A program made the translations under genes and the position numbers. A stretch of 58,839 nucleotides of DNA from Candidatus Aquidulcis sp. Lineage in GTDB: Bacteria; Chloroflexota; Anaerolineae; Anaerolineales; UBA4823. The number at the start of each line of letters is the position of its first letter. The first letter of the stretch is position 1. The notes below the pieces were generated by a model. It did not search any database. It had not been told where the DNA came from and was given only the letters and a program-made list of their open reading frames with translations. Positions 1-58,839 of the stretch are shown here, one piece after another. The stretch is taken from the NCBI GenBank assembly GCA_020723385.1, contig DYIZ01000017.1, positions 1 to 58,839 on the forward strand, given 5' to 3'.

Positions 1-19
1 GGATGGTCAGCCGGGAAGA

Positions 20-50
20 GACCTTACAGGTTTTGAAAACCTGTGAGGTC
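20..50. repeat. Near-perfect 31-bp palindrome
   Basis: Two 15-base arms around a single central G, with arm core ACAGGTTTT / AAAACCTGT. The only imperfection is a T/G pair. There is no U-tract, so it looks like a dispersed palindromic element (REP- or MITE-like) more than a terminator. A TATAAT box follows at 68-73 without a convincing -35. Confidence 0.6.
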
Positions 51-218
51 TTGTAATTGCGGGGCGGTATAATTTGGCTTAAGCAATACATTCGGAAATT
101 CGCCAAGCTGTGACACCAGCCAGGCCATCTATGTCAATGTCTCTATCGGGAGAATCACGGTTGGGCAATGGTAAGCCAAGAAATATATCGAGTGACTTTT
201 GTTATAGGAGAAACCATT

Positions 219-1163
219 GTGAAACAAAAATCAAGCATTGTCTGTGCGATTATTCCGCTTCTGTTTTCTGCATGTTCAATTTTGCCAGTGAGTACTCCCA
301 CAATGATTATTTCACCAACGGCGGCTGCCGCCCCTCGTGTAATCCCGAGCATTACTCAAGTTGTTAGATCTTCCCCGATACCGCTGACTGATACACCCAC
401 CACTACGATTAGCGAAAGACCAGCTCAATCGCCAGAGGCTACAATCAGGTCAGAAGGTTCGGAAGAAGATGTGTTTTGCCCTTCGAGCAATGAGGAAGCC
501 CAAAAAGCATATAACGATGCAAACAATCTGAGAGATGATGGTAAATTAACCGAAGCCGAACAGTTATTTCTACACGCTATCGAACTAGATCCAGCTTTTT
601 GCGATGCGATGGATAATCTGGGCCAAATACTTCGGCAACAGGGCAGAGTTGATGAGGCAGTCGGTTGGTATCTTATGTCATTGGAGATTATGCCCGGAAA
701 TACAATGGCATTACAAAACATAGCGCTTGCTTACAAATTACAAGGAGAAATCGAAAAAGCGATAGACGCATATAATAAATTAATCGACTTAGCGCCTGAC
801 AATCCGGAAGGATATTTTGGCCTTGGGAGCATTTACTGTAGTTTACAGCAATCTGAAAACGCTATTGAATACCTCGAATTAGCCGAAAAATTGTATAAAC
901 AGTCAAACTCCCCATACGTGTCGGATGCACAGTATTATTTGGGGTTTGCTCATTTCGACCTACAAAATTACATAGAAGCAAAGAAATATTTAGAACCCAT
1001 ATACGATCAATTCTCAGAAGATGGCGGAATAAATTATGTACTGGGGGTGTGTTATTTATTAGTTGAGCCAGTGGATGTAGTAATGGCACGGAAATACATT
1101 TTGAAAGCACAAGAGTTAGGAATACAAGTACCAGCCGATGTGCTGAAAGCAATAGAAAATTAA
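219..1163 (+). CDS. TPR-repeat lipoprotein
   Basis: Exported lipoprotein of 314 residues with tetratricopeptide repeats, probably a scaffold on the outer face of the membrane. The start chosen is GTG at 219, with TAGGAG just upstream. It gives a short basic N terminus (MKQKSS), a hydrophobic stretch and a lipobox LFSAC with the cysteine near residue 19. An earlier in-frame start at 168 would bury this signal. Residues about 25-85 are Ser/Thr/Pro-rich linker. About five TPR units follow (for example AYNDANNLRDDGKLTEAE, then a pattern around residues W/L/G/Y and A/F/P spaced by 34). No catalytic motif is seen. The stop codon directly abuts the tRNA-like sequence at 1164. The partner is unknown. 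Confidence 0.85.
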   Translation: MKQKSSIVCAIIPLLFSACSILPVSTPTMIISPTAAAAPRVIPSITQVVRSSPIPLTDTPTTTISERPAQSPEATIRSEGSEEDVFCPSSNEEAQKAYNDANNLRDDGKLTEAEQLFLHAIELDPAFCDAMDNLGQILRQQGRVDEAVGWYLMSLEIMPGNTMALQNIALAYKLQGEIEKAIDAYNKLIDLAPDNPEGYFGLGSIYCSLQQSENAIEYLELAEKLYKQSNSPYVSDAQYYLGFAHFDLQNYIEAKKYLEPIYDQFSEDGGINYVLGVCYLLVEPVDVVMARKYILKAQELGIQVPADVLKAIEN

Positions 1164-1258
1164 GGATACGGTACCGGCATGCGGCGCAGACTTCAAATCT
1201 GTGATGCCAGTCGCCTGCAAAGCCAGTGGCGTTGGGTTCGACTCCCGGTCTCGTCTCT
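1164..1258 (+). tRNA. selC: tRNA-Sec-like sequence, anticodon UCA, divergent acceptor and D arm
   Basis: A tRNA-like sequence whose anticodon loop CTTCAAA (TCA at 1193-1195) is that of selenocysteine tRNA. The anticodon stem has 6 bp (1185-1190 with 1198-1203). A long variable arm is possible (1204-1209 with 1227-1232). The T arm is clear: GGG-TTCGACT-CCC at 1234-1246. The acceptor can pair 1165-1173 with 1249-1257 only with two U/C mismatches and a G-U pair. The D arm is short (CCG/CGG, 1174-1184), about 5 nt shorter than in a textbook tRNA-Sec. No CCA is encoded. It could be a real but unusual tRNA-Sec, a minor UCA-type tRNA, or a decaying copy. No selA, selB or selD lies in this window. 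Confidence 0.55.
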
Positions 1259-1259
1259 A

Positions 1260-1608
1260 TGAAAATTACGGCACTCCTGTTGAAGGCGGTAGAGCCAAAA
1301 TATTGCCAGGGCGGGAACTGTCGGAGGAATGTCAGATATTCTTGAAGCTCAGACCAGAACTGACAAAGTTATCACACTCAGAGGGTTATGGTGGGCACTA
1401 ATTGCAACTGCAGCCGGCTTTAGAAACCAAATGCCCCCGAATATCAGCTTTTGTGGAAAGCAGCTCTGCCGCTCCGCGCAAGCGTGTTTTGCCAGAAGCG
1501 GCGCGGTAATCCACGTCTGTCCAGTTACCGTTACGCAATTTTTGGGGCCATTACTCACGATATAATGTCGTATGCAGTCAGCTTTATCAAATAGTGCCCT
1601 GAAATCGT
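1260..1608. other. Intergenic stretch without a convincing gene
   Basis: About 350 bases between the tRNA-like sequence and the antiporter. Short open frames here lack any recognisable protein pattern. The only signal seen is a TATAAT box at 1561-1566, 43 bases before the antiporter start, with a poor -35 region, so it is a possible promoter. Confidence 0.4.
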
Positions 1609-2790
1609 ATGCCTCCAACCATCGCACCTGATATTTCGCTGGTTTTTATCGAATTGGGAATCACCGTTATCGGCCTCTCCATTTTGACCCGTCTGGCGAG
1701 CAGGTGGGGTTTCTCAACTGTTCCTCTCTATCTGTTGGCAGGTTTGGCATTCGGCAAGGGCGGTTTAGCCCCGCTCCATTTCAGCGAGAGCTTTGTTCAC
1801 ATCGGCTCAGAAATCGGTGTTTTGCTATTACTTTTTATGCTTGGCTTGGAATACTCTGGTGAAGAGTTGAAGGTTAATTTACGCACCGGACTGCCAGCGG
1901 GCCTGGTGGATTTTGTACTCAATTTTCCGATTGGCTTCATTGTGGGATTATGCCTCGGGTGGAGTCCCCTGGCAGCGCTGCTTTTGGGGGGTGTGACCTA
2001 TATCTCTTCATCCGGCGTGATTGCCAAAGTTCTGGCGGAGTTGGGGCGCATGAATAACTCCGAAACCCCTTCGATCTTGTCGATTCTTGTGCTGGAAGAT
2101 CTTGCAATGGCTGTTTATCTGCCGTTGGTGGCGGTGCTGCTCGTTGGCCAGGATTGGGGAACTGGCTTACTCTCTATCTTCGTTGCCCTCGCGACGGTCA
2201 GCGTTATTTTGTTTGTCGCGTTGCGCTACGGCACAGCATTAAGCCGTTTTGTAGCCCATCAATCAGACGAAGTTATCTTATTCACCATTTTGGGCGTGGT
2301 GTTGCTCGTAGCGGGTATAGCGCAACGTCTGCAAGTCTCTGCGGCGATCGGAGCATTTCTCGTCGGCATAGCACTTTCTGGGCCAATCGTCAAACAAGCT
2401 CACCGCCTGGTCAGCCCATTACGCGACTTATTCGCGGCTATTTTCTTTTTGTTCTTCGGCTTGCAAATTGATCCGGCTACGCTACCGCCGGTTCTTCTGC
2501 TGGCGGTGGGGCTGGGCATCATGACCACCATGACGAAAGTGTTTGCCGGTTGGTGGGCTGCGCGTCATGCTGGAGTGGACACGCTGGGCAGCTTGAGAGC
2601 GGGAGCCGCTTTGGTCGCTCGCGGAGAATTTTCTATCGTGATTGCCGGTTTAGGGGTCGGCGCGGGACTCGAACCACAACTGGGGCCGATATCCGCAGCC
2701 TATGTGTTGTTTTTGGCTATATTAGGTCCGATCCTGGCGCGTATCGTTGAACCATTGAGCGTGGCAATCATGGCGCGCAAAGCCTCATAG
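1609..2790 (+). CDS. Cation:proton antiporter, CPA2 family (KefB/NapA-like membrane domain)
   Basis: Integral membrane protein of 393 residues that would exchange Na+ or K+ for protons across the cytoplasmic membrane. It is hydrophobic throughout, with 12 to 13 predicted helices. It has family landmarks such as GLAFGKGG near residue 48, MLGLEYS near 80, and the SSSGVIAKVL and LVLEDLAM segments near 130-165. The acidic pair expected at the ion site is represented by the E-D of VLEDLAM. Near the end ALVARGEFSIVIAGLG matches the conserved RGEFS motif. There is no C-terminal RCK/TrkA-N domain, so nucleotide gating would be absent. The ribosome-binding site is weak. It appears monocistronic. The ion preference cannot be told from sequence. 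Confidence 0.9.
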   Translation: MPPTIAPDISLVFIELGITVIGLSILTRLASRWGFSTVPLYLLAGLAFGKGGLAPLHFSESFVHIGSEIGVLLLLFMLGLEYSGEELKVNLRTGLPAGLVDFVLNFPIGFIVGLCLGWSPLAALLLGGVTYISSSGVIAKVLAELGRMNNSETPSILSILVLEDLAMAVYLPLVAVLLVGQDWGTGLLSIFVALATVSVILFVALRYGTALSRFVAHQSDEVILFTILGVVLLVAGIAQRLQVSAAIGAFLVGIALSGPIVKQAHRLVSPLRDLFAAIFFLFFGLQIDPATLPPVLLLAVGLGIMTTMTKVFAGWWAARHAGVDTLGSLRAGAALVARGEFSIVIAGLGVGAGLEPQLGPISAAYVLFLAILGPILARIVEPLSVAIMARKAS

Positions 2791-2908
2791 GCCAATTCAC
2801 TCCAAACCACGTCCCACTATCGGCTTGCACACCGGCCGTTGCTATGCAGCGTGAGGGACAGTGTTTTTTGGATGAAAAGCCTAGCAAAAATGGTCACAGG
2901 AGGATACT

Positions 2909-3367
2909 ATGCATGAACGGATGACCGATAAAACCACCCAGCCCTCTGATATGGATATGATCAATGCGATCGGACAGCCCCTCGCCGATGCATGGACCGC
3001 TTTACGACGATTCTTGACGGAGACTTACGCTATCGTTCCTATCTTTAATTCCGGTGGGAAACGGTATGGTTGGAATCTGCAACACCGTATAGGCGGGCGG
3101 CCTTTATGCGAAATGTACCCTGAACATGGTTCGTTCACTGCCTTGGTGGTTCTGGGGAAAGCTGAACTCGATCAAGCCCTGGAACGAATCGAGACTTTCG
3201 GCCCGACCGTACGGCAGGCGTTAGTGGAAACGCCCAGATATCACGATGGCTGTTGGATGTATATCCGTGTATCTGACTCGTTGACCTGCCAGCAGGATGT
3301 GCACGATATCGAACAGCTCATTTTGATCAAAAAAAAGCCGCCGAGAAAAGAGGCGCTTTCATCGTGA
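2909..3367 (+). CDS. DUF3788 family protein
   Basis: Soluble protein of 152 residues that resembles the DUF3788 family, for which I know no assigned reaction. The start has a good AGGAGG ribosome site at 2899-2903. The middle (RYGWNLQHRIGGRPLCEMYPEH) and the later VVLGKAELDQAL and DGCWMYIRV blocks are what point to the family. There is no signal peptide or membrane segment. The lysine-rich tail is probably disordered. It sits among unrelated small soluble proteins on the same strand, with a 67-base gap to the next gene, so co-transcription with the VOC gene is possible. Confidence 0.75.
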   Translation: MHERMTDKTTQPSDMDMINAIGQPLADAWTALRRFLTETYAIVPIFNSGGKRYGWNLQHRIGGRPLCEMYPEHGSFTALVVLGKAELDQALERIETFGPTVRQALVETPRYHDGCWMYIRVSDSLTCQQDVHDIEQLILIKKKPPRKEALSS

Positions 3368-3434
3368 TGAAACCTGGTCTACTCATGACACAATTGTCAT
3401 TTTCCAATCGTAAACAGGTTGAAGGGAGCTATTC

Positions 3435-3881
3435 GTGAAACAGTCAATTGTCCATATCGCATTGGTTGTAAGAGACTACGATGAAGCCATTGCTTTTTAT
3501 ACAGAGAAACTTCATTTTACGCTGATCGAGGATACGTATCAGCCAGAACAAGACAAACGCTGGGTTGTGGTTTCCCCTCCCGGCTCGATTGGAACAACGC
3601 TGTTGCTGGCTAAGGCATCAAAACCAGAACAACAACCTTTTATCGGCAATCAAACAGGTGGAAGAGTGTTTCTGTTTCTCAACACCGATGATTTTTGGAG
3701 AGATTATCACGAGATGGTTTCTCGAGGCATAAAGTTTGTCAGACCTCCAAAAGAAGAAACCTATGGTTTGGTCGCTGTTTTTGAAGATTTATATGGAAAT
3801 TTGTGGGACTTACTCCAGATTAATGCCAATCATCCATTGTTCGAGCGGAGTACATATAAAGCTTCACGAGACGAAGGTTAG
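3435..3881 (+). CDS. VOC family protein (glyoxalase/bleomycin-resistance fold)
   Basis: Small cytoplasmic protein of 148 residues with the vicinal oxygen chelate fold. Such proteins bind a metal and act as dioxygenases, isomerases or drug-binding proteins. The start is GTG with GAAGGGAG upstream. The opening VHIALVVRDYDEAIAFYTEKLHF is a classic first beta-alpha-beta unit, with H7 as the first metal ligand. The second half (RVFLFLNTDDFWRDY, then VAVFEDLYGNLWDLLQ) gives the paired unit and the E-x-x-x-G-N-x-W-D-L ending with the glutamate ligand. The length fits a single two-module VOC protein. The substrate is unknown and the neighbours do not help. Confidence 0.88.
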   Translation: MKQSIVHIALVVRDYDEAIAFYTEKLHFTLIEDTYQPEQDKRWVVVSPPGSIGTTLLLAKASKPEQQPFIGNQTGGRVFLFLNTDDFWRDYHEMVSRGIKFVRPPKEETYGLVAVFEDLYGNLWDLLQINANHPLFERSTYKASRDEG

Positions 3882-3937
3882 ATCATCAAGCAAAATTGAC
3901 TATACCGATAATCTGCCCAATGAAAAAGGAGAAACCT

Positions 3938-5773
3938 ATGCTCACACTGCGGGTTCATCATGCCCCATCACAATTGCTGAGAATCGGCGCGATCCTTGCG
4001 CTACTTTTCCTGTCGAGCCTGCTGGTCGTGCGCGGCATCTCCCAGGCATCTGCGCAACTCGAAGCAAGCAGCGATATCCCCTTCGACGAGCATACGGTTA
4101 TCAATGGCTATGATTGGCCCATGTCTATCAAAGCCGATGATATTGACCGGGATGGCGATATAGATTTCCTGAGCGCAGCCAGCGGCAACACCGATGCAAT
4201 CGCCTGGTGGGAAAATGACGGCAACCAGAATTTCACCGGGCATGTCGTGGGTGCGGCTGTCAATTCTGCGCGCTGCGCGCTGGCCGCAGATTTGGACGGC
4301 GACCTCGACACCGACATCGTCGGTTCGTCTTATATGGATGACGATGTGATCTGGTGGGAAAACGATGGCAGCGAGAATTTCACCTCGTATACCATTGACG
4401 GGAATTTTGATGGCGCTGACGAAATCTTCGTTGTTGACCTCGATGGCGATGACGATCTCGATGTGCTCGGGGCTGGATGGGATGCTGACACCATTGTTTG
4501 GTGGGAAAACGATGGCTCTCAGGGCTTCACCAAACGGACAATTGACAGCAACTTCGAGGGCGCTACCGCCGTTTACGCGGCCGATGTGGATGGTGACACC
4601 GATATAGATGTGCTCGGTGCGGCCGATCAAGCCGACGATGTCACCTGGTGGGAAAACGATGGCACGCCTGCCGATGGCGGGTGGTCGGAGCATACGGTCT
4701 CCGGTAGTTCTGATGGGGCCAATTCGGTTTTGACGATCGATCTGGATGGCGATGGCGACATGGATGTTCTGTCATCGGCGTGGCTGGCGGATCGGGTTAG
4801 CTGGTATGAAAACGACGGGAGCGAAAATTTCAACTGGCATGAAATTGACAATACGCTCGATAATGCCGGGTCTGTTCACTCGATTGACATGGACAAGGAT
4901 AGCGATCTCGATGTTATCGCCATCGGAACCCTGGCGGATGATGTCGTGTGGTATGAGAACAATGGCAGCGAACAGTTCACCAAGCGTATCATTGCCGGCG
5001 CATACAACGGCGCGAATTCAGTTTTCCCGGTGGATGTGGATGGAGACACGGATATTGATTTGGTTGGCGCAGCTTACGATGCGGATGAAATTACGTGGTG
5101 GGAGCAAATGCCAATTCCAATCAACATTTTCCTCCCGCTGGTTTTGCGTGATTTCGGACTGCCAGGGACCCCGGTGCTGAGTAGTATTTCAAATCCCGGC
5201 GGCAGTTATGCTTATACTGTCGGATGGAGCGCCGTGGGCGGAACGTCTAACTATGTCTTGGAAGAGGCCGACGATGGTGGTTTCTCCAATCCGCGAATCG
5301 TATATACCGGCCCGAATACCTCGAAGCCAATGTTCATGACGAGCCTCGGCACGTATTATTATCGTGTCAGGGCGGCGAATCAGGTGGGAACGAGCGGATG
5401 GAGTAATATCGAGTCTGTGGTAGTGACTGTGGAACCACCGCTTTGTCCTCAGCCGGGAACCTGGTCTGGGACGACCAGCCAGAGTCTTACTATCAACTTC
5501 GATATTTCGAGTGCGGCGGATTGCCAAATCCAAAACCTGCACATTAATTTCTATTGTGTTCATTCTGGCGGACTTTACGTCACCGGGGAGACGTTCCCGC
5601 TCATTGACGTGACCAATTACCACTTCGAGGCCAGTGGATCCACGGTAGACCTCACCGGTGATTTCGGCTCAATCACCAGCGGCAGTGGAACGTTGGATGT
5701 GCAGTTTTACCCACCGGGGCTTGGATTATGTACGGCTACAGGAACCTGGACGGCCGATTATAATTCGCCTTGA
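3938..5773 (+). CDS. Exported FG-GAP/VCBS beta-propeller protein with FN3 and C-terminal beta domain
   Basis: Secreted 611-residue protein, probably an extracellular binding or adhesion protein. ATG 3938 is preferred over earlier in-frame starts because AAAAAGGAG lies 6 bases upstream and a signal peptide follows at once (hydrophobic core ILALLFLSSLLVV). Residues 45-395 hold six full repeats and part of a seventh. Each has a calcium-type D-x-D-G-D-x-D loop and a WWENDGS strand, typical of FG-GAP/VCBS propellers. The motif IFLPLVLRD at about 397-405 interrupts the domains and resembles the C-terminal tails of other exported proteins here. An FN3-like domain (410-500) and a cysteine-containing beta domain (505-611) follow. 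The last domain resembles the C-terminal half of the lipoprotein at 56681-57292. The ligand is unknown. Confidence 0.85.
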   Translation: MLTLRVHHAPSQLLRIGAILALLFLSSLLVVRGISQASAQLEASSDIPFDEHTVINGYDWPMSIKADDIDRDGDIDFLSAASGNTDAIAWWENDGNQNFTGHVVGAAVNSARCALAADLDGDLDTDIVGSSYMDDDVIWWENDGSENFTSYTIDGNFDGADEIFVVDLDGDDDLDVLGAGWDADTIVWWENDGSQGFTKRTIDSNFEGATAVYAADVDGDTDIDVLGAADQADDVTWWENDGTPADGGWSEHTVSGSSDGANSVLTIDLDGDGDMDVLSSAWLADRVSWYENDGSENFNWHEIDNTLDNAGSVHSIDMDKDSDLDVIAIGTLADDVVWYENNGSEQFTKRIIAGAYNGANSVFPVDVDGDTDIDLVGAAYDADEITWWEQMPIPINIFLPLVLRDFGLPGTPVLSSISNPGGSYAYTVGWSAVGGTSNYVLEEADDGGFSNPRIVYTGPNTSKPMFMTSLGTYYYRVRAANQVGTSGWSNIESVVVTVEPPLCPQPGTWSGTTSQSLTINFDISSAADCQIQNLHINFYCVHSGGLYVTGETFPLIDVTNYHFEASGSTVDLTGDFGSITSGSGTLDVQFYPPGLGLCTATGTWTADYNSP

Positions 5774-6013
5774 TCTGGAACCCGTTGAAAGCGAAAGAAC
5801 CTATTTGAATTGGAGCAAAGCTCACCCTGAAAGTCACTCCGAGGAGGGCAACAACAAGGAATCCCGATGACGGATGGCCGGATGCGCCTTTGAAGGCCTA
5901 AAGTTGAAAATGTTCCAGGGATTCCTCGTTGCACTCGGAATGACATACCAGATTCCGAAATAGCTCAAAGTGGACTTTTGCGCTTTTGTCTCTTTTCGAT
6001 AAGAAACGCTACA

Positions 6014-6463
6014 ATGCTCGCTGATATCCTATCCGCCTACGATTGGTTCGATCACCCCGATGGCCCCAAGTTTGTCGAGACCCATCGGGATCAATACCGC
6101 ACCTCCGGCCACTGGCTGTTTCTGCCTGGAGCTTTCTCTTCGTTCCACAAAGTGCTCAACAACGAGGAATTGTGGCTGATCCACGCGGGTAAACTGCTCG
6201 TGCATGTGCTCGACCCGGGCGGCGCGCACCGCATCTTGCGCCTGGGTATGGATTTCGCATCCGGGGAATGGCCGGCGGTCACTGTTCCGGCTGGCTGCTG
6301 GCAGGCCGCTGAGCTTCCTAATGGGATGCCATTCGCCTTTGGGACGAACGTCTGCGCGCCGCCGTTCTCTTTCGATCAATTCGAGATCGCCCGCCGGGAT
6401 GCTCTCCTGCGGGATTTTCCTGACCACGCTGGTCTGATCCTGCGCCTCACGCGGGAAAATTAA
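6014..6463 (+). CDS. Cupin family protein, DUF985 (YML079W-like)
   Basis: Cytoplasmic beta-barrel protein of about 149 residues. ATG 6014 is chosen over the start at 5978, since the family begins close to the segment around YDWFDHPDGPKF. Family features include SSFHKVLNNEELWLIHAGKLL, a cupin motif-like strand pair around residues 40-60, and PAVTVPAGCWQAAE with the usual P-A-G-x-W-Q loop. The length matches the family. Members are suspected sugar-nucleotide or small-molecule isomerases, but the reaction is not settled. The upstream 240 bases carry no gene. Around 5918-5943 there is a fragment resembling a dispersed repeat ending in GGAATGAC. Confidence 0.82.
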   Translation: MLADILSAYDWFDHPDGPKFVETHRDQYRTSGHWLFLPGAFSSFHKVLNNEELWLIHAGKLLVHVLDPGGAHRILRLGMDFASGEWPAVTVPAGCWQAAELPNGMPFAFGTNVCAPPFSFDQFEIARRDALLRDFPDHAGLILRLTREN

Positions 6464-6527
6464 CGGGCTTCCTGCCATTGCTGCCGTTGAAAATGGAAGC
6501 CCAAATAACGATTGATTAACGAGGATA

Positions 6528-7342
6528 ATGATGGAATTAACCCAGAATTTGTTAGAGCGCCCCGGATTCAACCTCCACTATTGGACGGGCGGCAAAGCCG
6601 GTGCGCCGCTGGTTGTCTTCACCCATGGCGCGACGGTTGACCACCATGAATGGGATGCAACCCTACCGCTGGTGGGGGAGAATTTTCGCTTCCTGGCCTG
6701 GGATGTGCGCGGGCACGGCCTCTCGCGCCCTGTCACTTTCGAATTTAAGGAAGCCATTGATGATTTGCTTGCCATACTCGACCAGCTTCACATCGAGCAG
6801 GCGATTTCGTTGGTCATTCGATGGGCGGGAACCTGCACCAGGAATTGGTGTTTCACCATCCCGAGCGAGTCAAGGCCATGGTTTTCCTGGATTGCACCTG
6901 GAATTTCCAGAAGCTTTCGGCCCTGGAAACCTTCGGCTTGCGCATGGCAGGGCCGATTTTCAAGATATATCCCTATAAAATGCTGGTAGATCAATCCCTG
7001 GCAGTGACGGCAACCTCGAAAGCCTCGCAGGAATTGCTACGCCCGGCGGTGGAAAGTTTGAGCAAGGCTGAATTCGTCCACATCCTGATGGCGACATCGG
7101 TCTGCCTGCACTATGAACCCAATTACCGCATCAACAAGCCGCTCTTGCTTATGGCCGGTGACAAAGATGCCACTGGGAACATTCGCAAAGTCATGCCGAT
7201 TTGGGCCAGCCAGGAGCCTGATTGCCGGTTTGTTGTCATTCCGAATGCCAAACACGCAGCTAACCTTGACAACCCCGATTTCTTTCACGAAACATTGTTG
7301 GATTTCTTGACGAAAAAATGCCAATTTATACAAAAAGGTTGA
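6528..7342 (+). pseudogene. Alpha/beta hydrolase interrupted by a frameshift at the nucleophile elbow
   Basis: An alpha/beta-hydrolase-fold enzyme of about 271 residues split over two frames. The first frame (from ATG 6528) gives the oxyanion region VVFTHGATVDHHEW and DVRGHGLSRP. Around 6806-6822 it must shift by one lost base to enter the frame that carries HSMGG, the serine nucleophile motif. The second frame continues with ERVKAMVFLD, the acid region MAGDKDATGN and the histidine of NAKHAANLDNPDFF. The reading TC-GTTGGTCATTCGATGGGC shows V-G-H-S-M-G exactly once the frame is corrected. This is either a recent inactivating deletion or a sequencing error. The end overlaps the next gene by 25 bases, which suggests an originally coupled pair of hydrolases. 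Confidence 0.8.
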
Positions 7343-8340
7343 CCCGAATAAAACGCAGAGTGATCGTGATTGGCTCATTGCTGTTACTCGCAATAGCCAT
7401 TATTGGTATCGCCGCTGTTGTTTACACGTCTGCCGGCCCCTCGTTGGCTTGTTTTGACTCGGCTGATGGACTTGCTCGACCGGGCATCTCCGGGCGGGTG
7501 TTGATCTCCGGGGGCCGCCAACGCTGCTATCTGCTCTATGTTCCTCGCGGTTACGATCCAGCCAGACCGGCGCCGGTCGTCTTCGCGCTTCACGGATTTG
7601 CAGGAAATGGGAGCGGCTTGCGCTCGCTTGCGGTATGGGAGCCGGTCGCGGAAAAAGAGAATTTCATCGTTGTCTATCCCGACGGCTCATCTTTCCCTTT
7701 GCGCTGGAATGTCGGGCCGCAAGCCAATATTCCTCGGATTGATGATGTGCAGTTCATTCGGGATATCATTGCTCACTTATCTGGCATCGCGACGATAGAT
7801 CCCACCCGCATCTACGTCACCGGTTTTTCGAATGGCGGCCAGATGACGCATCGCATCGCCTGTAATCTTGCCGATCAAGTGTCCGCCATCGGCATCGTGG
7901 ATGGCTTCGATGGCGGCATGTTGAAAGCCTGTTCTCCTGCGCGCCCGGTTCCAATGATGGCATTTTTTGGCACAGCCAACCCTTTGGCTGAAGTAAGATA
8001 TCCGCTGTGGTTTCAGAAGATGGTCAATGTAACGCTCGACGAGTCCGAACCTCCGCTGCCCCCGAATGCTATCGAAATGTGGATGGAGAATTGGGCAGAG
8101 TCCAATGGATGTAACCCGGCTTTTATAAATATTCCCCCAATCGGTAATGCGAGCGGCGTTCGTTATACGGAATGCCAAAACGATGCAGAAGTTGTGTTAT
8201 ACACAATTGAAGGGCAAGGACACGCCTGGCCCGGCGGCCCGGCGATGTCATTCCTGGGCAGTTCAGTATCTGATATCAATGCCAGTGAGACGTTGTGGGA
8301 ATTTTTCGAGAAACACCCGTTGAGAGATAACTCTCGCTAA
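7318..8340 (+). CDS. Exported esterase / PHB depolymerase-like hydrolase (LpqC family)
   Basis: A 340-residue enzyme with an N-terminal membrane anchor or uncleaved signal (residues 12-35) and an extracytoplasmic alpha/beta hydrolase domain. It belongs to the group containing polyhydroxybutyrate depolymerases and feruloyl/acetyl esterases. Visible motifs are the oxyanion segment FALHGFAGNG, the nucleophile elbow VTGFSNGGQMTH with the serine in G-F-S-N-G, and the terminal histidine in EGQGHAWPGG. Several cysteines could form disulfides outside the cell. It overlaps the frameshifted hydrolase by 25 bases. A strong bidirectional terminator follows. The substrate is probably a polymeric or aromatic ester, but this cannot be settled here. 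Confidence 0.87.
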   Translation: MPIYTKRLTRIKRRVIVIGSLLLLAIAIIGIAAVVYTSAGPSLACFDSADGLARPGISGRVLISGGRQRCYLLYVPRGYDPARPAPVVFALHGFAGNGSGLRSLAVWEPVAEKENFIVVYPDGSSFPLRWNVGPQANIPRIDDVQFIRDIIAHLSGIATIDPTRIYVTGFSNGGQMTHRIACNLADQVSAIGIVDGFDGGMLKACSPARPVPMMAFFGTANPLAEVRYPLWFQKMVNVTLDESEPPLPPNAIEMWMENWAESNGCNPAFINIPPIGNASGVRYTECQNDAEVVLYTIEGQGHAWPGGPAMSFLGSSVSDINASETLWEFFEKHPLRDNSR

Positions 8341-8348
8341 ATATACCG

Positions 8349-8392
8349 AAAAACGAGCGTACGACCGGAGCTTCGGTCGCACGCTCGTTTTT
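8349..8392. terminator. Bidirectional intrinsic terminator
   Basis: A-rich start, long stem (ACGAGCGT then CGACCG, paired with CGGTCG and ACGCTCGT, one A/C mismatch) and T5 end. It lies between the converging esterase and NACHT genes and can serve both strands. Confidence 0.9.
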
Positions 8393-8396
8393 CAGA

Positions 8397-10907
8397 TCAT
8401 CCCCCCATCCCGAACTGGATCGGCGAGGGGATGTTGTACCCGGATGCGCCGATATGCCAGAGGGAATTGAAGGCTGCCTCGCGTCGCTCCCCCAAGCTGC
8501 TGTAAAGATTGTGGAATAATTGAATTACGGTAGCGTCATCAGCGCCTTTTAGCCGCATGTATTCCAGCGCATACAGGCGCTGGGTTTCGCTGCCATCTTT
8601 TAACACCTGCACGAGCATATCCGTTGCCTGCTTCCCGGCGGACACGCCCATTCCCAATTTGGCGGCATACTCGATCAGCCAGGGGCTGTCAGACAGCGGG
8701 GGCGGCAGACGGGGAATATGGGTGCTGACGTGTTTCAAATCCTCGATTGCCTGGGCGGCGGCATTGCGCACCACCCACTGCCCGTCCTCGATTGCCATCT
8801 TCTCGAGGATTTCGGTTGCCCATGGTTGATGCACGCGGGCCAGCCCGTATACGACGGCATGACGCACGAGCAGATCATCCATCTGGCTGCCATCCTGGAG
8901 GGTGGGATGACCCTCTTCGGGATTGGCCGCCAGGGCTTCAGCAGCAGCCCTGCGGGCGTTGTCGGTCCCCTGGAGCAGGGTAGCCACCACGTTGTCGAGC
9001 GCCGTTTTCGTACCAATCGCAGTCGCCGCCAGGATCGCCGCCCGGCTGACAGCGGGGATTTCATCGTTGGCAAGCCCGGTCAAATCCTCCAATGCTTTGC
9101 TATCAACCGTTAACCCGCAGCCCAAGGCGGCCAACAATCGCAAATTGGCGTGTTCCGATTTCATCAACTGCCGGAACAAGGCGGCAACGTTGGGATCGCC
9201 AGCGAGCGCCAGCGCCGTTACATACCGCCCGGCCAGGCTGAGGGTCATGAATTCTTTGTACAGGCTGTTGACCAGGTAGCGCATGATGAGTGAGCGCCAG
9301 GCCAGGTTTTTCGGAGCGCTGCGCAGCCATCGGGCAGCCGCCAGTTGCGCCCGCCGCAGCGGGTCGTCCCGTTGGGCCAGGATCGTGTTGAGCAGGTTTG
9401 TCACATCACCGAAGCAGGCGAAGTAATTCAGCGCCAGCGTTTTCCCGACCCATTCCGATTGAGTCTGGATGCCTCCCAGGTTGCCCAACCCAGCCAGTGA
9501 TCTGCCCGTCAGATAGCCAGCGATGACCGGGTGGATCAAAGACAGCCGCGACTCGGCGCGAGGGATCAGAATGCCGCCAGAGACGAGGGCGGGAAGGATG
9601 CGCACCGGAGCGGGTGGTTTGGGGCCGGCTTGTTTGGCTGCCTCCGGGCTGGCCTGTGCAGCCGCTTCCCGCTGCGCGGCGGCAACGGCTTCCTGGTCGA
9701 ACTCTGAAACCCAGTTTTCGGCTTCTTTGAATGAAACGGTTGGGTTGAGCGATGAGAGCATTTGCATCGCCAGGCGCTCGACTGCCGGGCGGCCATTGCG
9801 GATGCTGGCAGTCATCCGGCGCAGGTAAGCCTCGATGGCGTGTATCCCATCCGGCCCGCGCGCATCGCCAGCGTAAGCGGACCAAATTTTGAGAGTGTAT
9901 TCCAACGGGGTCAGTGTGAGATCGCGGCTGGTCAGCCATCCATTGAGCAGGAGAACATCTACCTCGCTGGCTTCTCCTGTCCCATCGGCGCTGATGTGGC
10001 GCGCCCATAGCTGGCTCCATTTATCCAGGAAAGCCTTGCGTTCACGTTCACCCCAGGCAGCGATGGCTACCGGGACAAAACCAAGGCCGTTCAATCCATC
10101 ATAGTAATCGGGTGTGGTGGCAACGATAACGCGCGTTCCCGGAAATTTGTTGAGCAGGTTTTCGAGAAAGGTGACGTATTGTTTGAAGAGATGCGGGGGA
10201 AATTCGTCGAGACCATCCATCAATAGCAGCACCCGCTTATTGGCGAGGGAGTGGGCGATCAGATCGGGCAGGCGGGGGAGGGTGAGAGTGGATACGTGCG
10301 GCGCGACGACAGAAACCAGCGCTTCGGCGGGCGATTTCGAGGATAACGCCGCGGAGGTAAAGTCGGCGGCGTGGACGAGCAAGGGGATGAAGTTGGCATA
10401 AGCCCCGGCCATTGGGTCGCGGCGGGCGACCAGGGAGGCAAAATGCGCCAGGGCTACGGTTTTTCCCATACCCGGATGGCCCATCAAAATCAGGTTCGCG
10501 CCGCCATCCAGGAGGTCGGGTAATGTGAAGGTGGGCGCGTTGAAAGTAGCTGCCAGTTCCGGCCAATCGGGGAGATAGGGGATGGTGGCTGTGACGATGT
10601 CTCCCGCGGCGTTTTCCGACTCGAGGATTGGCGGTGAAACTAAAATACTTGGGGCGATGATGAGTTCATCCAGCCCAAACAGCGGCGCGGCGAGGTGCAG
10701 GTTTTGCACCATTTTCACGGTGTCGTTGCACAGGCGCACTTCTGTGCTGGCTGTCAGCCTGCGGCGAAGCTCTTGAATTTGCTTTTTGAGATAATCTCGG
10801 AATTGCGGTAACAGCACGCGCAGCCTGGTGATGATCCACCAGAAAATTGCCCCCGCCACGAAGCCAATCCAGAATGATGTGGGATTGATGCTGAAGCCTC
10901 GAAACAT
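8397..10907 (-). CDS. Membrane-anchored NACHT-type NTPase with C-terminal HEAT repeats
   Basis: An 836-residue signalling-type NTPase. ATG 10907 is chosen because it follows the stop of the upstream gene by 2 bases (TAA at 10910-10912); a start at 10937 would run into that gene. Residues about 12-30 (FWIGFVAGAIFWWII) form a membrane anchor and a short coiled coil follows. The NTPase has Walker A GHPGMGKT near 145 and Walker B LLLMDGLDE near 230, the latter typical of NACHT/STAND proteins. A helical middle follows, then alanine-rich HEAT-like repeats from about 580 to 820. Such proteins sense a ligand with the repeats and switch through the NTPase. No toxic effector domain is visible, so a defence role is only a possibility. 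Confidence 0.85.
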   Translation of the reverse strand: MFRGFSINPTSFWIGFVAGAIFWWIITRLRVLLPQFRDYLKKQIQELRRRLTASTEVRLCNDTVKMVQNLHLAAPLFGLDELIIAPSILVSPPILESENAAGDIVTATIPYLPDWPELAATFNAPTFTLPDLLDGGANLILMGHPGMGKTVALAHFASLVARRDPMAGAYANFIPLLVHAADFTSAALSSKSPAEALVSVVAPHVSTLTLPRLPDLIAHSLANKRVLLLMDGLDEFPPHLFKQYVTFLENLLNKFPGTRVIVATTPDYYDGLNGLGFVPVAIAAWGERERKAFLDKWSQLWARHISADGTGEASEVDVLLLNGWLTSRDLTLTPLEYTLKIWSAYAGDARGPDGIHAIEAYLRRMTASIRNGRPAVERLAMQMLSSLNPTVSFKEAENWVSEFDQEAVAAAQREAAAQASPEAAKQAGPKPPAPVRILPALVSGGILIPRAESRLSLIHPVIAGYLTGRSLAGLGNLGGIQTQSEWVGKTLALNYFACFGDVTNLLNTILAQRDDPLRRAQLAAARWLRSAPKNLAWRSLIMRYLVNSLYKEFMTLSLAGRYVTALALAGDPNVAALFRQLMKSEHANLRLLAALGCGLTVDSKALEDLTGLANDEIPAVSRAAILAATAIGTKTALDNVVATLLQGTDNARRAAAEALAANPEEGHPTLQDGSQMDDLLVRHAVVYGLARVHQPWATEILEKMAIEDGQWVVRNAAAQAIEDLKHVSTHIPRLPPPLSDSPWLIEYAAKLGMGVSAGKQATDMLVQVLKDGSETQRLYALEYMRLKGADDATVIQLFHNLYSSLGERREAAFNSLWHIGASGYNIPSPIQFGMGG

Positions 10908-10909
10908 GG

Positions 10910-11611
10910 TTATCCGGCGTAGAGAATGCGCCCGCACGATGGGCAGCGAATGAGTTGTTGGGAGGTGTGCGCGGTTTGCGCCATGGCAGGGGTCAGAGTT
11001 GATCCACAGGCTGCGCAGGATTTATCTTGTAAGCGGGCTACAGCGATCCCTCTGCGCTGTTGGCGCAACTGTTCGTACAAGCTGAGGATTTCGGGCGATA
11101 TCGCGGAAAGCGTAGCCTGTCGTTCGACTTCCAGCCGTTCGATGGCTTTTTGGATGTTGGTCAGTTCGCCTTTCAGCCCTGAATTATGTTCAGCGAGGTG
11201 AGCAATCGTCTCCAGGAGCGCAGCCTGGGCGTTTTTATGAGCGGTCTCAGTTTCTTCTAAGGCCATCATTGCTTCGAGCTGGTTGTCTTCCAGCACAAGG
11301 ATGTATTTCTTGAGGGAAGCTGCATCTTTTTGTAGATCTTGTAATTCTTTGGGGTTGCGTACTTTACCACCGTAGAGTGCGGCTTCCGTCTGCTCGATTT
11401 TGATGCGTTGATCGTGAACAGCCATCTCTGCCCGGTGGAGGGCTTTCTGGGAAGTCTGGAAAGCGGCTTCGGCTTCGTGAGCATTCTGATCGGCTTGGCG
11501 CAGGATGGCGTCATCTTTCAAAGAGGTTTCAATAGCAGCCCATCGGCTTCGTGATTCGTCCAATTGGCTGTCTATTTGTTGCAGACGGTAGAGGATGACT
11601 GATTGGCTCAT
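10910..11611 (-). CDS. Coiled-coil protein with C-terminal C4 zinc ribbon (zf-RING_7 type)
   Basis: Cytoplasmic 233-residue protein. MSQSVILYRLQQIDSQLD at 11611 is the family-like start; the open frame runs further upstream but that part is not conserved in style. Residues 5-170 are heptad-rich coiled coil (HEAEAAFQTSQKALHRAE and similar), with the family landmark KVRNPKELQDLQKD near 95. The end carries two CxxC pairs, CAAC and CPSC, forming a zinc ribbon. Members are thought to bind nucleic acid or act as scaffolds, and are common in many phyla as single-copy genes. It is transcribed with the NACHT gene. The pairing may be incidental. Confidence 0.85.
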   Translation of the reverse strand: MSQSVILYRLQQIDSQLDESRSRWAAIETSLKDDAILRQADQNAHEAEAAFQTSQKALHRAEMAVHDQRIKIEQTEAALYGGKVRNPKELQDLQKDAASLKKYILVLEDNQLEAMMALEETETAHKNAQAALLETIAHLAEHNSGLKGELTNIQKAIERLEVERQATLSAISPEILSLYEQLRQQRRGIAVARLQDKSCAACGSTLTPAMAQTAHTSQQLIRCPSCGRILYAG

Positions 11612-11727
11612 TGAAACCATTATAGAGGCGGTTGCGCTGAAAGGCAAGAGGATGAAGGCGGGGAATATTGGCGAGCCAATAAAACTATTAGGTTGCAATT
11701 TGGATTTCTCGGTTAGAATTATATGCA

Positions 11728-14061
11728 ATGAAAACAACACACCGATCTATATTAGCCTTTATTGAAGGGCTGCTTTTGTTTGCAATTTTGATTGGGCTTA
11801 GCCTTGGTACCGGGCAACTGCCGGTTAATTGGCTATTGTGGGTGTTGTATTGTTTTTTGATTGTCTTCGCGATGACATTCGCCATGCCGATTGGAGGCGG
11901 GTATATGTCGCTGCTGCCAATGGCCTCGGTGGGGGCGTATTTGACCATGGGCCTTGTGCCGGCGGGCTGGGTTGTTTTTATTGGCTCGGTGATCCACGGC
12001 TGGATCCGGTATCGTTTTGCGGCCACGCTCGAGGTGCGTATTGCCACATCGCCGCTCCAGGCTGCCACCCTGGCTGCTTCGAATGCGGCCATCCAGACGA
12101 CCAGCGTCTTAGCGGGCGGCCTGGTCTACGAGGCTCTGGGGGGGGCGATCCCGCTGACGCAATTTGCTCCAGAAAGTATTTTTGGGGTCATCGCACTTTG
12201 TTTGGCTTATTTAATAGTCAATTATTTAATGGCGGGAATAACGATAGGGGCGCGGGGATTATTGCATCTGCGCCATTACCTGCATGCGCTGCCCCGGCTG
12301 GTTTTTTTCGAAGCTGCGCCGCTTGTATTTGTGCCATTGGTGGTATTGGTTTATACCCGCCTGGGATTCGGATTCTTTTTCCTGCTGTCACTGGTTTTCA
12401 TCGTCGCTTCATTGATCTCCTTCAGCCTGGCGCGGGCGCGCACTCGCCTGGAGAGGCGGGTCAAAGAGCTGGACAGCTTGCAGGCAGTTGGTCAGGCGCT
12501 GTCTGCCAGCCTGGATTTAACGACAATCCTGGAAGCGATCCATACCCAGGTCAAGGGGTTGATGTCCGCAGAAAATTTCTACGTAGCCCTTTACGATCCG
12601 CAAACCGATGAGGTTTCTTTTCCCCTGGCGGTTGAGGAAGGCGAGAAGAAGAAATGGCGGTCACGGCGAGCGGGCAACGGCCTCACCGAATATCTGATCC
12701 GTCGAGGTAAGCCTCTGTTGATAAACGGCAATATCCAGGAAACAGTGGCGAGCCTGGGGGTAGATCATGTTGGGCATCCGGCTCGTTCCTGGCTGGGCGT
12801 CCCTATTCGAGCCGGTGAAATCCATTTAGGCGTCATCGGTGTGCAATCTTTTTCCGAAACCAATTTGTATGACGCCTCGGATTTGGAAGTGCTGGAGACG
12901 ATTGCCGCCCAGGCGGCGGTCGCCATTCAAAATGCCCGTTTGTATGCCCAAACGGATGCTGCGCTGGCCCGGCGGGTCCAAGAACTGGATTCGATCATGG
13001 CTACCACGCGCGAAGGCATCCTGTTATTGGATCGGGAACGGCGAATATTGGCTGCAAACCGAGCGTTGGCGGCATTCCTTGGCATCGCCCAGATGGATCT
13101 CCGCAATAGATCCTTGCAGGATACCCTGCCAGGTGACGGAACATCGTTAATGTCACGAATTGGCTTTACGGAGACTGATTGGCAGGCGGAAGAACAGACC
13201 ATCGAATCGGGCAAGAAAGATCTCGTTAAGCAGACGTTTGTTGTTCCGGGGGCGCAAGAACGCCATTTCGAGCGGACGATGACGCCGGTTCGCGACCGAA
13301 CGGGTGTGATTACCGGCTGGCTGCTTTTATTCCGTGATTTGACCGAAGAAATCGAGCTGGAGCGCATGAAAGACGACATGGTTCACATGCTCGTCCACGA
13401 TCTGCGCGCGCCGCTCACGACGATGATGGGCAGCCTGGCGATGCTGGAAGAGGTGTTGGACACCATCCATACCCAGGAGGTGGACAATCTGGTTGATTTA
13501 GCGAAACGGGGCGGTGGGAGACTGTTGAGCCTGGTCAACGAGTTATTGGATATCAGCAAGCTGGAAAACGGGCAGATGCCTATTCACCCGACACTGGTTC
13601 ATCTCCATTCTTTGCTGGAGGATACGATCCACCAGTTGTCGCCCCTGGCGAGAGATGCCCACATCACGGTTGACTTGAGTGTTGAGCAGGACTTGCCTTT
13701 ACTGACAGCCGATCCTGAAGTCATCGGACGGGTGTTGTATAATTTGCTGGACAACGCCATCAAATTTACCCCCGACGGCGGCCAGATTCGCCTTTGGAGT
13801 TGTGCGGACCCAGGGAGTGATGAACCCAGATTGTTAGTGGGCGTCAGCGATTCTGGCCCCGGTATACCTGTGGAAGCGCAATCCCGTTTGTTCAGAAAAT
13901 TCCAACGGATACCTACGACAAAAGGGCGCAGGCGGGGCTCCGGGTTAGGATTGCACTATTGCAAGCTGGCGGTCGAGGCTCATGGGGGTGAAATCTGGGT
14001 CGAAAGTCAGGAAGGGGCGGGCAGTAAGTTCATTTTTCGCCTGCCGGTCAGGGAGATATGA
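11728..14061 (+). CDS. Membrane sensor histidine kinase (TM-GAF-PAS-HisKA-HATPase)
   Basis: A 777-residue sensor kinase. Residues 1-235 form about seven membrane helices. Next come a GAF domain (about 255-400), a PAS domain (415-540), a HisKA domain with the phospho-acceptor in MLVHDLRAPLTT (about 555), and a HATPase with N box NLLDNAIKFTP, G1 box VSDSGPGIP and G2 box GSGLGLHYCK. It autophosphorylates in response to an unknown membrane or cytosolic cue. No response regulator is adjacent, so it is an orphan unless it works with the ECF system downstream. The start lies very close to a possible promoter (TTGCAA at 11693, TAGAAT at 11714), so the mRNA could be nearly leaderless. Its TGA overlaps the next ATG. 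Confidence 0.93.
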   Translation: MKTTHRSILAFIEGLLLFAILIGLSLGTGQLPVNWLLWVLYCFLIVFAMTFAMPIGGGYMSLLPMASVGAYLTMGLVPAGWVVFIGSVIHGWIRYRFAATLEVRIATSPLQAATLAASNAAIQTTSVLAGGLVYEALGGAIPLTQFAPESIFGVIALCLAYLIVNYLMAGITIGARGLLHLRHYLHALPRLVFFEAAPLVFVPLVVLVYTRLGFGFFFLLSLVFIVASLISFSLARARTRLERRVKELDSLQAVGQALSASLDLTTILEAIHTQVKGLMSAENFYVALYDPQTDEVSFPLAVEEGEKKKWRSRRAGNGLTEYLIRRGKPLLINGNIQETVASLGVDHVGHPARSWLGVPIRAGEIHLGVIGVQSFSETNLYDASDLEVLETIAAQAAVAIQNARLYAQTDAALARRVQELDSIMATTREGILLLDRERRILAANRALAAFLGIAQMDLRNRSLQDTLPGDGTSLMSRIGFTETDWQAEEQTIESGKKDLVKQTFVVPGAQERHFERTMTPVRDRTGVITGWLLLFRDLTEEIELERMKDDMVHMLVHDLRAPLTTMMGSLAMLEEVLDTIHTQEVDNLVDLAKRGGGRLLSLVNELLDISKLENGQMPIHPTLVHLHSLLEDTIHQLSPLARDAHITVDLSVEQDLPLLTADPEVIGRVLYNLLDNAIKFTPDGGQIRLWSCADPGSDEPRLLVGVSDSGPGIPVEAQSRLFRKFQRIPTTKGRRRGSGLGLHYCKLAVEAHGGEIWVESQEGAGSKFIFRLPVREI

Positions 14062-14507
14062 GACGATATTTGTGGTTGTTCTTTTTGCTGGCGGCGGCTG
14101 CCGCCGTCTTTTTGGGAATCATCGGATTCAAGGCGTTCCGTGAGGCGAGCGTGATCGTCGAGTGGAGCACCGCCAGCGAGCTGGACACGGTGGGCTTCAA
14201 TGTCCTGCGCGGCGATGGTCCCGATGGGCCGTTCGCCCAGATCAATGATCAACTCATCCTGACCCAGGGTGATTCGCTGACCGGGAGTGATTATTCGTTT
14301 ATAGATAGAGGTGTAAAAGCGGGACTAACTTATTATTATCTGCTCGAAGATGTTGATGCCGGCGGTGCGACCAATCGCAACGGGCCAATCGAAGTCAAAG
14401 CCGAAGCTGGCGGGCGCGCCGAGCTTGGGCTGGCGGCCATCCTGGTTATCTTTTCAGTGGTCGGTATTTTGATGGTCCGGCATTCGCCCTCGGAGGCTGA
14501 GAATTAA
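14058..14507 (+). CDS. Membrane protein with one FN3-like module
   Basis: A 149-residue protein with an N-terminal signal or anchor (LWLFFLLAAAAAVFLGI), a single extracytoplasmic module (about 28-115) and a C-terminal helix (LGLAAILVIFSVVGILMV). The module pattern is W-S-T-A-S-E-L-D-x-x-G-F-N-V-L-R, then an aspartate/tyrosine-rich strand and L-T-Y-Y-Y-L-L-E-D-V-D. The same pattern occurs in the anti-sigma factor at 15939 and in the proteins at 23753 and 24608. It is translationally coupled to the histidine kinase (ATGA overlap) and is followed after 2 bases by the HprK-like kinase. No enzyme motif is seen. A role as the extracytoplasmic partner of the kinase or of the exported cluster proteins is inference. 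Confidence 0.8.
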   Translation: MRRYLWLFFLLAAAAAVFLGIIGFKAFREASVIVEWSTASELDTVGFNVLRGDGPDGPFAQINDQLILTQGDSLTGSDYSFIDRGVKAGLTYYYLLEDVDAGGATNRNGPIEVKAEAGGRAELGLAAILVIFSVVGILMVRHSPSEAEN

Positions 14508-14509
14508 AT

Positions 14510-15301
14510 ATGTCTGTTTGCGGTTTGACGATTGCAGGGATATCAGTGGCTGTCGAGACGGAGGATTCCGGCCTGACCGAAAAACTTCGGCTTCGATACG
14601 AAGATTTCCCACTTATCGGTGATCCCCAATTAATCGCCAGAATCAACTGGACGAATCTGGGGCGGCGACAACCAACCCCGGCTCCTGAAACTGTATTCGA
14701 TGGCGATCAATTGGCGTTCAAAACGCCGGGGTTCAGCGGTCTCATTGATGTCAATCGGCTGTGCGCTTGCCTCGATCTAATCTCTACCAGCCCGGTAGAA
14801 GATGTTGATTATTTTTTACGCCTGGCCTACAGTTTATTGGTTTTCAGCCGAAAAGGAATCATGTTTCACGCTGCGGGCATTGTTCGAAATGGCGCAGCTT
14901 ATCTATTTTTTGGGCATTCAGGCAGCGGTAAAACGACTGTGGCTCGACTATCCACAGGCGCTAAAGTATTGAATGATGATTTGGTTGTATTGCTGCCCGA
15001 CTCTGAGAAGTGGAAAGTGTTCAGCACACCATTTTGGAATCCAGATCAAGTCAGGCCTTCCATCGGTAGTGCGCCCCTCGCCGGTCTGTATCGCCTGGTA
15101 CAGGATCGGAATGTGTACACTGAAGCCATGCGGCCAGCCCAAGCATTAGCCGAGTTTGTCGCCAGCGTTCCTGTCATACCGACTTCCCCGCGCCTTAATC
15201 GCGTTTTGGTTGAGAGAGGTCTGTCCCTCCTGGCTTCGATCCCGGCTTGCCGGTTGCACTTCTTACCCGATGCCTCGTTTTGGCAGGTGGTAGAGGCTTG
15301 A
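14510..15301 (+). CDS. HPr kinase-like P-loop kinase (HprK-related, peptide-system type)
   Basis: A 263-residue kinase related to the C-terminal domain of HPr kinase/phosphorylase. Walker A is GHSGSGKT at residues 135-142, followed by the paired acidic motif LNDDL (D155-D156) that HprK-type kinases use for metal and catalysis. The N-terminal 130 residues do not look like the HprK N domain. No HPr or PTS gene is present. In other bacteria HprK homologues sit in lasso-peptide clusters and phosphorylate a serine of the precursor, and HprK-related kinases also pair with PqqD proteins. With a PqqD gene at 24319 and a candidate precursor at 18792, a peptide or protein substrate is more likely than HPr. 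This is inference. Confidence 0.83.
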   Translation: MSVCGLTIAGISVAVETEDSGLTEKLRLRYEDFPLIGDPQLIARINWTNLGRRQPTPAPETVFDGDQLAFKTPGFSGLIDVNRLCACLDLISTSPVEDVDYFLRLAYSLLVFSRKGIMFHAAGIVRNGAAYLFFGHSGSGKTTVARLSTGAKVLNDDLVVLLPDSEKWKVFSTPFWNPDQVRPSIGSAPLAGLYRLVQDRNVYTEAMRPAQALAEFVASVPVIPTSPRLNRVLVERGLSLLASIPACRLHFLPDASFWQVVEA

Positions 15302-15316
15302 TCCTCAAGTAGAACC

Positions 15317-15946
15317 GTGAAGAATTTGGCGCCACGAATTTTGAACCTAACCACGCCCATTTACGACTATAGTGTTAAGATGGATCATCTGCCGACGGCT
15401 GTTGGCGATCTCGAATTGTTGTCACGAACCGCCAACGACGACAAAACGGCATTTGATGAGTTATATCAACGCTACAGCCGACCTCTATACCATTACTTGC
15501 TCAGATTGATTCATGAACAACATGTTGCTGAGGATCTTTTACAAGAAGTATTCATTGCCGTTTGGCAGGGAGCACGTGGCTATCGAGGCCAGGCACAGGT
15601 AAAAACCTGGCTGTATCGAATCGCCCACAATCGAGCCATCTCATGGCTTCGACGCTACAAGGTAACCACGATTTTAGAGGATGTCGTCGAGACTTCTCGC
15701 GAGGTTGGACCAGAAGAATCAGCTATCGGCTCCTGGCAAAACGACCAGATCAGGCAGGCTGTCAACCAACTACCGTTCAAACATCAGGAAGTGCTGGAAC
15801 TTGCTTTTGTTCACGAACTAAGCTATACCGAAATCGCGAATGTGATTGGATGTCCGGTTGGTACAGTGAAAAGCAGGATGAGTTATGCACTTCGAATGCT
15901 CAATGGCCTGTTAAACAGAATGAACTTTACCCCCCTTCATGAGTAG
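15317..15946 (+). CDS. ECF-type RNA polymerase sigma factor
   Basis: A sigma-70 family regulator of about 209 residues (188 if ATG 15380, MDHLPTAVGDLELL, is the true start; neither has a strong ribosome site). Region 2 is clear: AFDELYQRYSRPLYHYLLRL, then EDLLQEVFIAVWQGA and the -10 recognition part RGQAQVKTWLYRIAHNRAISWLRR. Region 4 (about 145-200) has QAVNQLPFKHQEVLELAFVHELSYTEIA and the helix-turn-helix IGCPVGTVKSRM. It directs polymerase to a small regulon and is held inactive by the product of the next gene, whose start overlaps its end by 8 bases. Its target promoters probably include this cluster, but no promoter motif was deduced. Confidence 0.93.
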   Translation: MKNLAPRILNLTTPIYDYSVKMDHLPTAVGDLELLSRTANDDKTAFDELYQRYSRPLYHYLLRLIHEQHVAEDLLQEVFIAVWQGARGYRGQAQVKTWLYRIAHNRAISWLRRYKVTTILEDVVETSREVGPEESAIGSWQNDQIRQAVNQLPFKHQEVLELAFVHELSYTEIANVIGCPVGTVKSRMSYALRMLNGLLNRMNFTPLHE

Positions 15947-16652
15947 ATGTGACGTTATGATACTTAAACAGATCATCTCAAAATCTAAAGGCTACCGCCG
16001 ATTATTACCTTGGTATATCGCTGGACGATTGTCTCCCAAAGAGAACCATTTGGTTGAGCAACAGTTAATCCAAGATTCTCAACTGCGGAGACAAGCCGAA
16101 ACAATTCAGGTTTATTATTCGGCGCTGAAGGAACAACCGATGGAAGCCCCCGCTCCCATTGTTCGGCAGCGGATTATGGCGGCGATCAATCGAGACACCG
16201 TTGCAGCCAGGCGAACCAACCCTCTGGTGCTCTACCCGGCAGCCTTGATGTTGGCCTTTGCCGTTTTGATTGTCTTATGGATGGTGATCCGGCCCGGAAA
16301 TGTACTCGAATGGACCGTTACCGATCTGGGCATCCAAGAATTCCAGGTATATCGTGCGCCATTGGGCGGCAGCGATTTCGAATTGGTGAGCACAATCCCC
16401 GTTCGATCGCAGAAGGTGCAATATACCTTTGTAGATGCATTGTTGATCCCGGGCCAAAGTTATACTTACCTTGTGAAAGGCGTTCAAAGTTCTGGGCAAT
16501 CTTTATTGAGCCAGACCATCGCTGCGGATGGAGCCGATGCGCTCATGGGACAAATTCTATTAATTTTGACGAGCCTGGTTGTCGGCTATTTGGGCGTCAC
16601 TCTCGTCCAAAACTTTCCATTGACTGTGCGGAAGGAATTATCCCCGGTATAA
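15939..16652 (+). CDS. Anti-sigma factor with extracytoplasmic FN3-like module
   Basis: A 237-residue membrane protein overlapping the sigma gene by 8 bases, the usual layout of a cognate anti-sigma factor. Residues 1-90 are cytosolic with the helical anti-sigma pattern LLPWYIAGRLSPKENHLVEQQL. The zinc-binding H-x3-C-x2-C signature is absent. A helix (about 94-112, YPAALMLAFAVLIVLWMVI) crosses the membrane. The outer part (115-200) is the cluster's FN3-like module (EWTVTDLGIQEFQVYRAP, then SYTYLVKGV). A second helix lies near the end. The same module in exported cluster proteins suggests it senses them or a shared partner. That link is inference. Confidence 0.8.
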   Translation: MSRCDVMILKQIISKSKGYRRLLPWYIAGRLSPKENHLVEQQLIQDSQLRRQAETIQVYYSALKEQPMEAPAPIVRQRIMAAINRDTVAARRTNPLVLYPAALMLAFAVLIVLWMVIRPGNVLEWTVTDLGIQEFQVYRAPLGGSDFELVSTIPVRSQKVQYTFVDALLIPGQSYTYLVKGVQSSGQSLLSQTIAADGADALMGQILLILTSLVVGYLGVTLVQNFPLTVRKELSPV

Positions 16653-16752
16653 CGGTTAGAAGATTTCATCCTTTGCCTGAATCTACCAACCATTTTCTGG
16701 TCAGCAGATTCGATCAAACTAAGTTTTTCGAAAGCATCCTACGGAGGCCAAA

Positions 16753-18438
16753 ATGAAAATCGTACGTTCCGCCTTACTCATTTCGATCATCATGAGTATG
16801 CTTTTCACGGGGGTTGCATTCGCTGAGCCTGAAAGCCCCGAAGCTCTCTATTCGTTTACAATGACACCGGCATCTGGCACATATCCAGGTCAGGAGATTA
16901 CCTTCAACGTTGACTGGAGTACCAATACCCAATCGGCTGCCGGAGATGGCATAGCGATATGCGTTTACTACGACGAGGCTTATTCCAATACCCCAGGACG
17001 AACAGACGATGGCTTTACCGGCGCGCCAGCCGACATTCTCTCACTTGGCTTTGGCGATGCTTACACTAAAATTGGCCCGTCAGCTTTGAGTCTGGGCGCT
17101 GGCCCTGGCAGCGGCGCTACTCAAGCCTGCCCGGCGTGGACTGGGAAATATGTGACCGGATATTATATTGACGAAGCAGGCAACGGAGGGTCATTAGGCG
17201 CGAGTGATCCAACGGATGCGCTCGAATTCACGATCATTTCACCTCGCCTTGTTGCCGATGAGAGTTTTACGGTAAGGCAGCGTAAAAATGTTGATGATTC
17301 TAATGACAATATCTGGTCGGCGATTGGCTTCAAAACCGCGAATCTGGATGTCAATCCAGCGGCTTTACTGGTTTTTGTTGGCACACCCGTGCAATGCGGT
17401 GCGAATGTGCCCTGCTACGATACGGTCGAAAATGGCATAGTTTACGTGGCAGATGGTGGCGCGGTCCGCTTGATGGGCGCCTCGACCGGCAGTGTCGTTG
17501 TTGATCGCGGAATGACCATTCAAGGTGGCGCATCGGCTGCTTCGATCACTGGCGACGGCGACCCCACCATCGAGGTTGATGCCAGTGGTGAGACGGTTAT
17601 CATTCGGGATTTGCAGATCAATGCCGCTTCTGGCCAGCCAGCGATCAGTGTACTCGCTGGCGATGCGGTGGTCAAAGGGAATACCATTGATGCCAACACA
17701 TTGACGGCTTTTTCATACACTGCCGGCACGCTGCATGCCTATGCCAACAATGTGACTGACCTGGGCACAGCCTCCGATACCACCTCCACGAATGTCAATC
17801 TCAAACACAATTGGTGGGGAGATGCCTGGACATCGCCGACTGGTCTCGTTGCCTCCGATTGGGCTGCCCGCCTGGGAGCGCCAATGGTCAAGTGGGCAGA
17901 TGGCGTCAATAGTGTCAACCTGGATGGCGCTACCCTGAGTGGAGGTACAGGCACAGTCGCCATTGTCAGTCATGACCGCAGTAACCCCCCCTTCGGCAAT
18001 GGCATTACGCCGTTCCAAAGCTCGATGTGTGGGCCGTATCTGGATTACTTCCTGGTCAGCGGTTCAGGCTCCTGGACAGTTGCCGCGCCGGTGGATGATA
18101 GCGCCGCCTGTAATTTGAATACCCGTGATCCTGGGGTAATTTACATGGTCAACACCATTGCTGAGTGTACTCCCTCGACGAATACCGCTTGCTGGGATCG
18201 GGTCACTACTGGCGTCAGTGTCAGTGGGCAGACGATCTACGCGGCTGGCATCTCAACAGCTCAGTTGGGCGGCACGCAATTTGTTGTTGGCTCAACGAGT
18301 GGCAGTGATCCAACCGTGATTCAGTTACGCAGCATGTCTGCTACATCAGCCCGCAACACCTGGCTGCCAATGATCCTCCTCGTCTCAGCGCTCCTTTTAG
18401 GAGGCAGCGGTTTATACCTTGCCCGTAAGGCGAGATAA
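16753..18438 (+). CDS. Exported beta-helix-like protein with C-terminal membrane anchor
   Basis: A 561-residue exported protein with a clear AGGAGG-like site (GGAGG at 16743) and signal peptide (LLISIIMSMLFTGVAFAEP). Residues 30-190 form a beta-sandwich-like region with a calcium-type acidic pattern. Residues 230-380 resemble right-handed parallel beta-helix rungs (GNTIDANTLTAFSY, NNVTDLG, LKHNWWGDAW). Paired cysteines (CGANVPCYD, CTPSTNTACWD) occur. The end is LPMILLVSALLLGG, a membrane helix, then RKAR. That arrangement resembles a cell-wall or membrane sorting tail, with the LP dipeptide in place of a full LPxTG. It may be the structural surface protein served by the cluster. No catalytic motif is recognised. 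Confidence 0.75.
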   Translation: MKIVRSALLISIIMSMLFTGVAFAEPESPEALYSFTMTPASGTYPGQEITFNVDWSTNTQSAAGDGIAICVYYDEAYSNTPGRTDDGFTGAPADILSLGFGDAYTKIGPSALSLGAGPGSGATQACPAWTGKYVTGYYIDEAGNGGSLGASDPTDALEFTIISPRLVADESFTVRQRKNVDDSNDNIWSAIGFKTANLDVNPAALLVFVGTPVQCGANVPCYDTVENGIVYVADGGAVRLMGASTGSVVVDRGMTIQGGASAASITGDGDPTIEVDASGETVIIRDLQINAASGQPAISVLAGDAVVKGNTIDANTLTAFSYTAGTLHAYANNVTDLGTASDTTSTNVNLKHNWWGDAWTSPTGLVASDWAARLGAPMVKWADGVNSVNLDGATLSGGTGTVAIVSHDRSNPPFGNGITPFQSSMCGPYLDYFLVSGSGSWTVAAPVDDSAACNLNTRDPGVIYMVNTIAECTPSTNTACWDRVTTGVSVSGQTIYAAGISTAQLGGTQFVVGSTSGSDPTVIQLRSMSATSARNTWLPMILLVSALLLGGSGLYLARKAR

Positions 18439-18459
18439 TTGTTTGAATATTTGCATCGG

Positions 18460-18487
18460 CCCCTCGAGGATTTATCTCCTCGAGGGG
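18460..18487 (+). terminator. Probable terminator hairpin after the beta-helix gene
   Basis: Perfect 11-bp stem CCCCTCGAGGA / TCCTCGAGGGG with a 6-base loop, 22 bases after the stop codon. The trailing U-tract is weak (CTTATCAATT), so termination may be incomplete. Confidence 0.65.
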
Positions 18488-18714
18488 CTTATCAATTAAT
18501 GGCACACTTGCCTTTGGTGGGGAATATCCCAGATTTGGAGATTCCTCCCGTTGGAAACAGTAACGCCTCATTGAGTTAGCTCAATATTATTGGGAAAATG
18601 CCTATAAATTCAAACTAAACCCAATTTCATTAGCATTCGATTATGTCATAATACTGGTACTAAAGTTCTATTGACACCTGAGTTGGGAATGACAATTTTG
18701 GTAGCAATTATGAC

Positions 18715-18743
18715 TTGCGAAGTCCAGAAAAATAGGATAGAAT
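18715..18743 (+). promoter_or_regulatory. Candidate sigma-70-type promoter for the small peptide gene
   Basis: TTGCGA at 18715-18720 and TAGAAT at 18738-18743 with a 17-base spacer, about 49 bases before the peptide start. The 350 bases after the preceding terminator are AT-rich and otherwise hold no gene. A second TTGACA at 18671-18676 lacks a good -10 partner. Confidence 0.5.
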
Positions 18744-18791
18744 AACAAAACACTATTTGGTAATAATCAGGAATCTTTGGAGGAGACCCAT

Positions 18792-18947
18792 ATGATGACA
18801 CAACTTATCGTGAACCAGCCGACTGACCTTCGAAAACCGTACTCGAAGCCAGAAATTATTCATGAATTGGATCTGGAGACACGCGCCGGCTCAACACTTC
18901 CTGGCTTCGTTGATCCGCTCGATCCGGCTTCTGGCCTGCAAGAATAA
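18792..18947 (+). CDS. Candidate modified-peptide precursor, 51 residues (lasso-leader-like motif)
   Basis: Short gene with a strong ribosome site (GGAGGAG, 18779-18785); ATG 18792 or the adjacent ATG 18795. The translation holds KPYSKPEIIHELDLE at residues 15-29, then TRAGS and a Pro/Gly/Asp-rich tail ending GLQE. The YxxPxI core (Y17, P20, I22) matches the leader motif that PqqD-like RRE domains bind in lasso peptide precursors. If the core starts at G33, D41 is its ninth residue, the spacing of a Gly1-Asp9 lasso ring. Thr is at -3 and not the usual -2. No cyclase is nearby, so ring formation is unsupported. The HprK-like kinase, PqqD gene and C25 peptidases flank it. It could also be a small structural or signalling peptide. 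Confidence 0.75.
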   Translation: MMTQLIVNQPTDLRKPYSKPEIIHELDLETRAGSTLPGFVDPLDPASGLQE

Positions 18948-18975
18948 ACTTTATAATAATTTTATAGTTGATCGG

Positions 18976-19076
18976 GGCCAGGTGGGCCTCAGTGCTAGCG
19001 AGAATGACTCATTATTGGGAAATTCTCGCCCACGAGAGAACCCCTGGCCTTCCGCTGTTAATAACGGACTTTTATT
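18976..19076 (+). terminator. Long structured RNA and weak terminator between peptide and peptidase genes
   Basis: Nested stems: GGCCAGG (18976) with CCTGGCC (19043), GTGG (18982) with CCAC (19030), and GCGAGAAT (18998) with ATTCTCGC (19022). A smaller hairpin around 19051-19066 is followed by CTTTTATT. It would let the short peptide message be abundant while passing limited read-through into the C25 gene at 19091. Confidence 0.5.
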
Positions 19077-19090
19077 GATATAGGTGCGCG

Positions 19091-22000
19091 ATGAAAAGAC
19101 ACATGTTGATGCGATGGGTTTCGTTGATTGTACTCCTTTCAGCTTTGCTCAATTCGTCAGGGCCGGTTGAAGCAAAACGATCTCAACCAGGGGGTTTCCG
19201 GGTCGCCCAATCCAACGAGCGAGGAATCATCTTGAGTTTGAGCGTACCTGTGGAGCAAATTGCATTTCAACAGGTTGAAAACTTTGATAAGGTCACATTG
19301 CCGGATTTCGATACGACAACTGATCCGGGCAAGCCGCAGTTGCCGGTCTATCACGCGCTGATTGGAGTTCCTCCAGGCGCGCAGGTGTCCTTATCAATTC
19401 TTCAAGATGTCACTCAGATATTTCCTGGAAAATACAATCTATCGCTTGCGCCTGCGCCTGCGCCGCTGAAAGAAGATTTGACTCCGGGTCAGTGGCAATC
19501 AGTTGTATCACCGCTCGTGGCTTCCACTGAAACTGTCTATCCTCCCAACCTGGCCGAAGTATCTCGTGACGCCTGGCTGCGGGATTGGCATTTCGTCCGG
19601 CTTTCGCTTTACCCCCTCCAATATGATGCCCTACAGGGCCGGGTAACACTTCATTCCTATCTCGAAGTATCGGTGGATTTCATTGGAGGCGATAGTCTGG
19701 CGGTTTCAGCGACCCCCTCCGGTCAGGATTCGTCGGATCCCATAGATTCTATGATGCAGGAATCCCTTCTTAATTATGATGTCGCACGAAACTGGAAGGG
19801 ACAAAAGCCCGTGTCCAATCTCGAGCAAACCGCCGTCAGCGGTCAGCGCTATAAAATCACTGTTGACCGGGATGGCCTGTATCGTGTGACTTATGCCGAT
19901 CTACAGAGCGCCGGGATGAACGTGGCTGCAGTTGACCCGCGTACCTTTCATCTTTCGAGCCAGGGGGACGATGTGTCAATTTATGTCGCCGGGGAGGATG
20001 ACGGGAGCTTCGACCCGAGCGATTACATCATCTTCAACGGCCAACAATTCTATGGCGACCGGCTTGCCGCCGCCCATCCCGATGAGGATTTGAATTGGAT
20101 TACTTACACCGAACAGCTCACAAACGGTGTTTATACCTACTGGCATCCGCAGTTCAACGCCACGATGGCAGAAAAGTACACCAACGACAATGTGTATTGG
20201 TTGACGGAGGGTGGCGCCCCGGGTCCCCGTATGGCGGAAGTAAATGGAGACCCGACCGGAAGTACCGCACCCACGCCCGCTGTGTACCGAACAACCGTCC
20301 ACGCTGAGCGTTCGACCCGCTGGTGGACGTGGCATTTCACGGATGAAGATACCTGGTATTGGGAAGTCGTTACCAATAATACAACCCGCTTCTATACGAC
20401 GACACTGACATCGGTTGCCTCTGGCGCTTATACGGCAACGATCCGGGGAGAGGTGGTTGCCATGAACACCAATGACAACCTGCCGAACGATCATCATACC
20501 CGCGTGAGCATTAATAATGATCCTCAGCCGGTGGATGAGGCATATTGGGAAGGGAAATCGCGCTATCGTTTCGAAGGGCAGGCTCCGCAATCGAGCCTTG
20601 TCGAAGGCGTCAATTCGCTGAAATTCACTTATCTGCCGGATGGCGCTACCCCGCCTCCCATTTATTTCGACTGGTTCGAAATCGAGTACGATCGCCGCTT
20701 TTTAGCCGCCGGTAACCAGATTGCCTTTACCGGAGAGCATACCGGCGAATGGCAATATGCCCTGGGCAATTTCAGCTCTGCGTCTGTCGAAGTTTACGAT
20801 GTGACCGATCCCCTGGATCCGATGCGGGTGCTGAACCCAGTGATAACCTCTTCCGGGGGCGTTTATACCGCTACCTTCGAGATCAATCAGGCCGCGGGTT
20901 CGCAGTATCTCGCTGTGGCCCCTCAGGCCATCCTGTCGCCGAAAGCCATCACTTTCTACGATCCCCCCGATCTCAAATCGGCTTCCAACGGCGCCGACTA
21001 CATCGTGATCACCCATCCGGCGTTTCTCACACCGGCCCAGGCGTTGGCAGATTTTCATACTGCTCAAGGGCTGCGTACCCTCGTCGTAGATATCAACGAT
21101 GTTTTCAATGAGTTCGGTGAAGGCATCTACCACCCGATTGCGATAAAGAATTTCCTGGCGTATGCTTATTCCGTTTGGCAGTCTCCTGCACCAGTTTACG
21201 TGGTTCTGATCGGTGACAGTACCTGGAATTTCAAGGTCTTCAACCCGGCGCGCTATGGCTCAGAGCCAACCTATCTGCCCGCCAACCTCGGGTTCGTGGA
21301 TCCCTGGCAGGGTGAGGTAGATGCTACCAATCAACTCGCCACGATCGTTGGCAGCGATCCGCTTCCCGATGTTTATATGAGCCGCATTCCGGCTTCCAGC
21401 GTTGCTGAGGCGACTGCTGTCGTGAACAAGATTATTGGTTACGCAGGCCAGCCATCCCAAGACTGGCAACGCAATCTGGCTTTCGTGTCCGATAATATCC
21501 CCGATGATGCTGGCGATTTCCAGGCTTCTGCCGAGGCTTTGATCAATAATTTCGTGGCCCCCGGTTTTCAGCCGAATCGAGTTTATGAAACCGATTACTG
21601 CCCGCCGACGGATCCGCCGACGCCTTGCCCCGCAGCAACTCATGCCCTTACCGAGACTTTCAACGTCACTGGCACTCTCCTGATGTCATTTGTCGGTCAT
21701 GGAGCGCCTCAACGTTGGACGCATGAAAACCTGCTCACGAATGATGTTGCTGTACAACTGACCAATGGCGGCCAACTGCCAGTTATTCTCTCAATGACTT
21801 GTATGGATGGCTATTGGATCGGCCCGCATGGACCGCAATATGTTCAAGGGCCATCCCTCGTCGAGGCGCTGATTAACGGGGCCGATAAAGGTGCTGTGAG
21901 CACATTCTCCCCTGGCGGATTGGGCCTGTCTACCGGGCACGATGCTTTGGCCGATGGTTTCTACGGTGCGATCTTTGATACCGGCATCTGGCAGCTTGGC

Positions 22001-23740
22001 CCGGCAACCGTGGCGGCCCGCCTGGGCGTCTTTGCCACCGGGAATGATGGCGACCTGATCAATACCTACAATATCTTCGGCGATCCGGCTTTGCGGCTGC
22101 ATAGTCCGTATGATTTGACACTGAATCCGCCCTTAGCCGCCCAGTCAGCTATGACCGGAGATGTAGTAACTTATACACTTTCTCTTGCCAATACGTCTGC
22201 TATTACCGATACCTTCGATGTGACTTTGGGCAGCCATGCCTGGACAACCTCTGCCCCGGCGGCTGTGGGTCCGCTGCCTCCAGGTGATTCGGTTTCTTTG
22301 CTTGTCGAGGTGCAAATTCCCACGGGTCTGTCTGGCGGTGCAACCGATGTGGTACAGGTAACTGCCACTTCGCGCGGCGATATCAGCAAAACCGCCAGCG
22401 CGCAATTGACAACCACTGCCGATGTCTACGGTTTATCGTTACGCCCGGCCGTTGACTCTCGGACGGCGTTACCTGGCGCAACGGTAACTTATACACTGCA
22501 ACTCACCAACACCAGCAATACCGCGGATACCTTCGACATCGCTGCCGGCGCGCACACCTGGCCCGTTAATGCGCCCATCTCGACAGGGAGCCTCGGTCCG
22601 GGAGACAGCGCAGAGTTGATTGTCACGGTTGAAATCCCGATCTCGGCGCAGGATTACCAATCCGAGACCCTGGTCATTTCAGCCACTTCCCAGGCTGACC
22701 CCCTCCGGTTGGCGACCTCGACATTGACAACAACCACCCGGTTGTATGATGTTTCTCTGGCTCCAACCCAAATTAGTCAGAGTGGATTGCCCAACACACA
22801 AATTGTCTATCACCTTCAATTGACCAATACAGGCGGATATAGCGATTCCTTTGATTTGGATGTGGCTGGAAATCAGTGGGCGACCACCATCATCCCGCCA
22901 TCGCTTGGGCCGTTACTGCCTGATCAAGCCGCGCCTGTAACGGTAACGGTGAACATCCCATCGGGGGCTTTGGGCGGCGTAACCGATGTCGTGACTGTCA
23001 CCGCCGCCTCAACCGGCTATCCCGCATTACAAGCCCAATCTATACTCATGACAACCTCCAATGTTTTTGGGGTGGACGTTACCTCGGCTGCAACCGCGCA
23101 AACTGGCGCGCCCGGCAGCTCCGTCTTTTACAATCTGCGCGTGTGGAACCTGGGCAGCGCCTCGGATCAATTCGATATTTCGATGGGAACTTATGCCTGG
23201 CAGACTGACGCGCCATTATTCGTCGGACCGATTGCACCCGGGGGCAGTGAATCGATCACCGTCATGGTGACGATCCCTTCGGGTGCGGTTTCTGGCTCAA
23301 CGGATTCGGTCACCCTGAATCTGGCCTCTGCTGGCGATCCGAACCAGGTTGCCAACATCACCCTGACCACCACGGCTCGGCCTTATGGTGTTACGGTGAC
23401 GGCTGATACGACCAGCCAGGATGGAAACCCTGGCGGCGAAGTGATATACTCCCTCCAGGTGACGAATATCAGCGTTTACACCGACACATTTACGGTGCTG
23501 GTGAGCGGTCCGGGCTGGCCGACCAACCCCGACACACTGACCATTGGCCCGTTGGGTCCGGGGGATGCGGTGACATTACTGGTCACGGTGCAAATCCCTG
23601 CCGATGCGCTTTCCGGCTCGTCTGATGTGGCGACGGTCAAAGTTGTCTCGTGGGGCTATGGCAGCCAATCGGCGCAGGTGGTGTTGACTACAACGGCTTT
23701 GATCTCCAATCGAGTATACTTGCCGATTGTCATCCGATAG
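19091..23740 (+). CDS. Large secreted C25 (gingipain-like) cysteine peptidase with five NEW3-like repeats
   Basis: Exported 1549-residue peptidase of clan CD, family C25. A signal peptide (residues 1-28) is followed by a C25 propeptide-like region (to about 240), a beta domain with GLYRVTYADLQSAG, and the catalytic domain (about 630-1000). The catalytic histidine is H870 in FVGHGAPQRW and the nucleophile is C904 in SMTCMDGYW, the expected HG and C pair. YVVLIGDSTW near 700 matches the Rossmann-like core. From about 1006 there are five repeats of about 100 residues, each with G-x-x-V-x-Y-x-L-x-x-x-N and LGPGDS strands (NEW3/CARDB-like). The chain ends NRVYLPIVIR. It is 144 bases downstream of the small peptide gene. 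Substrate and any sortase-like role are unknown. Confidence 0.9.
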   Translation: MKRHMLMRWVSLIVLLSALLNSSGPVEAKRSQPGGFRVAQSNERGIILSLSVPVEQIAFQQVENFDKVTLPDFDTTTDPGKPQLPVYHALIGVPPGAQVSLSILQDVTQIFPGKYNLSLAPAPAPLKEDLTPGQWQSVVSPLVASTETVYPPNLAEVSRDAWLRDWHFVRLSLYPLQYDALQGRVTLHSYLEVSVDFIGGDSLAVSATPSGQDSSDPIDSMMQESLLNYDVARNWKGQKPVSNLEQTAVSGQRYKITVDRDGLYRVTYADLQSAGMNVAAVDPRTFHLSSQGDDVSIYVAGEDDGSFDPSDYIIFNGQQFYGDRLAAAHPDEDLNWITYTEQLTNGVYTYWHPQFNATMAEKYTNDNVYWLTEGGAPGPRMAEVNGDPTGSTAPTPAVYRTTVHAERSTRWWTWHFTDEDTWYWEVVTNNTTRFYTTTLTSVASGAYTATIRGEVVAMNTNDNLPNDHHTRVSINNDPQPVDEAYWEGKSRYRFEGQAPQSSLVEGVNSLKFTYLPDGATPPPIYFDWFEIEYDRRFLAAGNQIAFTGEHTGEWQYALGNFSSASVEVYDVTDPLDPMRVLNPVITSSGGVYTATFEINQAAGSQYLAVAPQAILSPKAITFYDPPDLKSASNGADYIVITHPAFLTPAQALADFHTAQGLRTLVVDINDVFNEFGEGIYHPIAIKNFLAYAYSVWQSPAPVYVVLIGDSTWNFKVFNPARYGSEPTYLPANLGFVDPWQGEVDATNQLATIVGSDPLPDVYMSRIPASSVAEATAVVNKIIGYAGQPSQDWQRNLAFVSDNIPDDAGDFQASAEALINNFVAPGFQPNRVYETDYCPPTDPPTPCPAATHALTETFNVTGTLLMSFVGHGAPQRWTHENLLTNDVAVQLTNGGQLPVILSMTCMDGYWIGPHGPQYVQGPSLVEALINGADKGAVSTFSPGGLGLSTGHDALADGFYGAIFDTGIWQLGPATVAARLGVFATGNDGDLINTYNIFGDPALRLHSPYDLTLNPPLAAQSAMTGDVVTYTLSLANTSAITDTFDVTLGSHAWTTSAPAAVGPLPPGDSVSLLVEVQIPTGLSGGATDVVQVTATSRGDISKTASAQLTTTADVYGLSLRPAVDSRTALPGATVTYTLQLTNTSNTADTFDIAAGAHTWPVNAPISTGSLGPGDSAELIVTVEIPISAQDYQSETLVISATSQADPLRLATSTLTTTTRLYDVSLAPTQISQSGLPNTQIVYHLQLTNTGGYSDSFDLDVAGNQWATTIIPPSLGPLLPDQAAPVTVTVNIPSGALGGVTDVVTVTAASTGYPALQAQSILMTTSNVFGVDVTSAATAQTGAPGSSVFYNLRVWNLGSASDQFDISMGTYAWQTDAPLFVGPIAPGGSESITVMVTIPSGAVSGSTDSVTLNLASAGDPNQVANITLTTTARPYGVTVTADTTSQDGNPGGEVIYSLQVTNISVYTDTFTVLVSGPGWPTNPDTLTIGPLGPGDAVTLLVTVQIPADALSGSSDVATVKVVSWGYGSQSAQVVLTTTALISNRVYLPIVIR

Positions 23741-23752
23741 CCCGCAGGCTTC

Positions 23753-24169
23753 ATGAAGATTGTCCACCGGGTTCTCCCGATCCTCATCATGATTGTTGCA
23801 CTCCTGGCATTTGCCACGAGTGCACGCGCCAATGTGACGCTTGTCAGCTTCACGGCTGCTGCCGAAAACGATCATGTTCTCGTCGGGTGGGTCACCGCCT
23901 CCGAGTTGAATAACGCTGGGTTCAATCTTCATCGCAGCCTGTTGCCAGATGGCCCGTACCAAAATATCAGTGGTTTCATCGTCACCCAGAGCGACGGCTT
24001 TTCTGAAACAACTTATGAATTCCCAGACACTACGGCGGCGCTGGGTAACACATACTATTACAAACTCGAAAGCGTCAGTACGACGGGAGACTCGCAGTTC
24101 ACCGAGCCAATCTGGGTTGTCTATGCAAACGACGACAATCCTATATACTTGCCAATCATTCGCCGTTAG
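23753..24169 (+). CDS. Small exported FN3-like protein with YLP tail
   Basis: A 138-residue exported protein with signal peptide LPILIMIVALLAFATSARA and one FN3-like module: VLVGWVTASELNNAGFNLHRS, then FSETTYEFPDT and NTYYYKLESVS. It ends NPIYLPIIRR, a version of the tail found on the large C25 peptidase 12 bases upstream and on other secreted proteins here. It is highly similar, including at the DNA level, to the first 115 codons of the gene at 24608, so the two are tandem paralogues with the PqqD gene between them. It may be an accessory binding subunit of the peptidase. No catalytic residue is seen. Confidence 0.82.
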   Translation: MKIVHRVLPILIMIVALLAFATSARANVTLVSFTAAAENDHVLVGWVTASELNNAGFNLHRSLLPDGPYQNISGFIVTQSDGFSETTYEFPDTTAALGNTYYYKLESVSTTGDSQFTEPIWVVYANDDNPIYLPIIRR

Positions 24170-24221
24170 ATATCTGCTCTTTGGAAATCATCGTAACAAA
24201 TCAGCATATCTGCGGCGGGAC

Positions 24222-24248
24222 GTAGGTCGGATTGCCAATCCAACCTAC
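24222..24248. repeat. 27-bp palindromic repeat, copy 1
   Basis: Core GTCGGATTGCCAATCC with outer arms GTAG/CTAC; one C/A mismatch in the stem. Related copies lie at 27858-27884 and 51425-51451. The rest of the 150-base gap before the PqqD gene shows nothing else. Confidence 0.8.
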
Positions 24249-24318
24249 CGCTGGCGGTATGGCATGGTAATTGCCTAAGAGGCTAGATTTCAGTAGCCAA
24301 TACAATAGGATCAGGATT

Positions 24319-24594
24319 ATGATTTCGATCAATGCCACCCCGCTCCACAACCCGGAAGTCGTTGGACGCACTGTCGAAGGTGAGACAGTGTTGGTGCTGC
24401 CCGGTAAAGGCGAAGTCAAAGTTTTGAACGAGCTTGGCTCGCAAATTTGGACACTGGCCGATGGAACACATACTGTGGCCGAGATTGCGGTGCTATTGAG
24501 TGAGTCCTACGCGGTTGATCGTCTCCAGGCCGAGGCAGACGTTCTGGAATTCGTCGCTTTACTCGAAGAGAAGGGGGTTCTTTCCCTCGTGTGA
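24319..24594 (+). CDS. PqqD family protein (RRE-type peptide-binding domain)
   Basis: A 91-residue PqqD-like protein, start ATG 24319. PqqD domains are RiPP recognition elements that hold the leader of a precursor peptide and present it to a modifying enzyme. The family pattern is visible: an N-terminal strand (VVGRTVEGETVLVLP), EVKVLNELGSQIWTLADG, the winged-helix part HTVAEIAVLLSESY, then VLEFVALLEEKGVL. It is a free-standing domain, as in lasso peptide B1 proteins, not fused to a radical SAM enzyme. In this cluster the likely client is the YxxP-containing peptide at 18792 and the likely partner is the HprK-like kinase at 14510. Both links are inferred. It sits between two FN3-like paralogues. 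Confidence 0.9.
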   Translation: MISINATPLHNPEVVGRTVEGETVLVLPGKGEVKVLNELGSQIWTLADGTHTVAEIAVLLSESYAVDRLQAEADVLEFVALLEEKGVLSLV

Positions 24595-24607
24595 TTGATC
24601 GGGTGAT

Positions 24608-25588
24608 ATGAAAGCTCTGCTCCGGCTTCTCCCCATTGTTGTCCTGATTGTTGTGCTGCTGGCTTTTGTCACGACTGCTCGCGCCAATGTGACACTGGTC
24701 AGCTTTACTGCCGTTGCCCAAACCGGACAAATCCTCGTTCAATGGGTCACCGCCTCCGAGCTGAACAACGCTGGCTTCAATCTTCATCGCAGCCTGTCGC
24801 CGGATGGCCCCTTCCAAAATATTAGCGGCTTTATCGTTACCGAGAGTGATGGTTTTTCTGAAACTCATTATGACTACCCAGACACCTCGGCGATACTGGG
24901 CAACACCTACTATTACAAACTCGAAAGTGTGGATACCTCAGGCAATTCCGAATTTACCGCCCCGATTTTCGCTGTTTATGGCACACAGGTCGCGGCGAGT
25001 ACTGCTACTGCCACCGCCACACGCACCCGAACTCCTACGCCAACTACAACCGCCACCATTCCCGCTGGGAATCCTACCAATACGGCCACAGCAACCTCTC
25101 CCCTAAATAGCCCAACTCCGACATCGTCAGCTACCGCCACTGCCACATCTGCTACTTTCACACAGACGCCAACTTCCACTGCAACCGGTGTTCCCGGCCA
25201 GCCCACCCCCTCACGAACGGCCACGCGTACTGCCACTATCGCCGGGTCAACGCCCAATATCAGCCCATCCCCTACCACCGGGACTTCGACAGCGGCTGCA
25301 ACGAGCGCTACTGCGACAGACTCCACCCCGCAAGGCCCCACCCGCACCGCTACCCTGATCCCCTTGCCTTCGTTGACTTTGATCTTCCCGGCTTACTCAC
25401 CGACTCTATCCCCGACAGTTGCACCCTCCGCCACACCCACTGCCACTCACCTGCCTACGGCGACGCCCACATTGGTTGGGCCAGGAGGTGTTCCTTCACG
25501 CATCTACACCCTGATCGGAGCGGCGGCTTTGTTGTGGATACTCCTGGGGGGATTCCTGCTCTTCTTCTTGCGTAGAATGACTCGCTGA
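24608..25588 (+). CDS. FN3-like surface protein with mucin-like Thr/Pro stalk and C-terminal anchor
   Basis: A 326-residue exported protein: signal peptide (LLPIVVLIVVLLAFVTTARA), one FN3-like module (about 25-115, nearly identical in pattern to the gene at 23753), a long Thr/Ser/Pro/Ala-rich stalk (about 120-285), and a C-terminal helix with basic end (AAALLWILLGGFLLFFLRRMTR). The stalk would span the wall and is a likely O-glycosylation target; a GT-C glycosyltransferase follows two genes on. The helix plus RR-x-x-R tail resembles a sorting or stop-transfer signal. The stop codon overlaps the start of the C25 lipoprotein gene (TGATG), so the two are coupled. Confidence 0.82.
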   Translation: MKALLRLLPIVVLIVVLLAFVTTARANVTLVSFTAVAQTGQILVQWVTASELNNAGFNLHRSLSPDGPFQNISGFIVTESDGFSETHYDYPDTSAILGNTYYYKLESVDTSGNSEFTAPIFAVYGTQVAASTATATATRTRTPTPTTTATIPAGNPTNTATATSPLNSPTPTSSATATATSATFTQTPTSTATGVPGQPTPSRTATRTATIAGSTPNISPSPTTGTSTAAATSATATDSTPQGPTRTATLIPLPSLTLIFPAYSPTLSPTVAPSATPTATHLPTATPTLVGPGGVPSRIYTLIGAAALLWILLGGFLLFFLRRMTR

Positions 25589-27816
25589 TGGTACCTCGCC
25601 TGACTCTGCCCCGATTGTTGGTGTTCTTTGAACGCGCCGCATTGTTGCTTGTGGTAACGGCCTTATTAGCCGCATCCTGCAACCGGACGACCGATACGCC
25701 CTCACCGGAGCCGCAGCTTACTTCGGGGGCGGTCAAGCTGGCGGTGAAAGAGGCTGGCCTTTACTCGGTTACATCGTCTGATCTGCGGGCGGACGCGCCC
25801 TCCCTGGCTGCCGCGGACCCCGCCCGGCTGGTGTTGTCTCTGCGCGGGCAGCCGCAGCCTTTGTGGGCGGAAGGTGAACCAGGGGATTTCACTTTGCGCT
25901 TCTACGGCCAATCGCCCGATTCTCGCTATACCGCCCAATCCAACTACTGGCTCGAAATCAAGCCGACCGGTGAAATCACCCCAACCACGGCCTGGGAACA
26001 GCCCGCCGGCGCGTCAGTGTCCACCCCGGTTGACGCCTGTCTGGCGATGGAACGGTTGGAGCAAAACCTGGTTTACGCCCCTCAAGCCGAATCCGGCGAC
26101 CACTGGTTCTGGCAATCCCTGGCTGCCCCCAAAAACCAGCCCTTCGAGGTGACGTTGGCCCACGCGGCAGCCGGAGCCGGGCGCGTGCGCGTCGCCGTAT
26201 GGGCCAGCACCTCCGCGCCGGTCAATCCCGATCATCATTTGCAGGTTCTCATCAACGGCCAGGTGGTCGCCGACGAAAGCTGGGATGGCAACGGGCGGCG
26301 TACAATCGAAGCCGATGTGCCGGCTGGCGTGCTGGTTGACGGAGCGAACGCGGTAGAGCTGGCGCTGCCGGGAGATACCACCGCCCCGGCGGACATCGTT
26401 TTCGTGGATTGGATCGAGATCGAATATCCCCGCACGGCGGAGGCGGTCAATGACCGGTTGGACTGCGCCGCGGGCGAGTCTCCCCTGAAACTGACTGGCT
26501 TCGATGATGAGATATTTCTACTGGATATAACCGACCCCTACGTCCCGGTGCGCCTCACCGGATTGCAACCGGGCGATGGTGATGTAATTTTCCAGGGTGA
26601 GCCAGATCATCGCTATCTGGCCGCGGGGTCAAAGGGGATGCTGAAACCGGTGGAGATCGCCGCCCCCAGGCTTTCCCCCGATCTGCGCGCCGCTTCCAGC
26701 GCCGCCGATTACCTCGCCATCGGGCCGGATGACTTGCTCGCGCCGCTCGATCCCTTGCTCGCCTTGCGCACATCCCAGGGCTTGCGCGTGATGTCTATCC
26801 CGCTGCAAGCCATCTACGATCAGTTCAATGACGGCTTTCCCGAGCCGGAAGCCATTCAAAAATTCCTGGCTTTTACCCATCAATCCTGGCAGACGGCTCC
26901 CCGCTATGTGATGCTGGTCGGCGACGCCACCTACGATCCGCGCGGCTACCTCGCTCCGCCAGATGCTAACCGTCTGCCAACCTTTTTTATCCAAACAGTT
27001 TTCGGCGGCGAGACCGCCAGTGACGTGCTGTTTGCCCAGCTCGACGAGGACGGTTTACCGGATGTCGCCATCGGGCGCGTCCCGGCGCGTTCCGCGGCGC
27101 AGGTGCGGTCGCTGGCGACGAAGCTGCTGGCCTACGAGCAGGCTGCTCAGAATACCGAGCAGGCTGCTCAGAATACCGAGCAGGCTGCTCTGGACAGCGA
27201 GCAGGCCGCCGGCGGAGAATCGTGGACCCGGCGGGTGCTGGCAGTCTCCGATGGGAACGACACCAGCTTCGCCGCCGACGCGCAGACCTTTTTAGATCAA
27301 TTGCCAGACGGGTTCGAGTCCACTTTGTATTCTCCGGCAGCGGGCGCGGTGGATGCGAACGCCGAAATCACAAAACACCTGGACGAGGGCGTCTTTTTTA
27401 TGGCGTACTTTGGGCATGGCAGTATGGTCATGTGGGGCAAAGACCGCCTGTTTTCAACGGAGGACGCGGCCAAACTGAGCAACACTCATTTGCCGTTGGT
27501 GATGAATATGAGCTGCCTGACCGGGCTGTTCACCCACCCGAAGCAGGAATCGCTCGCCGAAGTGCTGCTTTTCCAGCCTGATGGCGGTGCAGCCGCGGTG
27601 CTGGCGCCCACCAGCCTGACGCTGCCCACCGACCAGGCGATGCTCTCCGGCCCCCTGGCGCAGGCCCTCGGGCAGGATTCTGCCGCAACCGTGGGCGAAT
27701 GGCTGCTTCAGGCGCAGCGTCAAACTCCGCAAAATCAAGATGGCGTGCGCGAGGTGCTGCTGACCTTCCTCCTGTTCGGCGACCCGGCGCTGAGGCTGGC
27801 GCAGTCTACACCGTAG
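25588..27816 (+). CDS. C25 (gingipain-like) cysteine peptidase, lipoprotein
   Basis: A 742-residue clan CD peptidase. The N terminus has a hydrophobic segment and a lipobox-like end LLAASC, so the protein is probably lipid-anchored outside the membrane. A C25-type beta region holds GLYSVTSSDLRAD. The catalytic domain (about 370-730) has YVMLVGDATYDPRG, H610 in YFGHGSMVMWG and C643 in NMSCLTGLF. Unlike the paralogue at 19091 it has no NEW3 repeats and no YLP tail, which makes it a candidate membrane-bound processing enzyme. PorU, the sortase of the type IX system, is also a C25 protein, but no type IX gene is present here. A 7-residue tandem repeat lies at about 517-541. Confidence 0.88.
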   Translation: MVPRLTLPRLLVFFERAALLLVVTALLAASCNRTTDTPSPEPQLTSGAVKLAVKEAGLYSVTSSDLRADAPSLAAADPARLVLSLRGQPQPLWAEGEPGDFTLRFYGQSPDSRYTAQSNYWLEIKPTGEITPTTAWEQPAGASVSTPVDACLAMERLEQNLVYAPQAESGDHWFWQSLAAPKNQPFEVTLAHAAAGAGRVRVAVWASTSAPVNPDHHLQVLINGQVVADESWDGNGRRTIEADVPAGVLVDGANAVELALPGDTTAPADIVFVDWIEIEYPRTAEAVNDRLDCAAGESPLKLTGFDDEIFLLDITDPYVPVRLTGLQPGDGDVIFQGEPDHRYLAAGSKGMLKPVEIAAPRLSPDLRAASSAADYLAIGPDDLLAPLDPLLALRTSQGLRVMSIPLQAIYDQFNDGFPEPEAIQKFLAFTHQSWQTAPRYVMLVGDATYDPRGYLAPPDANRLPTFFIQTVFGGETASDVLFAQLDEDGLPDVAIGRVPARSAAQVRSLATKLLAYEQAAQNTEQAAQNTEQAALDSEQAAGGESWTRRVLAVSDGNDTSFAADAQTFLDQLPDGFESTLYSPAAGAVDANAEITKHLDEGVFFMAYFGHGSMVMWGKDRLFSTEDAAKLSNTHLPLVMNMSCLTGLFTHPKQESLAEVLLFQPDGGAAAVLAPTSLTLPTDQAMLSGPLAQALGQDSAATVGEWLLQAQRQTPQNQDGVREVLLTFLLFGDPALRLAQSTP
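27136..27210 (+). repeat. 21-bp tandem repeat inside the C25 lipoprotein gene
   Basis: Two exact and two partial copies of a 21-base unit beginning GAGCAGGCTGCTCAGAATACC, encoding EQAAQNT. It inserts a flexible, Gln/Ala-rich loop into the peptidase domain and can expand or contract without breaking the frame. Confidence 0.85.
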
Positions 27817-27857
27817 GGGCGGGCAATCAGCCAACGAGATAATTCGATTCCGCCTTT

Positions 27858-27884
27858 GTAAGTCGGATTGCCAATCCGACCTAC
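27858..27884. repeat. 27-bp palindromic repeat, copy 2
   Basis: Core GTCGGATTGCCAATCCGAC with outer GTAA/CTAC. It lies in the 130-base gap between the C25 lipoprotein gene and the glycosyltransferase gene. Confidence 0.85.
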
Positions 27885-27948
27885 ACTGCATCGCCGGGTA
27901 GACTGATCTATTACGGCGGCTTCTCAATGAACCATTGATTTTTCGGGG

Positions 27949-29607
27949 ATGATGAACATTCCACTTTTTGAACGAGCCAGGATATTTTTCGACCGTATTT
28001 CGACGCGGCAATGGGTGGCGCTGGCTTGTGTCAGCCTGTGCGTGCTCTACGGGTTGGCAATCTTTCACCAGCAATCCGCAGTGTTCGACGGGCAGCGGGT
28101 TTTCTGGCTGCAAGACGATATGATGATCTCGATGCGTTACGGTCAAAACCTCGCTCGGGGAAATGGACTGGTGTGGAATCCGGGCGGGGATCGGGTGGAG
28201 GGCTACAGCAATTTCGGCTGGGTGCTGCTGATGGCAGCAGTTCATCTTTTGCCGCTGCCTGCCGCACTGACCAGCCTTCCGGTGATGGCGCTCAACGTGG
28301 CGTTGGCAGCGCTGATCTTGGCGCTGGCAGCGCGATTGATGCGAAAGCTCAGCCCGGGGGGGATTCTGCCCCCGCTGGCGGTGCCCGCTCTGCTATCGGC
28401 GCTGGCGTTGAGCTACGACCTGGCGCGTTGGGCCATCATCGGGTTGGAAACGACCCTCCAAACGGTGATCTTCCTTTGGCTGCTGCTGCGCGTGCTCGAA
28501 GAGGCCGAAGCCCGCCATCCGCGCCCGCCGACTTTTTTGCTGGCTGGCATGATGGGCGTTGTGCGAGTGGATGGACTCCTCCTGGCCGGGCTGCTGTGGC
28601 TGCTGGCGCTGGCGCTCAACCCGCAGAAAAAGCAGGTCATTTTGTTCGGCCTGCTGGCGCTGATCTTGCCGCTTGTCAACATCGGCTTTCGCCTGTGGTA
28701 TTACGGCCAGCCTTTGCCGAATACCTACACATTGAAAATGACCGGCTGGCCGCTGGCCGAGCGCCTGCTGCCGGGACTCAAGTATGTCGCCCGCGTGCTG
28801 CGGAGCTATGGTCTTGTATGGGCGCTGGCGGGATGGATGGCCTGGCGCAGCCGCGACCGGCGCGCCCGCTTGCTGTGGGTGTTGGGATTGGCGCTGTTTG
28901 GGTATGCCGTTTACGTCGGCGGGGACGACTTTGGCGGGGCGCGGTTCTTCGCCCCCTGGCTTCCGGCGCTGCTGGTAATGGCATTTCTGGCGCCCGGATG
29001 GCTGGCCGGCCGCCGGATGGGGTGGTATTTCGCCAGTCTGGCGGCGGCCTGGCTGGCGCTGGTGGGGCTGGCAGGGTTCAACTTTTTCCAGGGAGTAACG
29101 GCCGAAGCCTCGGTCGTCCGCGCCGGGCTGGCATTGCGGCAAATAATGGGATCGGAAAGTTCGATAGCCGTTTTCCCGGCGGGAGCGCTGCCATATTTTG
29201 CCGAGCGCCCGGCGGTGGATTTGCTCGGGAAGAATGACGCTTATATTGCCGGATTACCCGCCCTTCCGGGAATTGATAAACCCGGCCACAACAAATACGA
29301 TTTCGATTATTCGCTGGGGGAATTGCAGCCGGATGTGATCGTCTCGGTGGTGAGTCCTGCCTGGATTGCCGATCCCACGCTGCGGGATCAATTCCTGCGG
29401 GGCGAGCACACCGCCCAGGGGCAGATCTTCCTTTTCCCCCAGTTTCAAAACCGATACGCCCCCTCGCTGGCGATAATCGAAGGGATGTCGGTGTTCGTGC
29501 GAGCTGACTCGCCCGAGCAGTCCCGTCTGATGACCAGTCGCTGCGAAGCGGTCGAAGATCCAGCACTCATCGCTTTGGGTATGAAAACAATTTGTCGGCG
29601 CGAGTAA
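27949..29607 (+). CDS. GT-C family membrane glycosyltransferase (AftB-like)
   Basis: A 552-residue polytopic membrane protein with about ten helices. The first outer loop carries DDMMISMRYGQNLARGNG and then VEGYSNFGW. This is the D-D-x-x-I-S-x-R-Y and G-x-T/S-N pattern of GT-C enzymes such as mycobacterial AftB-type arabinofuranosyltransferases, which use lipid-linked sugar donors on the outer face. The C-terminal 130 residues form a soluble outer domain. Its position after the Thr/Pro-stalk protein and the C25 peptidase suggests it could glycosylate surface proteins or wall glycan. Donor and acceptor are unknown. Nothing shows co-transcription with the upstream gene, since a repeat-containing gap of 132 bases intervenes. 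Confidence 0.8.
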   Translation: MMNIPLFERARIFFDRISTRQWVALACVSLCVLYGLAIFHQQSAVFDGQRVFWLQDDMMISMRYGQNLARGNGLVWNPGGDRVEGYSNFGWVLLMAAVHLLPLPAALTSLPVMALNVALAALILALAARLMRKLSPGGILPPLAVPALLSALALSYDLARWAIIGLETTLQTVIFLWLLLRVLEEAEARHPRPPTFLLAGMMGVVRVDGLLLAGLLWLLALALNPQKKQVILFGLLALILPLVNIGFRLWYYGQPLPNTYTLKMTGWPLAERLLPGLKYVARVLRSYGLVWALAGWMAWRSRDRRARLLWVLGLALFGYAVYVGGDDFGGARFFAPWLPALLVMAFLAPGWLAGRRMGWYFASLAAAWLALVGLAGFNFFQGVTAEASVVRAGLALRQIMGSESSIAVFPAGALPYFAERPAVDLLGKNDAYIAGLPALPGIDKPGHNKYDFDYSLGELQPDVIVSVVSPAWIADPTLRDQFLRGEHTAQGQIFLFPQFQNRYAPSLAIIEGMSVFVRADSPEQSRLMTSRCEAVEDPALIALGMKTICRRE

Positions 29608-29656
29608 GGGAGTATAGAAGTACCGATCATTATTTGCCCGGTTCGCGAAAACCTTT

Positions 29657-29766
29657 AACGCAGAGTCGCAGAGAGTTTGAGCCGCAAAGAAAAATCGAAA
29701 CAACTCTGCACCTCTGCAACTCTGCGTCTCTGCGTTGATTCTTTGGCTGCGGCCGGAAGCCGCGCT
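29657..29766. repeat. Composite dispersed repeat (GCAGAG palindrome plus GCGGCTTCC hairpin)
   Basis: Inverted arms AACGCAGAG / CTCTGCGTT with internal GCAGAG copies (29657-29736), followed by the hairpin GCGGCCGGAAGCCGC. The same composite, in opposite orientation, starts at 58782. Partial relatives are at 36908 and 55211. Confidence 0.75.
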
Positions 29767-29797
29767 ATGGGGATAGGCTCCAGGGCGGGAAACCAGA

Positions 29798-31675
29798 TCA
29801 ATAGTGCGTCAACGAGCCGTCAATGCGGGCGCGGCGCACGGCGAAGCGGAACGCCAGCAGGCTGATGGGGAGGAACACCACGCAAAAGAACAGCAGCGCG
29901 GCGATATGCGGAGCCAGCTCGGTAAAAGTTGCCCCCTGAAGCAGCGCCAGGCGCATCGCTTCGAGCGAATAGGTGATTGGCAGCAGCTTGCTGATCCATT
30001 GCAGCCACTCCGGCAGCACGGTAGGCGGGTAGTACACCCCGCCGAGCAGAGAAAACAACGTACTCAGCACCCAGGTCACCGGATCGCCGCGCTTGATGAC
30101 CATGATGAAGCTGGCTGAAATGATCCCCAGGCTGCTGAAAGCGATGATGGTGAGAGTTAGGATGACGAGCGCCGCGGCATAGTTGCTGTTCCCCATCTTC
30201 ACGCCGAGAATTGCTACCCCCATGAACAGGTAGATCAGCACCCGGAAGGCCGTCATCAAATAATTCCACAGCGATGACGACAGGATGATGGTGGACAGGC
30301 TGGTAGGCGTCGTCAGCATAGCCTCCAGCGTCCCGGTGGTTTGCGCCTGTCGCAGGCTGTTCGCAAACCCCGACAGCCCGACGCCGAAAAAGCCTGAAAA
30401 TGCCAATCCGATCAACACATACGAGAAATAATCTCCGCCATAAGCCGATAAATACGTGGCCGCGGTGGGGCCGAGCAGGCGGGAGATGAAATAAAAAGTC
30501 GCTACCGAAAAGAAGATGCTGAAGAATTGGAGGAAAAATGCCAGCCGGTAGCTGGCTTCTTCGTAAAAATCCTTGCGGATGAATGCAAAGGCGATGCGCA
30601 GCCATGCTCGCAGAGAGGGGGAACCGGCTTTCGAGCGGGGGGCGCTGCGCCCAGTGGGAGGCGGTTTGTCGTTCGATGGGGTGGCGGGGGCGCGTTGAGT
30701 GAGCGCTTCGAAGACCGTCTCCAGCGGGACTTCTTCACGCTCCACGCTGCGCAGCTTGCCGCCGGCCTGGCGAATGGCATCCAGCGTTCGGTCGAGGGCA
30801 GAGTCATCCTCCCGAGGCGCGGCGACCTCGACGGCTGCGCCCGGCGTCTCCCCGGGGAGAGCTGCCAGCCCGGGGATTTGAGCCGCCAATCGAGAGATGG
30901 CAGCTTCCGGGAGCGGCGTCATGTGGATGAGGTAACGATCGGTGAATCCCAGCTCATGGCGCAGCTCGCTCACCGTGCCGCAGCCGCGAATTTGGCCGAG
31001 ATGCATCACGGCCATCCGGTCGCAAAGCTGCTCGGCCTCGTCAAGGATGTGCGTGGTGAGCAGGACGGTGATCTTATCCTGCTCGATGAGCTGGCCCCGC
31101 ACAAGCTGGTGAAGCTGGCGGGTGGCAAGCGGGTCCAGCCCTTTGGTCGGCTCGTCGAGAAAGAGGACACGCGGCTGGTGGAGCAGAGCGCGGGCAATCG
31201 CCAGCCGCTGGCGCATCCCGGTGGAATAGGTGAGAAAGCGGGTATCGGCCACGCCTTCCATGCCGACCTGGGCCAGCACGGTTTGCACGCGCTGACGGGC
31301 CTGGTCGCCGGCCAGCCCGAGCAGGGTGGCGAAGAATTGCAGGTTCTGCCGCCCGCTCAGCCGCCAGTAGAAGCTGCGCTCGTCGCTCGTCACCAGCCCG
31401 ATGGCGCGTTTGATGGCGGCCTCGTCGCGTAAATCGTGATCGAGGACGCGCGCCGAGCCGGAGGTGGGGATGATGAGGGTGCACAGGAGCTTGATGAGGG
31501 TGGTCTTGCCCGCCCCGTTCGGCCCCAACAGGCCAAACAATTCCCCCTCCCTTACAGTCAAATCTACGCCGTTGACCGCCGGTTTGGCGTCGCCTTTGCG
31601 GGACAGCCATCCCAGCCAGCCCTGGGGCTTGGGGAAGCGTTTGGTGAGTGCGAAGGTTTCGATGGCGGGAGTCAT
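29798..31675 (-). CDS. ABC transporter, ATPase fused to ABC-2 type permease
   Basis: A 625-residue half-transporter. The N-terminal ATPase (1-310) has Walker A GPNGAGKT, signature STGMRQRLAIAR, Walker B VLFLDEPT and the switch histidine in LLTTHILDEAE, and resembles the DrrA/NatA group. A linker (310-350) leads to an ABC-2 permease domain (about 355-620) with six helices and the typical QFFSIFFSVATFYFISR and GVYYPPTVLPEWL segments. Fusion of the two parts is less usual than separate genes. It would act as a homodimer in export of a drug, lipid or polysaccharide. It stands alone, flanked by a repeat and a hairpin. The substrate is unknown. Confidence 0.92.
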   Translation of the reverse strand: MTPAIETFALTKRFPKPQGWLGWLSRKGDAKPAVNGVDLTVREGELFGLLGPNGAGKTTLIKLLCTLIIPTSGSARVLDHDLRDEAAIKRAIGLVTSDERSFYWRLSGRQNLQFFATLLGLAGDQARQRVQTVLAQVGMEGVADTRFLTYSTGMRQRLAIARALLHQPRVLFLDEPTKGLDPLATRQLHQLVRGQLIEQDKITVLLTTHILDEAEQLCDRMAVMHLGQIRGCGTVSELRHELGFTDRYLIHMTPLPEAAISRLAAQIPGLAALPGETPGAAVEVAAPREDDSALDRTLDAIRQAGGKLRSVEREEVPLETVFEALTQRAPATPSNDKPPPTGRSAPRSKAGSPSLRAWLRIAFAFIRKDFYEEASYRLAFFLQFFSIFFSVATFYFISRLLGPTAATYLSAYGGDYFSYVLIGLAFSGFFGVGLSGFANSLRQAQTTGTLEAMLTTPTSLSTIILSSSLWNYLMTAFRVLIYLFMGVAILGVKMGNSNYAAALVILTLTIIAFSSLGIISASFIMVIKRGDPVTWVLSTLFSLLGGVYYPPTVLPEWLQWISKLLPITYSLEAMRLALLQGATFTELAPHIAALLFFCVVFLPISLLAFRFAVRRARIDGSLTHY

Positions 31676-31702
31676 GCGGGGGAATTATAACCGGAAACAG
31701 AA

Positions 31703-31734
31703 ACCAGGCCGGGTGGCATTATTACCGGCCTGGT
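31703..31734 (-). terminator. Terminator hairpin after the legumain-like gene
   Basis: Perfect 10-bp stem ACCAGGCCGG / CCGGCCTGGT with a 12-base loop. Read on the minus strand it is followed by TTCTGTTTCC. It lies 39 bases past the stop of the peptidase gene and just before the ABC gene start. Confidence 0.75.
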
Positions 31735-31772
31735 GTTGTACACTTGTCGAAAAACATGAAAGGCTGGTTAGC

Positions 31773-33281
31773 TTATTTCAGAAACACGGTAGAGGCAAAG
31801 GTTCCATCCAGGCTTTGACCCGAAATGATGTCCAGGTAAACGCTGCCTTCCAGATCGCCGTTATCGTCGAGGAGAGGTTCTTCACAGTCAGGCGGATCGT
31901 TGGTGTCAATTGGATCGGTGTTATTGCCACACCAGACACGGTCATGAGAAGTGGCGTAATTGAAAGCTTCTGTTATCGAAACGCCCCCATTTTGATCAAC
32001 ATCGGCTTCCGCGGCATCACTCGAGATCGCGTCGGCAAGCTCATCTGAAAAATTTGTCGCATAACCGTACACTTCCTCACCAGTATTGGTGACGATCACT
32101 CTCCCGGGTGAGCTGATATCCCAGATAAATCCGCCGCTGTAGCAGGCGGCGATAATGACGGTGACCGCTCTCACATTCAACATATCTAAATAACTGTTCA
32201 GGTTATCATCGGTGAGACGGCTCGTGGGTAAGGGGAAGTCCTCGTCAATGCTGATCCAATCGTTCATGTTGCCGTTCTCGTTCACATCGAGACCATCGAA
32301 TAATCCGGCGCCATCTGTATCCTCACCATCGCTTTCCAACGGATCGCCCGGCCGGTAATGGAGATCAATGTCTACAAGGTTGTCATAATCGAAATCGTGT
32401 ATAACGTAATCAACCAGCAGACCTGGAGCATAAGTGGTAAGGCGGATATTGTCAGTATATTCATCCATCTTACCCCACTCATCTTCATCGAATACCCCAG
32501 TATCCGGATTGTAGTAAGGGATGCCGTCGCCATCGGTATCAGGTAACACATGGGGGTCAATGATCCCATCTCTTTCGGTGTCAATCGTCAAATAATCAAT
32601 CCACTCTTCGAGATAAGCATCCTGATCGCTCTGCAGACCCCCACGTGTGAAGTATGTTTTCGAAAACCGGCTGACAAATTGATGCCGATAAACGCGAGCT
32701 TGATTCTCATCGCCCGGAACGTAGACGACTCTCCATTGGTTCATCCCGTGATTTTCACCATAATTTCCACTGGTGGTTAGTGCTTGAAGTTTGAAATTGC
32801 TTTCGAGATAATCTTCTTCGTCGCCAGGGTCAACCGATGTGAATGCAGATAAATAGCCGTATTGTGATGGATCCTGTATATCTGCGCCATCGTATCCAGC
32901 GCCATGACCAACCATCCATACCAGGACTTCATCGTCGGCGTCGGTAAGACTGGCCAGGTTGCTGAATGTGCTGCGAATATTGTGTAAAGTGGCTGCACCG
33001 TTTACGATAGATGGTTCGGTTACTTGCGGGTCGTCCGCGCCGTGCCGATAGAGAAAATATATACTGTCAAAATCGTTGGCAGCCAGGGAATTGTAAGCTT
33101 TGAGCGATGATTGCCACCAGAAGTCTTCTTCGCCCCAACCGTGAATCAAGATAGCATATCGGTGGATAGTCCCATCTCCGCTGCTTCCAGCAGCCTGGGC
33201 GGGGCTGTCATTCATGAACTGGGATAGGATGAGAATTGCTAACAATGTGGACCGAAATAACAAACCGAGTTTTTGTGTCAT
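31773..33281 (-). CDS. Secreted legumain-like (C13, clan CD) cysteine peptidase
   Basis: A 502-residue exported protein with a signal peptide ending near AQAA and a GGAG ribosome site. The catalytic pair of clan CD is visible: H126 in MVGHGAGYD and C380 in IIAACYSGGF, in the order and context of C13 peptidases. The first core strand is RYAILIHGWGEEDFWW. A long insertion between them holds acidic calcium-type loops (DTDGDGIPYYN, and later ADVDQNGGVSITEAFNYA, which looks like an EF-hand). This is the third clan CD peptidase in the window. It is followed by its own terminator and preceded by a secreted amylase on the same strand. It may also be an inactive or self-processing member; the substrate is unknown. 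Confidence 0.82.
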   Translation of the reverse strand: MTQKLGLLFRSTLLAILILSQFMNDSPAQAAGSSGDGTIHRYAILIHGWGEEDFWWQSSLKAYNSLAANDFDSIYFLYRHGADDPQVTEPSIVNGAATLHNIRSTFSNLASLTDADDEVLVWMVGHGAGYDGADIQDPSQYGYLSAFTSVDPGDEEDYLESNFKLQALTTSGNYGENHGMNQWRVVYVPGDENQARVYRHQFVSRFSKTYFTRGGLQSDQDAYLEEWIDYLTIDTERDGIIDPHVLPDTDGDGIPYYNPDTGVFDEDEWGKMDEYTDNIRLTTYAPGLLVDYVIHDFDYDNLVDIDLHYRPGDPLESDGEDTDGAGLFDGLDVNENGNMNDWISIDEDFPLPTSRLTDDNLNSYLDMLNVRAVTVIIAACYSGGFIWDISSPGRVIVTNTGEEVYGYATNFSDELADAISSDAAEADVDQNGGVSITEAFNYATSHDRVWCGNNTDPIDTNDPPDCEEPLLDDNGDLEGSVYLDIISGQSLDGTFASTVFLK

Positions 33282-33360
33282 GAGTGTCTCCGTTTCTATC
33301 GCCCCCTGCTCCGTAACTGAGCGGGAGGCGATAGAAAGTTCGATCGTGTTTTGATAACGA

Positions 33361-35841
33361 TTACCTGTTCCAATCTACAGAACAAGTTACCCGATCATCT
33401 TCTGGGAAGAGGGTACAAGTATGATTGACGGTCTCTGTCTCTGCTCTCGGACCGACGCCGCGAGTGTAGTTGTAAACGTAATCAATAGATCCTGACCAGT
33501 TTTTGGGTAAGAGCACCGGGGGGCAAGTCCATTTGCCATTCGAGTATCTGAGCACCAGCCCATTCAGGTCCGGGTAATCGCTGTTCATCCTCACGATGGT
33601 AAGCGGCGAGACGCCCTGCATGTAAAGATTGAAGGTAACGAGCACTGTGCGAAGGGGGGTAGGCGTGAAGTTGAGTGTATCTGTTGCGCTGCCTGACTCA
33701 TTCGAAACTACCACTGTGACCCATTGCTCCGTCTGATCGCTCCAGGTGAAAGATATCGAGTCTTCCAGGGAATTGACTGTCTGGTGTGTTACCGCAGATT
33801 GGTTAGAAGCGGTCCAGGCGAAGGTGAGAGGCAGACTGGCCCCAGAAGGTACTGTGGCTATGAAGGTGCATGTGCTCCCAGATTTGCAGCCATCTGGATT
33901 GGTGATGGTTACAGCAGAGGGGGGGATAATGGATTGTCCAACGTGGATAGCTATAGCAGTGTTACCAGGTACGTCAATGGTTGCATCCCCAAATCCATCC
34001 CCATCATTATCTACTATTGTAATTTTGGTGCCGGTACAGTCTGTTTGATCAGTAGTCAGGTCGCCATTGATCACATTGCAGTATGTGCCAGCAGGGAGAC
34101 CTGTGGTGAAAGTATTCGAGAACGAGTTGCCGGTGTTATTGATAATCACGAAACCTTTGTGATTGACCCCGAAAGCAATTTGTTGCGTGCTGGACCATTT
34201 ATCATGCACGTCAGCAACAGAAACATCTGAGCCATACACGGCATTGCGGAAGCCGACCATATTGGCAATGGCCGTCCAGTGATGCTGGCAGACCCATTTG
34301 TTGCTTGCCGTGTACGCTCCGGTTGTGTCATAGGTGGTCATGTTGGCGCAGCTTGTGTTAGCGTCTGCCGAAGGGCCAATTAACTCCTTGTCAGTCCGCC
34401 AGGACGATGAACCGTTGAACCAATCGTAGCCTGAATAAACTTGAACATGATCTCCGTATGGCCAGGCTAACATAAAAACATAAGCCATCAAGTAGGTTTG
34501 GTTATCGAGGTAGGTGAGAACATCCAAATGATCAGCCTCGCCTGATCCATACCAGTAACTACGTTCCGTATCATGATTATCTACAACCGGGATCGCCTTA
34601 TCGGACGGGAGCAGCCCCCAACCCTCGCCAAATAGCGTCGAGCCGATGAGCCATTGGATATCGCCTGAATTCTCACCCCTGAATTGATCTTCCAATGCGG
34701 AGCCAAAGGAGAATTCAAAGGCATCACCATTGTTTTTAGCATAGGGATTGGCGGCATAGCCAAATGACGTGTTTCCTGGATACCCGTCGTAGGTGTAGTC
34801 CACAGTTCGTAATCCTGTTGCTCCACGCCCGGTAACATCTCCGGCATCATTCTTGATGAGAGTTTCCAGCACTTCCTGGTAAACGTAAGAATTTCCGATG
34901 GTTGGTGTAATTGTGTCGTCAATCGTCTGGTTGAGAATCGCATTCATTTGGTCAGCCGGAATGTGTTTGACGGCATCTACTCGAAAACCGTCCACTCCCA
35001 TTGCTCTCAGGTCTGACAAGTATTCGGCAATGGTTTTCTGAACGACCGGATCTTCTGTCATCAAGTCCCGAAGCCCTTCAAGCTGGCAGTATTGAACTTC
35101 ACCTACGTTATTCCAATCATCTATTCGGTTGTTTTCGTCCATACAATCGTGAAAGTCGCCGTTGGGGTTTTCGCCGATCCCTTTGTAATATGTGCTGGTT
35201 CCAAACGAGCCGTTACTTTGAGATGAGTTGTTATAGTAAAGAGCACTTGGAAAAGCCAAAGTATTCCAGAGCGCATTGTAGGTCGTATTGGAAGGATAGC
35301 CATTGGCAGTATTTTGATAGCCATTCCCATAGCCCAAGGTGCATTCGGATAAAGTGTTATTGCATGTCCATGCATCCTCTCCGGCCATGTGGTTGACAAT
35401 GACATCAACATAAATTTTTAGATTGGGGCAGGCGGCGACCATGTTTGTGAAATCGGTCTGGCTTCCCAATCGGTTGCCGACGTTGTAATTTACGACCTGA
35501 TACAAATCCCACCACACTCTACGTTTGTCTGAATTGCTAATGACCAAATTTGCGGGGTGGTTATGGGGAGGTGAGACCTGGACGGCGTAATATCCTTTCA
35601 ACGCCAAGTAGTCACATTCCTCCGCGATGTCCTGAAACTTCCAATTCCACAGGTTTGCAATGACACGGCCGTTTTCAGGACTACCTGCCTGGGAATACAC
35701 CTTATTCGTACTGGATGTGTTGAGTTTCGCTGCATTGGTACTTATCAGCGGAAACACCAAGATTGTTCCAAACACAAGGATCAACGCAAGCCGCCAGATT
35801 TTTTTTGTGAACAGTCGGGAGATATGTTTCAGTGTTGACAT
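33361..35841 (-). CDS. Secreted alpha-amylase (GH13) with C-terminal beta domains
   Basis: An 826-residue exported glycoside hydrolase cleaving alpha-1,4 glucan bonds of starch or glycogen. After a signal peptide (residues 15-38), the GH13 barrel begins with NLWNWKFQDIAEECDYL and AVQVSPP. The nucleophile is the aspartate in GFRVDAVKH, the acid/base is the glutamate in YVYQEVLE, and the third acid is in VVDNHDTERS. Domain C follows (to about 600), then an Ig-like domain (about 620-715) and a C-terminal region (about 720-826) with paired cysteines resembling a starch-binding module. It works with the neopullulanase at 37001 in outer starch breakdown. The ribosome site is AGGA 8 bases before the start. 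Confidence 0.92.
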   Translation of the reverse strand: MSTLKHISRLFTKKIWRLALILVFGTILVFPLISTNAAKLNTSSTNKVYSQAGSPENGRVIANLWNWKFQDIAEECDYLALKGYYAVQVSPPHNHPANLVISNSDKRRVWWDLYQVVNYNVGNRLGSQTDFTNMVAACPNLKIYVDVIVNHMAGEDAWTCNNTLSECTLGYGNGYQNTANGYPSNTTYNALWNTLAFPSALYYNNSSQSNGSFGTSTYYKGIGENPNGDFHDCMDENNRIDDWNNVGEVQYCQLEGLRDLMTEDPVVQKTIAEYLSDLRAMGVDGFRVDAVKHIPADQMNAILNQTIDDTITPTIGNSYVYQEVLETLIKNDAGDVTGRGATGLRTVDYTYDGYPGNTSFGYAANPYAKNNGDAFEFSFGSALEDQFRGENSGDIQWLIGSTLFGEGWGLLPSDKAIPVVDNHDTERSYWYGSGEADHLDVLTYLDNQTYLMAYVFMLAWPYGDHVQVYSGYDWFNGSSSWRTDKELIGPSADANTSCANMTTYDTTGAYTASNKWVCQHHWTAIANMVGFRNAVYGSDVSVADVHDKWSSTQQIAFGVNHKGFVIINNTGNSFSNTFTTGLPAGTYCNVINGDLTTDQTDCTGTKITIVDNDGDGFGDATIDVPGNTAIAIHVGQSIIPPSAVTITNPDGCKSGSTCTFIATVPSGASLPLTFAWTASNQSAVTHQTVNSLEDSISFTWSDQTEQWVTVVVSNESGSATDTLNFTPTPLRTVLVTFNLYMQGVSPLTIVRMNSDYPDLNGLVLRYSNGKWTCPPVLLPKNWSGSIDYVYNYTRGVGPRAETETVNHTCTLFPEDDRVTCSVDWNR

Positions 35842-36246
35842 ATTTTGTTCCTCAAGTAGTTGGGGGATTTTGGGTTTGAGTGGTATGTGAAGTGAATAGT
35901 TGACAGATCTTGGTAGAATTTGTTGGGAATAGACCTCCTTCCCATAATTTGGTGTCTATAAACCTATCGGAATTGAAAGGCGATCGAGTGGAGGATACAA
36001 CCAGACGTTTATTCGGACATCCCTCGCGAGTAGCCAATTCTTCCCCATCTTTGGTAGGTGCTCGGATGGAGCGCCAAACAAAACAAAAAGGGCGCCGAAG
36101 CGCCCTGGGTTGGTTATATTTGTTTTGACGAGCAATATCTTTTTATGGGCCTTCTGTTTCGAATGGGAGAAGCCCCAGATCTGAGTAACATTCCTGCCGA
36201 AGGCAGGAAAACCCTTTTTATGAAATACTCCCACTGAGGGAGAATC
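35842..36246. other. Intergenic region with terminator and a short perfect hairpin
   Basis: No gene is seen in these 405 bases. They contain the minus-strand terminator at 36081-36105 and a perfect 8-bp hairpin TTCCTGCC-gaa-GGCAGGAA at 36191-36209 without a U-tract, probably a dispersed element. The amylase promoter should lie between about 35850 and 36050 on the minus strand. Confidence 0.5.
36081..36105 (-). terminator. Intrinsic terminator with TTCG tetraloop
   Basis: On the minus strand GGGCGC-TTCG-GCGCCC is followed by TTTTTGTTT, a strong terminator. It ends transcription from the cysteine-rich gene at 36247 before the amylase gene. Confidence 0.9.
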
Positions 36247-36825
36247 TCATGTATCTACGGTTTCGAAAACGAACCGGCAGGGTTTTTCCCGGCGACTTTC
36301 GAGCGCGGATGACAACACAGTTTTTGTAATCAGCCTCTTGCCCAACGCGATTTGGTAATGATAACGAAAATGCCCCGCACAACAGTAGCAGTAGGTTATC
36401 GAAACCGGCTCCTTCAAGTCCACTCCCTGGAATACCGGACACGGACATTCAAAACCGCCTTCTTCACCGATCCTCGCCGTGATTGTGGCATCGGCATTCA
36501 ACACAGGCTTGCCCATGTGCGTGATCTGACTCAGCGCCTGTAGTTTCTCTTCCAGGCTTCTACCCGCATAATCCTTCGCAAGCTGTTGAACTGCTTTCAA
36601 TCGCCACCCACCTTTTGAGCAGGCACAGGCATCCCGAATGGCGTGACAGGTTTCGATAGCCATCAACGTTTCCATCCGCCGCATGGCTTCGATGAAAAAA
36701 GCCGCCCGGGTTTCCTTTTTAGCCTTGTCAGTGATGGTCTCGTAACCGTCCATGATGCTTGCAGTTACTTTTCCATCAATCTGGAAGTCGTTTAATGCTT
36801 TTTTGAATCTTTGGATTGCGGTCAT
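36247..36825 (-). CDS. Cysteine-rich hypothetical protein (possibly DUF6144)
   Basis: A cytoplasmic protein of about 192 residues; ATG 36825 (MTAIQRFKKALNDF) is preferred to 36846. It has many cysteines in clusters: CHAIRDACACSKGG in the middle, then ECPCPVFQG and TYCYCCAGHFRYHY. These could bind zinc or an iron-sulfur cluster. The end RREKPCRFVFETV is typical of a family I recall as DUF6144, but I am not certain of the number. There is no signal peptide. It is monocistronic with its own terminator about 140 bases downstream. Function unknown. Confidence 0.7.
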   Translation of the reverse strand: MTAIQRFKKALNDFQIDGKVTASIMDGYETITDKAKKETRAAFFIEAMRRMETLMAIETCHAIRDACACSKGGWRLKAVQQLAKDYAGRSLEEKLQALSQITHMGKPVLNADATITARIGEEGGFECPCPVFQGVDLKEPVSITYCYCCAGHFRYHYQIALGKRLITKTVLSSALESRREKPCRFVFETVDT

Positions 36826-36907
36826 GGTGGCACCGTAGAATGTCACTTTATGGAGGTAGCTTCCCGGATGAGGCCCAAGACTACCGATTTCACATAGGCA
36901 GCCGCAG

Positions 36908-36981
36908 TTTTCACCGCGAAGACGCAGAGTTCGCTGAGAGTTGTGGTTATTCTCTGCGTTCTCTGCGTCTCGGCGGTGAAA
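36908..36981. repeat. Dispersed palindromic GCAGAG repeat
   Basis: Inverted arms TTTTCACCGC / GCGGTGAAA enclosing GACGCAGAG and CTCTGCGTC. It occupies the gap between the neopullulanase stop and the cysteine-rich gene. Relatives lie at 29657, 55211 and 58782. Confidence 0.8.
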
Positions 36982-37000
36982 TGCCTACTTGTTCAGTGGC

Positions 37001-40000
37001 TTATCTCAAAACCACCGGCAGATACACCTTATACCCCACCGCCTCGGTGGTGAAGCTCCAAATCACCGGGGTTTTCAAAGTCGCGCCAGTAGCGTCTTTC
37101 ACGCCGCTGATCAGCACCGTGTATGTCGTCGAGCCTTCCAGCGGTTGATCGGGGGTGAAGATAACAGTGAACGTATCCGCATCGTAAGCGAAGACACCCG
37201 ACACATCGCCGCCCGGCCCGCTCACGGTGTAGGTGGCGGCAACTGTCATCGTATGGCTCCACGTCACGCGGATCGTGTCGGTCACCAGCACGCCGGTAGC
37301 GTCCGCCTCCGGGTAAACACTGACCACCAACGGGTCAACCCAGTGCTGCACAGCTTTGTGTGTGTCCGGGCCGACGCCCCAATCCGTGGCGGTATCATCC
37401 ACCAACTGGTTGCCGTCTGCCCCGTAGGCCACAACCATGCTCCGGTTGGCGTAACCGGTGATCGTGCCCCACGCTTCCACCGTATCCCAACCGCCGCGTG
37501 TGTATTTGTACTGCGCCGCAGTCCCATCGGGAATGTTGATGGTGCGGCTCCAAACATGGGGCGACACCTCGGTCATTGGCAAAGCGCCGGGACTCCAGAC
37601 CGAAAGTTCTGGCAGATCGCCGACTACGTAGACCGTGTCGCCCGAGGGGGTGTAATCGGGGACGCGCTCGGTGAAGGTGTCCGCCACCAGCTTGGCCTGG
37701 GGCGTGGCTTCCACCTGGTTGGAGAGTCCCGACCGGTTGAAGGAGGTATCCACTGCCTGCACCCGGTAGTAGTACGTCTCGCCGGTGGTGACCATATCAT
37801 CGGTGTAGATGGTGGTCGGGGCGGCGATGCGGGCGATGACGGTTCCTACTGTGCTGCTGACCGTCGTCCGGTAGAGATCGTACGCGTAGAGCGTGGGATC
37901 GCCAGCGATTGGGTCCCATGTCAGCTCGACGTAACCTGCTGACCAGTCGGTCAATTGCAGGTTGAGCGGCGTCGCCGGGGCGGTCGTATCACCCGAGGGC
38001 AGAACGTGCAGCACCCCGGGGGTGATGACGCCCGTGGGGGTGATGATCCCGCTCAGGTCGGCGTAAACCCAATCTCTGCCGCCGGTCGTCGAGTAGCGAT
38101 AAACATAGTAGAAATCGCCCGTCTCTTCGGGGACAAGCCCTCCGGCGAACTGATCGGAGCCGCTGGTATCTGCGAAGAAGTCCGCGTTGACCCAGTTCGT
38201 CCACAGGAGGGGAGCGTCAGCCTGATCCCCAAAGCCGATCTGCGCCCACAACCCATCGGTGGGGCCGCTGACCGACGTAACGCCGGGGACGAGCGCCGAG
38301 CCGAAGATGTCCACGGTGGGCGTCAACCCGATGGTGTGAGTGATCTCATCGGGATTGTTCAGGAAGGCTTCGGTGATGATATAGTGCGGGACTCCGCTGA
38401 CTTCGTTGGAGTAGCCGCTGCTCAGGCCGGTCGCGCCATCATTGCTGACGATGACGTAGTAGTACGGTATACCATTGTTCAAGCCGCTGTCGGTGAAGTT
38501 CGTCGCGGAGGTCGCGCCAACCCACTCGTAGCCGCCGCCAAACAGCAGGCTGCGGTAGATATCGTAACTTGTCGCGCCAGCCGCCGCCGACCAATCCAGG
38601 TCAATCTCGCCGTCGCGTTCGTCAGTCACGGCCAGGTCAGCCACTGCGTCAGGCGGTGTTTGGGCGTTTGCCAGGGTGAGTATCGCGCCATACAGGCCGG
38701 GCACTTCGATCACGATCTCGCCTGTGCCGCTCACGGTGTAAGGGGCGTCGCCGTCGAGTGCGTTTTCGAGCGTCTCGCCGTAGGCCAGGTAACCGGTCAC
38801 ATCCAGGGTGACGGTTTGCGTGGCGGCGTCGCGGTTGATGATGACGATGGCGGTATCGGAACGGTCGGCCATCATGCGTCCGTAGGCGTAGACGTTGTTG
38901 GCGTCATCGGTGAGCAGCGTATCGAAGCTGCCGGTACGCAGCGCTGGGTGGGCGTTGCGGATACCGATGAGCAGCGTGTAATATTCTTTCAGCACATCCT
39001 GGCTGGGTTGGGTTTGCAGATGAACATAGTAGGGTGTGCCGCTCTCGCCGTCCAGCCAGGGGAATGGCTGGCGGTTGTAGGGATCGTCTTCCCATTTGGC
39101 GTTGCCGCCGCCATAATCCACGTAAACCGGCGGGCCGACCAGCCCCACTTCGTCGCCGTAATAGATGGTCGGTGCGCCGGGCATGGTCATTTGCAGCAGC
39201 GCCACGCCTTTTAGCTTGGTGATGGCGTCGCTCCAGTCATAGTTGGGATCCGCGTAGAGGCTGGTGTTGTGCTGGCTGGCGTTCTCGTCGAGCATGAACA
39301 GCGCCCGGCTGGTGTCGTGGCTGCCGAGCAGGTTCATCATGGCGTAGAAGGCCTCCGGGGCATAGCGCTCTTCCAGGTTGTGCAGGCGCTCATCCAATTC
39401 CGTGGGAGACAGCGGGATGAGGATGCCAGCCGAACTGCCGGAGTTGTGATCGTTGTCATCGAAGGTGGTGTCGCGCCAGAAACTCAGAATGGCCGAGCCA
39501 AACTGGTAGTTCATCGTGGCATCCCACTCGCCGCCGATCGTCCACGAGGAGGCGTTGCCCCACTCTTCGCCGACGATGTATGTGTCGGGGTTGACCGCGT
39601 GGGTGGCGGTGCGGAAGCCTTCCCAGTAATTGTTGGCGGGATCGCCGGTTGTGCCGGGGTCAACATCGCCGGCCACATCGAGACGCCATCCATCGGCCCA
39701 CTGCATCCAGTACGGGCCGACCGAGTTGGTTCCGTCGCTCCAGATGTGGGCGCGCACTTCGGGGTTGGCTGCCTGCAATTTGGGCAGCGAGTCGTACCCG
39801 GCCCAGTCAGTGTATGTCGCAGAGAGGGGAGTCCCATTCGAACTGGCGCATTTCCCGGTTCCAGTGTACACATCGGTGAAGTAGAACCAGTCACGATAGG
39901 GCGAGTCGGGACTTTCGCAGGCGCCGGAGCTGTCGTTCGTCCCAGGGGTTGTGGGGTTGCCGCCGGCATCCCACCGGCTGTAGCGGTCGAAATACACACT

Positions 40001-41851
40001 GTCGGACGAGACGTGGTTGAACACGCCATCGAGGATGAGATTCATCCCGAGGAGGTCGGCCTGCTGGGTAAGGGTGATGAAAGTCGCCAGGTCGCCAAAG
40101 TTGTCGTCAATCTGCATGTAGTCGGTGGCGTCGTACTTGTGGTTGGAGGGCGACTCGAAGATCGGGTTGAGGTAGATGGTGGTGATTCCCAGGTCGTGCA
40201 GGTATTGCAGTTTGTCAATCAACCCTTGCAGATCGCCGCCGTAGAAGTTCTTGCTGTACGAGCCGGAGCAGGGGGTGGAAACAGTGCGTGGGTCGCAGAT
40301 TGCGGTGTTCCAGTCTGTTCCATTCGAGCGGACGATGGTGCCCGACTCGTTGTAGAAGAATGTCCCGGCAGGGGTATCGTTGGTAGGATCGCCGTCGCGG
40401 AAGCGGTCGGGGAAGATCTGGTAGACGACGGCGTTCTTGATCCAATCGGGAGTCTGGAAAGCCGGATCGTACACGGTGAGCTGCCAGCTATAATCCGGCG
40501 AATCCTCGTAAGCCTGCCCCCAGCCGCCGAAGCGCTGTCCGTTCGAGCCGAGATCGTCTTCATAGTAATCCACGTCCGCGCCGTCAATGGCGATGAAGCG
40601 ATACCAGTACACGGTAGGCACGTCGCTGGCGGGTACGGTCACTTCCCACCATTCGTAAGCGCCATCATCGGCGGCGCGGTACATCGAAAGCATCATCTGG
40701 GTGTTGGTGCGGTCATTCCACACACGGGCCTTGGCCTCGGTCAGGTCGCCGGAGGCAGCGCGCAGGCGCAGGGTGACGGCTGTGTTGGTCGTCACCGGGC
40801 CGCCGGGGGTGCGGAAGATCGTATTCCGGCTGTCGTGACCGAGCTGGCCCCAAAACACGACGCCATCGTGATCCGCGCCCACCTGCACATTGCGAATGGA
40901 TTGGACGGTGTTGACGCCGTCATTGGCGGCGATGGTGAGAACGTTGGCCCCATGATCGAGGGTGACCGGCTGGGCGAAAGCGCCCGAAATATCAACCGTG
41001 GGGGTGAAGAGCGCTGTGCCGTTTACGTCAACGGTCACTTCCACGCCCACCGTCGGGCTGACCGTGCCGGTGACGGTGAGATCGGGGTCGCCGGTGTAAT
41101 AGCCATCCGCCGGGAAAGTCACGTCGAGCTGGACGGGGGTGTAAGGAGGATATTGGGTGGAGTTATCCAGCACGCCCTGGGTGAGCCAATCCGTGGCGTT
41201 CCAGTCGTCGGCCGGATCGTTGATCGTATCTTGTGGGTTGTCAGTGGTCGTCCCGCCGGTGGACCAGACTTCGATCCACATCTGGCTGGGGCTGCCCAAT
41301 TTCGTTTTTGCCATACGCCATTCGAGCACCGATGTCGAACCGATGAGGCGGGCGGCCTCGTCAATCGCGCCATTTTGGCTCCAACTGCTGCCGCCCCACT
41401 GCCAGAACTGGGTGCAGCTCGAGTTGTAGGTGCCGCAGTCTACCCAGGAATACATCCCGAATTCGGGCTTGTGCGGATCGTTGACGACCACGTTGCGCCC
41501 CCAGGCGTCGGTCGCACCGCCGCTGCCGTTGTTGGTCGTATCCACATAGATTGCATATTTGCCCCAATTATTGCCGCCGCCAATATTCGCGTTGATGGTG
41601 AAGGCAAAATAGAAATTGGTGGCATCTTCGGCGACGTACAGCTCGCCGAGATCGAGGTTTACGCCGTTGACCGCATCGCCTAATGGGTCGCTGGCGAGAG
41701 GAGCGCCATAGGCGGCGTCAATCACGCCGTCCACAGCGATATTGGGCGCAGCCGGTTGTGCGGCTGCCTGGGGGATGGCCGGGCTGAACAGCCCTGCCAA
41801 CAGGATGGCGCAAGCCAGCAAGCGCCAGTAACGGGACAATTTTGGTTTCAT
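37001..41851 (-). CDS. Giant secreted neopullulanase/amylase (GH13) with DOMON-like, FN3, CBM20 and Ig domains
   Basis: A secreted starch hydrolase of 1616 residues from ATG 41851, placed 7 bases after AAGGAG; the open frame upstream has no support. Order: signal peptide; DOMON/glucodextranase-C-like domain (about 30-230); Ig-like linker; CBM34-like domain (about 325-430, GHDSRNTIFRTPGG); GH13 barrel (about 450-950) opening VVYQIFPDRFRDGD with D in GWRLDVAGD, E in VGEEWG and D in LGSHDTS; domain C; two FN3 domains flanking a beta region; CBM20-like starch-binding domain near 1400-1500 (VVGDLPELSVW); a BIG_5-type Ig domain; and the tail YKVYLPVVLR. It would attack starch, pullulan or glycogen at the cell surface. 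Confidence 0.92.
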   Translation of the reverse strand: MKPKLSRYWRLLACAILLAGLFSPAIPQAAAQPAAPNIAVDGVIDAAYGAPLASDPLGDAVNGVNLDLGELYVAEDATNFYFAFTINANIGGGNNWGKYAIYVDTTNNGSGGATDAWGRNVVVNDPHKPEFGMYSWVDCGTYNSSCTQFWQWGGSSWSQNGAIDEAARLIGSTSVLEWRMAKTKLGSPSQMWIEVWSTGGTTTDNPQDTINDPADDWNATDWLTQGVLDNSTQYPPYTPVQLDVTFPADGYYTGDPDLTVTGTVSPTVGVEVTVDVNGTALFTPTVDISGAFAQPVTLDHGANVLTIAANDGVNTVQSIRNVQVGADHDGVVFWGQLGHDSRNTIFRTPGGPVTTNTAVTLRLRAASGDLTEAKARVWNDRTNTQMMLSMYRAADDGAYEWWEVTVPASDVPTVYWYRFIAIDGADVDYYEDDLGSNGQRFGGWGQAYEDSPDYSWQLTVYDPAFQTPDWIKNAVVYQIFPDRFRDGDPTNDTPAGTFFYNESGTIVRSNGTDWNTAICDPRTVSTPCSGSYSKNFYGGDLQGLIDKLQYLHDLGITTIYLNPIFESPSNHKYDATDYMQIDDNFGDLATFITLTQQADLLGMNLILDGVFNHVSSDSVYFDRYSRWDAGGNPTTPGTNDSSGACESPDSPYRDWFYFTDVYTGTGKCASSNGTPLSATYTDWAGYDSLPKLQAANPEVRAHIWSDGTNSVGPYWMQWADGWRLDVAGDVDPGTTGDPANNYWEGFRTATHAVNPDTYIVGEEWGNASSWTIGGEWDATMNYQFGSAILSFWRDTTFDDNDHNSGSSAGILIPLSPTELDERLHNLEERYAPEAFYAMMNLLGSHDTSRALFMLDENASQHNTSLYADPNYDWSDAITKLKGVALLQMTMPGAPTIYYGDEVGLVGPPVYVDYGGGNAKWEDDPYNRQPFPWLDGESGTPYYVHLQTQPSQDVLKEYYTLLIGIRNAHPALRTGSFDTLLTDDANNVYAYGRMMADRSDTAIVIINRDAATQTVTLDVTGYLAYGETLENALDGDAPYTVSGTGEIVIEVPGLYGAILTLANAQTPPDAVADLAVTDERDGEIDLDWSAAAGATSYDIYRSLLFGGGYEWVGATSATNFTDSGLNNGIPYYYVIVSNDGATGLSSGYSNEVSGVPHYIITEAFLNNPDEITHTIGLTPTVDIFGSALVPGVTSVSGPTDGLWAQIGFGDQADAPLLWTNWVNADFFADTSGSDQFAGGLVPEETGDFYYVYRYSTTGGRDWVYADLSGIITPTGVITPGVLHVLPSGDTTAPATPLNLQLTDWSAGYVELTWDPIAGDPTLYAYDLYRTTVSSTVGTVIARIAAPTTIYTDDMVTTGETYYYRVQAVDTSFNRSGLSNQVEATPQAKLVADTFTERVPDYTPSGDTVYVVGDLPELSVWSPGALPMTEVSPHVWSRTINIPDGTAAQYKYTRGGWDTVEAWGTITGYANRSMVVAYGADGNQLVDDTATDWGVGPDTHKAVQHWVDPLVVSVYPEADATGVLVTDTIRVTWSHTMTVAATYTVSGPGGDVSGVFAYDADTFTVIFTPDQPLEGSTTYTVLISGVKDATGATLKTPVIWSFTTEAVGYKVYLPVVLR

Positions 41852-41879
41852 CATTTTCTCCTTGGGGTGGGTTGGGGAT

Positions 41880-41910
41880 AAAAAGAGTCTGCCCCAAAAA
41901 GAGCAGACTC
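41880..41910 (-). terminator. Terminator or attenuator ahead of the neopullulanase gene
   Basis: On the minus strand GAGTCTGC and GCAGACTC pair (8 bp) and are followed by TTTTTATCC. It lies 90 bases after the GNAT gene and 29 bases before the neopullulanase start, so it may end the GNAT message or act in the enzyme leader. Confidence 0.75.
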
Positions 41911-41999
41911 GTGAAGCTGTATTCATTATGCGGTGGAAAGGCGGTAATCAACCATGTGAGAGGCAGCAACCAGGATGACTAAACAGAGTATTTCAATCG

Positions 42000-42611
42000 T
42001 CATTTCGAATTATACCCGCTATTTGTCAATTTTTCCTCCAGCCGCGCCTTCACCCCAGGCCACTCATCGGCGATGATGCTGTAATATACGGAATGGCGGA
42101 TGACGCCGCCGGGGAGGATCATGTGATTGCGGAATATCCCCTCTCGGATGGCCCCCAGCCGCTCGATGGCGCGCTGCGAGCGCTCGTTGCGTGAATCGGT
42201 TTTGAACTGCACCCGGAGGCAGCCCAGCGTCTCGAAGGCGTGGCGCAGCAGCAGGTATTTGCACTCCGTATTGACCGCTGTCCGCTGAAACTCGACCGCG
42301 TACCACGTTCCCCCAATTTCCAGCCCGTGATCCTCCGGCTCGATGTTCAGGTAGCGCGTCCCGCCGATGGCGCGCCCGCTTTCCAGGTGGATCACAGCGA
42401 AAGGTAAGTCCCTGCCGCGCGCCTGCCGTTCGAGCATCTCCGCTACCCAGTCGCGCATCTGCGCCTCGCCGGTGACGTTGCCGTAGAGCATGTACTGCCA
42501 GATGCTTTCGTCCCGCCCGGCGACCGCCAGATCGGGAACGTGCGCCAGCGAGAGCGGCTCGAGGCGGACAACGCTGCCGGTGAGGGTGATAGGCTGAATA
42601 TCTAACACCAC
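42000..42611 (-). CDS. GNAT family N-acetyltransferase (RimJ/RimL-like)
   Basis: A 203-residue cytosolic acetyltransferase that would transfer acetyl from acetyl-CoA to an amino group. It opens with ITLTGSVVRLEPLSLAHVPDL, the usual first strand of RimJ/RimL-type GNATs. The V-G-G-T-R-Y-L-N and LEIGGTWYA strands and the CoA-binding part around EFQRTAVNTECKYLLLRHAFE follow, then NERSQRAIERLGAIREG, a very typical motif. Starts are tandem GTG codons after AGGAGGGC, with the second one (42608) better spaced. The gene begins 7 bases after the CorA-like gene ends, so they form an operon. The substrate is unknown. Confidence 0.88.
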   Translation of the reverse strand: MVLDIQPITLTGSVVRLEPLSLAHVPDLAVAGRDESIWQYMLYGNVTGEAQMRDWVAEMLERQARGRDLPFAVIHLESGRAIGGTRYLNIEPEDHGLEIGGTWYAVEFQRTAVNTECKYLLLRHAFETLGCLRVQFKTDSRNERSQRAIERLGAIREGIFRNHMILPGGVIRHSVYYSIIADEWPGVKARLEEKLTNSGYNSK

Positions 42612-42618
42612 CGCCCTC

Positions 42619-43536
42619 CTAAAACCACCGCCGCCGCCGCAGGAGCCACATCGTTATTGCCGCCAGTCCAGCCCCAAATCCAATGACAAGATAAAACAAT
42701 GCTGGATGTTCTGCAAATGGCATAGTAATGTTCATGCTGAAGAGGGTCGCCAACACCATCAGCGGCAGCGTAAGCACAGTGATGATCGTCAGCAGCCTTA
42801 CCACCTCATCAATGCGATGAGAAGCCAAGGCATCCACTGTATCCGAGAGACCGCTGATGACCTCTGCATACTCGTCCAACATCGAGCACAATTGCGACAG
42901 GTGATCTCCGATGTCTCCCCAATAGGGGTCGAGTTCTTCCTGGATAAAAGGCCAATTTCCACGGATCAAAGCCTCGATCACACTAATTTGAGATCGCAGG
43001 ATCCGCCGCACGGTGATCGTATCCCGCCGCACAACCGCTACCTCGTTCAGCAGGTAACGCGTGTTCTTATCGAAAATCGTCTCTTCGATACGGCGCACAT
43101 TGCGTCCGATGTGATGGACGATGGGGAAGCAATATCCTACCAGGGCATTCAGCAATTGGTAGAGCAGGGGGCTTGCGCCGCGCTCCATCAGCTCGGCTCG
43201 ATAAGTCTCATCCGATTGGGCCTGAGCGAACATATTCGTCAGGGGTTTCAGCTCGTTTCTATGCGATGTTATCAAAGCCCCTCTGGAGAGGAAAATATCT
43301 ATCTCGGCCGGACGGGAAATCCGATCAGCCGGGTCCCAAATGGGTAACTGAACCACCAGAAAGACGTAATTGTGATTTTGGTTGAGCTTGGGTATCTCTA
43401 GCTCGGTGAGACAGTCTTGTAGATTCAGCGGGTGAAAATTCGGAAAGCGGGCTGCAATTTCCTGGATATCTTCTGGAGTGGGATTGGTGATGTTTAGCCA
43501 AGCGGTCTGATTGTGGGTAAGAATGGTTGTGGGCAT
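42619..43536 (-). CDS. CorA-like divalent cation transporter with SMN in place of GMN
   Basis: A 305-residue protein of the CorA superfamily, which forms pentameric Mg2+ or Co2+ channels. The soluble N domain (1-235) ends in long helices (RRDTITVRRILRSQISV). Two C-terminal helices follow (TIITVLTLPLMVLATLF and LFYLVIGFGAGLAAITMWLL) with a basic end RRRRWF. The signature loop after the first helix normally reads Y/G-M-N. Here it is FSMNITMPF, so glycine is replaced by serine. Family members with altered GMN motifs occur among ZntB-like and other transporters, so ion selectivity may differ. It is first gene of a two-gene operon with the GNAT enzyme. Confidence 0.88.
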   Translation of the reverse strand: MPTTILTHNQTAWLNITNPTPEDIQEIAARFPNFHPLNLQDCLTELEIPKLNQNHNYVFLVVQLPIWDPADRISRPAEIDIFLSRGALITSHRNELKPLTNMFAQAQSDETYRAELMERGASPLLYQLLNALVGYCFPIVHHIGRNVRRIEETIFDKNTRYLLNEVAVVRRDTITVRRILRSQISVIEALIRGNWPFIQEELDPYWGDIGDHLSQLCSMLDEYAEVISGLSDTVDALASHRIDEVVRLLTIITVLTLPLMVLATLFSMNITMPFAEHPALFYLVIGFGAGLAAITMWLLRRRRWF

Positions 43537-43652
43537 AGGGGGGATTTTTCAGTGCATCGGTGATTTTATCAATCGGCTGGTGTTGTAGTTTTACTTCCTT
43601 GTCACGTAATCGAGGCCCCATTTGACATCATAGCCTCCATCGAATACCCCGG

Positions 43653-44843
43653 TCAGGGATACGCCAAAAACCCCAATATCGTCTCCGGGAACTTGTCCGT
43701 TGCCAGTAAAAAACCGTAGCCTTCCAGCCGGGCAATCGCTTCCCAGTTGCGCGAGTGATCGTCGTCAATTAACTGAATCTGGATGGGCGGCGCATCGCTG
43801 AAGGTGATGCCGTATTCGGTGAAGACGAATTCCACCAGCCGCTCGACCGTGTTGAATTGTGAATGAGTCGCCCCCTCGCCGAACTGAACCGCCAGGGGAT
43901 CGGCGGCAGGCAGGAGCTGCGTGTCCCCGGGGTAGAAATAATTGATCGCCCAGAAACGCCCGTAATCATCTGCGGGTGTGGCATCGGTGATGCGATACTC
44001 GATGGCCGCGAAGGACACCGTCCCCTGGCTGTTCAGGTTGAAATCGAACAGATGCGCGGCCGGCTTGGGGTTCACCGCAGCCCCATTGGCCTCGTACAGT
44101 GTGACCAGGCGCTGCCCCGCCACAACCAGCGCTTCATCGCTCAGGTTGGTGATGCCGGTCTGGGGAGGAATCTGCGCCATGCGGCTCGTGTCCAGCCGCA
44201 GCTCGCTGAGGTCAGGCTTGATCGTCCCGGAAACCAGATAAGCCAGCATCGCCCCCGGCTTCGTCTCGATGGTGAGAAATGCCCGCTCGCCGGAAAATCC
44301 AATCGCCTCGAAACCCTCGAACCCGGTGAGCTTATTTACGCCCGGCGCGATCAGCGGGATCGTGCGCGGCATCAGCGGAATGTCGGTAAGGTCGTTGATA
44401 TATGCCAAAATTTCCGCCCGATCCAACGCCAGCACAGCCCCGTCGCCGCTGCCGAAGCGGGAGGGATATTGCGGCAGCAGAATCAGCGTGTTGCTGTACC
44501 AGGCCATCCCCGAGATTTCGGCGTTCCGGTCAGAGGCCGCGCCGGCCAGAGGAATGTTGATGACAGGATATTCGATGGGGGATGGGGAACCGCTGGTCGC
44601 AGTGAGTGTAACCGTAGCATGGGCAGCGGTCTGCGTATAGCCAGCGCTGGGCGGCGTCCGGCTGATTGCCGGCAGCGTGCTGTTGATCTCCGCCTCGCCA
44701 GTCGCCGTCGAAGCTGGGGTGGTGACAGTGGTTGCTTGCGCGCCGCCGATCCCCGGTACCTGGCCCGATGGATTGCTCGCCGGGCGGAGGCAGGCGGATA
44801 AGATGAAAATCAAAATGAAGGGGATTAATAATCGGCGGTTCAT
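43653..44843 (-). CDS. Lipoprotein with phytase/esterase-like beta-propeller
   Basis: A 396-residue lipoprotein with a clear lipobox (FILSAC, cysteine near 18) and a Thr/Ser-rich linker to about 85. The rest looks like a beta-propeller: SGMAWYSNTLILLPQYPSR, VNKLTGFEGFEAIGFSGERAFL, then later strands DDYGRFWAINYFYPGD and EGYGFLLATDKFP. This resembles the family described as esterase-like activity of phytase, which often has G-F-E-A/G strand motifs. No confident active site can be named. It is probably transcribed alone; the next gene on this strand starts 117 bases downstream. Confidence 0.72.
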   Translation of the reverse strand: MNRRLLIPFILIFILSACLRPASNPSGQVPGIGGAQATTVTTPASTATGEAEINSTLPAISRTPPSAGYTQTAAHATVTLTATSGSPSPIEYPVINIPLAGAASDRNAEISGMAWYSNTLILLPQYPSRFGSGDGAVLALDRAEILAYINDLTDIPLMPRTIPLIAPGVNKLTGFEGFEAIGFSGERAFLTIETKPGAMLAYLVSGTIKPDLSELRLDTSRMAQIPPQTGITNLSDEALVVAGQRLVTLYEANGAAVNPKPAAHLFDFNLNSQGTVSFAAIEYRITDATPADDYGRFWAINYFYPGDTQLLPAADPLAVQFGEGATHSQFNTVERLVEFVFTEYGITFSDAPPIQIQLIDDDHSRNWEAIARLEGYGFLLATDKFPETILGFLAYP

Positions 44844-44887
44844 AGCATGTCCCCCACGAGTTTATCACCTCACGCCGAGAACGGCAA

Positions 44888-46048
44888 CTACCACAGGCTG
44901 ATTTGGTACGCCGGGCGGTGTCCATCCAACAGAATGAACGGCGCGGCGCGTTTGGCGGCTGCGCCGATCTTCCCCAGCGAGCTGAGATCCCTCAAAAGTC
45001 CTTGCCGCCGCGCCTGCAGGATCGCCTCGGCAGTTTTGAGGCCGATGCCGGGGATGCGCAATAATTCCTGGCGGTCGGCGCGGTTGACCTCGATGGGCTG
45101 GTCGGTGAGATGCGTGCGCGCCCAGGCCAGCTTGGGATCGGCGTCGAGCGGGAGATTCTGCGTCCCGTCGAAAGGCATCTCCTCGATGGAGAATCCGTAA
45201 TCCCGCAGGAGAAACGACGCCTGGTAAAGCCGGTGCTCGCGCACCGGGCTTGTGGGCGGCTGGTTTTCGAGAGGCGTATCGGGAATTGGATTGAAAGCCG
45301 AAAAATAAGCCCGTTTGAGCCGTAACTGCTGGTAGAGACGCTCCGTGGTGTGCAACAATTCGAGATCGGTGTCGCCCACCGCCCCGACGACGAACTGCGT
45401 CACCGAGGAGGGCCAATGGCCGTTCCAGCCTTTGTAGCCGGGCTGTGTGCGCCGGATTTCCTCAACCCATCGCAAGGGTTCGAGCAATTCATCGGTAAAT
45501 TGTTTGAGCGGGGCGAGCGATTGCAGGCGGGCGGTGTTAGGCGCTTCCAGGTTGATGGATACCCGGTCGGCGAGCTGCATGGCGCGCTCGACCTGCGCCC
45601 GTTCCGCGCCGGGCATGATCTTCAAGTGGATGTAGCCGCGGAAGCCCATCTTGTGACGCAGAATTTCGGCGGTGTCAATGAGCTGGTCTTGCGTGCGCAG
45701 CCCGCCGTTGACCACCCCCGAGCTGAGAAACAATCCCTCGGCAATGGATTTTCGGTTGAGCTGCATGAAGGTCTGGGCGAACTCATCCGGGGTGAATGTG
45801 GCGCGGTGGAAGTCACGCCCGGCCCGGAAAGGACAGTAGAAGCAGTTGCGCTCGCAGGCCGAGGTGAGCAGCGTTTTCAACAGTTGGATGCGCTGCCCGT
45901 TGGGCATGACCGCCGGGTGGACAAAGATAGCCTCCTCCTTGCGCGGACTCAACTTGGGGCAAGCCGCGCCCCCAATGGCCGAGATTTCCTCCGAGGGTTC
46001 GAGACTCATTTGGGCCGAGAGCATCTTGATCCGGTTGATGGCGTCCAT
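44888..46048 (-). CDS. Radical SAM protein with C-terminal helix-hairpin-helix (putative DNA modification/repair)
   Basis: A 386-residue enzyme that would bind a 4Fe-4S cluster and S-adenosylmethionine. The cluster motif is C-x3-C-x2-C in CERNCFYCPF (about residue 67). The start MDAINRIKMLSAQM at 46048 is favoured because a consensus promoter for the opposite strand overlaps the longer open frame upstream. The barrel includes LSSGVVNGG and YIHLKIMPGA. The end has a helix-hairpin-helix, LLRIPGIGLKTAEAILQARR, which binds DNA. This pairing matches a known but functionally unsettled family annotated as putative DNA modification or repair radical SAM proteins. A DNA-binding uracil glycosylase partner seen elsewhere is not in this window. 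Confidence 0.88.
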   Translation of the reverse strand: MDAINRIKMLSAQMSLEPSEEISAIGGAACPKLSPRKEEAIFVHPAVMPNGQRIQLLKTLLTSACERNCFYCPFRAGRDFHRATFTPDEFAQTFMQLNRKSIAEGLFLSSGVVNGGLRTQDQLIDTAEILRHKMGFRGYIHLKIMPGAERAQVERAMQLADRVSINLEAPNTARLQSLAPLKQFTDELLEPLRWVEEIRRTQPGYKGWNGHWPSSVTQFVVGAVGDTDLELLHTTERLYQQLRLKRAYFSAFNPIPDTPLENQPPTSPVREHRLYQASFLLRDYGFSIEEMPFDGTQNLPLDADPKLAWARTHLTDQPIEVNRADRQELLRIPGIGLKTAEAILQARRQGLLRDLSSLGKIGAAAKRAAPFILLDGHRPAYQISLW

Positions 46049-46091
46049 ACCTTGATTATAGAACATCTGCTCTAAAAGGTCAATGGAATCC

Positions 46092-46119
46092 TTGACAATT
46101 TCCAGCATTGCCGTATAAT
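46092..46119 (+). promoter_or_regulatory. Consensus sigma-70-type promoter for the T-box leader
   Basis: TTGACA at 46092-46097 and TATAAT at 46114-46119, spacer 16. Both hexamers are perfect. Transcription would start near 46126, just before the T-box stem I. Confidence 0.88.
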
Positions 46120-46371
46120 TTCGCCTAACTTAATAATCAAAGACTGTGAAGAGGATGAGTAAGCGCCGAAACAGCGGTACAGAGAGCGGTAATGTGATGG
46201 TTCGCCATCCAGATGAAAATCCCGCCCGCCAGCCAGCGCCGAATGGACCTCAGAGTTGCAGGGCAAACGTGACACCACCAGTAGCCCGCGCCGGAACTGC
46301 CACCGTTATCAGGGTAAAGTCTCTTAGTCGCCCAGACTAGCAGACGAAAATGAGTGAGGCTGGCTTTTTGT

Positions 46372-46400
46372 AATCCCGTCGCAACACCGGCGGGATTTTT
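46372..46400 (+). terminator. Extra intrinsic terminator-like hairpin inside the T-box leader
   Basis: Stem AATCCCGTCG / CGGCGGGATT (10 bp, one G-U) with loop CAACAC, followed by TTTT. It lies about 95 bases before the T-box motif and has no antiterminator partner that I can see. Confidence 0.65.
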
Positions 46401-46419
46401 CGTTAATGGCCTACTGCCT

Positions 46420-46468
46420 CTGGATTGCGGACTTTAGTCCGCAAGGCAGACTGAAGTCTGCAATCCAG
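46420..46468. repeat. Three-way-junction palindromic element in the T-box leader
   Basis: Outer arms CTGGATT / AATCCAG enclose two perfect hairpins, GCGGACTTTAGTCCGC and GCAGACTGAAGTCTGC. Total length is 49 bases. It looks like a small dispersed element inserted between the leader's sensing and antiterminator parts. Confidence 0.75.
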
Positions 46469-46511
46469 GTTCAGAAAACCAGGTTCAGCCTAACCAGGGT
46501 GGCACCACGGA

Positions 46512-46550
46512 CCGCGCGTTCGTCCCTATTGAGGACAGACGCGCGGTTTT
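46512..46550 (+). terminator. T-box-controlled terminator
   Basis: Stem CCGCGCGTTCGTCC with GGACAGACGCGCGG (14 bp, two mismatched positions) and TTTTG tail. The T-box motif immediately upstream provides the alternative pairing. Confidence 0.9.
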
Positions 46551-46561
46551 GTTTATCCAAC

Positions 46562-46622
46562 CGTAAAACGCAATGCGTAAAACGTAAGGCGCCCTTTACG
46601 GATTACGTTTTACGTTTTACGA
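46562..46622. repeat. AT-rich palindromic repeat between T-box terminator and trpB2
   Basis: Direct and inverted copies of CGTAAAACG / CGTTTTACG, with arms GTAAAACGTAA and TTACGTTTTAC. It may form a cruciform or a long RNA hairpin 48 bases before the trpB2 start. Confidence 0.75.
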
Positions 46623-46669
46623 CCCTTCTGACCCTTCTCATACTCACCCAAACCGAAAGGAACCATCCC

Positions 46670-48046
46670 ATGTCTACCACTCCCTCTACCCAAACCCGCT
46701 TTTTACTAAACGAATCCGATCTTCCGAAGAATTGGTACAACATCAACGCCGATTCGCCTGTGCCGCCTGCGCCGGTGCTGCACCCGCAAACTTTGGAGCC
46801 GGTCACGCCGGATTTCCTGGGCGTGCTTTTCCCGATGGAATTGATTATGCAAGAGGTCAGCGCCGAACGGTATATCGAAATCCCCGAACCGGTGCGCGAA
46901 ATCTACAAGCTGTGGCGGCCCACCCCGCTCATCCGCGCCCGCCGTCTCGAACTGGCGTTGGGAACACCGGCGCACATTTATTATAAAAACGAGGGCGTCT
47001 CACCCGTGGGCAGCCACAAGCCCAATACGGCGGTGGCGCAGGCATTTTACAACAAAGCCGCCGGGACACGCGCCCTCACCACCGAGACCGGCGCCGGGCA
47101 GTGGGGGTCGGCGCTGGCGATGGCCTGCAATTTCTTCGGCCTCGAGCTGGAAGTGTACATGGTCAATGTGTCTTACCAGCAAAAACCTTACCGCCGGATT
47201 TTGATGGAGACCTTCGGGGCGCAGGTTTTTTCCAGCCCCACCGACCGCACCGCTTATGGCCGCTCGGTGCTGGCCCGCAACGGGAAGAATCCCGGCTCGC
47301 TGGGCATCGCCATCTCGGAGGCGGTCGAGGTGGCTGCCACATCCGAGGGGGCCAAGAAATATAGCCTGGGATCGGTGCTCAACCATGTGCTGCTCCACCA
47401 GACTGTCATCGGCGAAGAGGCGCTCAAGCAGATGGACCTGGCTGGCGAATATCCCGATGTGGTCATCGGCTGTGTGGGGGGCGGCTCGAACTTTGGCGGG
47501 ATTGCCTTCCCCTTCCTGCGGCAGAATCTGCGGGAAGGCCAGCGCACCCGGCTGGTGGCTGTCGAGCCGACGGCGACGCCCTCGCTGACCAAGGGCGTGT
47601 ACACCTTCGATTATGGCGACACGGCCAAGATGGCGCCGGTGGTCAAGATGCACACCCTCGGGCACGATTTCGTCCCGCCGCCCATCCACGCCGGCGGCTT
47701 GCGCTATCATGGGATGGCGCCGAGCCTGTGCGCGTTGTACGATGCCGGATACATCGAAGCAGTCGCCGTGCCGCAATTGGCAACATTCGATGCAGCAGTG
47801 TTGTTCACCCGCACCGAAGGTTTGATCCCGGCCCCTGAGTCGTCGCACGCCATCCGCGCCGCGATTGACGAGGCGCTGGATGCCCGTGAGAAAGGCGAAA
47901 AACGGGTGATCCTCTTCAACCTGTCGGGAAATGGCTTTTTCGACATGACTTCTTATCAGGCTTATCTCTCCGGGCAACTGGAAGATTATGCTTACCCCGA
48001 AGAGGCGATCAAAGCCTCGATGGCGCATCTCCCCCAGGTTGCGTAA
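46670..48046 (+). CDS. trpB2: Tryptophan synthase beta chain, TrpB2 type
   Basis: A 458-residue PLP enzyme that joins indole and serine to make tryptophan. ATG 46670 lies after AAAGGA and after the T-box terminator; the open frame upstream is leader RNA. The longer N-terminal part ([18 protein letters not shown] and [12 protein letters not shown]) is that of the TrpB2 subgroup, which is not bound to a TrpA partner as canonical TrpB is. The PLP lysine is K117 in VGSHKPNTA. The indole and phosphate-binding regions are TETGAGQWG and [11 protein letters not shown]. No trpA or other trp gene adjoins it, so it is an orphan, probably used to salvage indole. Its control by a tryptophan T-box supports the role. 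Confidence 0.95.
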
Positions 48047-48054
48047 AAGAAGAA

Positions 48055-48105
48055 CCGAAATTTGATGTTCGTCCGTGCGAAGCACGGACGAACATCAAAT
48101 TTCGG
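48055..48105. terminator. Perfect 51-base palindrome between converging genes
   Basis: A 24-bp perfect stem (arm starts CCGAAATTTGATGTTCG) with loop GAA. It lies between the converging trpB2 and HExxH/NHL genes and likely ends transcription on both strands, although the U-tract is short. It may also be a dispersed palindromic element. Confidence 0.75.
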
Positions 48106-48113
48106 GGTATTCA

Positions 48114-51100
48114 TCAGTCATCTTTCCGCACGAGCGGCAGGTAAATCCGAAAAACCGGCTGCACTGTCACGACCCGCTGGTTGCCAGTGTCGGCGACGAT
48201 GATAGTGCCATCGGCGGCGACGGCTGCCCCTTGCGGGGCGTTGAAATTGCCGGTGTAGCCGTCGTTGGGATGGGTATATTCGGCGACGAAGCTCCCATTG
48301 GGATTCAATTCGACGATGCGGTTGTTGCCGGTGTCGGCGACGAAGATGTGGCCGTTGGGGGCGACGGCAATCCCGGTGGGGGCGTTGAGACCGGCGGTGA
48401 AGCTGCCAGCCCAGGCCAGGTTGACGCCGTCGAAATCGAGGGCTGCCACCCGGTTGTTGCCGCTGTCCACCACGAGCAGCCGACCAGCCGCGTCGAAGGC
48501 GATCCCTTGCGGCCCGGAGAATTGCCCCTCCCCGGAGCCGGAAGTCCCGAACTCGGCCAGGAAATTTCCGATAGAGTCGAATACTTGAATACGGTCGTTG
48601 CCGCTGTCGGCGACGAGAAAATGATTACAGTCGTTGCTGTTGCCCACGCGGGGGATGTTGCTGATGCGCAGCTCATCTATCAGGGCGTCAGCCTGAGAAT
48701 CGCGAAAAAGGGAACTTCCTATGTACATCTCGTTAGCTAAACTGTCGGGTGGGTGGGCGTCAGTGCGGCTATCACGGAGGATTCCATCCACGTACAAGTA
48801 AATGCGCGTCCCCTGCCAGACAGCCGCGACATGATGCCACTCGCCAGCTTGCCAGAAGCCCACCCAATAGGCAGTTCCATATTCTTGAGAGCTATCCCAC
48901 AGGATGAAACGCAGGTTATTGCCGCCATCCTTCGTGATCGTCAGCCGATTCGTATCCCCGTAGCCAGTATCCAGGAAATTGTGATTCAGGTTGTCATCGC
49001 CATTCCAATCAGGCCGCAGCCAGAATTCGATAGCTCCCTGAGCGCGGTCGAGGTTGGTATTCGTGATGTAAGTCAGCGTATCTGCATTATCAATAAGCAC
49101 ACCCTGTCCGTAGCGGCCTGTGGTGAAAGTCGTGCCGCTATAGACGCCGGTCTCGCCTTGTTCGCCGGTGTAGTTGTTGTCGAAATGTAATAACAGGAGG
49201 GTATTGGGATCATCGGTGAGCGGCCCCTCGACGGAGCAGGCCGGCCCCCAGGAGGCCACGCCCGCCGGGGCGTCGAATTGCCCCGGGCCGGAGCCGTATT
49301 CGCCAAACTCGAAGATAGGATCGCCAGACTGCGTGGCGATGCGCACCGATTGGCGTGAGTCATACCCATCGCCTGGGTGGCTGATGAGCAGGCGTCCATT
49401 GGCGTCCAACGCCAGGAAGCTGGAATAATCGAGGTGGTATTCTACTGATCCGAGGTTTTGGAGATAACGTCCATCGGCGGCCTGCTTCAGAAGAGCATAC
49501 CATGAATCATGGGAGAGCACGATCCGCTCCTGGTTGGGAGCGATCACCAGCGAGACGGGCGCAATCCCGTCGGGGAACCATACCGGGGCGCTGAAGCCGC
49601 TCTGCCGCCCGGCGCTGTCTACTGCGACGATGGTGTAGATATGCCCGCCATAATTTATATCAGGGAAAATTTCGTCGTAACAAGGCCCGCTCACGGTATC
49701 GCTGACAACCCGGTAGATGTAATCTGGCGGGTCGGCGCGGTAGATGATGTAGCCAGCCGCGCCGTGAACCGGATTCCAGCATAGGTGAGCGTCGAAGCCC
49801 TGCACGCGGGCGGCGGTGACTTCTGGGCTGGCAGGCGCGCCGCTTGGAGGTACATGGGAAGTGATTGTGAACGTGTGGCTGATGGTGTCGCCGGCCCAAT
49901 ACGCCAGGTTGAAGTCGGAGATGTCCATCCAGCGGAATTCTTCGTGATCGGGAGAGACGATGCGCAGCAGAAAGCGATTCTGCACACCGATAATGTCCAC
50001 AGCCCCGAAAGGGTTGTCGTGGAGCGCGTGGCCGGTAGCGGTGGTCGTACCGCCGTTAGCGGAACGGTTAGCGAGCAGGATGCGACCATCTGCGCCGGTT
50101 GTGCCGGTAATCTCGGGGGTGTTGTTGATACCAATGCGCCCATACGAGTCTGGCGCATCTTGCCGTTGAAACAAGGCGATCTGGATCCCCGGGGCGGGAT
50201 TTCCCTGGCTGTCGAGAATGAGCAGGTAGTTTTCTTGGGGTATGTCGAATTGGTATGCGCCATAATAGCCATTGCGGTAGCCAATGTTCGATGCGGCGCC
50301 GCCGGCGGTGTGGCTGCCAAAAATATGGCTGCCGGGATCGTTCATTGCGTCAGGGGTTGCCCACTCGAAGCCAAAATTCGCCGCGCGTCCCGACTGGTTC
50401 AGAACATAGACTTCAGTCGGGTAAATGTTACTGGCGTATAAATCAATCAGCGCCATCTGGTGCGCCATTTCGTGGATCAACCCCCAATCAATGTCGCTGG
50501 GGGGATCGTAATAGCCGCTGGCTCCGCGGCGGTAATCGGCGTCCACGAACCAGCCGCCGTCGTGCAAGAAGTCGTTGCTGGGGTAGGCAATGGAAATTTC
50601 GATGGTGTTAATGCGCACGCGGGCGGCAGAACCGGCATTGGCAAATGCCTGGTTCATCGCCGCCATCTGTTTTTGCAGCCAGTCTTCTGCCGAAAAGGGC
50701 AGCGTGTCGGTCACTGGCGTATTGTAGGCGGCGTACATCTGCGGCGTGACGTAGAAGCCGAAACTCATGGCGTTGGTGGGATCGGTAAGCTGGTTGTTGA
50801 CTTCGTAGGATTCGACGATTTCATCATCGGGGTCGGCGATAAACCCGATGGTATGGTTTCCCAACAGGCGCTGCTCATCGGGTGAAAGGGTGTGCGCCCA
50901 AGGCCATTGATACGTTGTCGTGATTGCTTCGCCGGGAGCCAGCGCGGGGAGTGTGCCGGTCGAAACGGTTGCGCCGTCAATTTGCCAGGCGTAACCGGAT
51001 GCCGGGGCGGGATCAACGCCTTTGTTGACGATATGGGCTGTGAAGGTCACGATTTCGCCAGGCGCGGGCCAGCGCTTCTCATCCTCTGTGCCGGGGCAGA

Positions 51101-51329
51101 GGAAGGGGATGCCTGGCTGCCCCGGCACATCCCAGGGGTATTCCACACAGTAGGCTTTGTACATTGGCGCGCGGTTGATGAAGGTCACGTCGAGATCGGG
51201 GCCGGGAGGCTGAGTGAGACCGCCGCCGGCAAGGGCAGGCTGGGCAGCAGAAACCAACCATTGCGCCAACCCGATGAGGGCGATTGCAAGGGTCATCGAG
51301 AGGAGTAATGCCAGGTATGAGCGTTTCAT
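48114..51329 (-). CDS. Exported HExxH protein with CARDB, NHL propeller interrupted by LamG, and YLP tail
   Basis: A 1071-residue secreted protein. A signal peptide is followed by a CARDB-like domain (about 50-175, FTAHIVNKGVDPAP). Next comes a segment with LIHEMAHQMALIDLY near residue 285, an HExxH zinc-protease-like motif; the third ligand was not identified. A carboxypeptidase-regulatory or Ig-like region and FN3 domain lead to an NHL beta-propeller. A LamG/concanavalin-like domain (about 705-895, EFWLRPDW, WHHVAAVWQGTRIYLYVDG) is inserted between the two halves of one NHL blade; GPGQFDAPAGVASWG precedes it and FLVADSGNDRIQVFD resumes the propeller after it. The end is FRIYLPLVRKDD. It is likely a cell-surface peptidase or adhesin. 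Confidence 0.82.
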   Translation of the reverse strand: MKRSYLALLLSMTLAIALIGLAQWLVSAAQPALAGGGLTQPPGPDLDVTFINRAPMYKAYCVEYPWDVPGQPGIPFLCPGTEDEKRWPAPGEIVTFTAHIVNKGVDPAPASGYAWQIDGATVSTGTLPALAPGEAITTTYQWPWAHTLSPDEQRLLGNHTIGFIADPDDEIVESYEVNNQLTDPTNAMSFGFYVTPQMYAAYNTPVTDTLPFSAEDWLQKQMAAMNQAFANAGSAARVRINTIEISIAYPSNDFLHDGGWFVDADYRRGASGYYDPPSDIDWGLIHEMAHQMALIDLYASNIYPTEVYVLNQSGRAANFGFEWATPDAMNDPGSHIFGSHTAGGAASNIGYRNGYYGAYQFDIPQENYLLILDSQGNPAPGIQIALFQRQDAPDSYGRIGINNTPEITGTTGADGRILLANRSANGGTTTATGHALHDNPFGAVDIIGVQNRFLLRIVSPDHEEFRWMDISDFNLAYWAGDTISHTFTITSHVPPSGAPASPEVTAARVQGFDAHLCWNPVHGAAGYIIYRADPPDYIYRVVSDTVSGPCYDEIFPDINYGGHIYTIVAVDSAGRQSGFSAPVWFPDGIAPVSLVIAPNQERIVLSHDSWYALLKQAADGRYLQNLGSVEYHLDYSSFLALDANGRLLISHPGDGYDSRQSVRIATQSGDPIFEFGEYGSGPGQFDAPAGVASWGPACSVEGPLTDDPNTLLLLHFDNNYTGEQGETGVYSGTTFTTGRYGQGVLIDNADTLTYITNTNLDRAQGAIEFWLRPDWNGDDNLNHNFLDTGYGDTNRLTITKDGGNNLRFILWDSSQEYGTAYWVGFWQAGEWHHVAAVWQGTRIYLYVDGILRDSRTDAHPPDSLANEMYIGSSLFRDSQADALIDELRISNIPRVGNSNDCNHFLVADSGNDRIQVFDSIGNFLAEFGTSGSGEGQFSGPQGIAFDAAGRLLVVDSGNNRVAALDFDGVNLAWAGSFTAGLNAPTGIAVAPNGHIFVADTGNNRIVELNPNGSFVAEYTHPNDGYTGNFNAPQGAAVAADGTIIVADTGNQRVVTVQPVFRIYLPLVRKDD

Positions 51330-51424
51330 ATTTCTTTCGATCCTATCGGGTCATGTTATGCCAGGTGAAAGCCGTATCTTCTTTGCTTCAGGATACCTGA
51401 TTGATGTGACAGGGGAGTGACAAT

Positions 51425-51451
51425 GTGGGTCGGATTGCCAATCCGACCCAC
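51425..51451. repeat. 27-bp palindromic repeat, copy 3
   Basis: Perfect palindrome with core GTCGGATTGCCAATCCGAC and outer GTGG/CCAC. Compared with copies 1 and 2, an A-T pair in the stem has become G-C on both sides, a compensatory change. Confidence 0.85.
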
Positions 51452-51501
51452 TGGATGATGCAGCACAGCAAACCCCAATGCGCCGCTGATATCTTGGTTG
51501 A

Positions 51502-54500
51502 TCATCGCCTCCCCGGGATGCGGGGACTGGCTGGCGGTTGTATCCCATTCTCCGGGCTGGCTGGTTTTCCTACAGGATCGCGCACCACCAGCGGGAGGTA
51601 GATCGTCTGCTGGCTGCCCGTTTCGGTCACATGGATCACCAGCGCGGCGCTGTCCTGGCTGGCGGGGTTGGAGACTTGCAAGGTGACGGTATATACCCCG
51701 GGGCTGGCGTAATCGTAGCTGGGGTGGGTCTCTGTCGAAGTTCCCACGCCGTCGCCGAAATTCCACACGAAAGTATTGGCATTTTGGCTGGTGTTGGTAA
51801 AGATCACTGTCTCGCCAACGGCTACGGCGGTTGCGTTCACTTCGAACCCGGCGACGGTTGGCGCGTAAACAGTGATGGGGTAGCTCGCCTGATCGGGGCC
51901 GTAGCCGTTCGATGCGGTGAGGGTGATATTGGCTGAGATGGGCGCGGTGTAGACGTGGGTGGGATGAGTCAGGGTGCTGGTCACGCCGTCCCCGAAATCC
52001 CACAGGTAGGAAGTAGCGTTCTGGCTGGTGTTGGTGAAGACCACGATCTCGCCCACCAATGCGACATCCTCGCTCATTTCGAACCCGGCAACGACTAGAT
52101 TGTACACGGCGATGGGATGGCTGGCCTGGGTCGAGCCGCAGCCATTCGAGGCGGTGAGAATTACATCGGTTTCCAGGGGCGCGGTGTAAACGTGGGTGGG
52201 GTTGGGCAATGTGCTGGTGATGCCGTCGCCAAAATCCCATTCGACGCGGGTTACATCGGTGACGATGCTCGTAAATGTGATGGTCTGTCCTACGAGCAGA
52301 ATGTCGTCGCTGGCAGAAAAGCTGGCCTGCGGGGCATTGGAAACCACCACCTGATCGAAGGCGAAATCGTAGCCGCAGCAGTTGGCGCTTCTCAGTGAGA
52401 CCGTGGCCGTCAGCGGCCAGTTGTAAACGTGGGTGGTGTCCGTCATCGTGTTTGTCCAGCCGTCGCCAAATTCCCACCAATATTCGTTCGCCCCGCTGCT
52501 CGTATTGGTGAAGGTGACCACATCGCCTACGCAAACCATATTGTCGCTGGCAGCAAAACCGGCGGTTGGCTGTGTTTGGACCCCAAACCAGCTCATCGCC
52601 GACTGCATCATGAGATCGGCATCGGGCGGGGCAAGCGCCTCGAACGGCCAGGCCAGGAACAGCGTGCGCCATGTGCCAGAATCGAACGTCAGGGCGTTGT
52701 CAATGCCTGCATTGCTCTGGAATGCGACGGTTGCCGGGAAAAGGGCTGTCGCGCCATCGGCGCGCGGCTCGGGCTGGATGAAGGTGAACGGCCCCATTCC
52801 CTGCCCCACCGGGTTGCCGACAATACCATGGACGCCGGAGGCGCCGATGTTGTCAATGTATGCGCGCATTCGCAGGTAGACGCGATTGAAAAAAGTGCGT
52901 CCCGCATCCCACAGGTAATCCTGGCTCGACAGGAACAACCGCCCGCCGCCATCCAGGTAGGATGCCAGCCCCATCTCCTCGCGCGGGCGCAGGGTGTCCA
53001 CCTGATAAGCCCCGGTGAACCAGATAATTGCCCGGTGTGCGGCTAACGTGCGGCTGTCGGGGCTGCCCTGGAGGGTCATATCCCAATAGTCGAAAGTGAA
53101 ATTCCCGTTGGTTAGCGCCATCATGTATCTCAGCTCGAAGTTTGGCAGACCGCGGTCATCGTCCACCAGCAGCACACAGGCGGGAACGCGCGTATCAACC
53201 ACCGTGCTCACCGGCGGGCCAGGTGTCCATTGGGGGGTGAGGGTCAGTATGCCAGCCTGCGCCATTCCTGGCGCGGCGCTCTCCGGGATGGTCACGCGCA
53301 CGCCCACCTGGCCTCTCGATCCGCTGAACATGACAAGGCTGCTGATCGGCTGACCATTCGAAGGGTTGTAGGTATATCCCGGCCAACCGCCGCTGAACGA
53401 TAGCGCAAAGTAGTTATAGCCCCCGCAATTTTCCAGGGTGATGACATGACCGTACTGCGCGCCAGCTTCTCCCCACCCGATGGGCGGCGTTGTCACGTTG
53501 ACGCAGGCGCTGGCGGAGACGCAGACTACCTCGAAGTCGGCCATGATCGTGTCGGGCGGGCCGGCGTTGAATACATGCACGTTCTTCACGGCGATGCAGC
53601 TATTTGTCGGGCAGGAGGCGGGCTGCCACGAGCCGCTCTCGGGATTCGTCCCGAAGGCGAAGTTGGCATTACCGGTCGCGCCAGGCGGGAATGGATCGCC
53701 TGTGTCGCCGGTGTTGACGTTATTTTCCAATTGGAGCAGCCCGTCGGCCTGTTCGAGCGAGACGAGATAGTGCCACGATGGGCACTGGCAGGAGGGATAC
53801 AGCTTGCACTCGTTATCGTTGCCCTCCCACAGGTTCCACTTCTCCTCGTCCACGTGCCAGATGAGCAGGCCGCGGCCCGGCAGGAACGCGTCGTACCCCA
53901 TCGGTTGGCGATTCTCGACGAGAAAATATTCCCCATCGGTCAGATACGGCGACGCCAGCTTGTACACGGTATCATATTGCTCGACCGGACTGATCAGGTT
54001 GTTGGTGAAGTTCAGCGTTATCTCCGTGGGAGACACGAAGCCCATCAGCATCCGCGACCACGCATCCGGCCAGGCCGGGGAGGATCCGTTAAAGCCGGGG
54101 CCGTTCCAGCTTCCTGTGCTCATCAAGCTCCAGTCGCCTGCCCCGGCTGACGAGCCATCTGTGTCGTACAGGTCGGGCAGGCCGAACAAATTGTGTCCCA
54201 ACTCGTGGCAGAATACACCGATGGTTTGGTCGCTGGCGCCAGGCGAGACGGTGGTCATATACTCTGGAACAAAGGCAAAATTATCCACATACACCCCTTC
54301 GCCCGTCCAGGCCACACCTGGCCCGCCGCTGGAGGTCAGATTCCATGAGCTTGACCAGATGTCGTTGGTGCTGCCGGTGATCTCAGCCCCCGCCCCGGCG
54401 TGAACGACCAACAGCCCATCCACGAACCCATCGCTGTTGTTATCGTATTGGCTGAAATCAATGAGCGGATCGAGCAGGGGGATGACATCCCAGACGATGC

Positions 54501-55023
54501 CCTGCAAGTTTTGCGGGAAAGCGCCCCAGCCGTAATCGTCGGGGGTGCCGGTCAGCCCATCGGCGTTGATGTAACCGGCAGGGCCGTTGTACGGGCGAGG
54601 GAGACCGGAGACCCATCCCAGGCTGCCCGGCAGGTTGACCGTCGCCAGAGTCAGCGTGGAGCCGGAGACCTCATCGAAATAATCCCTCACCGAGTTGACG
54701 CCCGGCCCCGGCGCGGCAAAAACCAGGTTGTCGAAGAAGGTGGGTGTGACCATCCCCGGGTTATCGCTGAATTGGACGGCGACGACCAGCAGTTTGAAAT
54801 TGCCTGTGGGGGGCACGAGCATCCGTTGGGGAACATCCACCCCCCGGCTGTAGCGAGAACTCAGATTGGGGAGGGCGCGGCCCTCCCGGCGGAGCTTCTC
54901 GACCAGCGAGGGGTGTGGCGGCATCGGGTTCAGATTTTCGGGAGAATGGGCTGCCGGTCGGGGCTGTATCCCTGCCAGCAGCATCAAAATTATCGCCCAG
55001 GTGAAGAGAAATGAGCGTCTCAT
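51502..55023 (-). CDS. Secreted M6 family metalloprotease (immune inhibitor A-like) with four PKD domains
   Basis: A 1173-residue exported zinc protease. The start has a strong AAGGAGG site. After signal and propeptide, the M6 core has KLLVVAVQFSDNP, VRDYFDEVSGSTLTL and the zinc motif FCHELGHNLFGLPDLYD near residue 270, with H-E-x-x-H-x-x-x-x-x-x-D matching M6 usage. WSLMSTGSWNG gives the Met-turn. A C-terminal lobe (500-800) includes a Rossmann-like segment with CVLLVDDDRG. Four PKD domains (from about 810) each carry WxFGDG. The tail QTIYLPLVVRD is followed by 26 more residues, so the YLP motif is not at the very end. It degrades proteins outside the cell. Confidence 0.92.
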   Translation of the reverse strand: MRRSFLFTWAIILMLLAGIQPRPAAHSPENLNPMPPHPSLVEKLRREGRALPNLSSRYSRGVDVPQRMLVPPTGNFKLLVVAVQFSDNPGMVTPTFFDNLVFAAPGPGVNSVRDYFDEVSGSTLTLATVNLPGSLGWVSGLPRPYNGPAGYINADGLTGTPDDYGWGAFPQNLQGIVWDVIPLLDPLIDFSQYDNNSDGFVDGLLVVHAGAGAEITGSTNDIWSSSWNLTSSGGPGVAWTGEGVYVDNFAFVPEYMTTVSPGASDQTIGVFCHELGHNLFGLPDLYDTDGSSAGAGDWSLMSTGSWNGPGFNGSSPAWPDAWSRMLMGFVSPTEITLNFTNNLISPVEQYDTVYKLASPYLTDGEYFLVENRQPMGYDAFLPGRGLLIWHVDEEKWNLWEGNDNECKLYPSCQCPSWHYLVSLEQADGLLQLENNVNTGDTGDPFPPGATGNANFAFGTNPESGSWQPASCPTNSCIAVKNVHVFNAGPPDTIMADFEVVCVSASACVNVTTPPIGWGEAGAQYGHVITLENCGGYNYFALSFSGGWPGYTYNPSNGQPISSLVMFSGSRGQVGVRVTIPESAAPGMAQAGILTLTPQWTPGPPVSTVVDTRVPACVLLVDDDRGLPNFELRYMMALTNGNFTFDYWDMTLQGSPDSRTLAAHRAIIWFTGAYQVDTLRPREEMGLASYLDGGGRLFLSSQDYLWDAGRTFFNRVYLRMRAYIDNIGASGVHGIVGNPVGQGMGPFTFIQPEPRADGATALFPATVAFQSNAGIDNALTFDSGTWRTLFLAWPFEALAPPDADLMMQSAMSWFGVQTQPTAGFAASDNMVCVGDVVTFTNTSSGANEYWWEFGDGWTNTMTDTTHVYNWPLTATVSLRSANCCGYDFAFDQVVVSNAPQASFSASDDILLVGQTITFTSIVTDVTRVEWDFGDGITSTLPNPTHVYTAPLETDVILTASNGCGSTQASHPIAVYNLVVAGFEMSEDVALVGEIVVFTNTSQNATSYLWDFGDGVTSTLTHPTHVYTAPISANITLTASNGYGPDQASYPITVYAPTVAGFEVNATAVAVGETVIFTNTSQNANTFVWNFGDGVGTSTETHPSYDYASPGVYTVTLQVSNPASQDSAALVIHVTETGSQQTIYLPLVVRDPVGKPASPENGIQPPASPRIPGRR

Positions 55024-55210
55024 GGTGTCCTCCTTTTTTGGGTGATCACGCTGCTTTTTACCCCCGTCCGCTCACAGCGAGTTGGTATCACCGCCGGGCA
55101 CATCCGGCACATCTGCCCTAAAAAGAGTATACAGAAAAATGGGTCATGAATCAACAGGGATTAGATTATCAGCGATCAAACCATCGCCTGATTGACTGAC
55201 AAATTTATTT

Positions 55211-55284
55211 TTTCACCGCAGAGTTCGCAGAGATCGCCGAGAAAACTGATAAAAACTCTGCGGACTCAGCGTTCTCTGCGGTAA
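55211..55284. repeat. Dispersed palindromic GCAGAG repeat
   Basis: Arms TTTCACCGCAGAG / CTCTGCGGTAAA with internal GCAGAGA copies, in the 285-base gap before the M6 gene. The rest of this gap holds no visible gene. Confidence 0.75.
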
Positions 55285-55308
55285 ATCCCCAGTCGAAGTT
55301 AAGATTTG

Positions 55309-55731
55309 TCAATCACTCAGAACCATCGCCCGCAACACATGAATCAAGAGCGCCAGCCCAATTCCCATGCCGATAACGGCGATCACAAACACGCAGCCTT
55401 GTTCCTGCCAGCTCAGCCGCCGCCAATCGGACTTGTTGATCGCAGGCTGCGCCATTCTGCCCAGCATGGCATCGTTACGACTCGAGGTCGCCATGTGGGC
55501 GACGATATTCACCAATGGAATTGCCAGATCGCGGCGGAAGGCCAGGTAATAGGCTGGCATGAAACAGAACAGCGCGAATGACGCCTCGCCGGCCCAGCCG
55601 GCCCATTGCGCCTGTTCGGCACGCCAGATAAAAAAGAAAATCATCCCGCCGGAGAAGAACAACCCCGGCATCCAAATCAATAGTTTGTCGAAAAAGGACA
55701 TTTTGGGCATGTTGCGATCCGTTTGGTTCAT
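55309..55731 (-). CDS. Small membrane protein of unknown function
   Basis: A 140-residue protein with helices near residues 18-40 (IWMPGLFFSGGMIFFFIW), 45-65 and 112-135. The loop between them (NDAMLGRMAQPAINKSDWRRLSWQEQGC) is cytosolic or outer. Its start overlaps the stop of the metallo-beta-lactamase-like gene (ATGA, 4 bases), so it is translationally coupled to it and probably works with it or shares its regulation. I do not recognise a family. Confidence 0.75.
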   Translation of the reverse strand: MNQTDRNMPKMSFFDKLLIWMPGLFFSGGMIFFFIWRAEQAQWAGWAGEASFALFCFMPAYYLAFRRDLAIPLVNIVAHMATSSRNDAMLGRMAQPAINKSDWRRLSWQEQGCVFVIAVIGMGIGLALLIHVLRAMVLSD

Positions 55732-56621
55732 GGCATGGCCTCGAGTAAATCCAGCGTATGCTGTATCAGCCCCGGGTCCAGCCGCTCGCCGTGACCTGGG
55801 ACGATCACATCCGCCTCGAATTGGAGCAGCTTGTGAACGGCATCAGGCCACGCCTTCAGGTCTGCGTCGGCGATATTGCCCACCCCGTCCCAGCCAAGGA
55901 TCATGCAGCTACCGAAGAGCAGCTTGCGGCTCGGGAAATAGACGGCGACTTTATCGGGCGCCTGCGAGGGGCCAGGGTAGAACACGATGACTTCCTCGCC
56001 TCCGAAGGTCAGCGTCAGTCCCTCGTCGAGCGGGAAAGTATGATCGGGGGGCAGGTAAACCATGTCGAGTTGAGCCTGGTAAGCGGGCGCCTGCGGGTCG
56101 CCGATCTGATCGAGCATGGATTGGCGCACACGCTCACTGCGCTCAGTGATGAGCTGGGCGGTCAAGTCAGAACCGTACACCGGGATGCCGGCTTCGATCA
56201 GCGCCTGGTTGCCGCCCAGGTTGTCGGCGTGATAGCCGGTGTTGATGGCAACCATTTTGCGCTCATCGAACTGTTGGGCAATCCAGTCGAGTAAATTACG
56301 CGCCGCCTCGGGCGTATTCGTCGAGCCGGCCAGCACCAGCGTGCCATCGGCCATCTCGACCAGGACTGAATTGGACATCCAGGGGAATTTGTCGGTGACG
56401 ACGAACGCGCCTTCCCCGACCTGGCGCAGGTAGAGCGAGTCTGCCAGCTCGATGCGTTCTGGCGAGTCGGGCGATACGGCTTTCGAGAGAGTGGGGGATT
56501 GTACAGGTGTAGGGGAAGGCGACCCGGCTGTGGGGGAAGGTTGTGAAACGGTGCAAGCAGCCGCAGACAATATCACGACCACTCCGAACAGAAAATAAAC
56601 GCGTAAAAGGTATTTTTTCAT
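55728..56621 (-). CDS. Metallo-beta-lactamase fold lipoprotein, B1/B2-like with altered zinc site
   Basis: A 297-residue lipoprotein (SAAACTVS lipobox) with a metallo-beta-lactamase domain from about residue 60. It resembles subclass B1/B2 enzymes: INTGYHADNLGGN aligns with the CphA-type NTNYHTDRAGG loop, FYPGPSQAPDKVAVYFP with the loop holding His196, LLFGSCMI with Cys221, and VPGHGERL with His263. Thus His118, Asp120, Cys221 and His263 equivalents are present, but position 116 is Gly and position 196 is Gln. The three-ligand Zn2 site is kept and the Zn1 site is largely lost. It may be a mono-zinc hydrolase; beta-lactam activity is unproven. It is coupled to the small membrane protein downstream. 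Confidence 0.85.
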   Translation of the reverse strand: MKKYLLRVYFLFGVVVILSAAACTVSQPSPTAGSPSPTPVQSPTLSKAVSPDSPERIELADSLYLRQVGEGAFVVTDKFPWMSNSVLVEMADGTLVLAGSTNTPEAARNLLDWIAQQFDERKMVAINTGYHADNLGGNQALIEAGIPVYGSDLTAQLITERSERVRQSMLDQIGDPQAPAYQAQLDMVYLPPDHTFPLDEGLTLTFGGEEVIVFYPGPSQAPDKVAVYFPSRKLLFGSCMILGWDGVGNIADADLKAWPDAVHKLLQFEADVIVPGHGERLDPGLIQHTLDLLEAMP

Positions 56622-56680
56622 TTCAATTCACTAGCGTGTATTGATCAAAGTGCTGATGGCCAACACAGAATGCCATGAGT

Positions 56681-57292
56681 TTACTCAGATGGCGTAGCGG
56701 TCCAGTTTATGGTGACATCCTCTGTCAGGATAGTACCGAAAATAGAAAATCCTTTGGGGAAAAAGAGCATCCCGTGGCTGGTAGTCGCAGAATCGAATAA
56801 ACCTTCGAGGGTGAAAATCCCGTCGCCTGTATCCTCATCGTAGGTGAATTGATCGTCGGTGATCGAGATAGAGGAAGACCCTGTCCACCAGAGTAGCTCC
56901 CCGGGCGCAGGATATGTCCATATCTCCCAGGTTGTTATCCTACAACTTAAGACGGAAAAGGTAAGAATTGGGGTAGACATTCCGAAACTTGACACTGTTT
57001 CCTCGCTTTCCCATGTCCCGTTTGCAGCTAAACATGCCGGCGTAGGGGATGCAGTTTTGGTCAATGTAGAGGTCGCAGTCGGGAGGAATGTTGGCGTTAG
57101 CGTGGCAGTTTCAGTCGCAGTCGGGGTGAAAGTTGCCGTTGGACTCGATGTAGGTGTGGTGGTTGTGGTGGGTGAAGGTGTATCGGTTGGCAGTGTAGTT
57201 GCGGTAGGCGTCGGCGGCTCAGAAGCCAATATACTGCACCCGGATAGAACGAGTAAACAAAAAAGCATGGCGATTGATAGTGCAATTTTCAT
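56681..57292 (-). CDS. Lipoprotein with Thr/Pro stalk and C-terminal beta domain
   Basis: A 203-residue lipoprotein. The signal ends LLVLSGCSIL (lipobox). Residues 25-88 are a Thr/Pro/Ser stalk (TPTATTLPTDTPSP and similar) that would span the wall. The end (about 90-203) is a beta domain starting CLAANGTWESEE and ending INWTATP. It matches the C-terminal domain of the FG-GAP protein at 3938 (C-x-x-x-G-T-W-x-G and TATGTWTAD), so the two share a small binding or packing domain with two cysteines. No enzyme motif is seen. Confidence 0.8.
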   Translation of the reverse strand: MKIALSIAMLFCLLVLSGCSILASEPPTPTATTLPTDTPSPTTTTTPTSSPTATFTPTATETATLTPTFLPTATSTLTKTASPTPACLAANGTWESEETVSSFGMSTPILTFSVLSCRITTWEIWTYPAPGELLWWTGSSSISITDDQFTYDEDTGDGIFTLEGLFDSATTSHGMLFFPKGFSIFGTILTEDVTINWTATPSE

Positions 57293-57374
57293 ATCTGCCC
57301 TCGTATTTTAGAAATTTATATTGACCAATGGCGGCTATGATTAGCTCTCGGATGCAGAAATTATACCCAGCAGT

Positions 57375-57764
57375 TTATTTCTTTTTATTCGCTTTTATCT
57401 CGGCGTTTTTCGAATTTTCAGCCACTCTAAATTTCACAATCCTGCTGATCAATTCCAATGGCATGGGTTTGTCTATCGGAAATTGTACCGAGCCTTTTGC
57501 GCTATCATAGGCTGATAATTCTTGTTCGAATGCCTGGATTCCACTTGGGGTGGGATAAAACCCGATATGATTTTTATGAGCAGCAAAGTGGACCAAATTA
57601 CCTTTCAGCGCGAAAGTGGGCATTTGATAACTGATTTTTTCCTCGGCCTCAGGCGCGGCGGCTTTAATGACCGCCCGTAATTCTTCCAGTATTTTCTGTA
57701 CGTCTTTTGGGAAAGTTGCAATGTACTCATCAATCGAGTTGTAACCAATTTTATTGCTCTCCAT
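57375..57764 (-). CDS. DUF1801 family protein (YdhG/iron-chaperone-like)
   Basis: A 129-residue cytosolic protein of the DUF1801 family, whose members include the Bacillus FraF/YdhG-type iron chaperones. Landmarks are SIDEYIATFPKDVQKILEELRAVIKAAAPEAEEKISY, MPTFALKGNLVHFAAHKNHIGFYP and KPMPLELISRIVKFR. The start has GGAAAAA 8 bases upstream. The length is normal for the family. The role in iron handling is inferred from relatives and is not visible in motif form. It appears monocistronic. Confidence 0.9.
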   Translation of the reverse strand: MESNKIGYNSIDEYIATFPKDVQKILEELRAVIKAAAPEAEEKISYQMPTFALKGNLVHFAAHKNHIGFYPTPSGIQAFEQELSAYDSAKGSVQFPIDKPMPLELISRIVKFRVAENSKNAEIKANKKK

Positions 57765-57923
57765 AAGTTTTTCCTTTTTATTTTAGTTGTTCTGGAAGGA
57801 GCCATCCGACAGATGCGGTGCGCCGGTTGCGGTTGGCGTTGGCGTAAGGATTGGGACGCCGAACGACCGAAACACATTACTGATGAATATATACAAAAAA
57901 TCAAATTTCGGTATTTTCTGGTT

Positions 57924-58745
57924 TCACAACGCCAGGGCCAGCAGGGTGCGGAAAGCGTTGTAGATCGTGAGCATGTCGTTAGCGGTGTACTCGACTTTGT
58001 GTTCCTGCGCGCGGCGGGCGCCGGGCAGCAGGCTGGCTTTGTCGGCCATCTCGGATCGTACGAATTCTACTGTCACCGTGATGGGGGCGGGAACGACGAA
58101 GGGCGGCGGCGTTTGTCCGGCGTGGAGGCGAAGCACCGCTCGCCGTGCGGCGTCGTAGATCAACTGCTGAGAGGCAGCAGGCGGCAGGCATTCGGCAGAC
58201 ATACGCCCGTTGGCTTTTTTGACCACCGAGGTTTCGATGGCCCCAAAGAAATCACAAGCTTCGGCGCATACGGTCTGATCGCCGGAGACCATGATCACCG
58301 GCACACCGAAGTGCCCGCAAACGCTCCCATTCAGACCAGATTCGCCGAACAGCCGCCCATTGATCCACAAGTTGGCGACCCGCTCGCTGGACCAGGTGTG
58401 CTCGAGGATGGCAAATGCCGTTCCGACCCGAGCATGATAGCCCACGAACATGGCCGCGTCTACGCCCTCATCCACGCCTTGAATCATCGAGAGGGGCGAG
58501 GGCGTCCCCGAGTTGAGACGAGCCCGTGGGTCCAGTTCTTCGAGGAGAATATTGCGGCCAGTATCATGCCCGTCGGTCACGATGATCTCCTCGGCTCCGG
58601 CGTCGAATGCGCCGCGGATAGCGGCATTCACGTCGGCGGTCATCAATTTTCGAAAACGGGGGTATTCGGGATGCGTGGCAGTGACCTGATCCCAATGGAC
58701 GACGCCAGTAACCCCTTCCATATCGGCAGCGATCAATATTTTCAT
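57924..58745 (-). CDS. dppA: M55 family D-aminopeptidase (DppA-like)
   Basis: A 273-residue zinc aminopeptidase that removes D-amino acids from peptides, with relatives in dipeptide transport operons and peptidoglycan peptide turnover. The start has AGGAGG 9 bases upstream. Family zinc ligands are recognisable: D8 and E10 in AADMEGVTGV, the histidine in DGHDTGRN, the histidine in VGYHARVGT and the glutamate in FGESGLNG. The length matches the family, which forms decameric rings. No dpp transporter is adjacent. A composite repeat follows upstream at 58782. Confidence 0.92.
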   Translation of the reverse strand: MKILIAADMEGVTGVVHWDQVTATHPEYPRFRKLMTADVNAAIRGAFDAGAEEIIVTDGHDTGRNILLEELDPRARLNSGTPSPLSMIQGVDEGVDAAMFVGYHARVGTAFAILEHTWSSERVANLWINGRLFGESGLNGSVCGHFGVPVIMVSGDQTVCAEACDFFGAIETSVVKKANGRMSAECLPPAASQQLIYDAARRAVLRLHAGQTPPPFVVPAPITVTVEFVRSEMADKASLLPGARRAQEHKVEYTANDMLTIYNAFRTLLALAL

Positions 58746-58781
58746 GGGTAGAGCCTCCTGGTTTTCGATAGTGTATCACAG

Positions 58782-58839
58782 TGCGGCTTCCAGCCGCAAT
58801 AAAAGAAACAACGCAGAGACGCAGAGTTGCAAAGGCGCA
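58782..58839. repeat. Composite dispersed repeat, truncated by the window edge
   Basis: Hairpin GCGGCTTCCAGCCGC followed by AACGCAGAGACGCAGAG. It is the inverse-orientation counterpart of 29657-29766. The second half lies outside the window. Confidence 0.75.

Follow-up and report, generated by a model that had tools for sequence, protein, structure and literature searches.

A candidate system for surface-protein maturation and sorting in Anaerolineae combining PorU-like peptidases, tailed client proteins and a RiPP-type peptide module

The gene set described here suggests an undescribed route for finishing and anchoring surface proteins. On balance, we consider it somewhat probable that it represents a maturation and sorting system of Anaerolineae, composed of PorU-like peptidases and tailed client proteins, into which a RiPP-type module of peptide, PqqD protein and kinase has been recruited. 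Comparative genomics showed that peptide, tail and cassette are linked, and from the sequences we infer every chemical step proposed below. Tail-bearing genomes were shown to carry a predicted peptide with the motif LETRAGS, whose gene usually adjoins those of the kinase or the C25 enzymes or immediately follows that of a client, and to have one putative processing cassette made up of C25a, an S26 peptidase, PqqD, a beta-domain protein and C25b, together with an HprK-fold kinase. If the proposal is true, the tail is a sorting signal of the CTERM type whose candidate enzyme belongs to none of the known families of sortases, exosortases and rhomboids, a PorU-like enzyme is active in a phylum without known type IX secretion (T9SS), and a RiPP precursor/PqqD/kinase module is tied to surface-protein maturation, the first such link known to us. 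The tail, peptide and enzyme profiles predict specific client C-termini, as well as phosphorylation at one invariant Ser. Searches of the literature on the system, on SynChlorMet together with PqqD, and on C25 or CTERM in Chloroflexi returned nothing that describes it.

The window, i.e., the whole analysed stretch of 58,839 nucleotides, was initially annotated as containing a strand-uniform block with a kinase, an ECF/anti-sigma pair, a peptide, a PqqD protein and two C25 peptidases, and all of these genes were indeed found on the + strand. The first gene of the locus encodes a membrane protein of 149 aa (14058..14507, +), in which a beta-domain of ~95 aa (EWSTASELDTVGFNVLR; its 'FN3-like' label is a judgement by eye) is enclosed by an N-terminal and a C-terminal helix. 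It precedes the gene of the HprK/PEPCK-fold kinase (263 aa; 14510..15301, +), and the two genes form an adjacent pair at loci L049, L050, L128, L129, L130, L143, L198 and L209-L212. An ECF sigma factor (15317..15946, +; TIGR02937, 113.5 bits, cut-off 42.9) and an anti-sigma factor (15939..16652, +), which has a membrane helix and an outer beta-domain matching in type those of the 149-aa, 138-aa and 326-aa proteins described here, are followed by a secreted tailed protein of 561 aa (16753..18438, +; tail at 18310-18435), the 51-aa peptide (18792..18947, +; MMTQLIVNQPTDLRKPYSKPEIIHELDLETRAGSTLPGFVDPLDPASGLQE) and the secreted C25 peptidase C25a (19091..23740, +; PF01364, 248.7 bits). Further downstream lie the genes for a secreted beta-domain protein of 138 aa with the C-terminus YLPIIRR (23753..24169, +), a stand-alone PqqD-type RiPP recognition element (RRE; 24319..24594, +; PF05402, 62.3 bits, cut-off 23.4), a 326-aa protein with a signal sequence, a beta-domain, a Thr/Pro-rich stalk and a C-terminal membrane helix (24608..25588, +), and the PorU-like C25 peptidase C25b (25588..27816, +; PF01364, 244.2 bits). 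A Pfam search gave no match for the 138-aa and 326-aa proteins. The gene of the tailed protein and those of the three beta-domain proteins, which are small and secreted or membrane-bound, had been overlooked in the initial annotation.

A set of about ten genes is common to distant Chloroflexota. The order and strand of the peptide-C25a-PqqD-(beta-domain protein)-C25b cassette are kept in at least 12 genomes from several Anaerolineae families, with the HprK-like kinase usually, and the ECF/anti-sigma pair often, beside it. Cassette orthologues of PqqD are present in all complete copies. An S26 signal peptidase is encoded between C25a and PqqD in nearly all other copies; the window has none, and the gene of the 138-aa protein occupies the position that the peptidase has in most of them. 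The grouping is more than chance, as at least 11 further genomes, representing several families, have the same set.

For the phylogenetic profile, 16 peptide-positive genomes were compared with 16 peptide-negative genomes of the same class, these 32 genomes being phylogenetically non-independent and the positive ones larger on average. The tail was found in 16/16 positive and 1/16 negative genomes (6/6 versus 1/16 when only the positives outside the seed set of the tail model are counted; Fisher p 9e-5). Orthologues of C25b (at least 564 bits) were detected in 12/16 versus 0/16 genomes (non-seed genomes, 4/8 versus 0/16, p 0.007), and the kinase subtype (at least 279 bits) in 13/16 versus 0/16 (non-seed genomes, 5/8 versus 0/16, p 0.001). 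Most peptide-positive genomes without a C25b or kinase match are fragmented or incomplete assemblies; in G743, a MAG of unreported completeness, four peptides and four tails were detected, and neither C25b nor the kinase is matched there. The refuting condition named in the initial annotation, homologues normally located apart from HprK-like and C25 genes, applies by gene position in about half of the cases, but not at the level of whole genomes.

The peptide belongs to a family without a name, with 32 distinct members and the consensus Y..P.[IV]..E[LMI].LETRAGS. The leader Tyr and Pro are invariant in 31/31 members aligned at the YxxP motif; a Ser/Thr at the ETRAG-S position is also invariant. 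The peptide is small, acidic and devoid of a signal sequence, and the 51-aa member of the window matches no NCBIfam or Pfam model. Peptide genes occur in up to six copies per genome. One directly precedes C25a in most cassettes, whereas about half are found off-cassette: 15 out of 33 lie on the same strand as a tail gene and within 1 kb of it (chance p ~4e-38), and, with two pairs seen by eye, 17 out of 33 adjoin the gene for a secreted tailed protein, mostly 11-90 nt downstream of that gene. Because about half of the peptide genes are off-cassette and paired with tailed proteins, surface-protein maturation is likelier than a free peptide. The latter was the view of the initial annotation, extended here to a free-standing RiPP: the kinase would modify it, a C25 enzyme would cleave it once exported, and it would be set free as a signal or antibiotic, with the tailed proteins merely co-regulated or acting as receptors. 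It agrees with the peptide gene lying directly ahead of C25a in most cassettes, with the usual RiPP-cluster look that a radical SAM/SPASM-like enzyme gives to distant relatives, and with the phosphorylation of lasso peptides by the HprK-like kinases ThcoK and SyanK (PMC10368454). Nevertheless, multi-copy peptides, of which about half each stand behind one client gene, fit a client partner better than a diffusible product, and the PorU-like C25b is conserved beside C25a; we regard a free-standing RiPP as unlikely.

It appears quite improbable that the peptide acts unmodified in the cytoplasm, as a chaperone, an inhibitor or a translation-coupled regulator of C25 enzymes and clients, with PqqD and the kinase serving otherwise. 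A small, acidic, signal-less peptide encoded beside a protease or client would suit such a role, and C25 enzymes are expected to require restraint; however, the YxxP leader and ETRAGS are invariant across distinct families and, with a dedicated PqqD, have the look of an RRE-bound precursor, and C25a possesses its own propeptide domain. A YxxP leader combined with PqqD and a kinase follows RiPP logic (PMC10368454), and a PqqD protein scoring above the PF05402 cut-off near a YxxP-leader precursor is the arrangement of RRE-dependent RiPPs.

The kinase has the P-loop GHSGSGKTT and an NDDL motif, and its H120, P-loop G135-T143 and D156-D157 are invariant in nine homologues. The AlphaFold model (pLDDT 91.8) best matches the PDB folds of PEPCK and HPr kinase, and the protein is the sole candidate for a peptide-modifying enzyme within the window. 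The YxxPx[IL] leader, stand-alone PqqD and HprK-like kinase are shared with paeninodin-type lasso clusters, and the window peptide on its own would allow a Gly1-Asp9 ring. In contrast to the fixed 7-9 residue ring of lasso peptides, the spacing between Gly33 and the following Asp differs among members of the family. The lasso leader protease (transglutaminase-like, PF13471) has no match in the whole genome, and no Asn-synthase cyclase is encoded in the window, the genome matches being a 490-aa frame (contig C9) and a weak one (C152), in agreement with the initial annotation. The lasso reading was rejected on account of the variable position of the ring acceptor (7-9) and the lack of both lasso enzymes.

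PqqD and an HprK-like kinase also characterize SynChlorMet (Scm)/HPr-rel-A cassettes, and ScmC (TIGR04249) is the best, albeit weak and sub-threshold, NCBIfam match of the kinase. Divergent relatives in G121 and G184 have a radical SAM enzyme as SynChlorMet does, and at the distant loci L047 and L196 a radical SAM/SPASM-like enzyme accompanies PqqD, kinase, peptide and C25. The window, however, lacks a radical SAM enzyme, and the cassette scores far below the cut-offs of all the equivalog models (ScmC, 33.7 versus 125; ScmD, 31.6 versus 100; HprK_rel_A, 22.5 versus 200). To our knowledge, SynChlorMet/HPr-rel-A cassettes contain neither a C25 pair nor tailed clients.

The shared tail at the end of secreted proteins consists of PTA[IV]xLxx[LF]xA, a membrane helix and RRK, as judged from a short alignment that is mostly membrane helix and has P, T, L and A as its only near-invariant positions. 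The 561-aa protein, encoded just upstream of the peptide gene, ends with PTVIQLRSMSA, a helix and RKAR (tail peptide PTAITLRDLTATT...), and its homologue in G507 is encoded between the kinase and ECF genes (L143, E 5e-25). The genome of the window has 12 tail matches, and 11 of the 12 proteins have no recognisable peptide alongside; a search upstream of the window's cassette genes and of this genome's tailed genes revealed no common ECF promoter motif, the best being present in 3/12, as in random sets. Neither tail nor peptide scored above cut-off in the known family models tried. The motif-helix-basic form of the tail is usual for sortase signals, and LPXTG-type models are matched weakly by the tails (for that of the window, srtB_target 16.9 versus 18.15 and LPXTG 13.9 versus 15.9, both sub-threshold). 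It is nonetheless very improbable that the tail is the substrate of a classical sortase (PF04203) encoded elsewhere, and that the C25 pair and peptide form a separate surface-protease system found in the same genomes by chance: tail genes adjoin those of the peptide and of the kinase (L142, L143, L209, L210), and the distribution of the tail tracks C25b and the kinase beyond surface proteins in general. A merely generic membrane anchor was rejected, as a single negative genome out of 16 is matched, weakly.

As in the PEP-CTERM/exosortase, rhombosortase and myxosortase systems, one tripartite C-terminal tail is common to many unrelated secreted proteins, and its profile matches that of a candidate enzyme, which would place the present system among CTERM systems in the broad sense. 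Neighbours of the tail genes encode 'choice-of-anchor K/Q' and PEP-CTERM-like surface proteins, and clients of the 'choice-of-anchor' kind are known from CTERM systems, which, like this tail, were found through phylogenetic profiling (PMC1569441, PMC3237569, PMC11980579). Unlike them, the system described here has its own motif, a companion peptide and, where those systems use an intramembrane protease, a soluble C25 enzyme. Exosortase (PF09721) was detected in 3/16 peptide-positive genomes, one match being weak; as it is missing from the genome of the window and from 13/16 positives, it was ruled out as the general tail-cutting enzyme.

C25a comprises a propeptide domain, Ig-like repeats and a C-terminal YLPIVIR, and contains the active-site motifs GHG and MTCMDG, while C25b has an N-terminal lipobox-like or membrane segment and invariant H610 and C643. 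Both peptidases are gingipain/PorU-like. PorU (6ZA2), which acts as the sortase of type IX secretion, is the closest solved relative of C25b by both sequence (E 3e-27) and fold (E 3e-27), although C25a (279.3 bits) and C25b (204.5 bits) remain below the cut-off (420) of the NCBIfam PorU model. We know of no T9SS in Chloroflexota. PorU cuts the C-terminal signal of secreted proteins and, in a transpeptidation reaction, attaches them to A-LPS (PMC8545088, PMC4560394), and an ECF sigma factor takes part in T9SS/PorU regulation (PMC7712824), as may be the case here. In contrast to the folded CTD of PorU clients, the present tail is a motif-helix-basic stretch, and the C25 enzymes occur together with PqqD, the kinase and the peptide. 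Each C25 protein is either secreted or anchored in the membrane, whereas PqqD and the kinase have no signal sequence; thus, C25 could act only after export. The initially annotated non-lasso system of YxxP peptide, PqqD, kinase and C25 is retained, with C25 as leader peptidase and the kinase as main modifier being no more than candidate roles.

In the proposed sorting system, the tail would retain its client protein in the membrane; cleavage of the tail by a PorU-like C25 enzyme would then create a new end of the client, which the same enzyme would hand to an acceptor. The peptide would be made in the cytoplasm, held by PqqD via its YxxP leader, and probably phosphorylated by the kinase at the invariant Ser/Thr of ETRAG-S. 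After export, it may be cut by C25a, plausibly after R/K of LETR-AGS, and would serve client maturation as an acceptor, cofactor or licence, while the anti-sigma factor, through its outer domain, might report the state of the surface. No conserved dedicated peptide exporter was found, and an ABC exporter pair lies upstream only in two Ardenticatena-group genomes. It is a tentative and rather unlikely possibility that the peptide serves as a genetically encoded anchor or acceptor, each surface protein having its own RiPP-type peptide, primed in the cytoplasm by PqqD and the kinase and joined outside to the cut client C-terminus by a PorU-like C25 enzyme. Such an acceptor would be comparable to lipid II for sortases and A-LPS for PorU; we know of no sorting system in which a ribosomal peptide is the anchor or acceptor.

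Two further genes downstream of C25b are doubtful members of the set. The membrane glycosyltransferase-like protein (27949..29607, +) has a homologue (44% identical) that adjoins C25b in G507 (L037) only, and the fused ABC-2 transporter, encoded on the opposite strand (29798..31675, -), has one (51% identical) directly upstream of the ECF-anti-sigma-peptide-C25a genes in G746 (L213).

The block comprises 11 genes, all on the + strand and spanning positions 14058 to 27816 of the window, which is contig C87 of a 6.43-Mb genome with class-mates in the Chloroflexota class Anaerolineae. With gene starts set by a simple ORF caller, the genes encode, in order, a 149-aa membrane beta-domain protein (14058), an HprK-like kinase (14510), a pair of ECF sigma and anti-sigma factors, a 561-aa secreted protein, a 51-aa peptide (18792–18947), the C25 peptidase C25a (19091–23740), a secreted beta-domain protein (23753–24169), a PqqD protein (24319), a second, membrane-anchored beta-domain protein (24608) and the PorU-like C25 peptidase C25b (25588–27816). 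The gene names of the initial annotation agree with family searches: PqqD matched PF05402 at 62.3 bits, both C25 proteins scored about 245 bits, and the ECF factor exceeded its cut-off. A secreted protein on the − strand (31773–33281), 4 kb from the C25 pair, carries the caspase-like (clan CD) motifs GHG and ACYSG; by eye, it is not a C25 peptidase.

The peptide, with its LETRAGS motif, represents a genuine family. When the class was searched with a strict DNA pattern of the core, eight other genomes, from five genera, contained it (two additional matches, in G599 and G646, looked like chance), and a genome-wide scan revealed more Chloroflexota MAGs carrying it, giving 32 distinct members in total. 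In the 31 members that align over the motif, Y17, P20, L28 and A32 never vary, T30, G33 and S34 each differ in a single member, and position 31 is R in 28, K in two and S in one. The window copy had no match in Pfam, nor did any of 21 members in NCBIfam. The part beyond ETRAGS is short, Pro/Asp/Gly-rich and variable in spacing, so a fixed-size lasso ring is not the shared feature of these peptides. In a sample consisting mostly of MAGs, the peptide model produced 33 matches in 16 peptide-bearing genomes (positives) and one weak match (E-value, 0.008) in 16 peptide-less class-mates (negatives). In G478 (C160, 8951–10300), two LETRAGS genes have no recognisable tailed neighbour, and one of them has a phage tail-collar-like gene as its neighbour.

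The initial annotation, which treated the block as a non-lasso peptide system, missed the link to client proteins: a large share of the peptide genes are located outside the cassette and immediately follow the gene for a large secreted protein. These clients are alike in little beyond their last ~45 residues, a tail in which PTA[IV]xLxx[LF]xA is followed by a hydrophobic helix and then by basic residues at the end; the 561-aa protein encoded immediately before the window peptide bears it. Family searches place several clients among the surface proteins of "choice-of-anchor K", "choice-of-anchor Q" or PEP-CTERM-like type. Proteins of this sort bear different sorting tails in different lineages. 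A tail model built from 14 sequences matched in 16/16 positives and in 1/16 negatives (weakly), including all six positives that gave no seed (G088, G451, G507, G443, G741 and G746; Fisher p = 9 × 10−5, which, like the p-values below, overstates independence because the class-mates are related). The genome of the window itself has 12 tail matches. Fifteen of the 33 peptide matches lie within 1 kb of a same-strand tail match, inspection of L202 and L203 added two further pairs, and the gap between peptide and client genes is 11–90 nt in most pairs.

The beta-domains of the proteins at 23753 and 24608 open with a strand, ANVTLVSFTA, similar to the tail motif (PTAVTLQSFTA or PTAVTLxxFxA), and the tail may mimic or replace this first strand. 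Many secreted proteins of these genomes end in a second motif, resembling [YF]LP[LIVA][VI]-x-R/K (in the window, C25a and 23753–24169; elsewhere L044:3992–4693, L050:10414–14142, L129:1667–5269 and others), which seems to be a further C-terminal signal in this phylum, separate from the tail.

The window kinase falls below every curated family cut-off, while its confidently predicted structure (pLDDT 91.8) has, in a fold search, the PEPCK/HPr-kinase fold, and its His, P-loop and Asp-Asp are unchanged in nine relatives. The subtype (at least 279 bits) occurs in 13/16 positives versus 0/16 negatives (best negative, 134 bits) and, among genomes without a seed in the model, in 5/8 versus 0/16 (p = 0.001). 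C25b orthologues (at least 564 bits) follow the same pattern, with 12/16 versus 0/16 (best negative, 440 bits), and 4/8 versus 0/16 for genomes without a seed (p = 0.007). Truncation at contig edges or genome incompleteness explains most of the missing C25b and kinase genes: completeness is 73% in G489, the contigs of G467 and G744 stop within the locus or next to it, and the assemblies of G414 and G443 are in many small pieces. Only G743 clearly departs from the pattern, with peptides and tails and a match to neither C25b nor the kinase.

C25b has a membrane or lipobox-like N-terminus and a complete dyad (H610 and C643, invariant). Its nearest solved relative by sequence is PorU (E-value, 3 × 10−27; gingipains, 4 × 10−19 and weaker), and PorU is again the best match, over most of the length, to its predicted fold (pLDDT 77.8). 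Neither C25 protein reached the PorU equivalog cut-off, and hence neither is claimed to be PorU.

The cassette of C25, PqqD and peptide genes is conserved across relatives, as inspection of neighbourhoods revealed. The order is fn-kinase-ECF-antisigma-peptide-C25a-S26-PqqD-fn-C25b in L049 (fn, beta-domain protein; S26, S26-type signal peptidase), the same lacking the sigma pair in L050, fn-kinase-C25a-S26-PqqD-fn-C25b in L130 (G747), and fn-kinase-C25a-PqqD-fn-C25b in L129 (G478). In one genus group (L032 and the Ardenticatena record L034) it is ABC-ABC-peptide-C25a-S26-PqqD-fn-C25b, and in L037, L038 and L039 peptide-C25a-S26-PqqD-fn-C25b; L042, cut by a contig end, reads peptide-C25a-fn-PqqD-fn. 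In G746 (L213 and L128) and G745 (L198 and L127) the same gene set is split over two contigs, probably a single locus broken within C25a. The S26 protein belongs to the archaeal-type signal peptidases I (TIGR02228; in L037, 57 bits, over the cut-off); no S26 gene was found in the window, L042 or L129 copies. In the Thermoflexales-group records L037, L038 and L040, the genes directly upstream of the peptide or cassette are for exopolysaccharide (a Wzc-like kinase and a low-MW tyrosine phosphatase). PEP-CTERM systems often sit by exopolysaccharide genes too.

Where the kinase gene does not sit by the cassette, it occupies another locus of the genome (L143 in G507, L142 in G088, L209 in G467, L210 in G489, L212 in G451), mostly adjoining its beta-domain partner, and in L142, L143, L209 and L210 tail genes adjoin it. 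The window genome also pairs HprK-like kinases with S26-type signal peptidases at C205:24204–25847 and, together with PqqD, at C218:9157–13599.

Gene content, linkage and co-distribution tie together the peptide, tail, kinase and C25 enzymes; the steps of a mechanism can be proposed from family knowledge. In type IX secretion, PorU cuts the C-terminal signal off cargo proteins and attaches them to A-LPS (PMC8545088, PMC4560394). The client would be exported with its tail staying in the membrane, and a PorU-like C25 enzyme would cut it at the tail. PqqD would grip the peptide via its YxxP leader, the kinase would phosphorylate the peptide, most plausibly at the near-invariant Ser34, and C25a (gingipain-like, propeptide-bearing) may cleave it after R/K31. 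The tight one-to-one pairing of peptide and client genes argues for a stoichiometric role of the peptide toward its client, for example as acceptor, cap or licence.

In the divergent cassettes of G121 (L047, C17) and G184 (L196, C221), kinase, PqqD, a C25 enzyme and a YxxP- or WxxP-type peptide occur together with a radical SAM-like enzyme, encoded between PqqD and the peptide. The window branch looks like such a RiPP module minus the radical SAM enzyme. In G121, the peptide core has Cys residues, and the kinase has a nucleotidyltransferase-like gene next to it. The window genome additionally contains a separate RiPP-type cluster (C102:44290–52729; L044), SynChlorMet-like in appearance. It encodes several PqqD proteins, two radical SAM proteins, a fusion of PqqD with HprK and a Cys/Gly-rich precursor of 117 aa whose leader is MKYQKPIVMNL; another HprK-like gene there is truncated by the end of the contig.

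Follow-up and report, generated by a model that had tools for sequence, protein, structure and literature searches.

A conserved short peptide gene in Anaerolineae looks like a phosphorylated-peptide precursor and neighbors C25 peptidases and tailed secreted proteins

What is made from a 51-codon reading frame that stands between the gene for a secreted protein and the gene for a gingipain-like peptidase? The frame occurs in a 58,839-nucleotide stretch from Candidatus Aquidulcis sp. (Chloroflexota; Anaerolineales; contig DYIZ01000017.1), referred to here as the window. The first-pass annotation, made from the letters alone, had marked it as an overlooked gene for a lasso-type precursor in which a nine-residue macrolactam ring would join Gly33 to Asp41. 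Two questions follow: whether the frame is a gene, and what its product becomes.

The reading frame (18792..18947, + strand; MMTQLIVNQPTDLRKPYSKPEIIHELDLETRAGSTLPGFVDPLDPASGLQE) is a real gene, as relatives in other genomes, profile matches and purifying selection all attest. A protein search of the 301 genomes of the order with the 51-residue sequence found relatives in other genomes with a best E of 2e-10, and a profile built from these relatives (A1) gave 50 matches in 27 of the 301 genomes. One match from the first search, G123:C462, was false: it comes from an ABC transporter gene read in a different frame. Outside the order the peptide is rare: a 400-genome sample of the phylum, which includes the source genome, added two matches. 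Database relatives are Anaerolineae or Chloroflexota MAGs, and no plasmid relatives were found. Among the peptide genes, pN was smaller than pS in 665 of 666 pairwise codon comparisons and dN/dS was ~0.03-0.46 in close pairs, which indicates that the gene is under strong purifying selection. The conservation and selection of the family rule out a chance reading frame. A ribosome-binding site, GGAGGAG (18779..18785, +), lies 6 nt before the ATG at 18792 and is recognizable in most relatives; this site, the coordinates, the length and the positions of Y17-x-x-P20-x-I22, T30, G33 and D41 are as first described. The proposed promoter TTGCGA-17-TAGAAT (18715..18743, +) is present too, but it is weak evidence because it matches only 9 of 12 consensus bases and four such sites were found in the region against 1.5 expected by chance. 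No Pfam or NCBIfam model matches the peptide, and its sole match among solved structures is a chance leucine-rich one. The peptides form a so far undescribed Chloroflexota family, whose members look like precursors of phosphorylated peptides. Between the gene and the peptidase gene that follows it lies a strong RNA hairpin (18974..19050, +; z = -4.1), for which Rfam gave no match.

The peptide divides into a conserved leader and a variable, acidic tail. An alignment had been proposed as a check on YxxP, G33 and D41, and it kept the first two: YxxPx[IVLF] occurs in 39 of 40 relatives and in all 40 sequences the Gly of Ala-Gly stands exactly 16 residues after the Tyr, while the acidic position is not fixed. 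In the window the predicted RRE-binding motif is Y17-S-K-P20-E-I22 (codons 18840..18857, +) and the leader/core junction is L28-E-T-R-A-G-S34 (codons 18873..18893, +); the peptide reads YSKPEIIHELDLETRAGS. Ala-Gly is followed by Ser or Thr in 38 of 40 peptides (Ser in 34, Thr in 4), and the Ala is preceded by Arg or Lys in 30/40, with Thr two positions before it in 32/40. The tails are acidic and every core among the 40 lacks Cys. The first-pass annotation had named conservation limited to the N-terminal half in unrelated contexts as a point against the gene; conservation does run from the leader to Ala32-Gly33-Ser/Thr34 and then stops, yet the contexts are not unrelated. In the register of lasso leaders, Ala32 is likelier than Gly33 to be core residue 1. 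Thr30 had been described as lying at a non-canonical -3 from Gly33, which is where it is, but if Ala32 is residue 1 it takes the usual -2 position, Ser34 therefore falls at core position 3 and Asp41 becomes residue 10. Cleavage would come after Arg31 in the Ser3 register of lasso peptides and LPPs, with cleavage after Thr30 or after Ala32 also possible, and Ser34 is the predicted phosphosite provided that Ala32 is residue 1.

The neighbors give these residues a context. On the + strand the window encodes, in order, an FN3-like membrane protein, an HprK-like kinase (263 aa, 14510..15301), an ECF sigma factor (15317..15946; Pfam Sigma70_r2 and r4), an anti-sigma factor, a tailed secreted protein, the peptide and C25 peptidase a, followed by an FN3-like protein, a PqqD-family protein (91 aa, 24319..24594), a second FN3-like protein and C25 peptidase b. 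Relatives have the same gene set plus an S24/S26 signal peptidase between the C25 and PqqD genes, and kinase, RRE, signal peptidase and two C25 peptidases form a conserved cassette in most peptide genomes. Counting strong matches to the window-type kinase, kinase and peptide each occur in 27 of the 301 genomes, 25 of them shared, with two having the peptide only and two the kinase only (Fisher p = 6e-32, a value that overstates the co-occurrence because the genomes are related to one another). Genus g3 has a cassette with no peptide of its own and carries its peptides elsewhere in the genome (L088, L089, L090, L097), and one genome (G175, 87% complete) has four peptide genes and no kinase, PqqD or second C25 match. 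The window cassette has no dedicated exporter and no NTP transferase. Exporters adjoin the peptide only at L086, where a distant relative is immediately preceded by two MsbA-like ABC exporters; PF14907 (NTP_transf_5) is found elsewhere in the genome in 23 of 27 peptide genomes, the only genomes counted. Away from the cassette, the window also encodes a HEAT-repeat NACHT ATPase that has a hydrophobic segment at its N terminus (8397-10937, -), possibly a defence or signalling protein.

The PqqD-family protein (Pfam PqqD, 5.5e-17) is the predicted partner of the leader. Y17-x-x-P20-x-I22 had been read as an RRE-bound leader motif, which it fits, and the conserved cassette does contain a gene for a PqqD-type RRE, 5.4 kb downstream of the peptide. 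In LppB, N33 and D70 fix the YxxP of the leader (PMC13381572); the window RRE has Asn37 and Asp74 at the same 37-residue spacing, and among the PqqD proteins the Asn is present in 14/14 and the Asp, 37 residues away, in 13/14. The kinase keeps all kinase motifs, and its AlphaFold2 model (pLDDT 94.9) matches PEPCK/HprK folds. Its invariant residues H120, G135, G138, G140, K141 and D157 (His, Walker A and Asp) correspond to those given for BsfK and lasso kinases (PMC10368454). NCBIfam matches to ScmC/HprK-related models are weak and below cut-off, and both the kinase and the C25 genes belong to general families.

An archaeal-type signal peptidase I is found in the cassettes of most relatives and is absent from the window, which has no signal peptidase of its own. 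In the relatives the enzyme is matched by TIGR02228, the archaeal-type model (1.5e-8); Ser30 and His68 are conserved in it, and its Ser-Met, Thr-His-Arg and Asp do not vary. The source genome has three good signal peptidase matches outside the window, the best on contig C205 in what looks like a second, sister-type cluster. At loci of the G047/G050 type (L047:3578-3951, L050:6042-6506) a signal-peptidase-like protein has its catalytic Ser replaced by Cys (NCM instead of SM).

Of known systems, the closest match is the LPP (Linear Polyphosphorylated Peptide) type of RiPP, which has been reported from Bacillota only (Popov et al. 2026, PMC13381572). LPP precursors carry the motif YxxPxVLxHQxIxFETxxS; an RRE presents the leader, core Ser3 receives a phosphate from an HprK-like kinase, and the leader is taken off by a SipW-like peptidase (PMC13381572). 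LppK (PMC13381572) and BsfK (PMC10368454) both act at that Ser3 position. The window system shares with LPPs a short precursor whose YxxPx[VI] leader ends in ...ET and which, with Ala32 as residue 1, has Ser at core position 3, a discrete RRE predicted to bind YxxP through the same Asn/Asp pair, an HprK-like kinase with complete motifs, and the lack of a cyclase or B2 peptidase. The archaeal-type signal peptidase of LPP clusters has its counterpart in most relatives but not in the window. It differs in its host, which belongs to Chloroflexota and not to Bacillota, in a leader two residues shorter from Tyr to Glu-Thr, and in the addition of C25 peptidases, a sigma/anti-sigma pair, FN3-like membrane proteins and tailed surface proteins. 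Since the NTP transferase and the MsbA-like exporter of LPPs are also missing from the window cassette, we call the system LPP-like and not a member of the class. There is some likeness to SynChlorMet cassettes too: the kinase and PqqD protein weakly match ScmC (the kinase) and ScmD (the RRE), but the matches are below cut-offs and the window cassette has no radical SAM partner.

The two C25 peptidases set the cassette apart. C25 peptidase a (19091..23740, +; 1549 aa) is PorU/gingipain-like, with matches to Peptidase_C25 (1.4e-73) and Propeptide_C25 (2.6e-13), and C25 peptidase b (25588..27816, +; 742 aa) has a lipoprotein-like N terminus (Peptidase_C25, 3.4e-72). Like PorU, the C25 sortase of type IX secretion, peptidase a combines a C25 domain with a propeptide, matches PorU models over the catalytic region and is linked to secreted proteins that share a C-terminal signal. 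Unlike PorU, it falls below the PorU cut-offs (279 bits against the T9SS_sortase PorU model, where the cut-off is 420), its partners are a peptide, a kinase and an RRE, and the shared signal is a membrane-spanning segment with a basic end in place of a T9SS C-terminal domain. No paper was found that describes a C25 peptidase together with PqqD or HPr kinase in Chloroflexi, and PMC13381572 makes no mention of Chloroflexi, C25, gingipain or sortase.

The presumed cargo in the window is a secreted protein of 561 aa (16753..18438, +) that ends in DPTVIQLRSMSATSA, a transmembrane segment and RKAR (tail profile E = 5.4e-14, with its own tail in the training set). Its tail follows the shared pattern PTAVxLxx[FM]xA, a hydrophobic stretch and then Arg/Lys, and for about half of the peptides examined the gene directly upstream encodes a secreted protein with such a tail. 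With a profile made from 19 tails and run on 10 genomes, counting tails at E up to 1e-4, 23 of 32 tails had a peptide gene on the same strand no more than 600 bp downstream, usually 20-50 bp, and 23 of 30 peptide genes had a tail directly upstream; these counts are biased because the profile was trained on tails beside peptides. Eight of the peptide-linked tails lie outside the training set, and their peptides came from the independent protein search (G065:C8:82980, G065:C8:39773, G065:C2:474202, G065:C7:41609, G090:C96:5232, G074:C1:32596, G074:C13:18392 and G074:C15:53161). Nine of the 32 tails have no nearby peptide gene, some of them at contig ends, and peptides with no tail upstream mostly sit in the cassette just before C25 peptidase a. 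The cargo families are unrelated to one another (TED/SdrD_B/SpaA adhesins, choice-of-anchor K proteins, large repeat proteins and repeat-rich right-handed-helix-like proteins), and in two genomes (L022 and L023) the anti-sigma factor that precedes the peptide itself carries a terminal motif resembling the tail (PSSM p = 0.005 for each). Gene order thus links the peptide family gene by gene to tailed secreted proteins. In the window the cargo gene ends 353 bp upstream and is followed by a perfect 11-bp inverted repeat (CCCCTCGAGGA/TCCTCGAGGGG; 18460..18487, +), probably a terminator, so that here peptide and cargo are probably transcribed separately.

Taken with the LPP likeness, this suggests that the peptide is processed into a linear, phosphorylated RiPP of LPP-like kind, with a part in the sorting of surface proteins by C25 peptidases in Anaerolineae, a reading to which we give a probability of about 0.62. 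Phosphorylation, leader removal and the sorting role are its predicted elements. Residues 17-22 would bind the PqqD-type RRE, whose binding residues are conserved, and the HprK-like kinase would phosphorylate Ser34, the third core residue, as LppK and BsfK do with theirs. The leader would then be cut near Thr30-Arg31-Ala32, in most relatives by the signal-peptidase-I-like enzyme of the cassette; since the source genome encodes its signal peptidases only outside the cassette, one of these would have to act in trans there, unless a C25 peptidase cuts at Arg31. The acidic, Cys-free core may act with the C25 peptidases on secreted proteins that bear PTAVxLxxFxA, a transmembrane segment and Arg/Lys, either while these are released and anchored or as a component of whatever becomes joined to them, and the ECF sigma/anti-sigma pair may tune expression to cargo load. 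What is new here is a cassette with two PorU/gingipain-like C25 peptidases and peptide genes behind tailed secreted proteins. LPPs have been described as restricted to Bacillota (PMC13381572). The neighboring tailed surface proteins and gingipain-like proteases suggest a surface role for the peptide, the tie to both offers a concrete, testable function for LPP-like phosphopeptides, a class with no known role, and the cassette points to a system for sorting surface proteins in Chloroflexota that is so far undescribed.

Other readings have to be weighed against this one. The peptide might be no RiPP at all: left unmodified, it could be a small adaptor or regulator whose binding partner is the RRE, the kinase or the sorting machinery, and could serve a specific cargo as its chaperone or signal. 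Several genomes do have one peptide per cargo gene, at times 20-40 bp downstream, the leader is the best-conserved part of the peptide and the source cassette is without a signal peptidase. We nevertheless think such an adaptor unlikely, since a modified core is favored both by the Ala-Gly-Ser/Thr that invariably follows the leader and by a kinase whose motifs are all intact, and sister clusters with the same leader have the radical SAM enzymes and Cys cores that are typical of RiPPs. Alternatively, a secreted bioactive or signalling phosphopeptide might share operons with surface proteins for co-regulation only. LPP and paeninodin products have no assigned role and their genes lie in polysaccharide loci (PMC13381572), and the exporters at L086 would suit such a product. 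Most cassettes have no exporter, however, and the linkage tracks a C-terminal tail shared by cargo proteins of unrelated families, a pattern not expected from co-regulation alone; we regard this reading as improbable.

A bolder form of the sorting model, and in our estimate quite improbable, makes the phosphopeptide itself the acceptor, or a bridge to lipid or glycan, to which a C25 peptidase joins the cargo as it cleaves the tail, giving a cargo-specific anchor; FN3-like membrane proteins that lack strand A would hold the tails, with TAVxLxxFxA supplying the strand. The FN3-like proteins of the window come in two forms. In the membrane protein at 14058..14507 (+), identified by FNIII matches, alignment and an AlphaFold2 model (pLDDT 92), the predicted domain has no strand A and its first strand follows directly after the transmembrane helix; the anti-sigma factor (15939..16652, +; NCBIfam antisigma 1.2e-9, below cut-off) has an external FN3-like domain with the same truncated start by alignment. 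The secreted protein at 23753..24169 (+) has a complete strand A (NVTLVSFTA), and that at 24608..25588 (+) is FN3-like with a Thr/Ser/Pro linker and a C-terminal transmembrane segment. Complete versions begin NVTLVSFTA, similar to the cargo tail, and the best-scoring position of the tail motif in them is strand A. Most of the truncated proteins have no comparable match. A donor-strand contact between cargo tails and truncated domains is possible, but because the matches in single FN3-like proteins are modest (p = 0.007-0.44) we put the idea forward as a hypothesis only.

A lasso precursor of the kind in the first-pass annotation, its macrolactam closing on Asp41 from Gly33 or else from Ala32, is very improbable: there is no B2 peptidase, no cassette cyclase and no fixed ring acceptor, and on these grounds lasso cyclization is rejected as far as the genes can tell. 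Its attraction lies in the YxxPxI leader, an RRE and a kinase in the cassette, the G33-D41 spacing of nine and a Thr at -2 when Ala32 is residue 1. Phosphorylated lasso peptides (paeninodin, Bsf) do share the RRE leader motif and the HprK-like kinase, and PbaA shares the distance from Tyr to Ala and the Thr at -2 (W-15 in PbaA, PMC13381572). Unlike the paeninodin and Bsf systems, that of the window has neither B2 nor a cyclase. The source genome (96% complete) has no B2 lasso leader peptidase (PF13471), and 24 of the 27 peptide genomes have none; the remaining three encode one on a contig that carries no peptide. No peptide cassette contains a cyclase of the asparagine-synthase family; the source genome has one clear match to that family on contig C9 and a borderline one on C152. 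The acidic ring position is not kept in the 40 relatives either, an acidic residue standing at ring position 7, 8, 9 or 10 counted from the Gly in 5/40, 16/40, 15/40 and 17/40, and counted from Ala32 the Asp41 of the window is residue 10, as set out above.

The sister clusters mentioned above are related to the LPP-like cassette of the window. At L166-L178, in eleven to thirteen other Anaerolineales genomes, signal peptidase, PqqD, radical SAM enzyme, peptide, kinase and C25 genes occur together; the peptides are of the KPYxxP type with Cys in the core and the C25 proteins are 1000 aa or more. Intermediate peptides (PLEAMAGVCDPLGGG) are found with a radical SAM enzyme in G082 and G121, and 17 of the 31 weaker kinase matches have a C25 match no more than 7 kb away. 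The window type looks like a branch with neither Cys in the core nor a radical SAM enzyme. The second, sister-type cluster of the source genome is split at contig ends, L190:6985 (C205) and L179 (C218), and has a peptide reading ...KPYQKPTVTQVKLIPNENILGGC..., a kinase and a signal peptidase, then a C25 protein. On contig C102 of the same genome, short peptides of the MRYEKPTIVNLSARAANGQ type and the MKYQKPIVMNLNARA type (L104:10069 and L104:13295) adjoin PqqD-domain proteins and probably represent further RiPP clusters.
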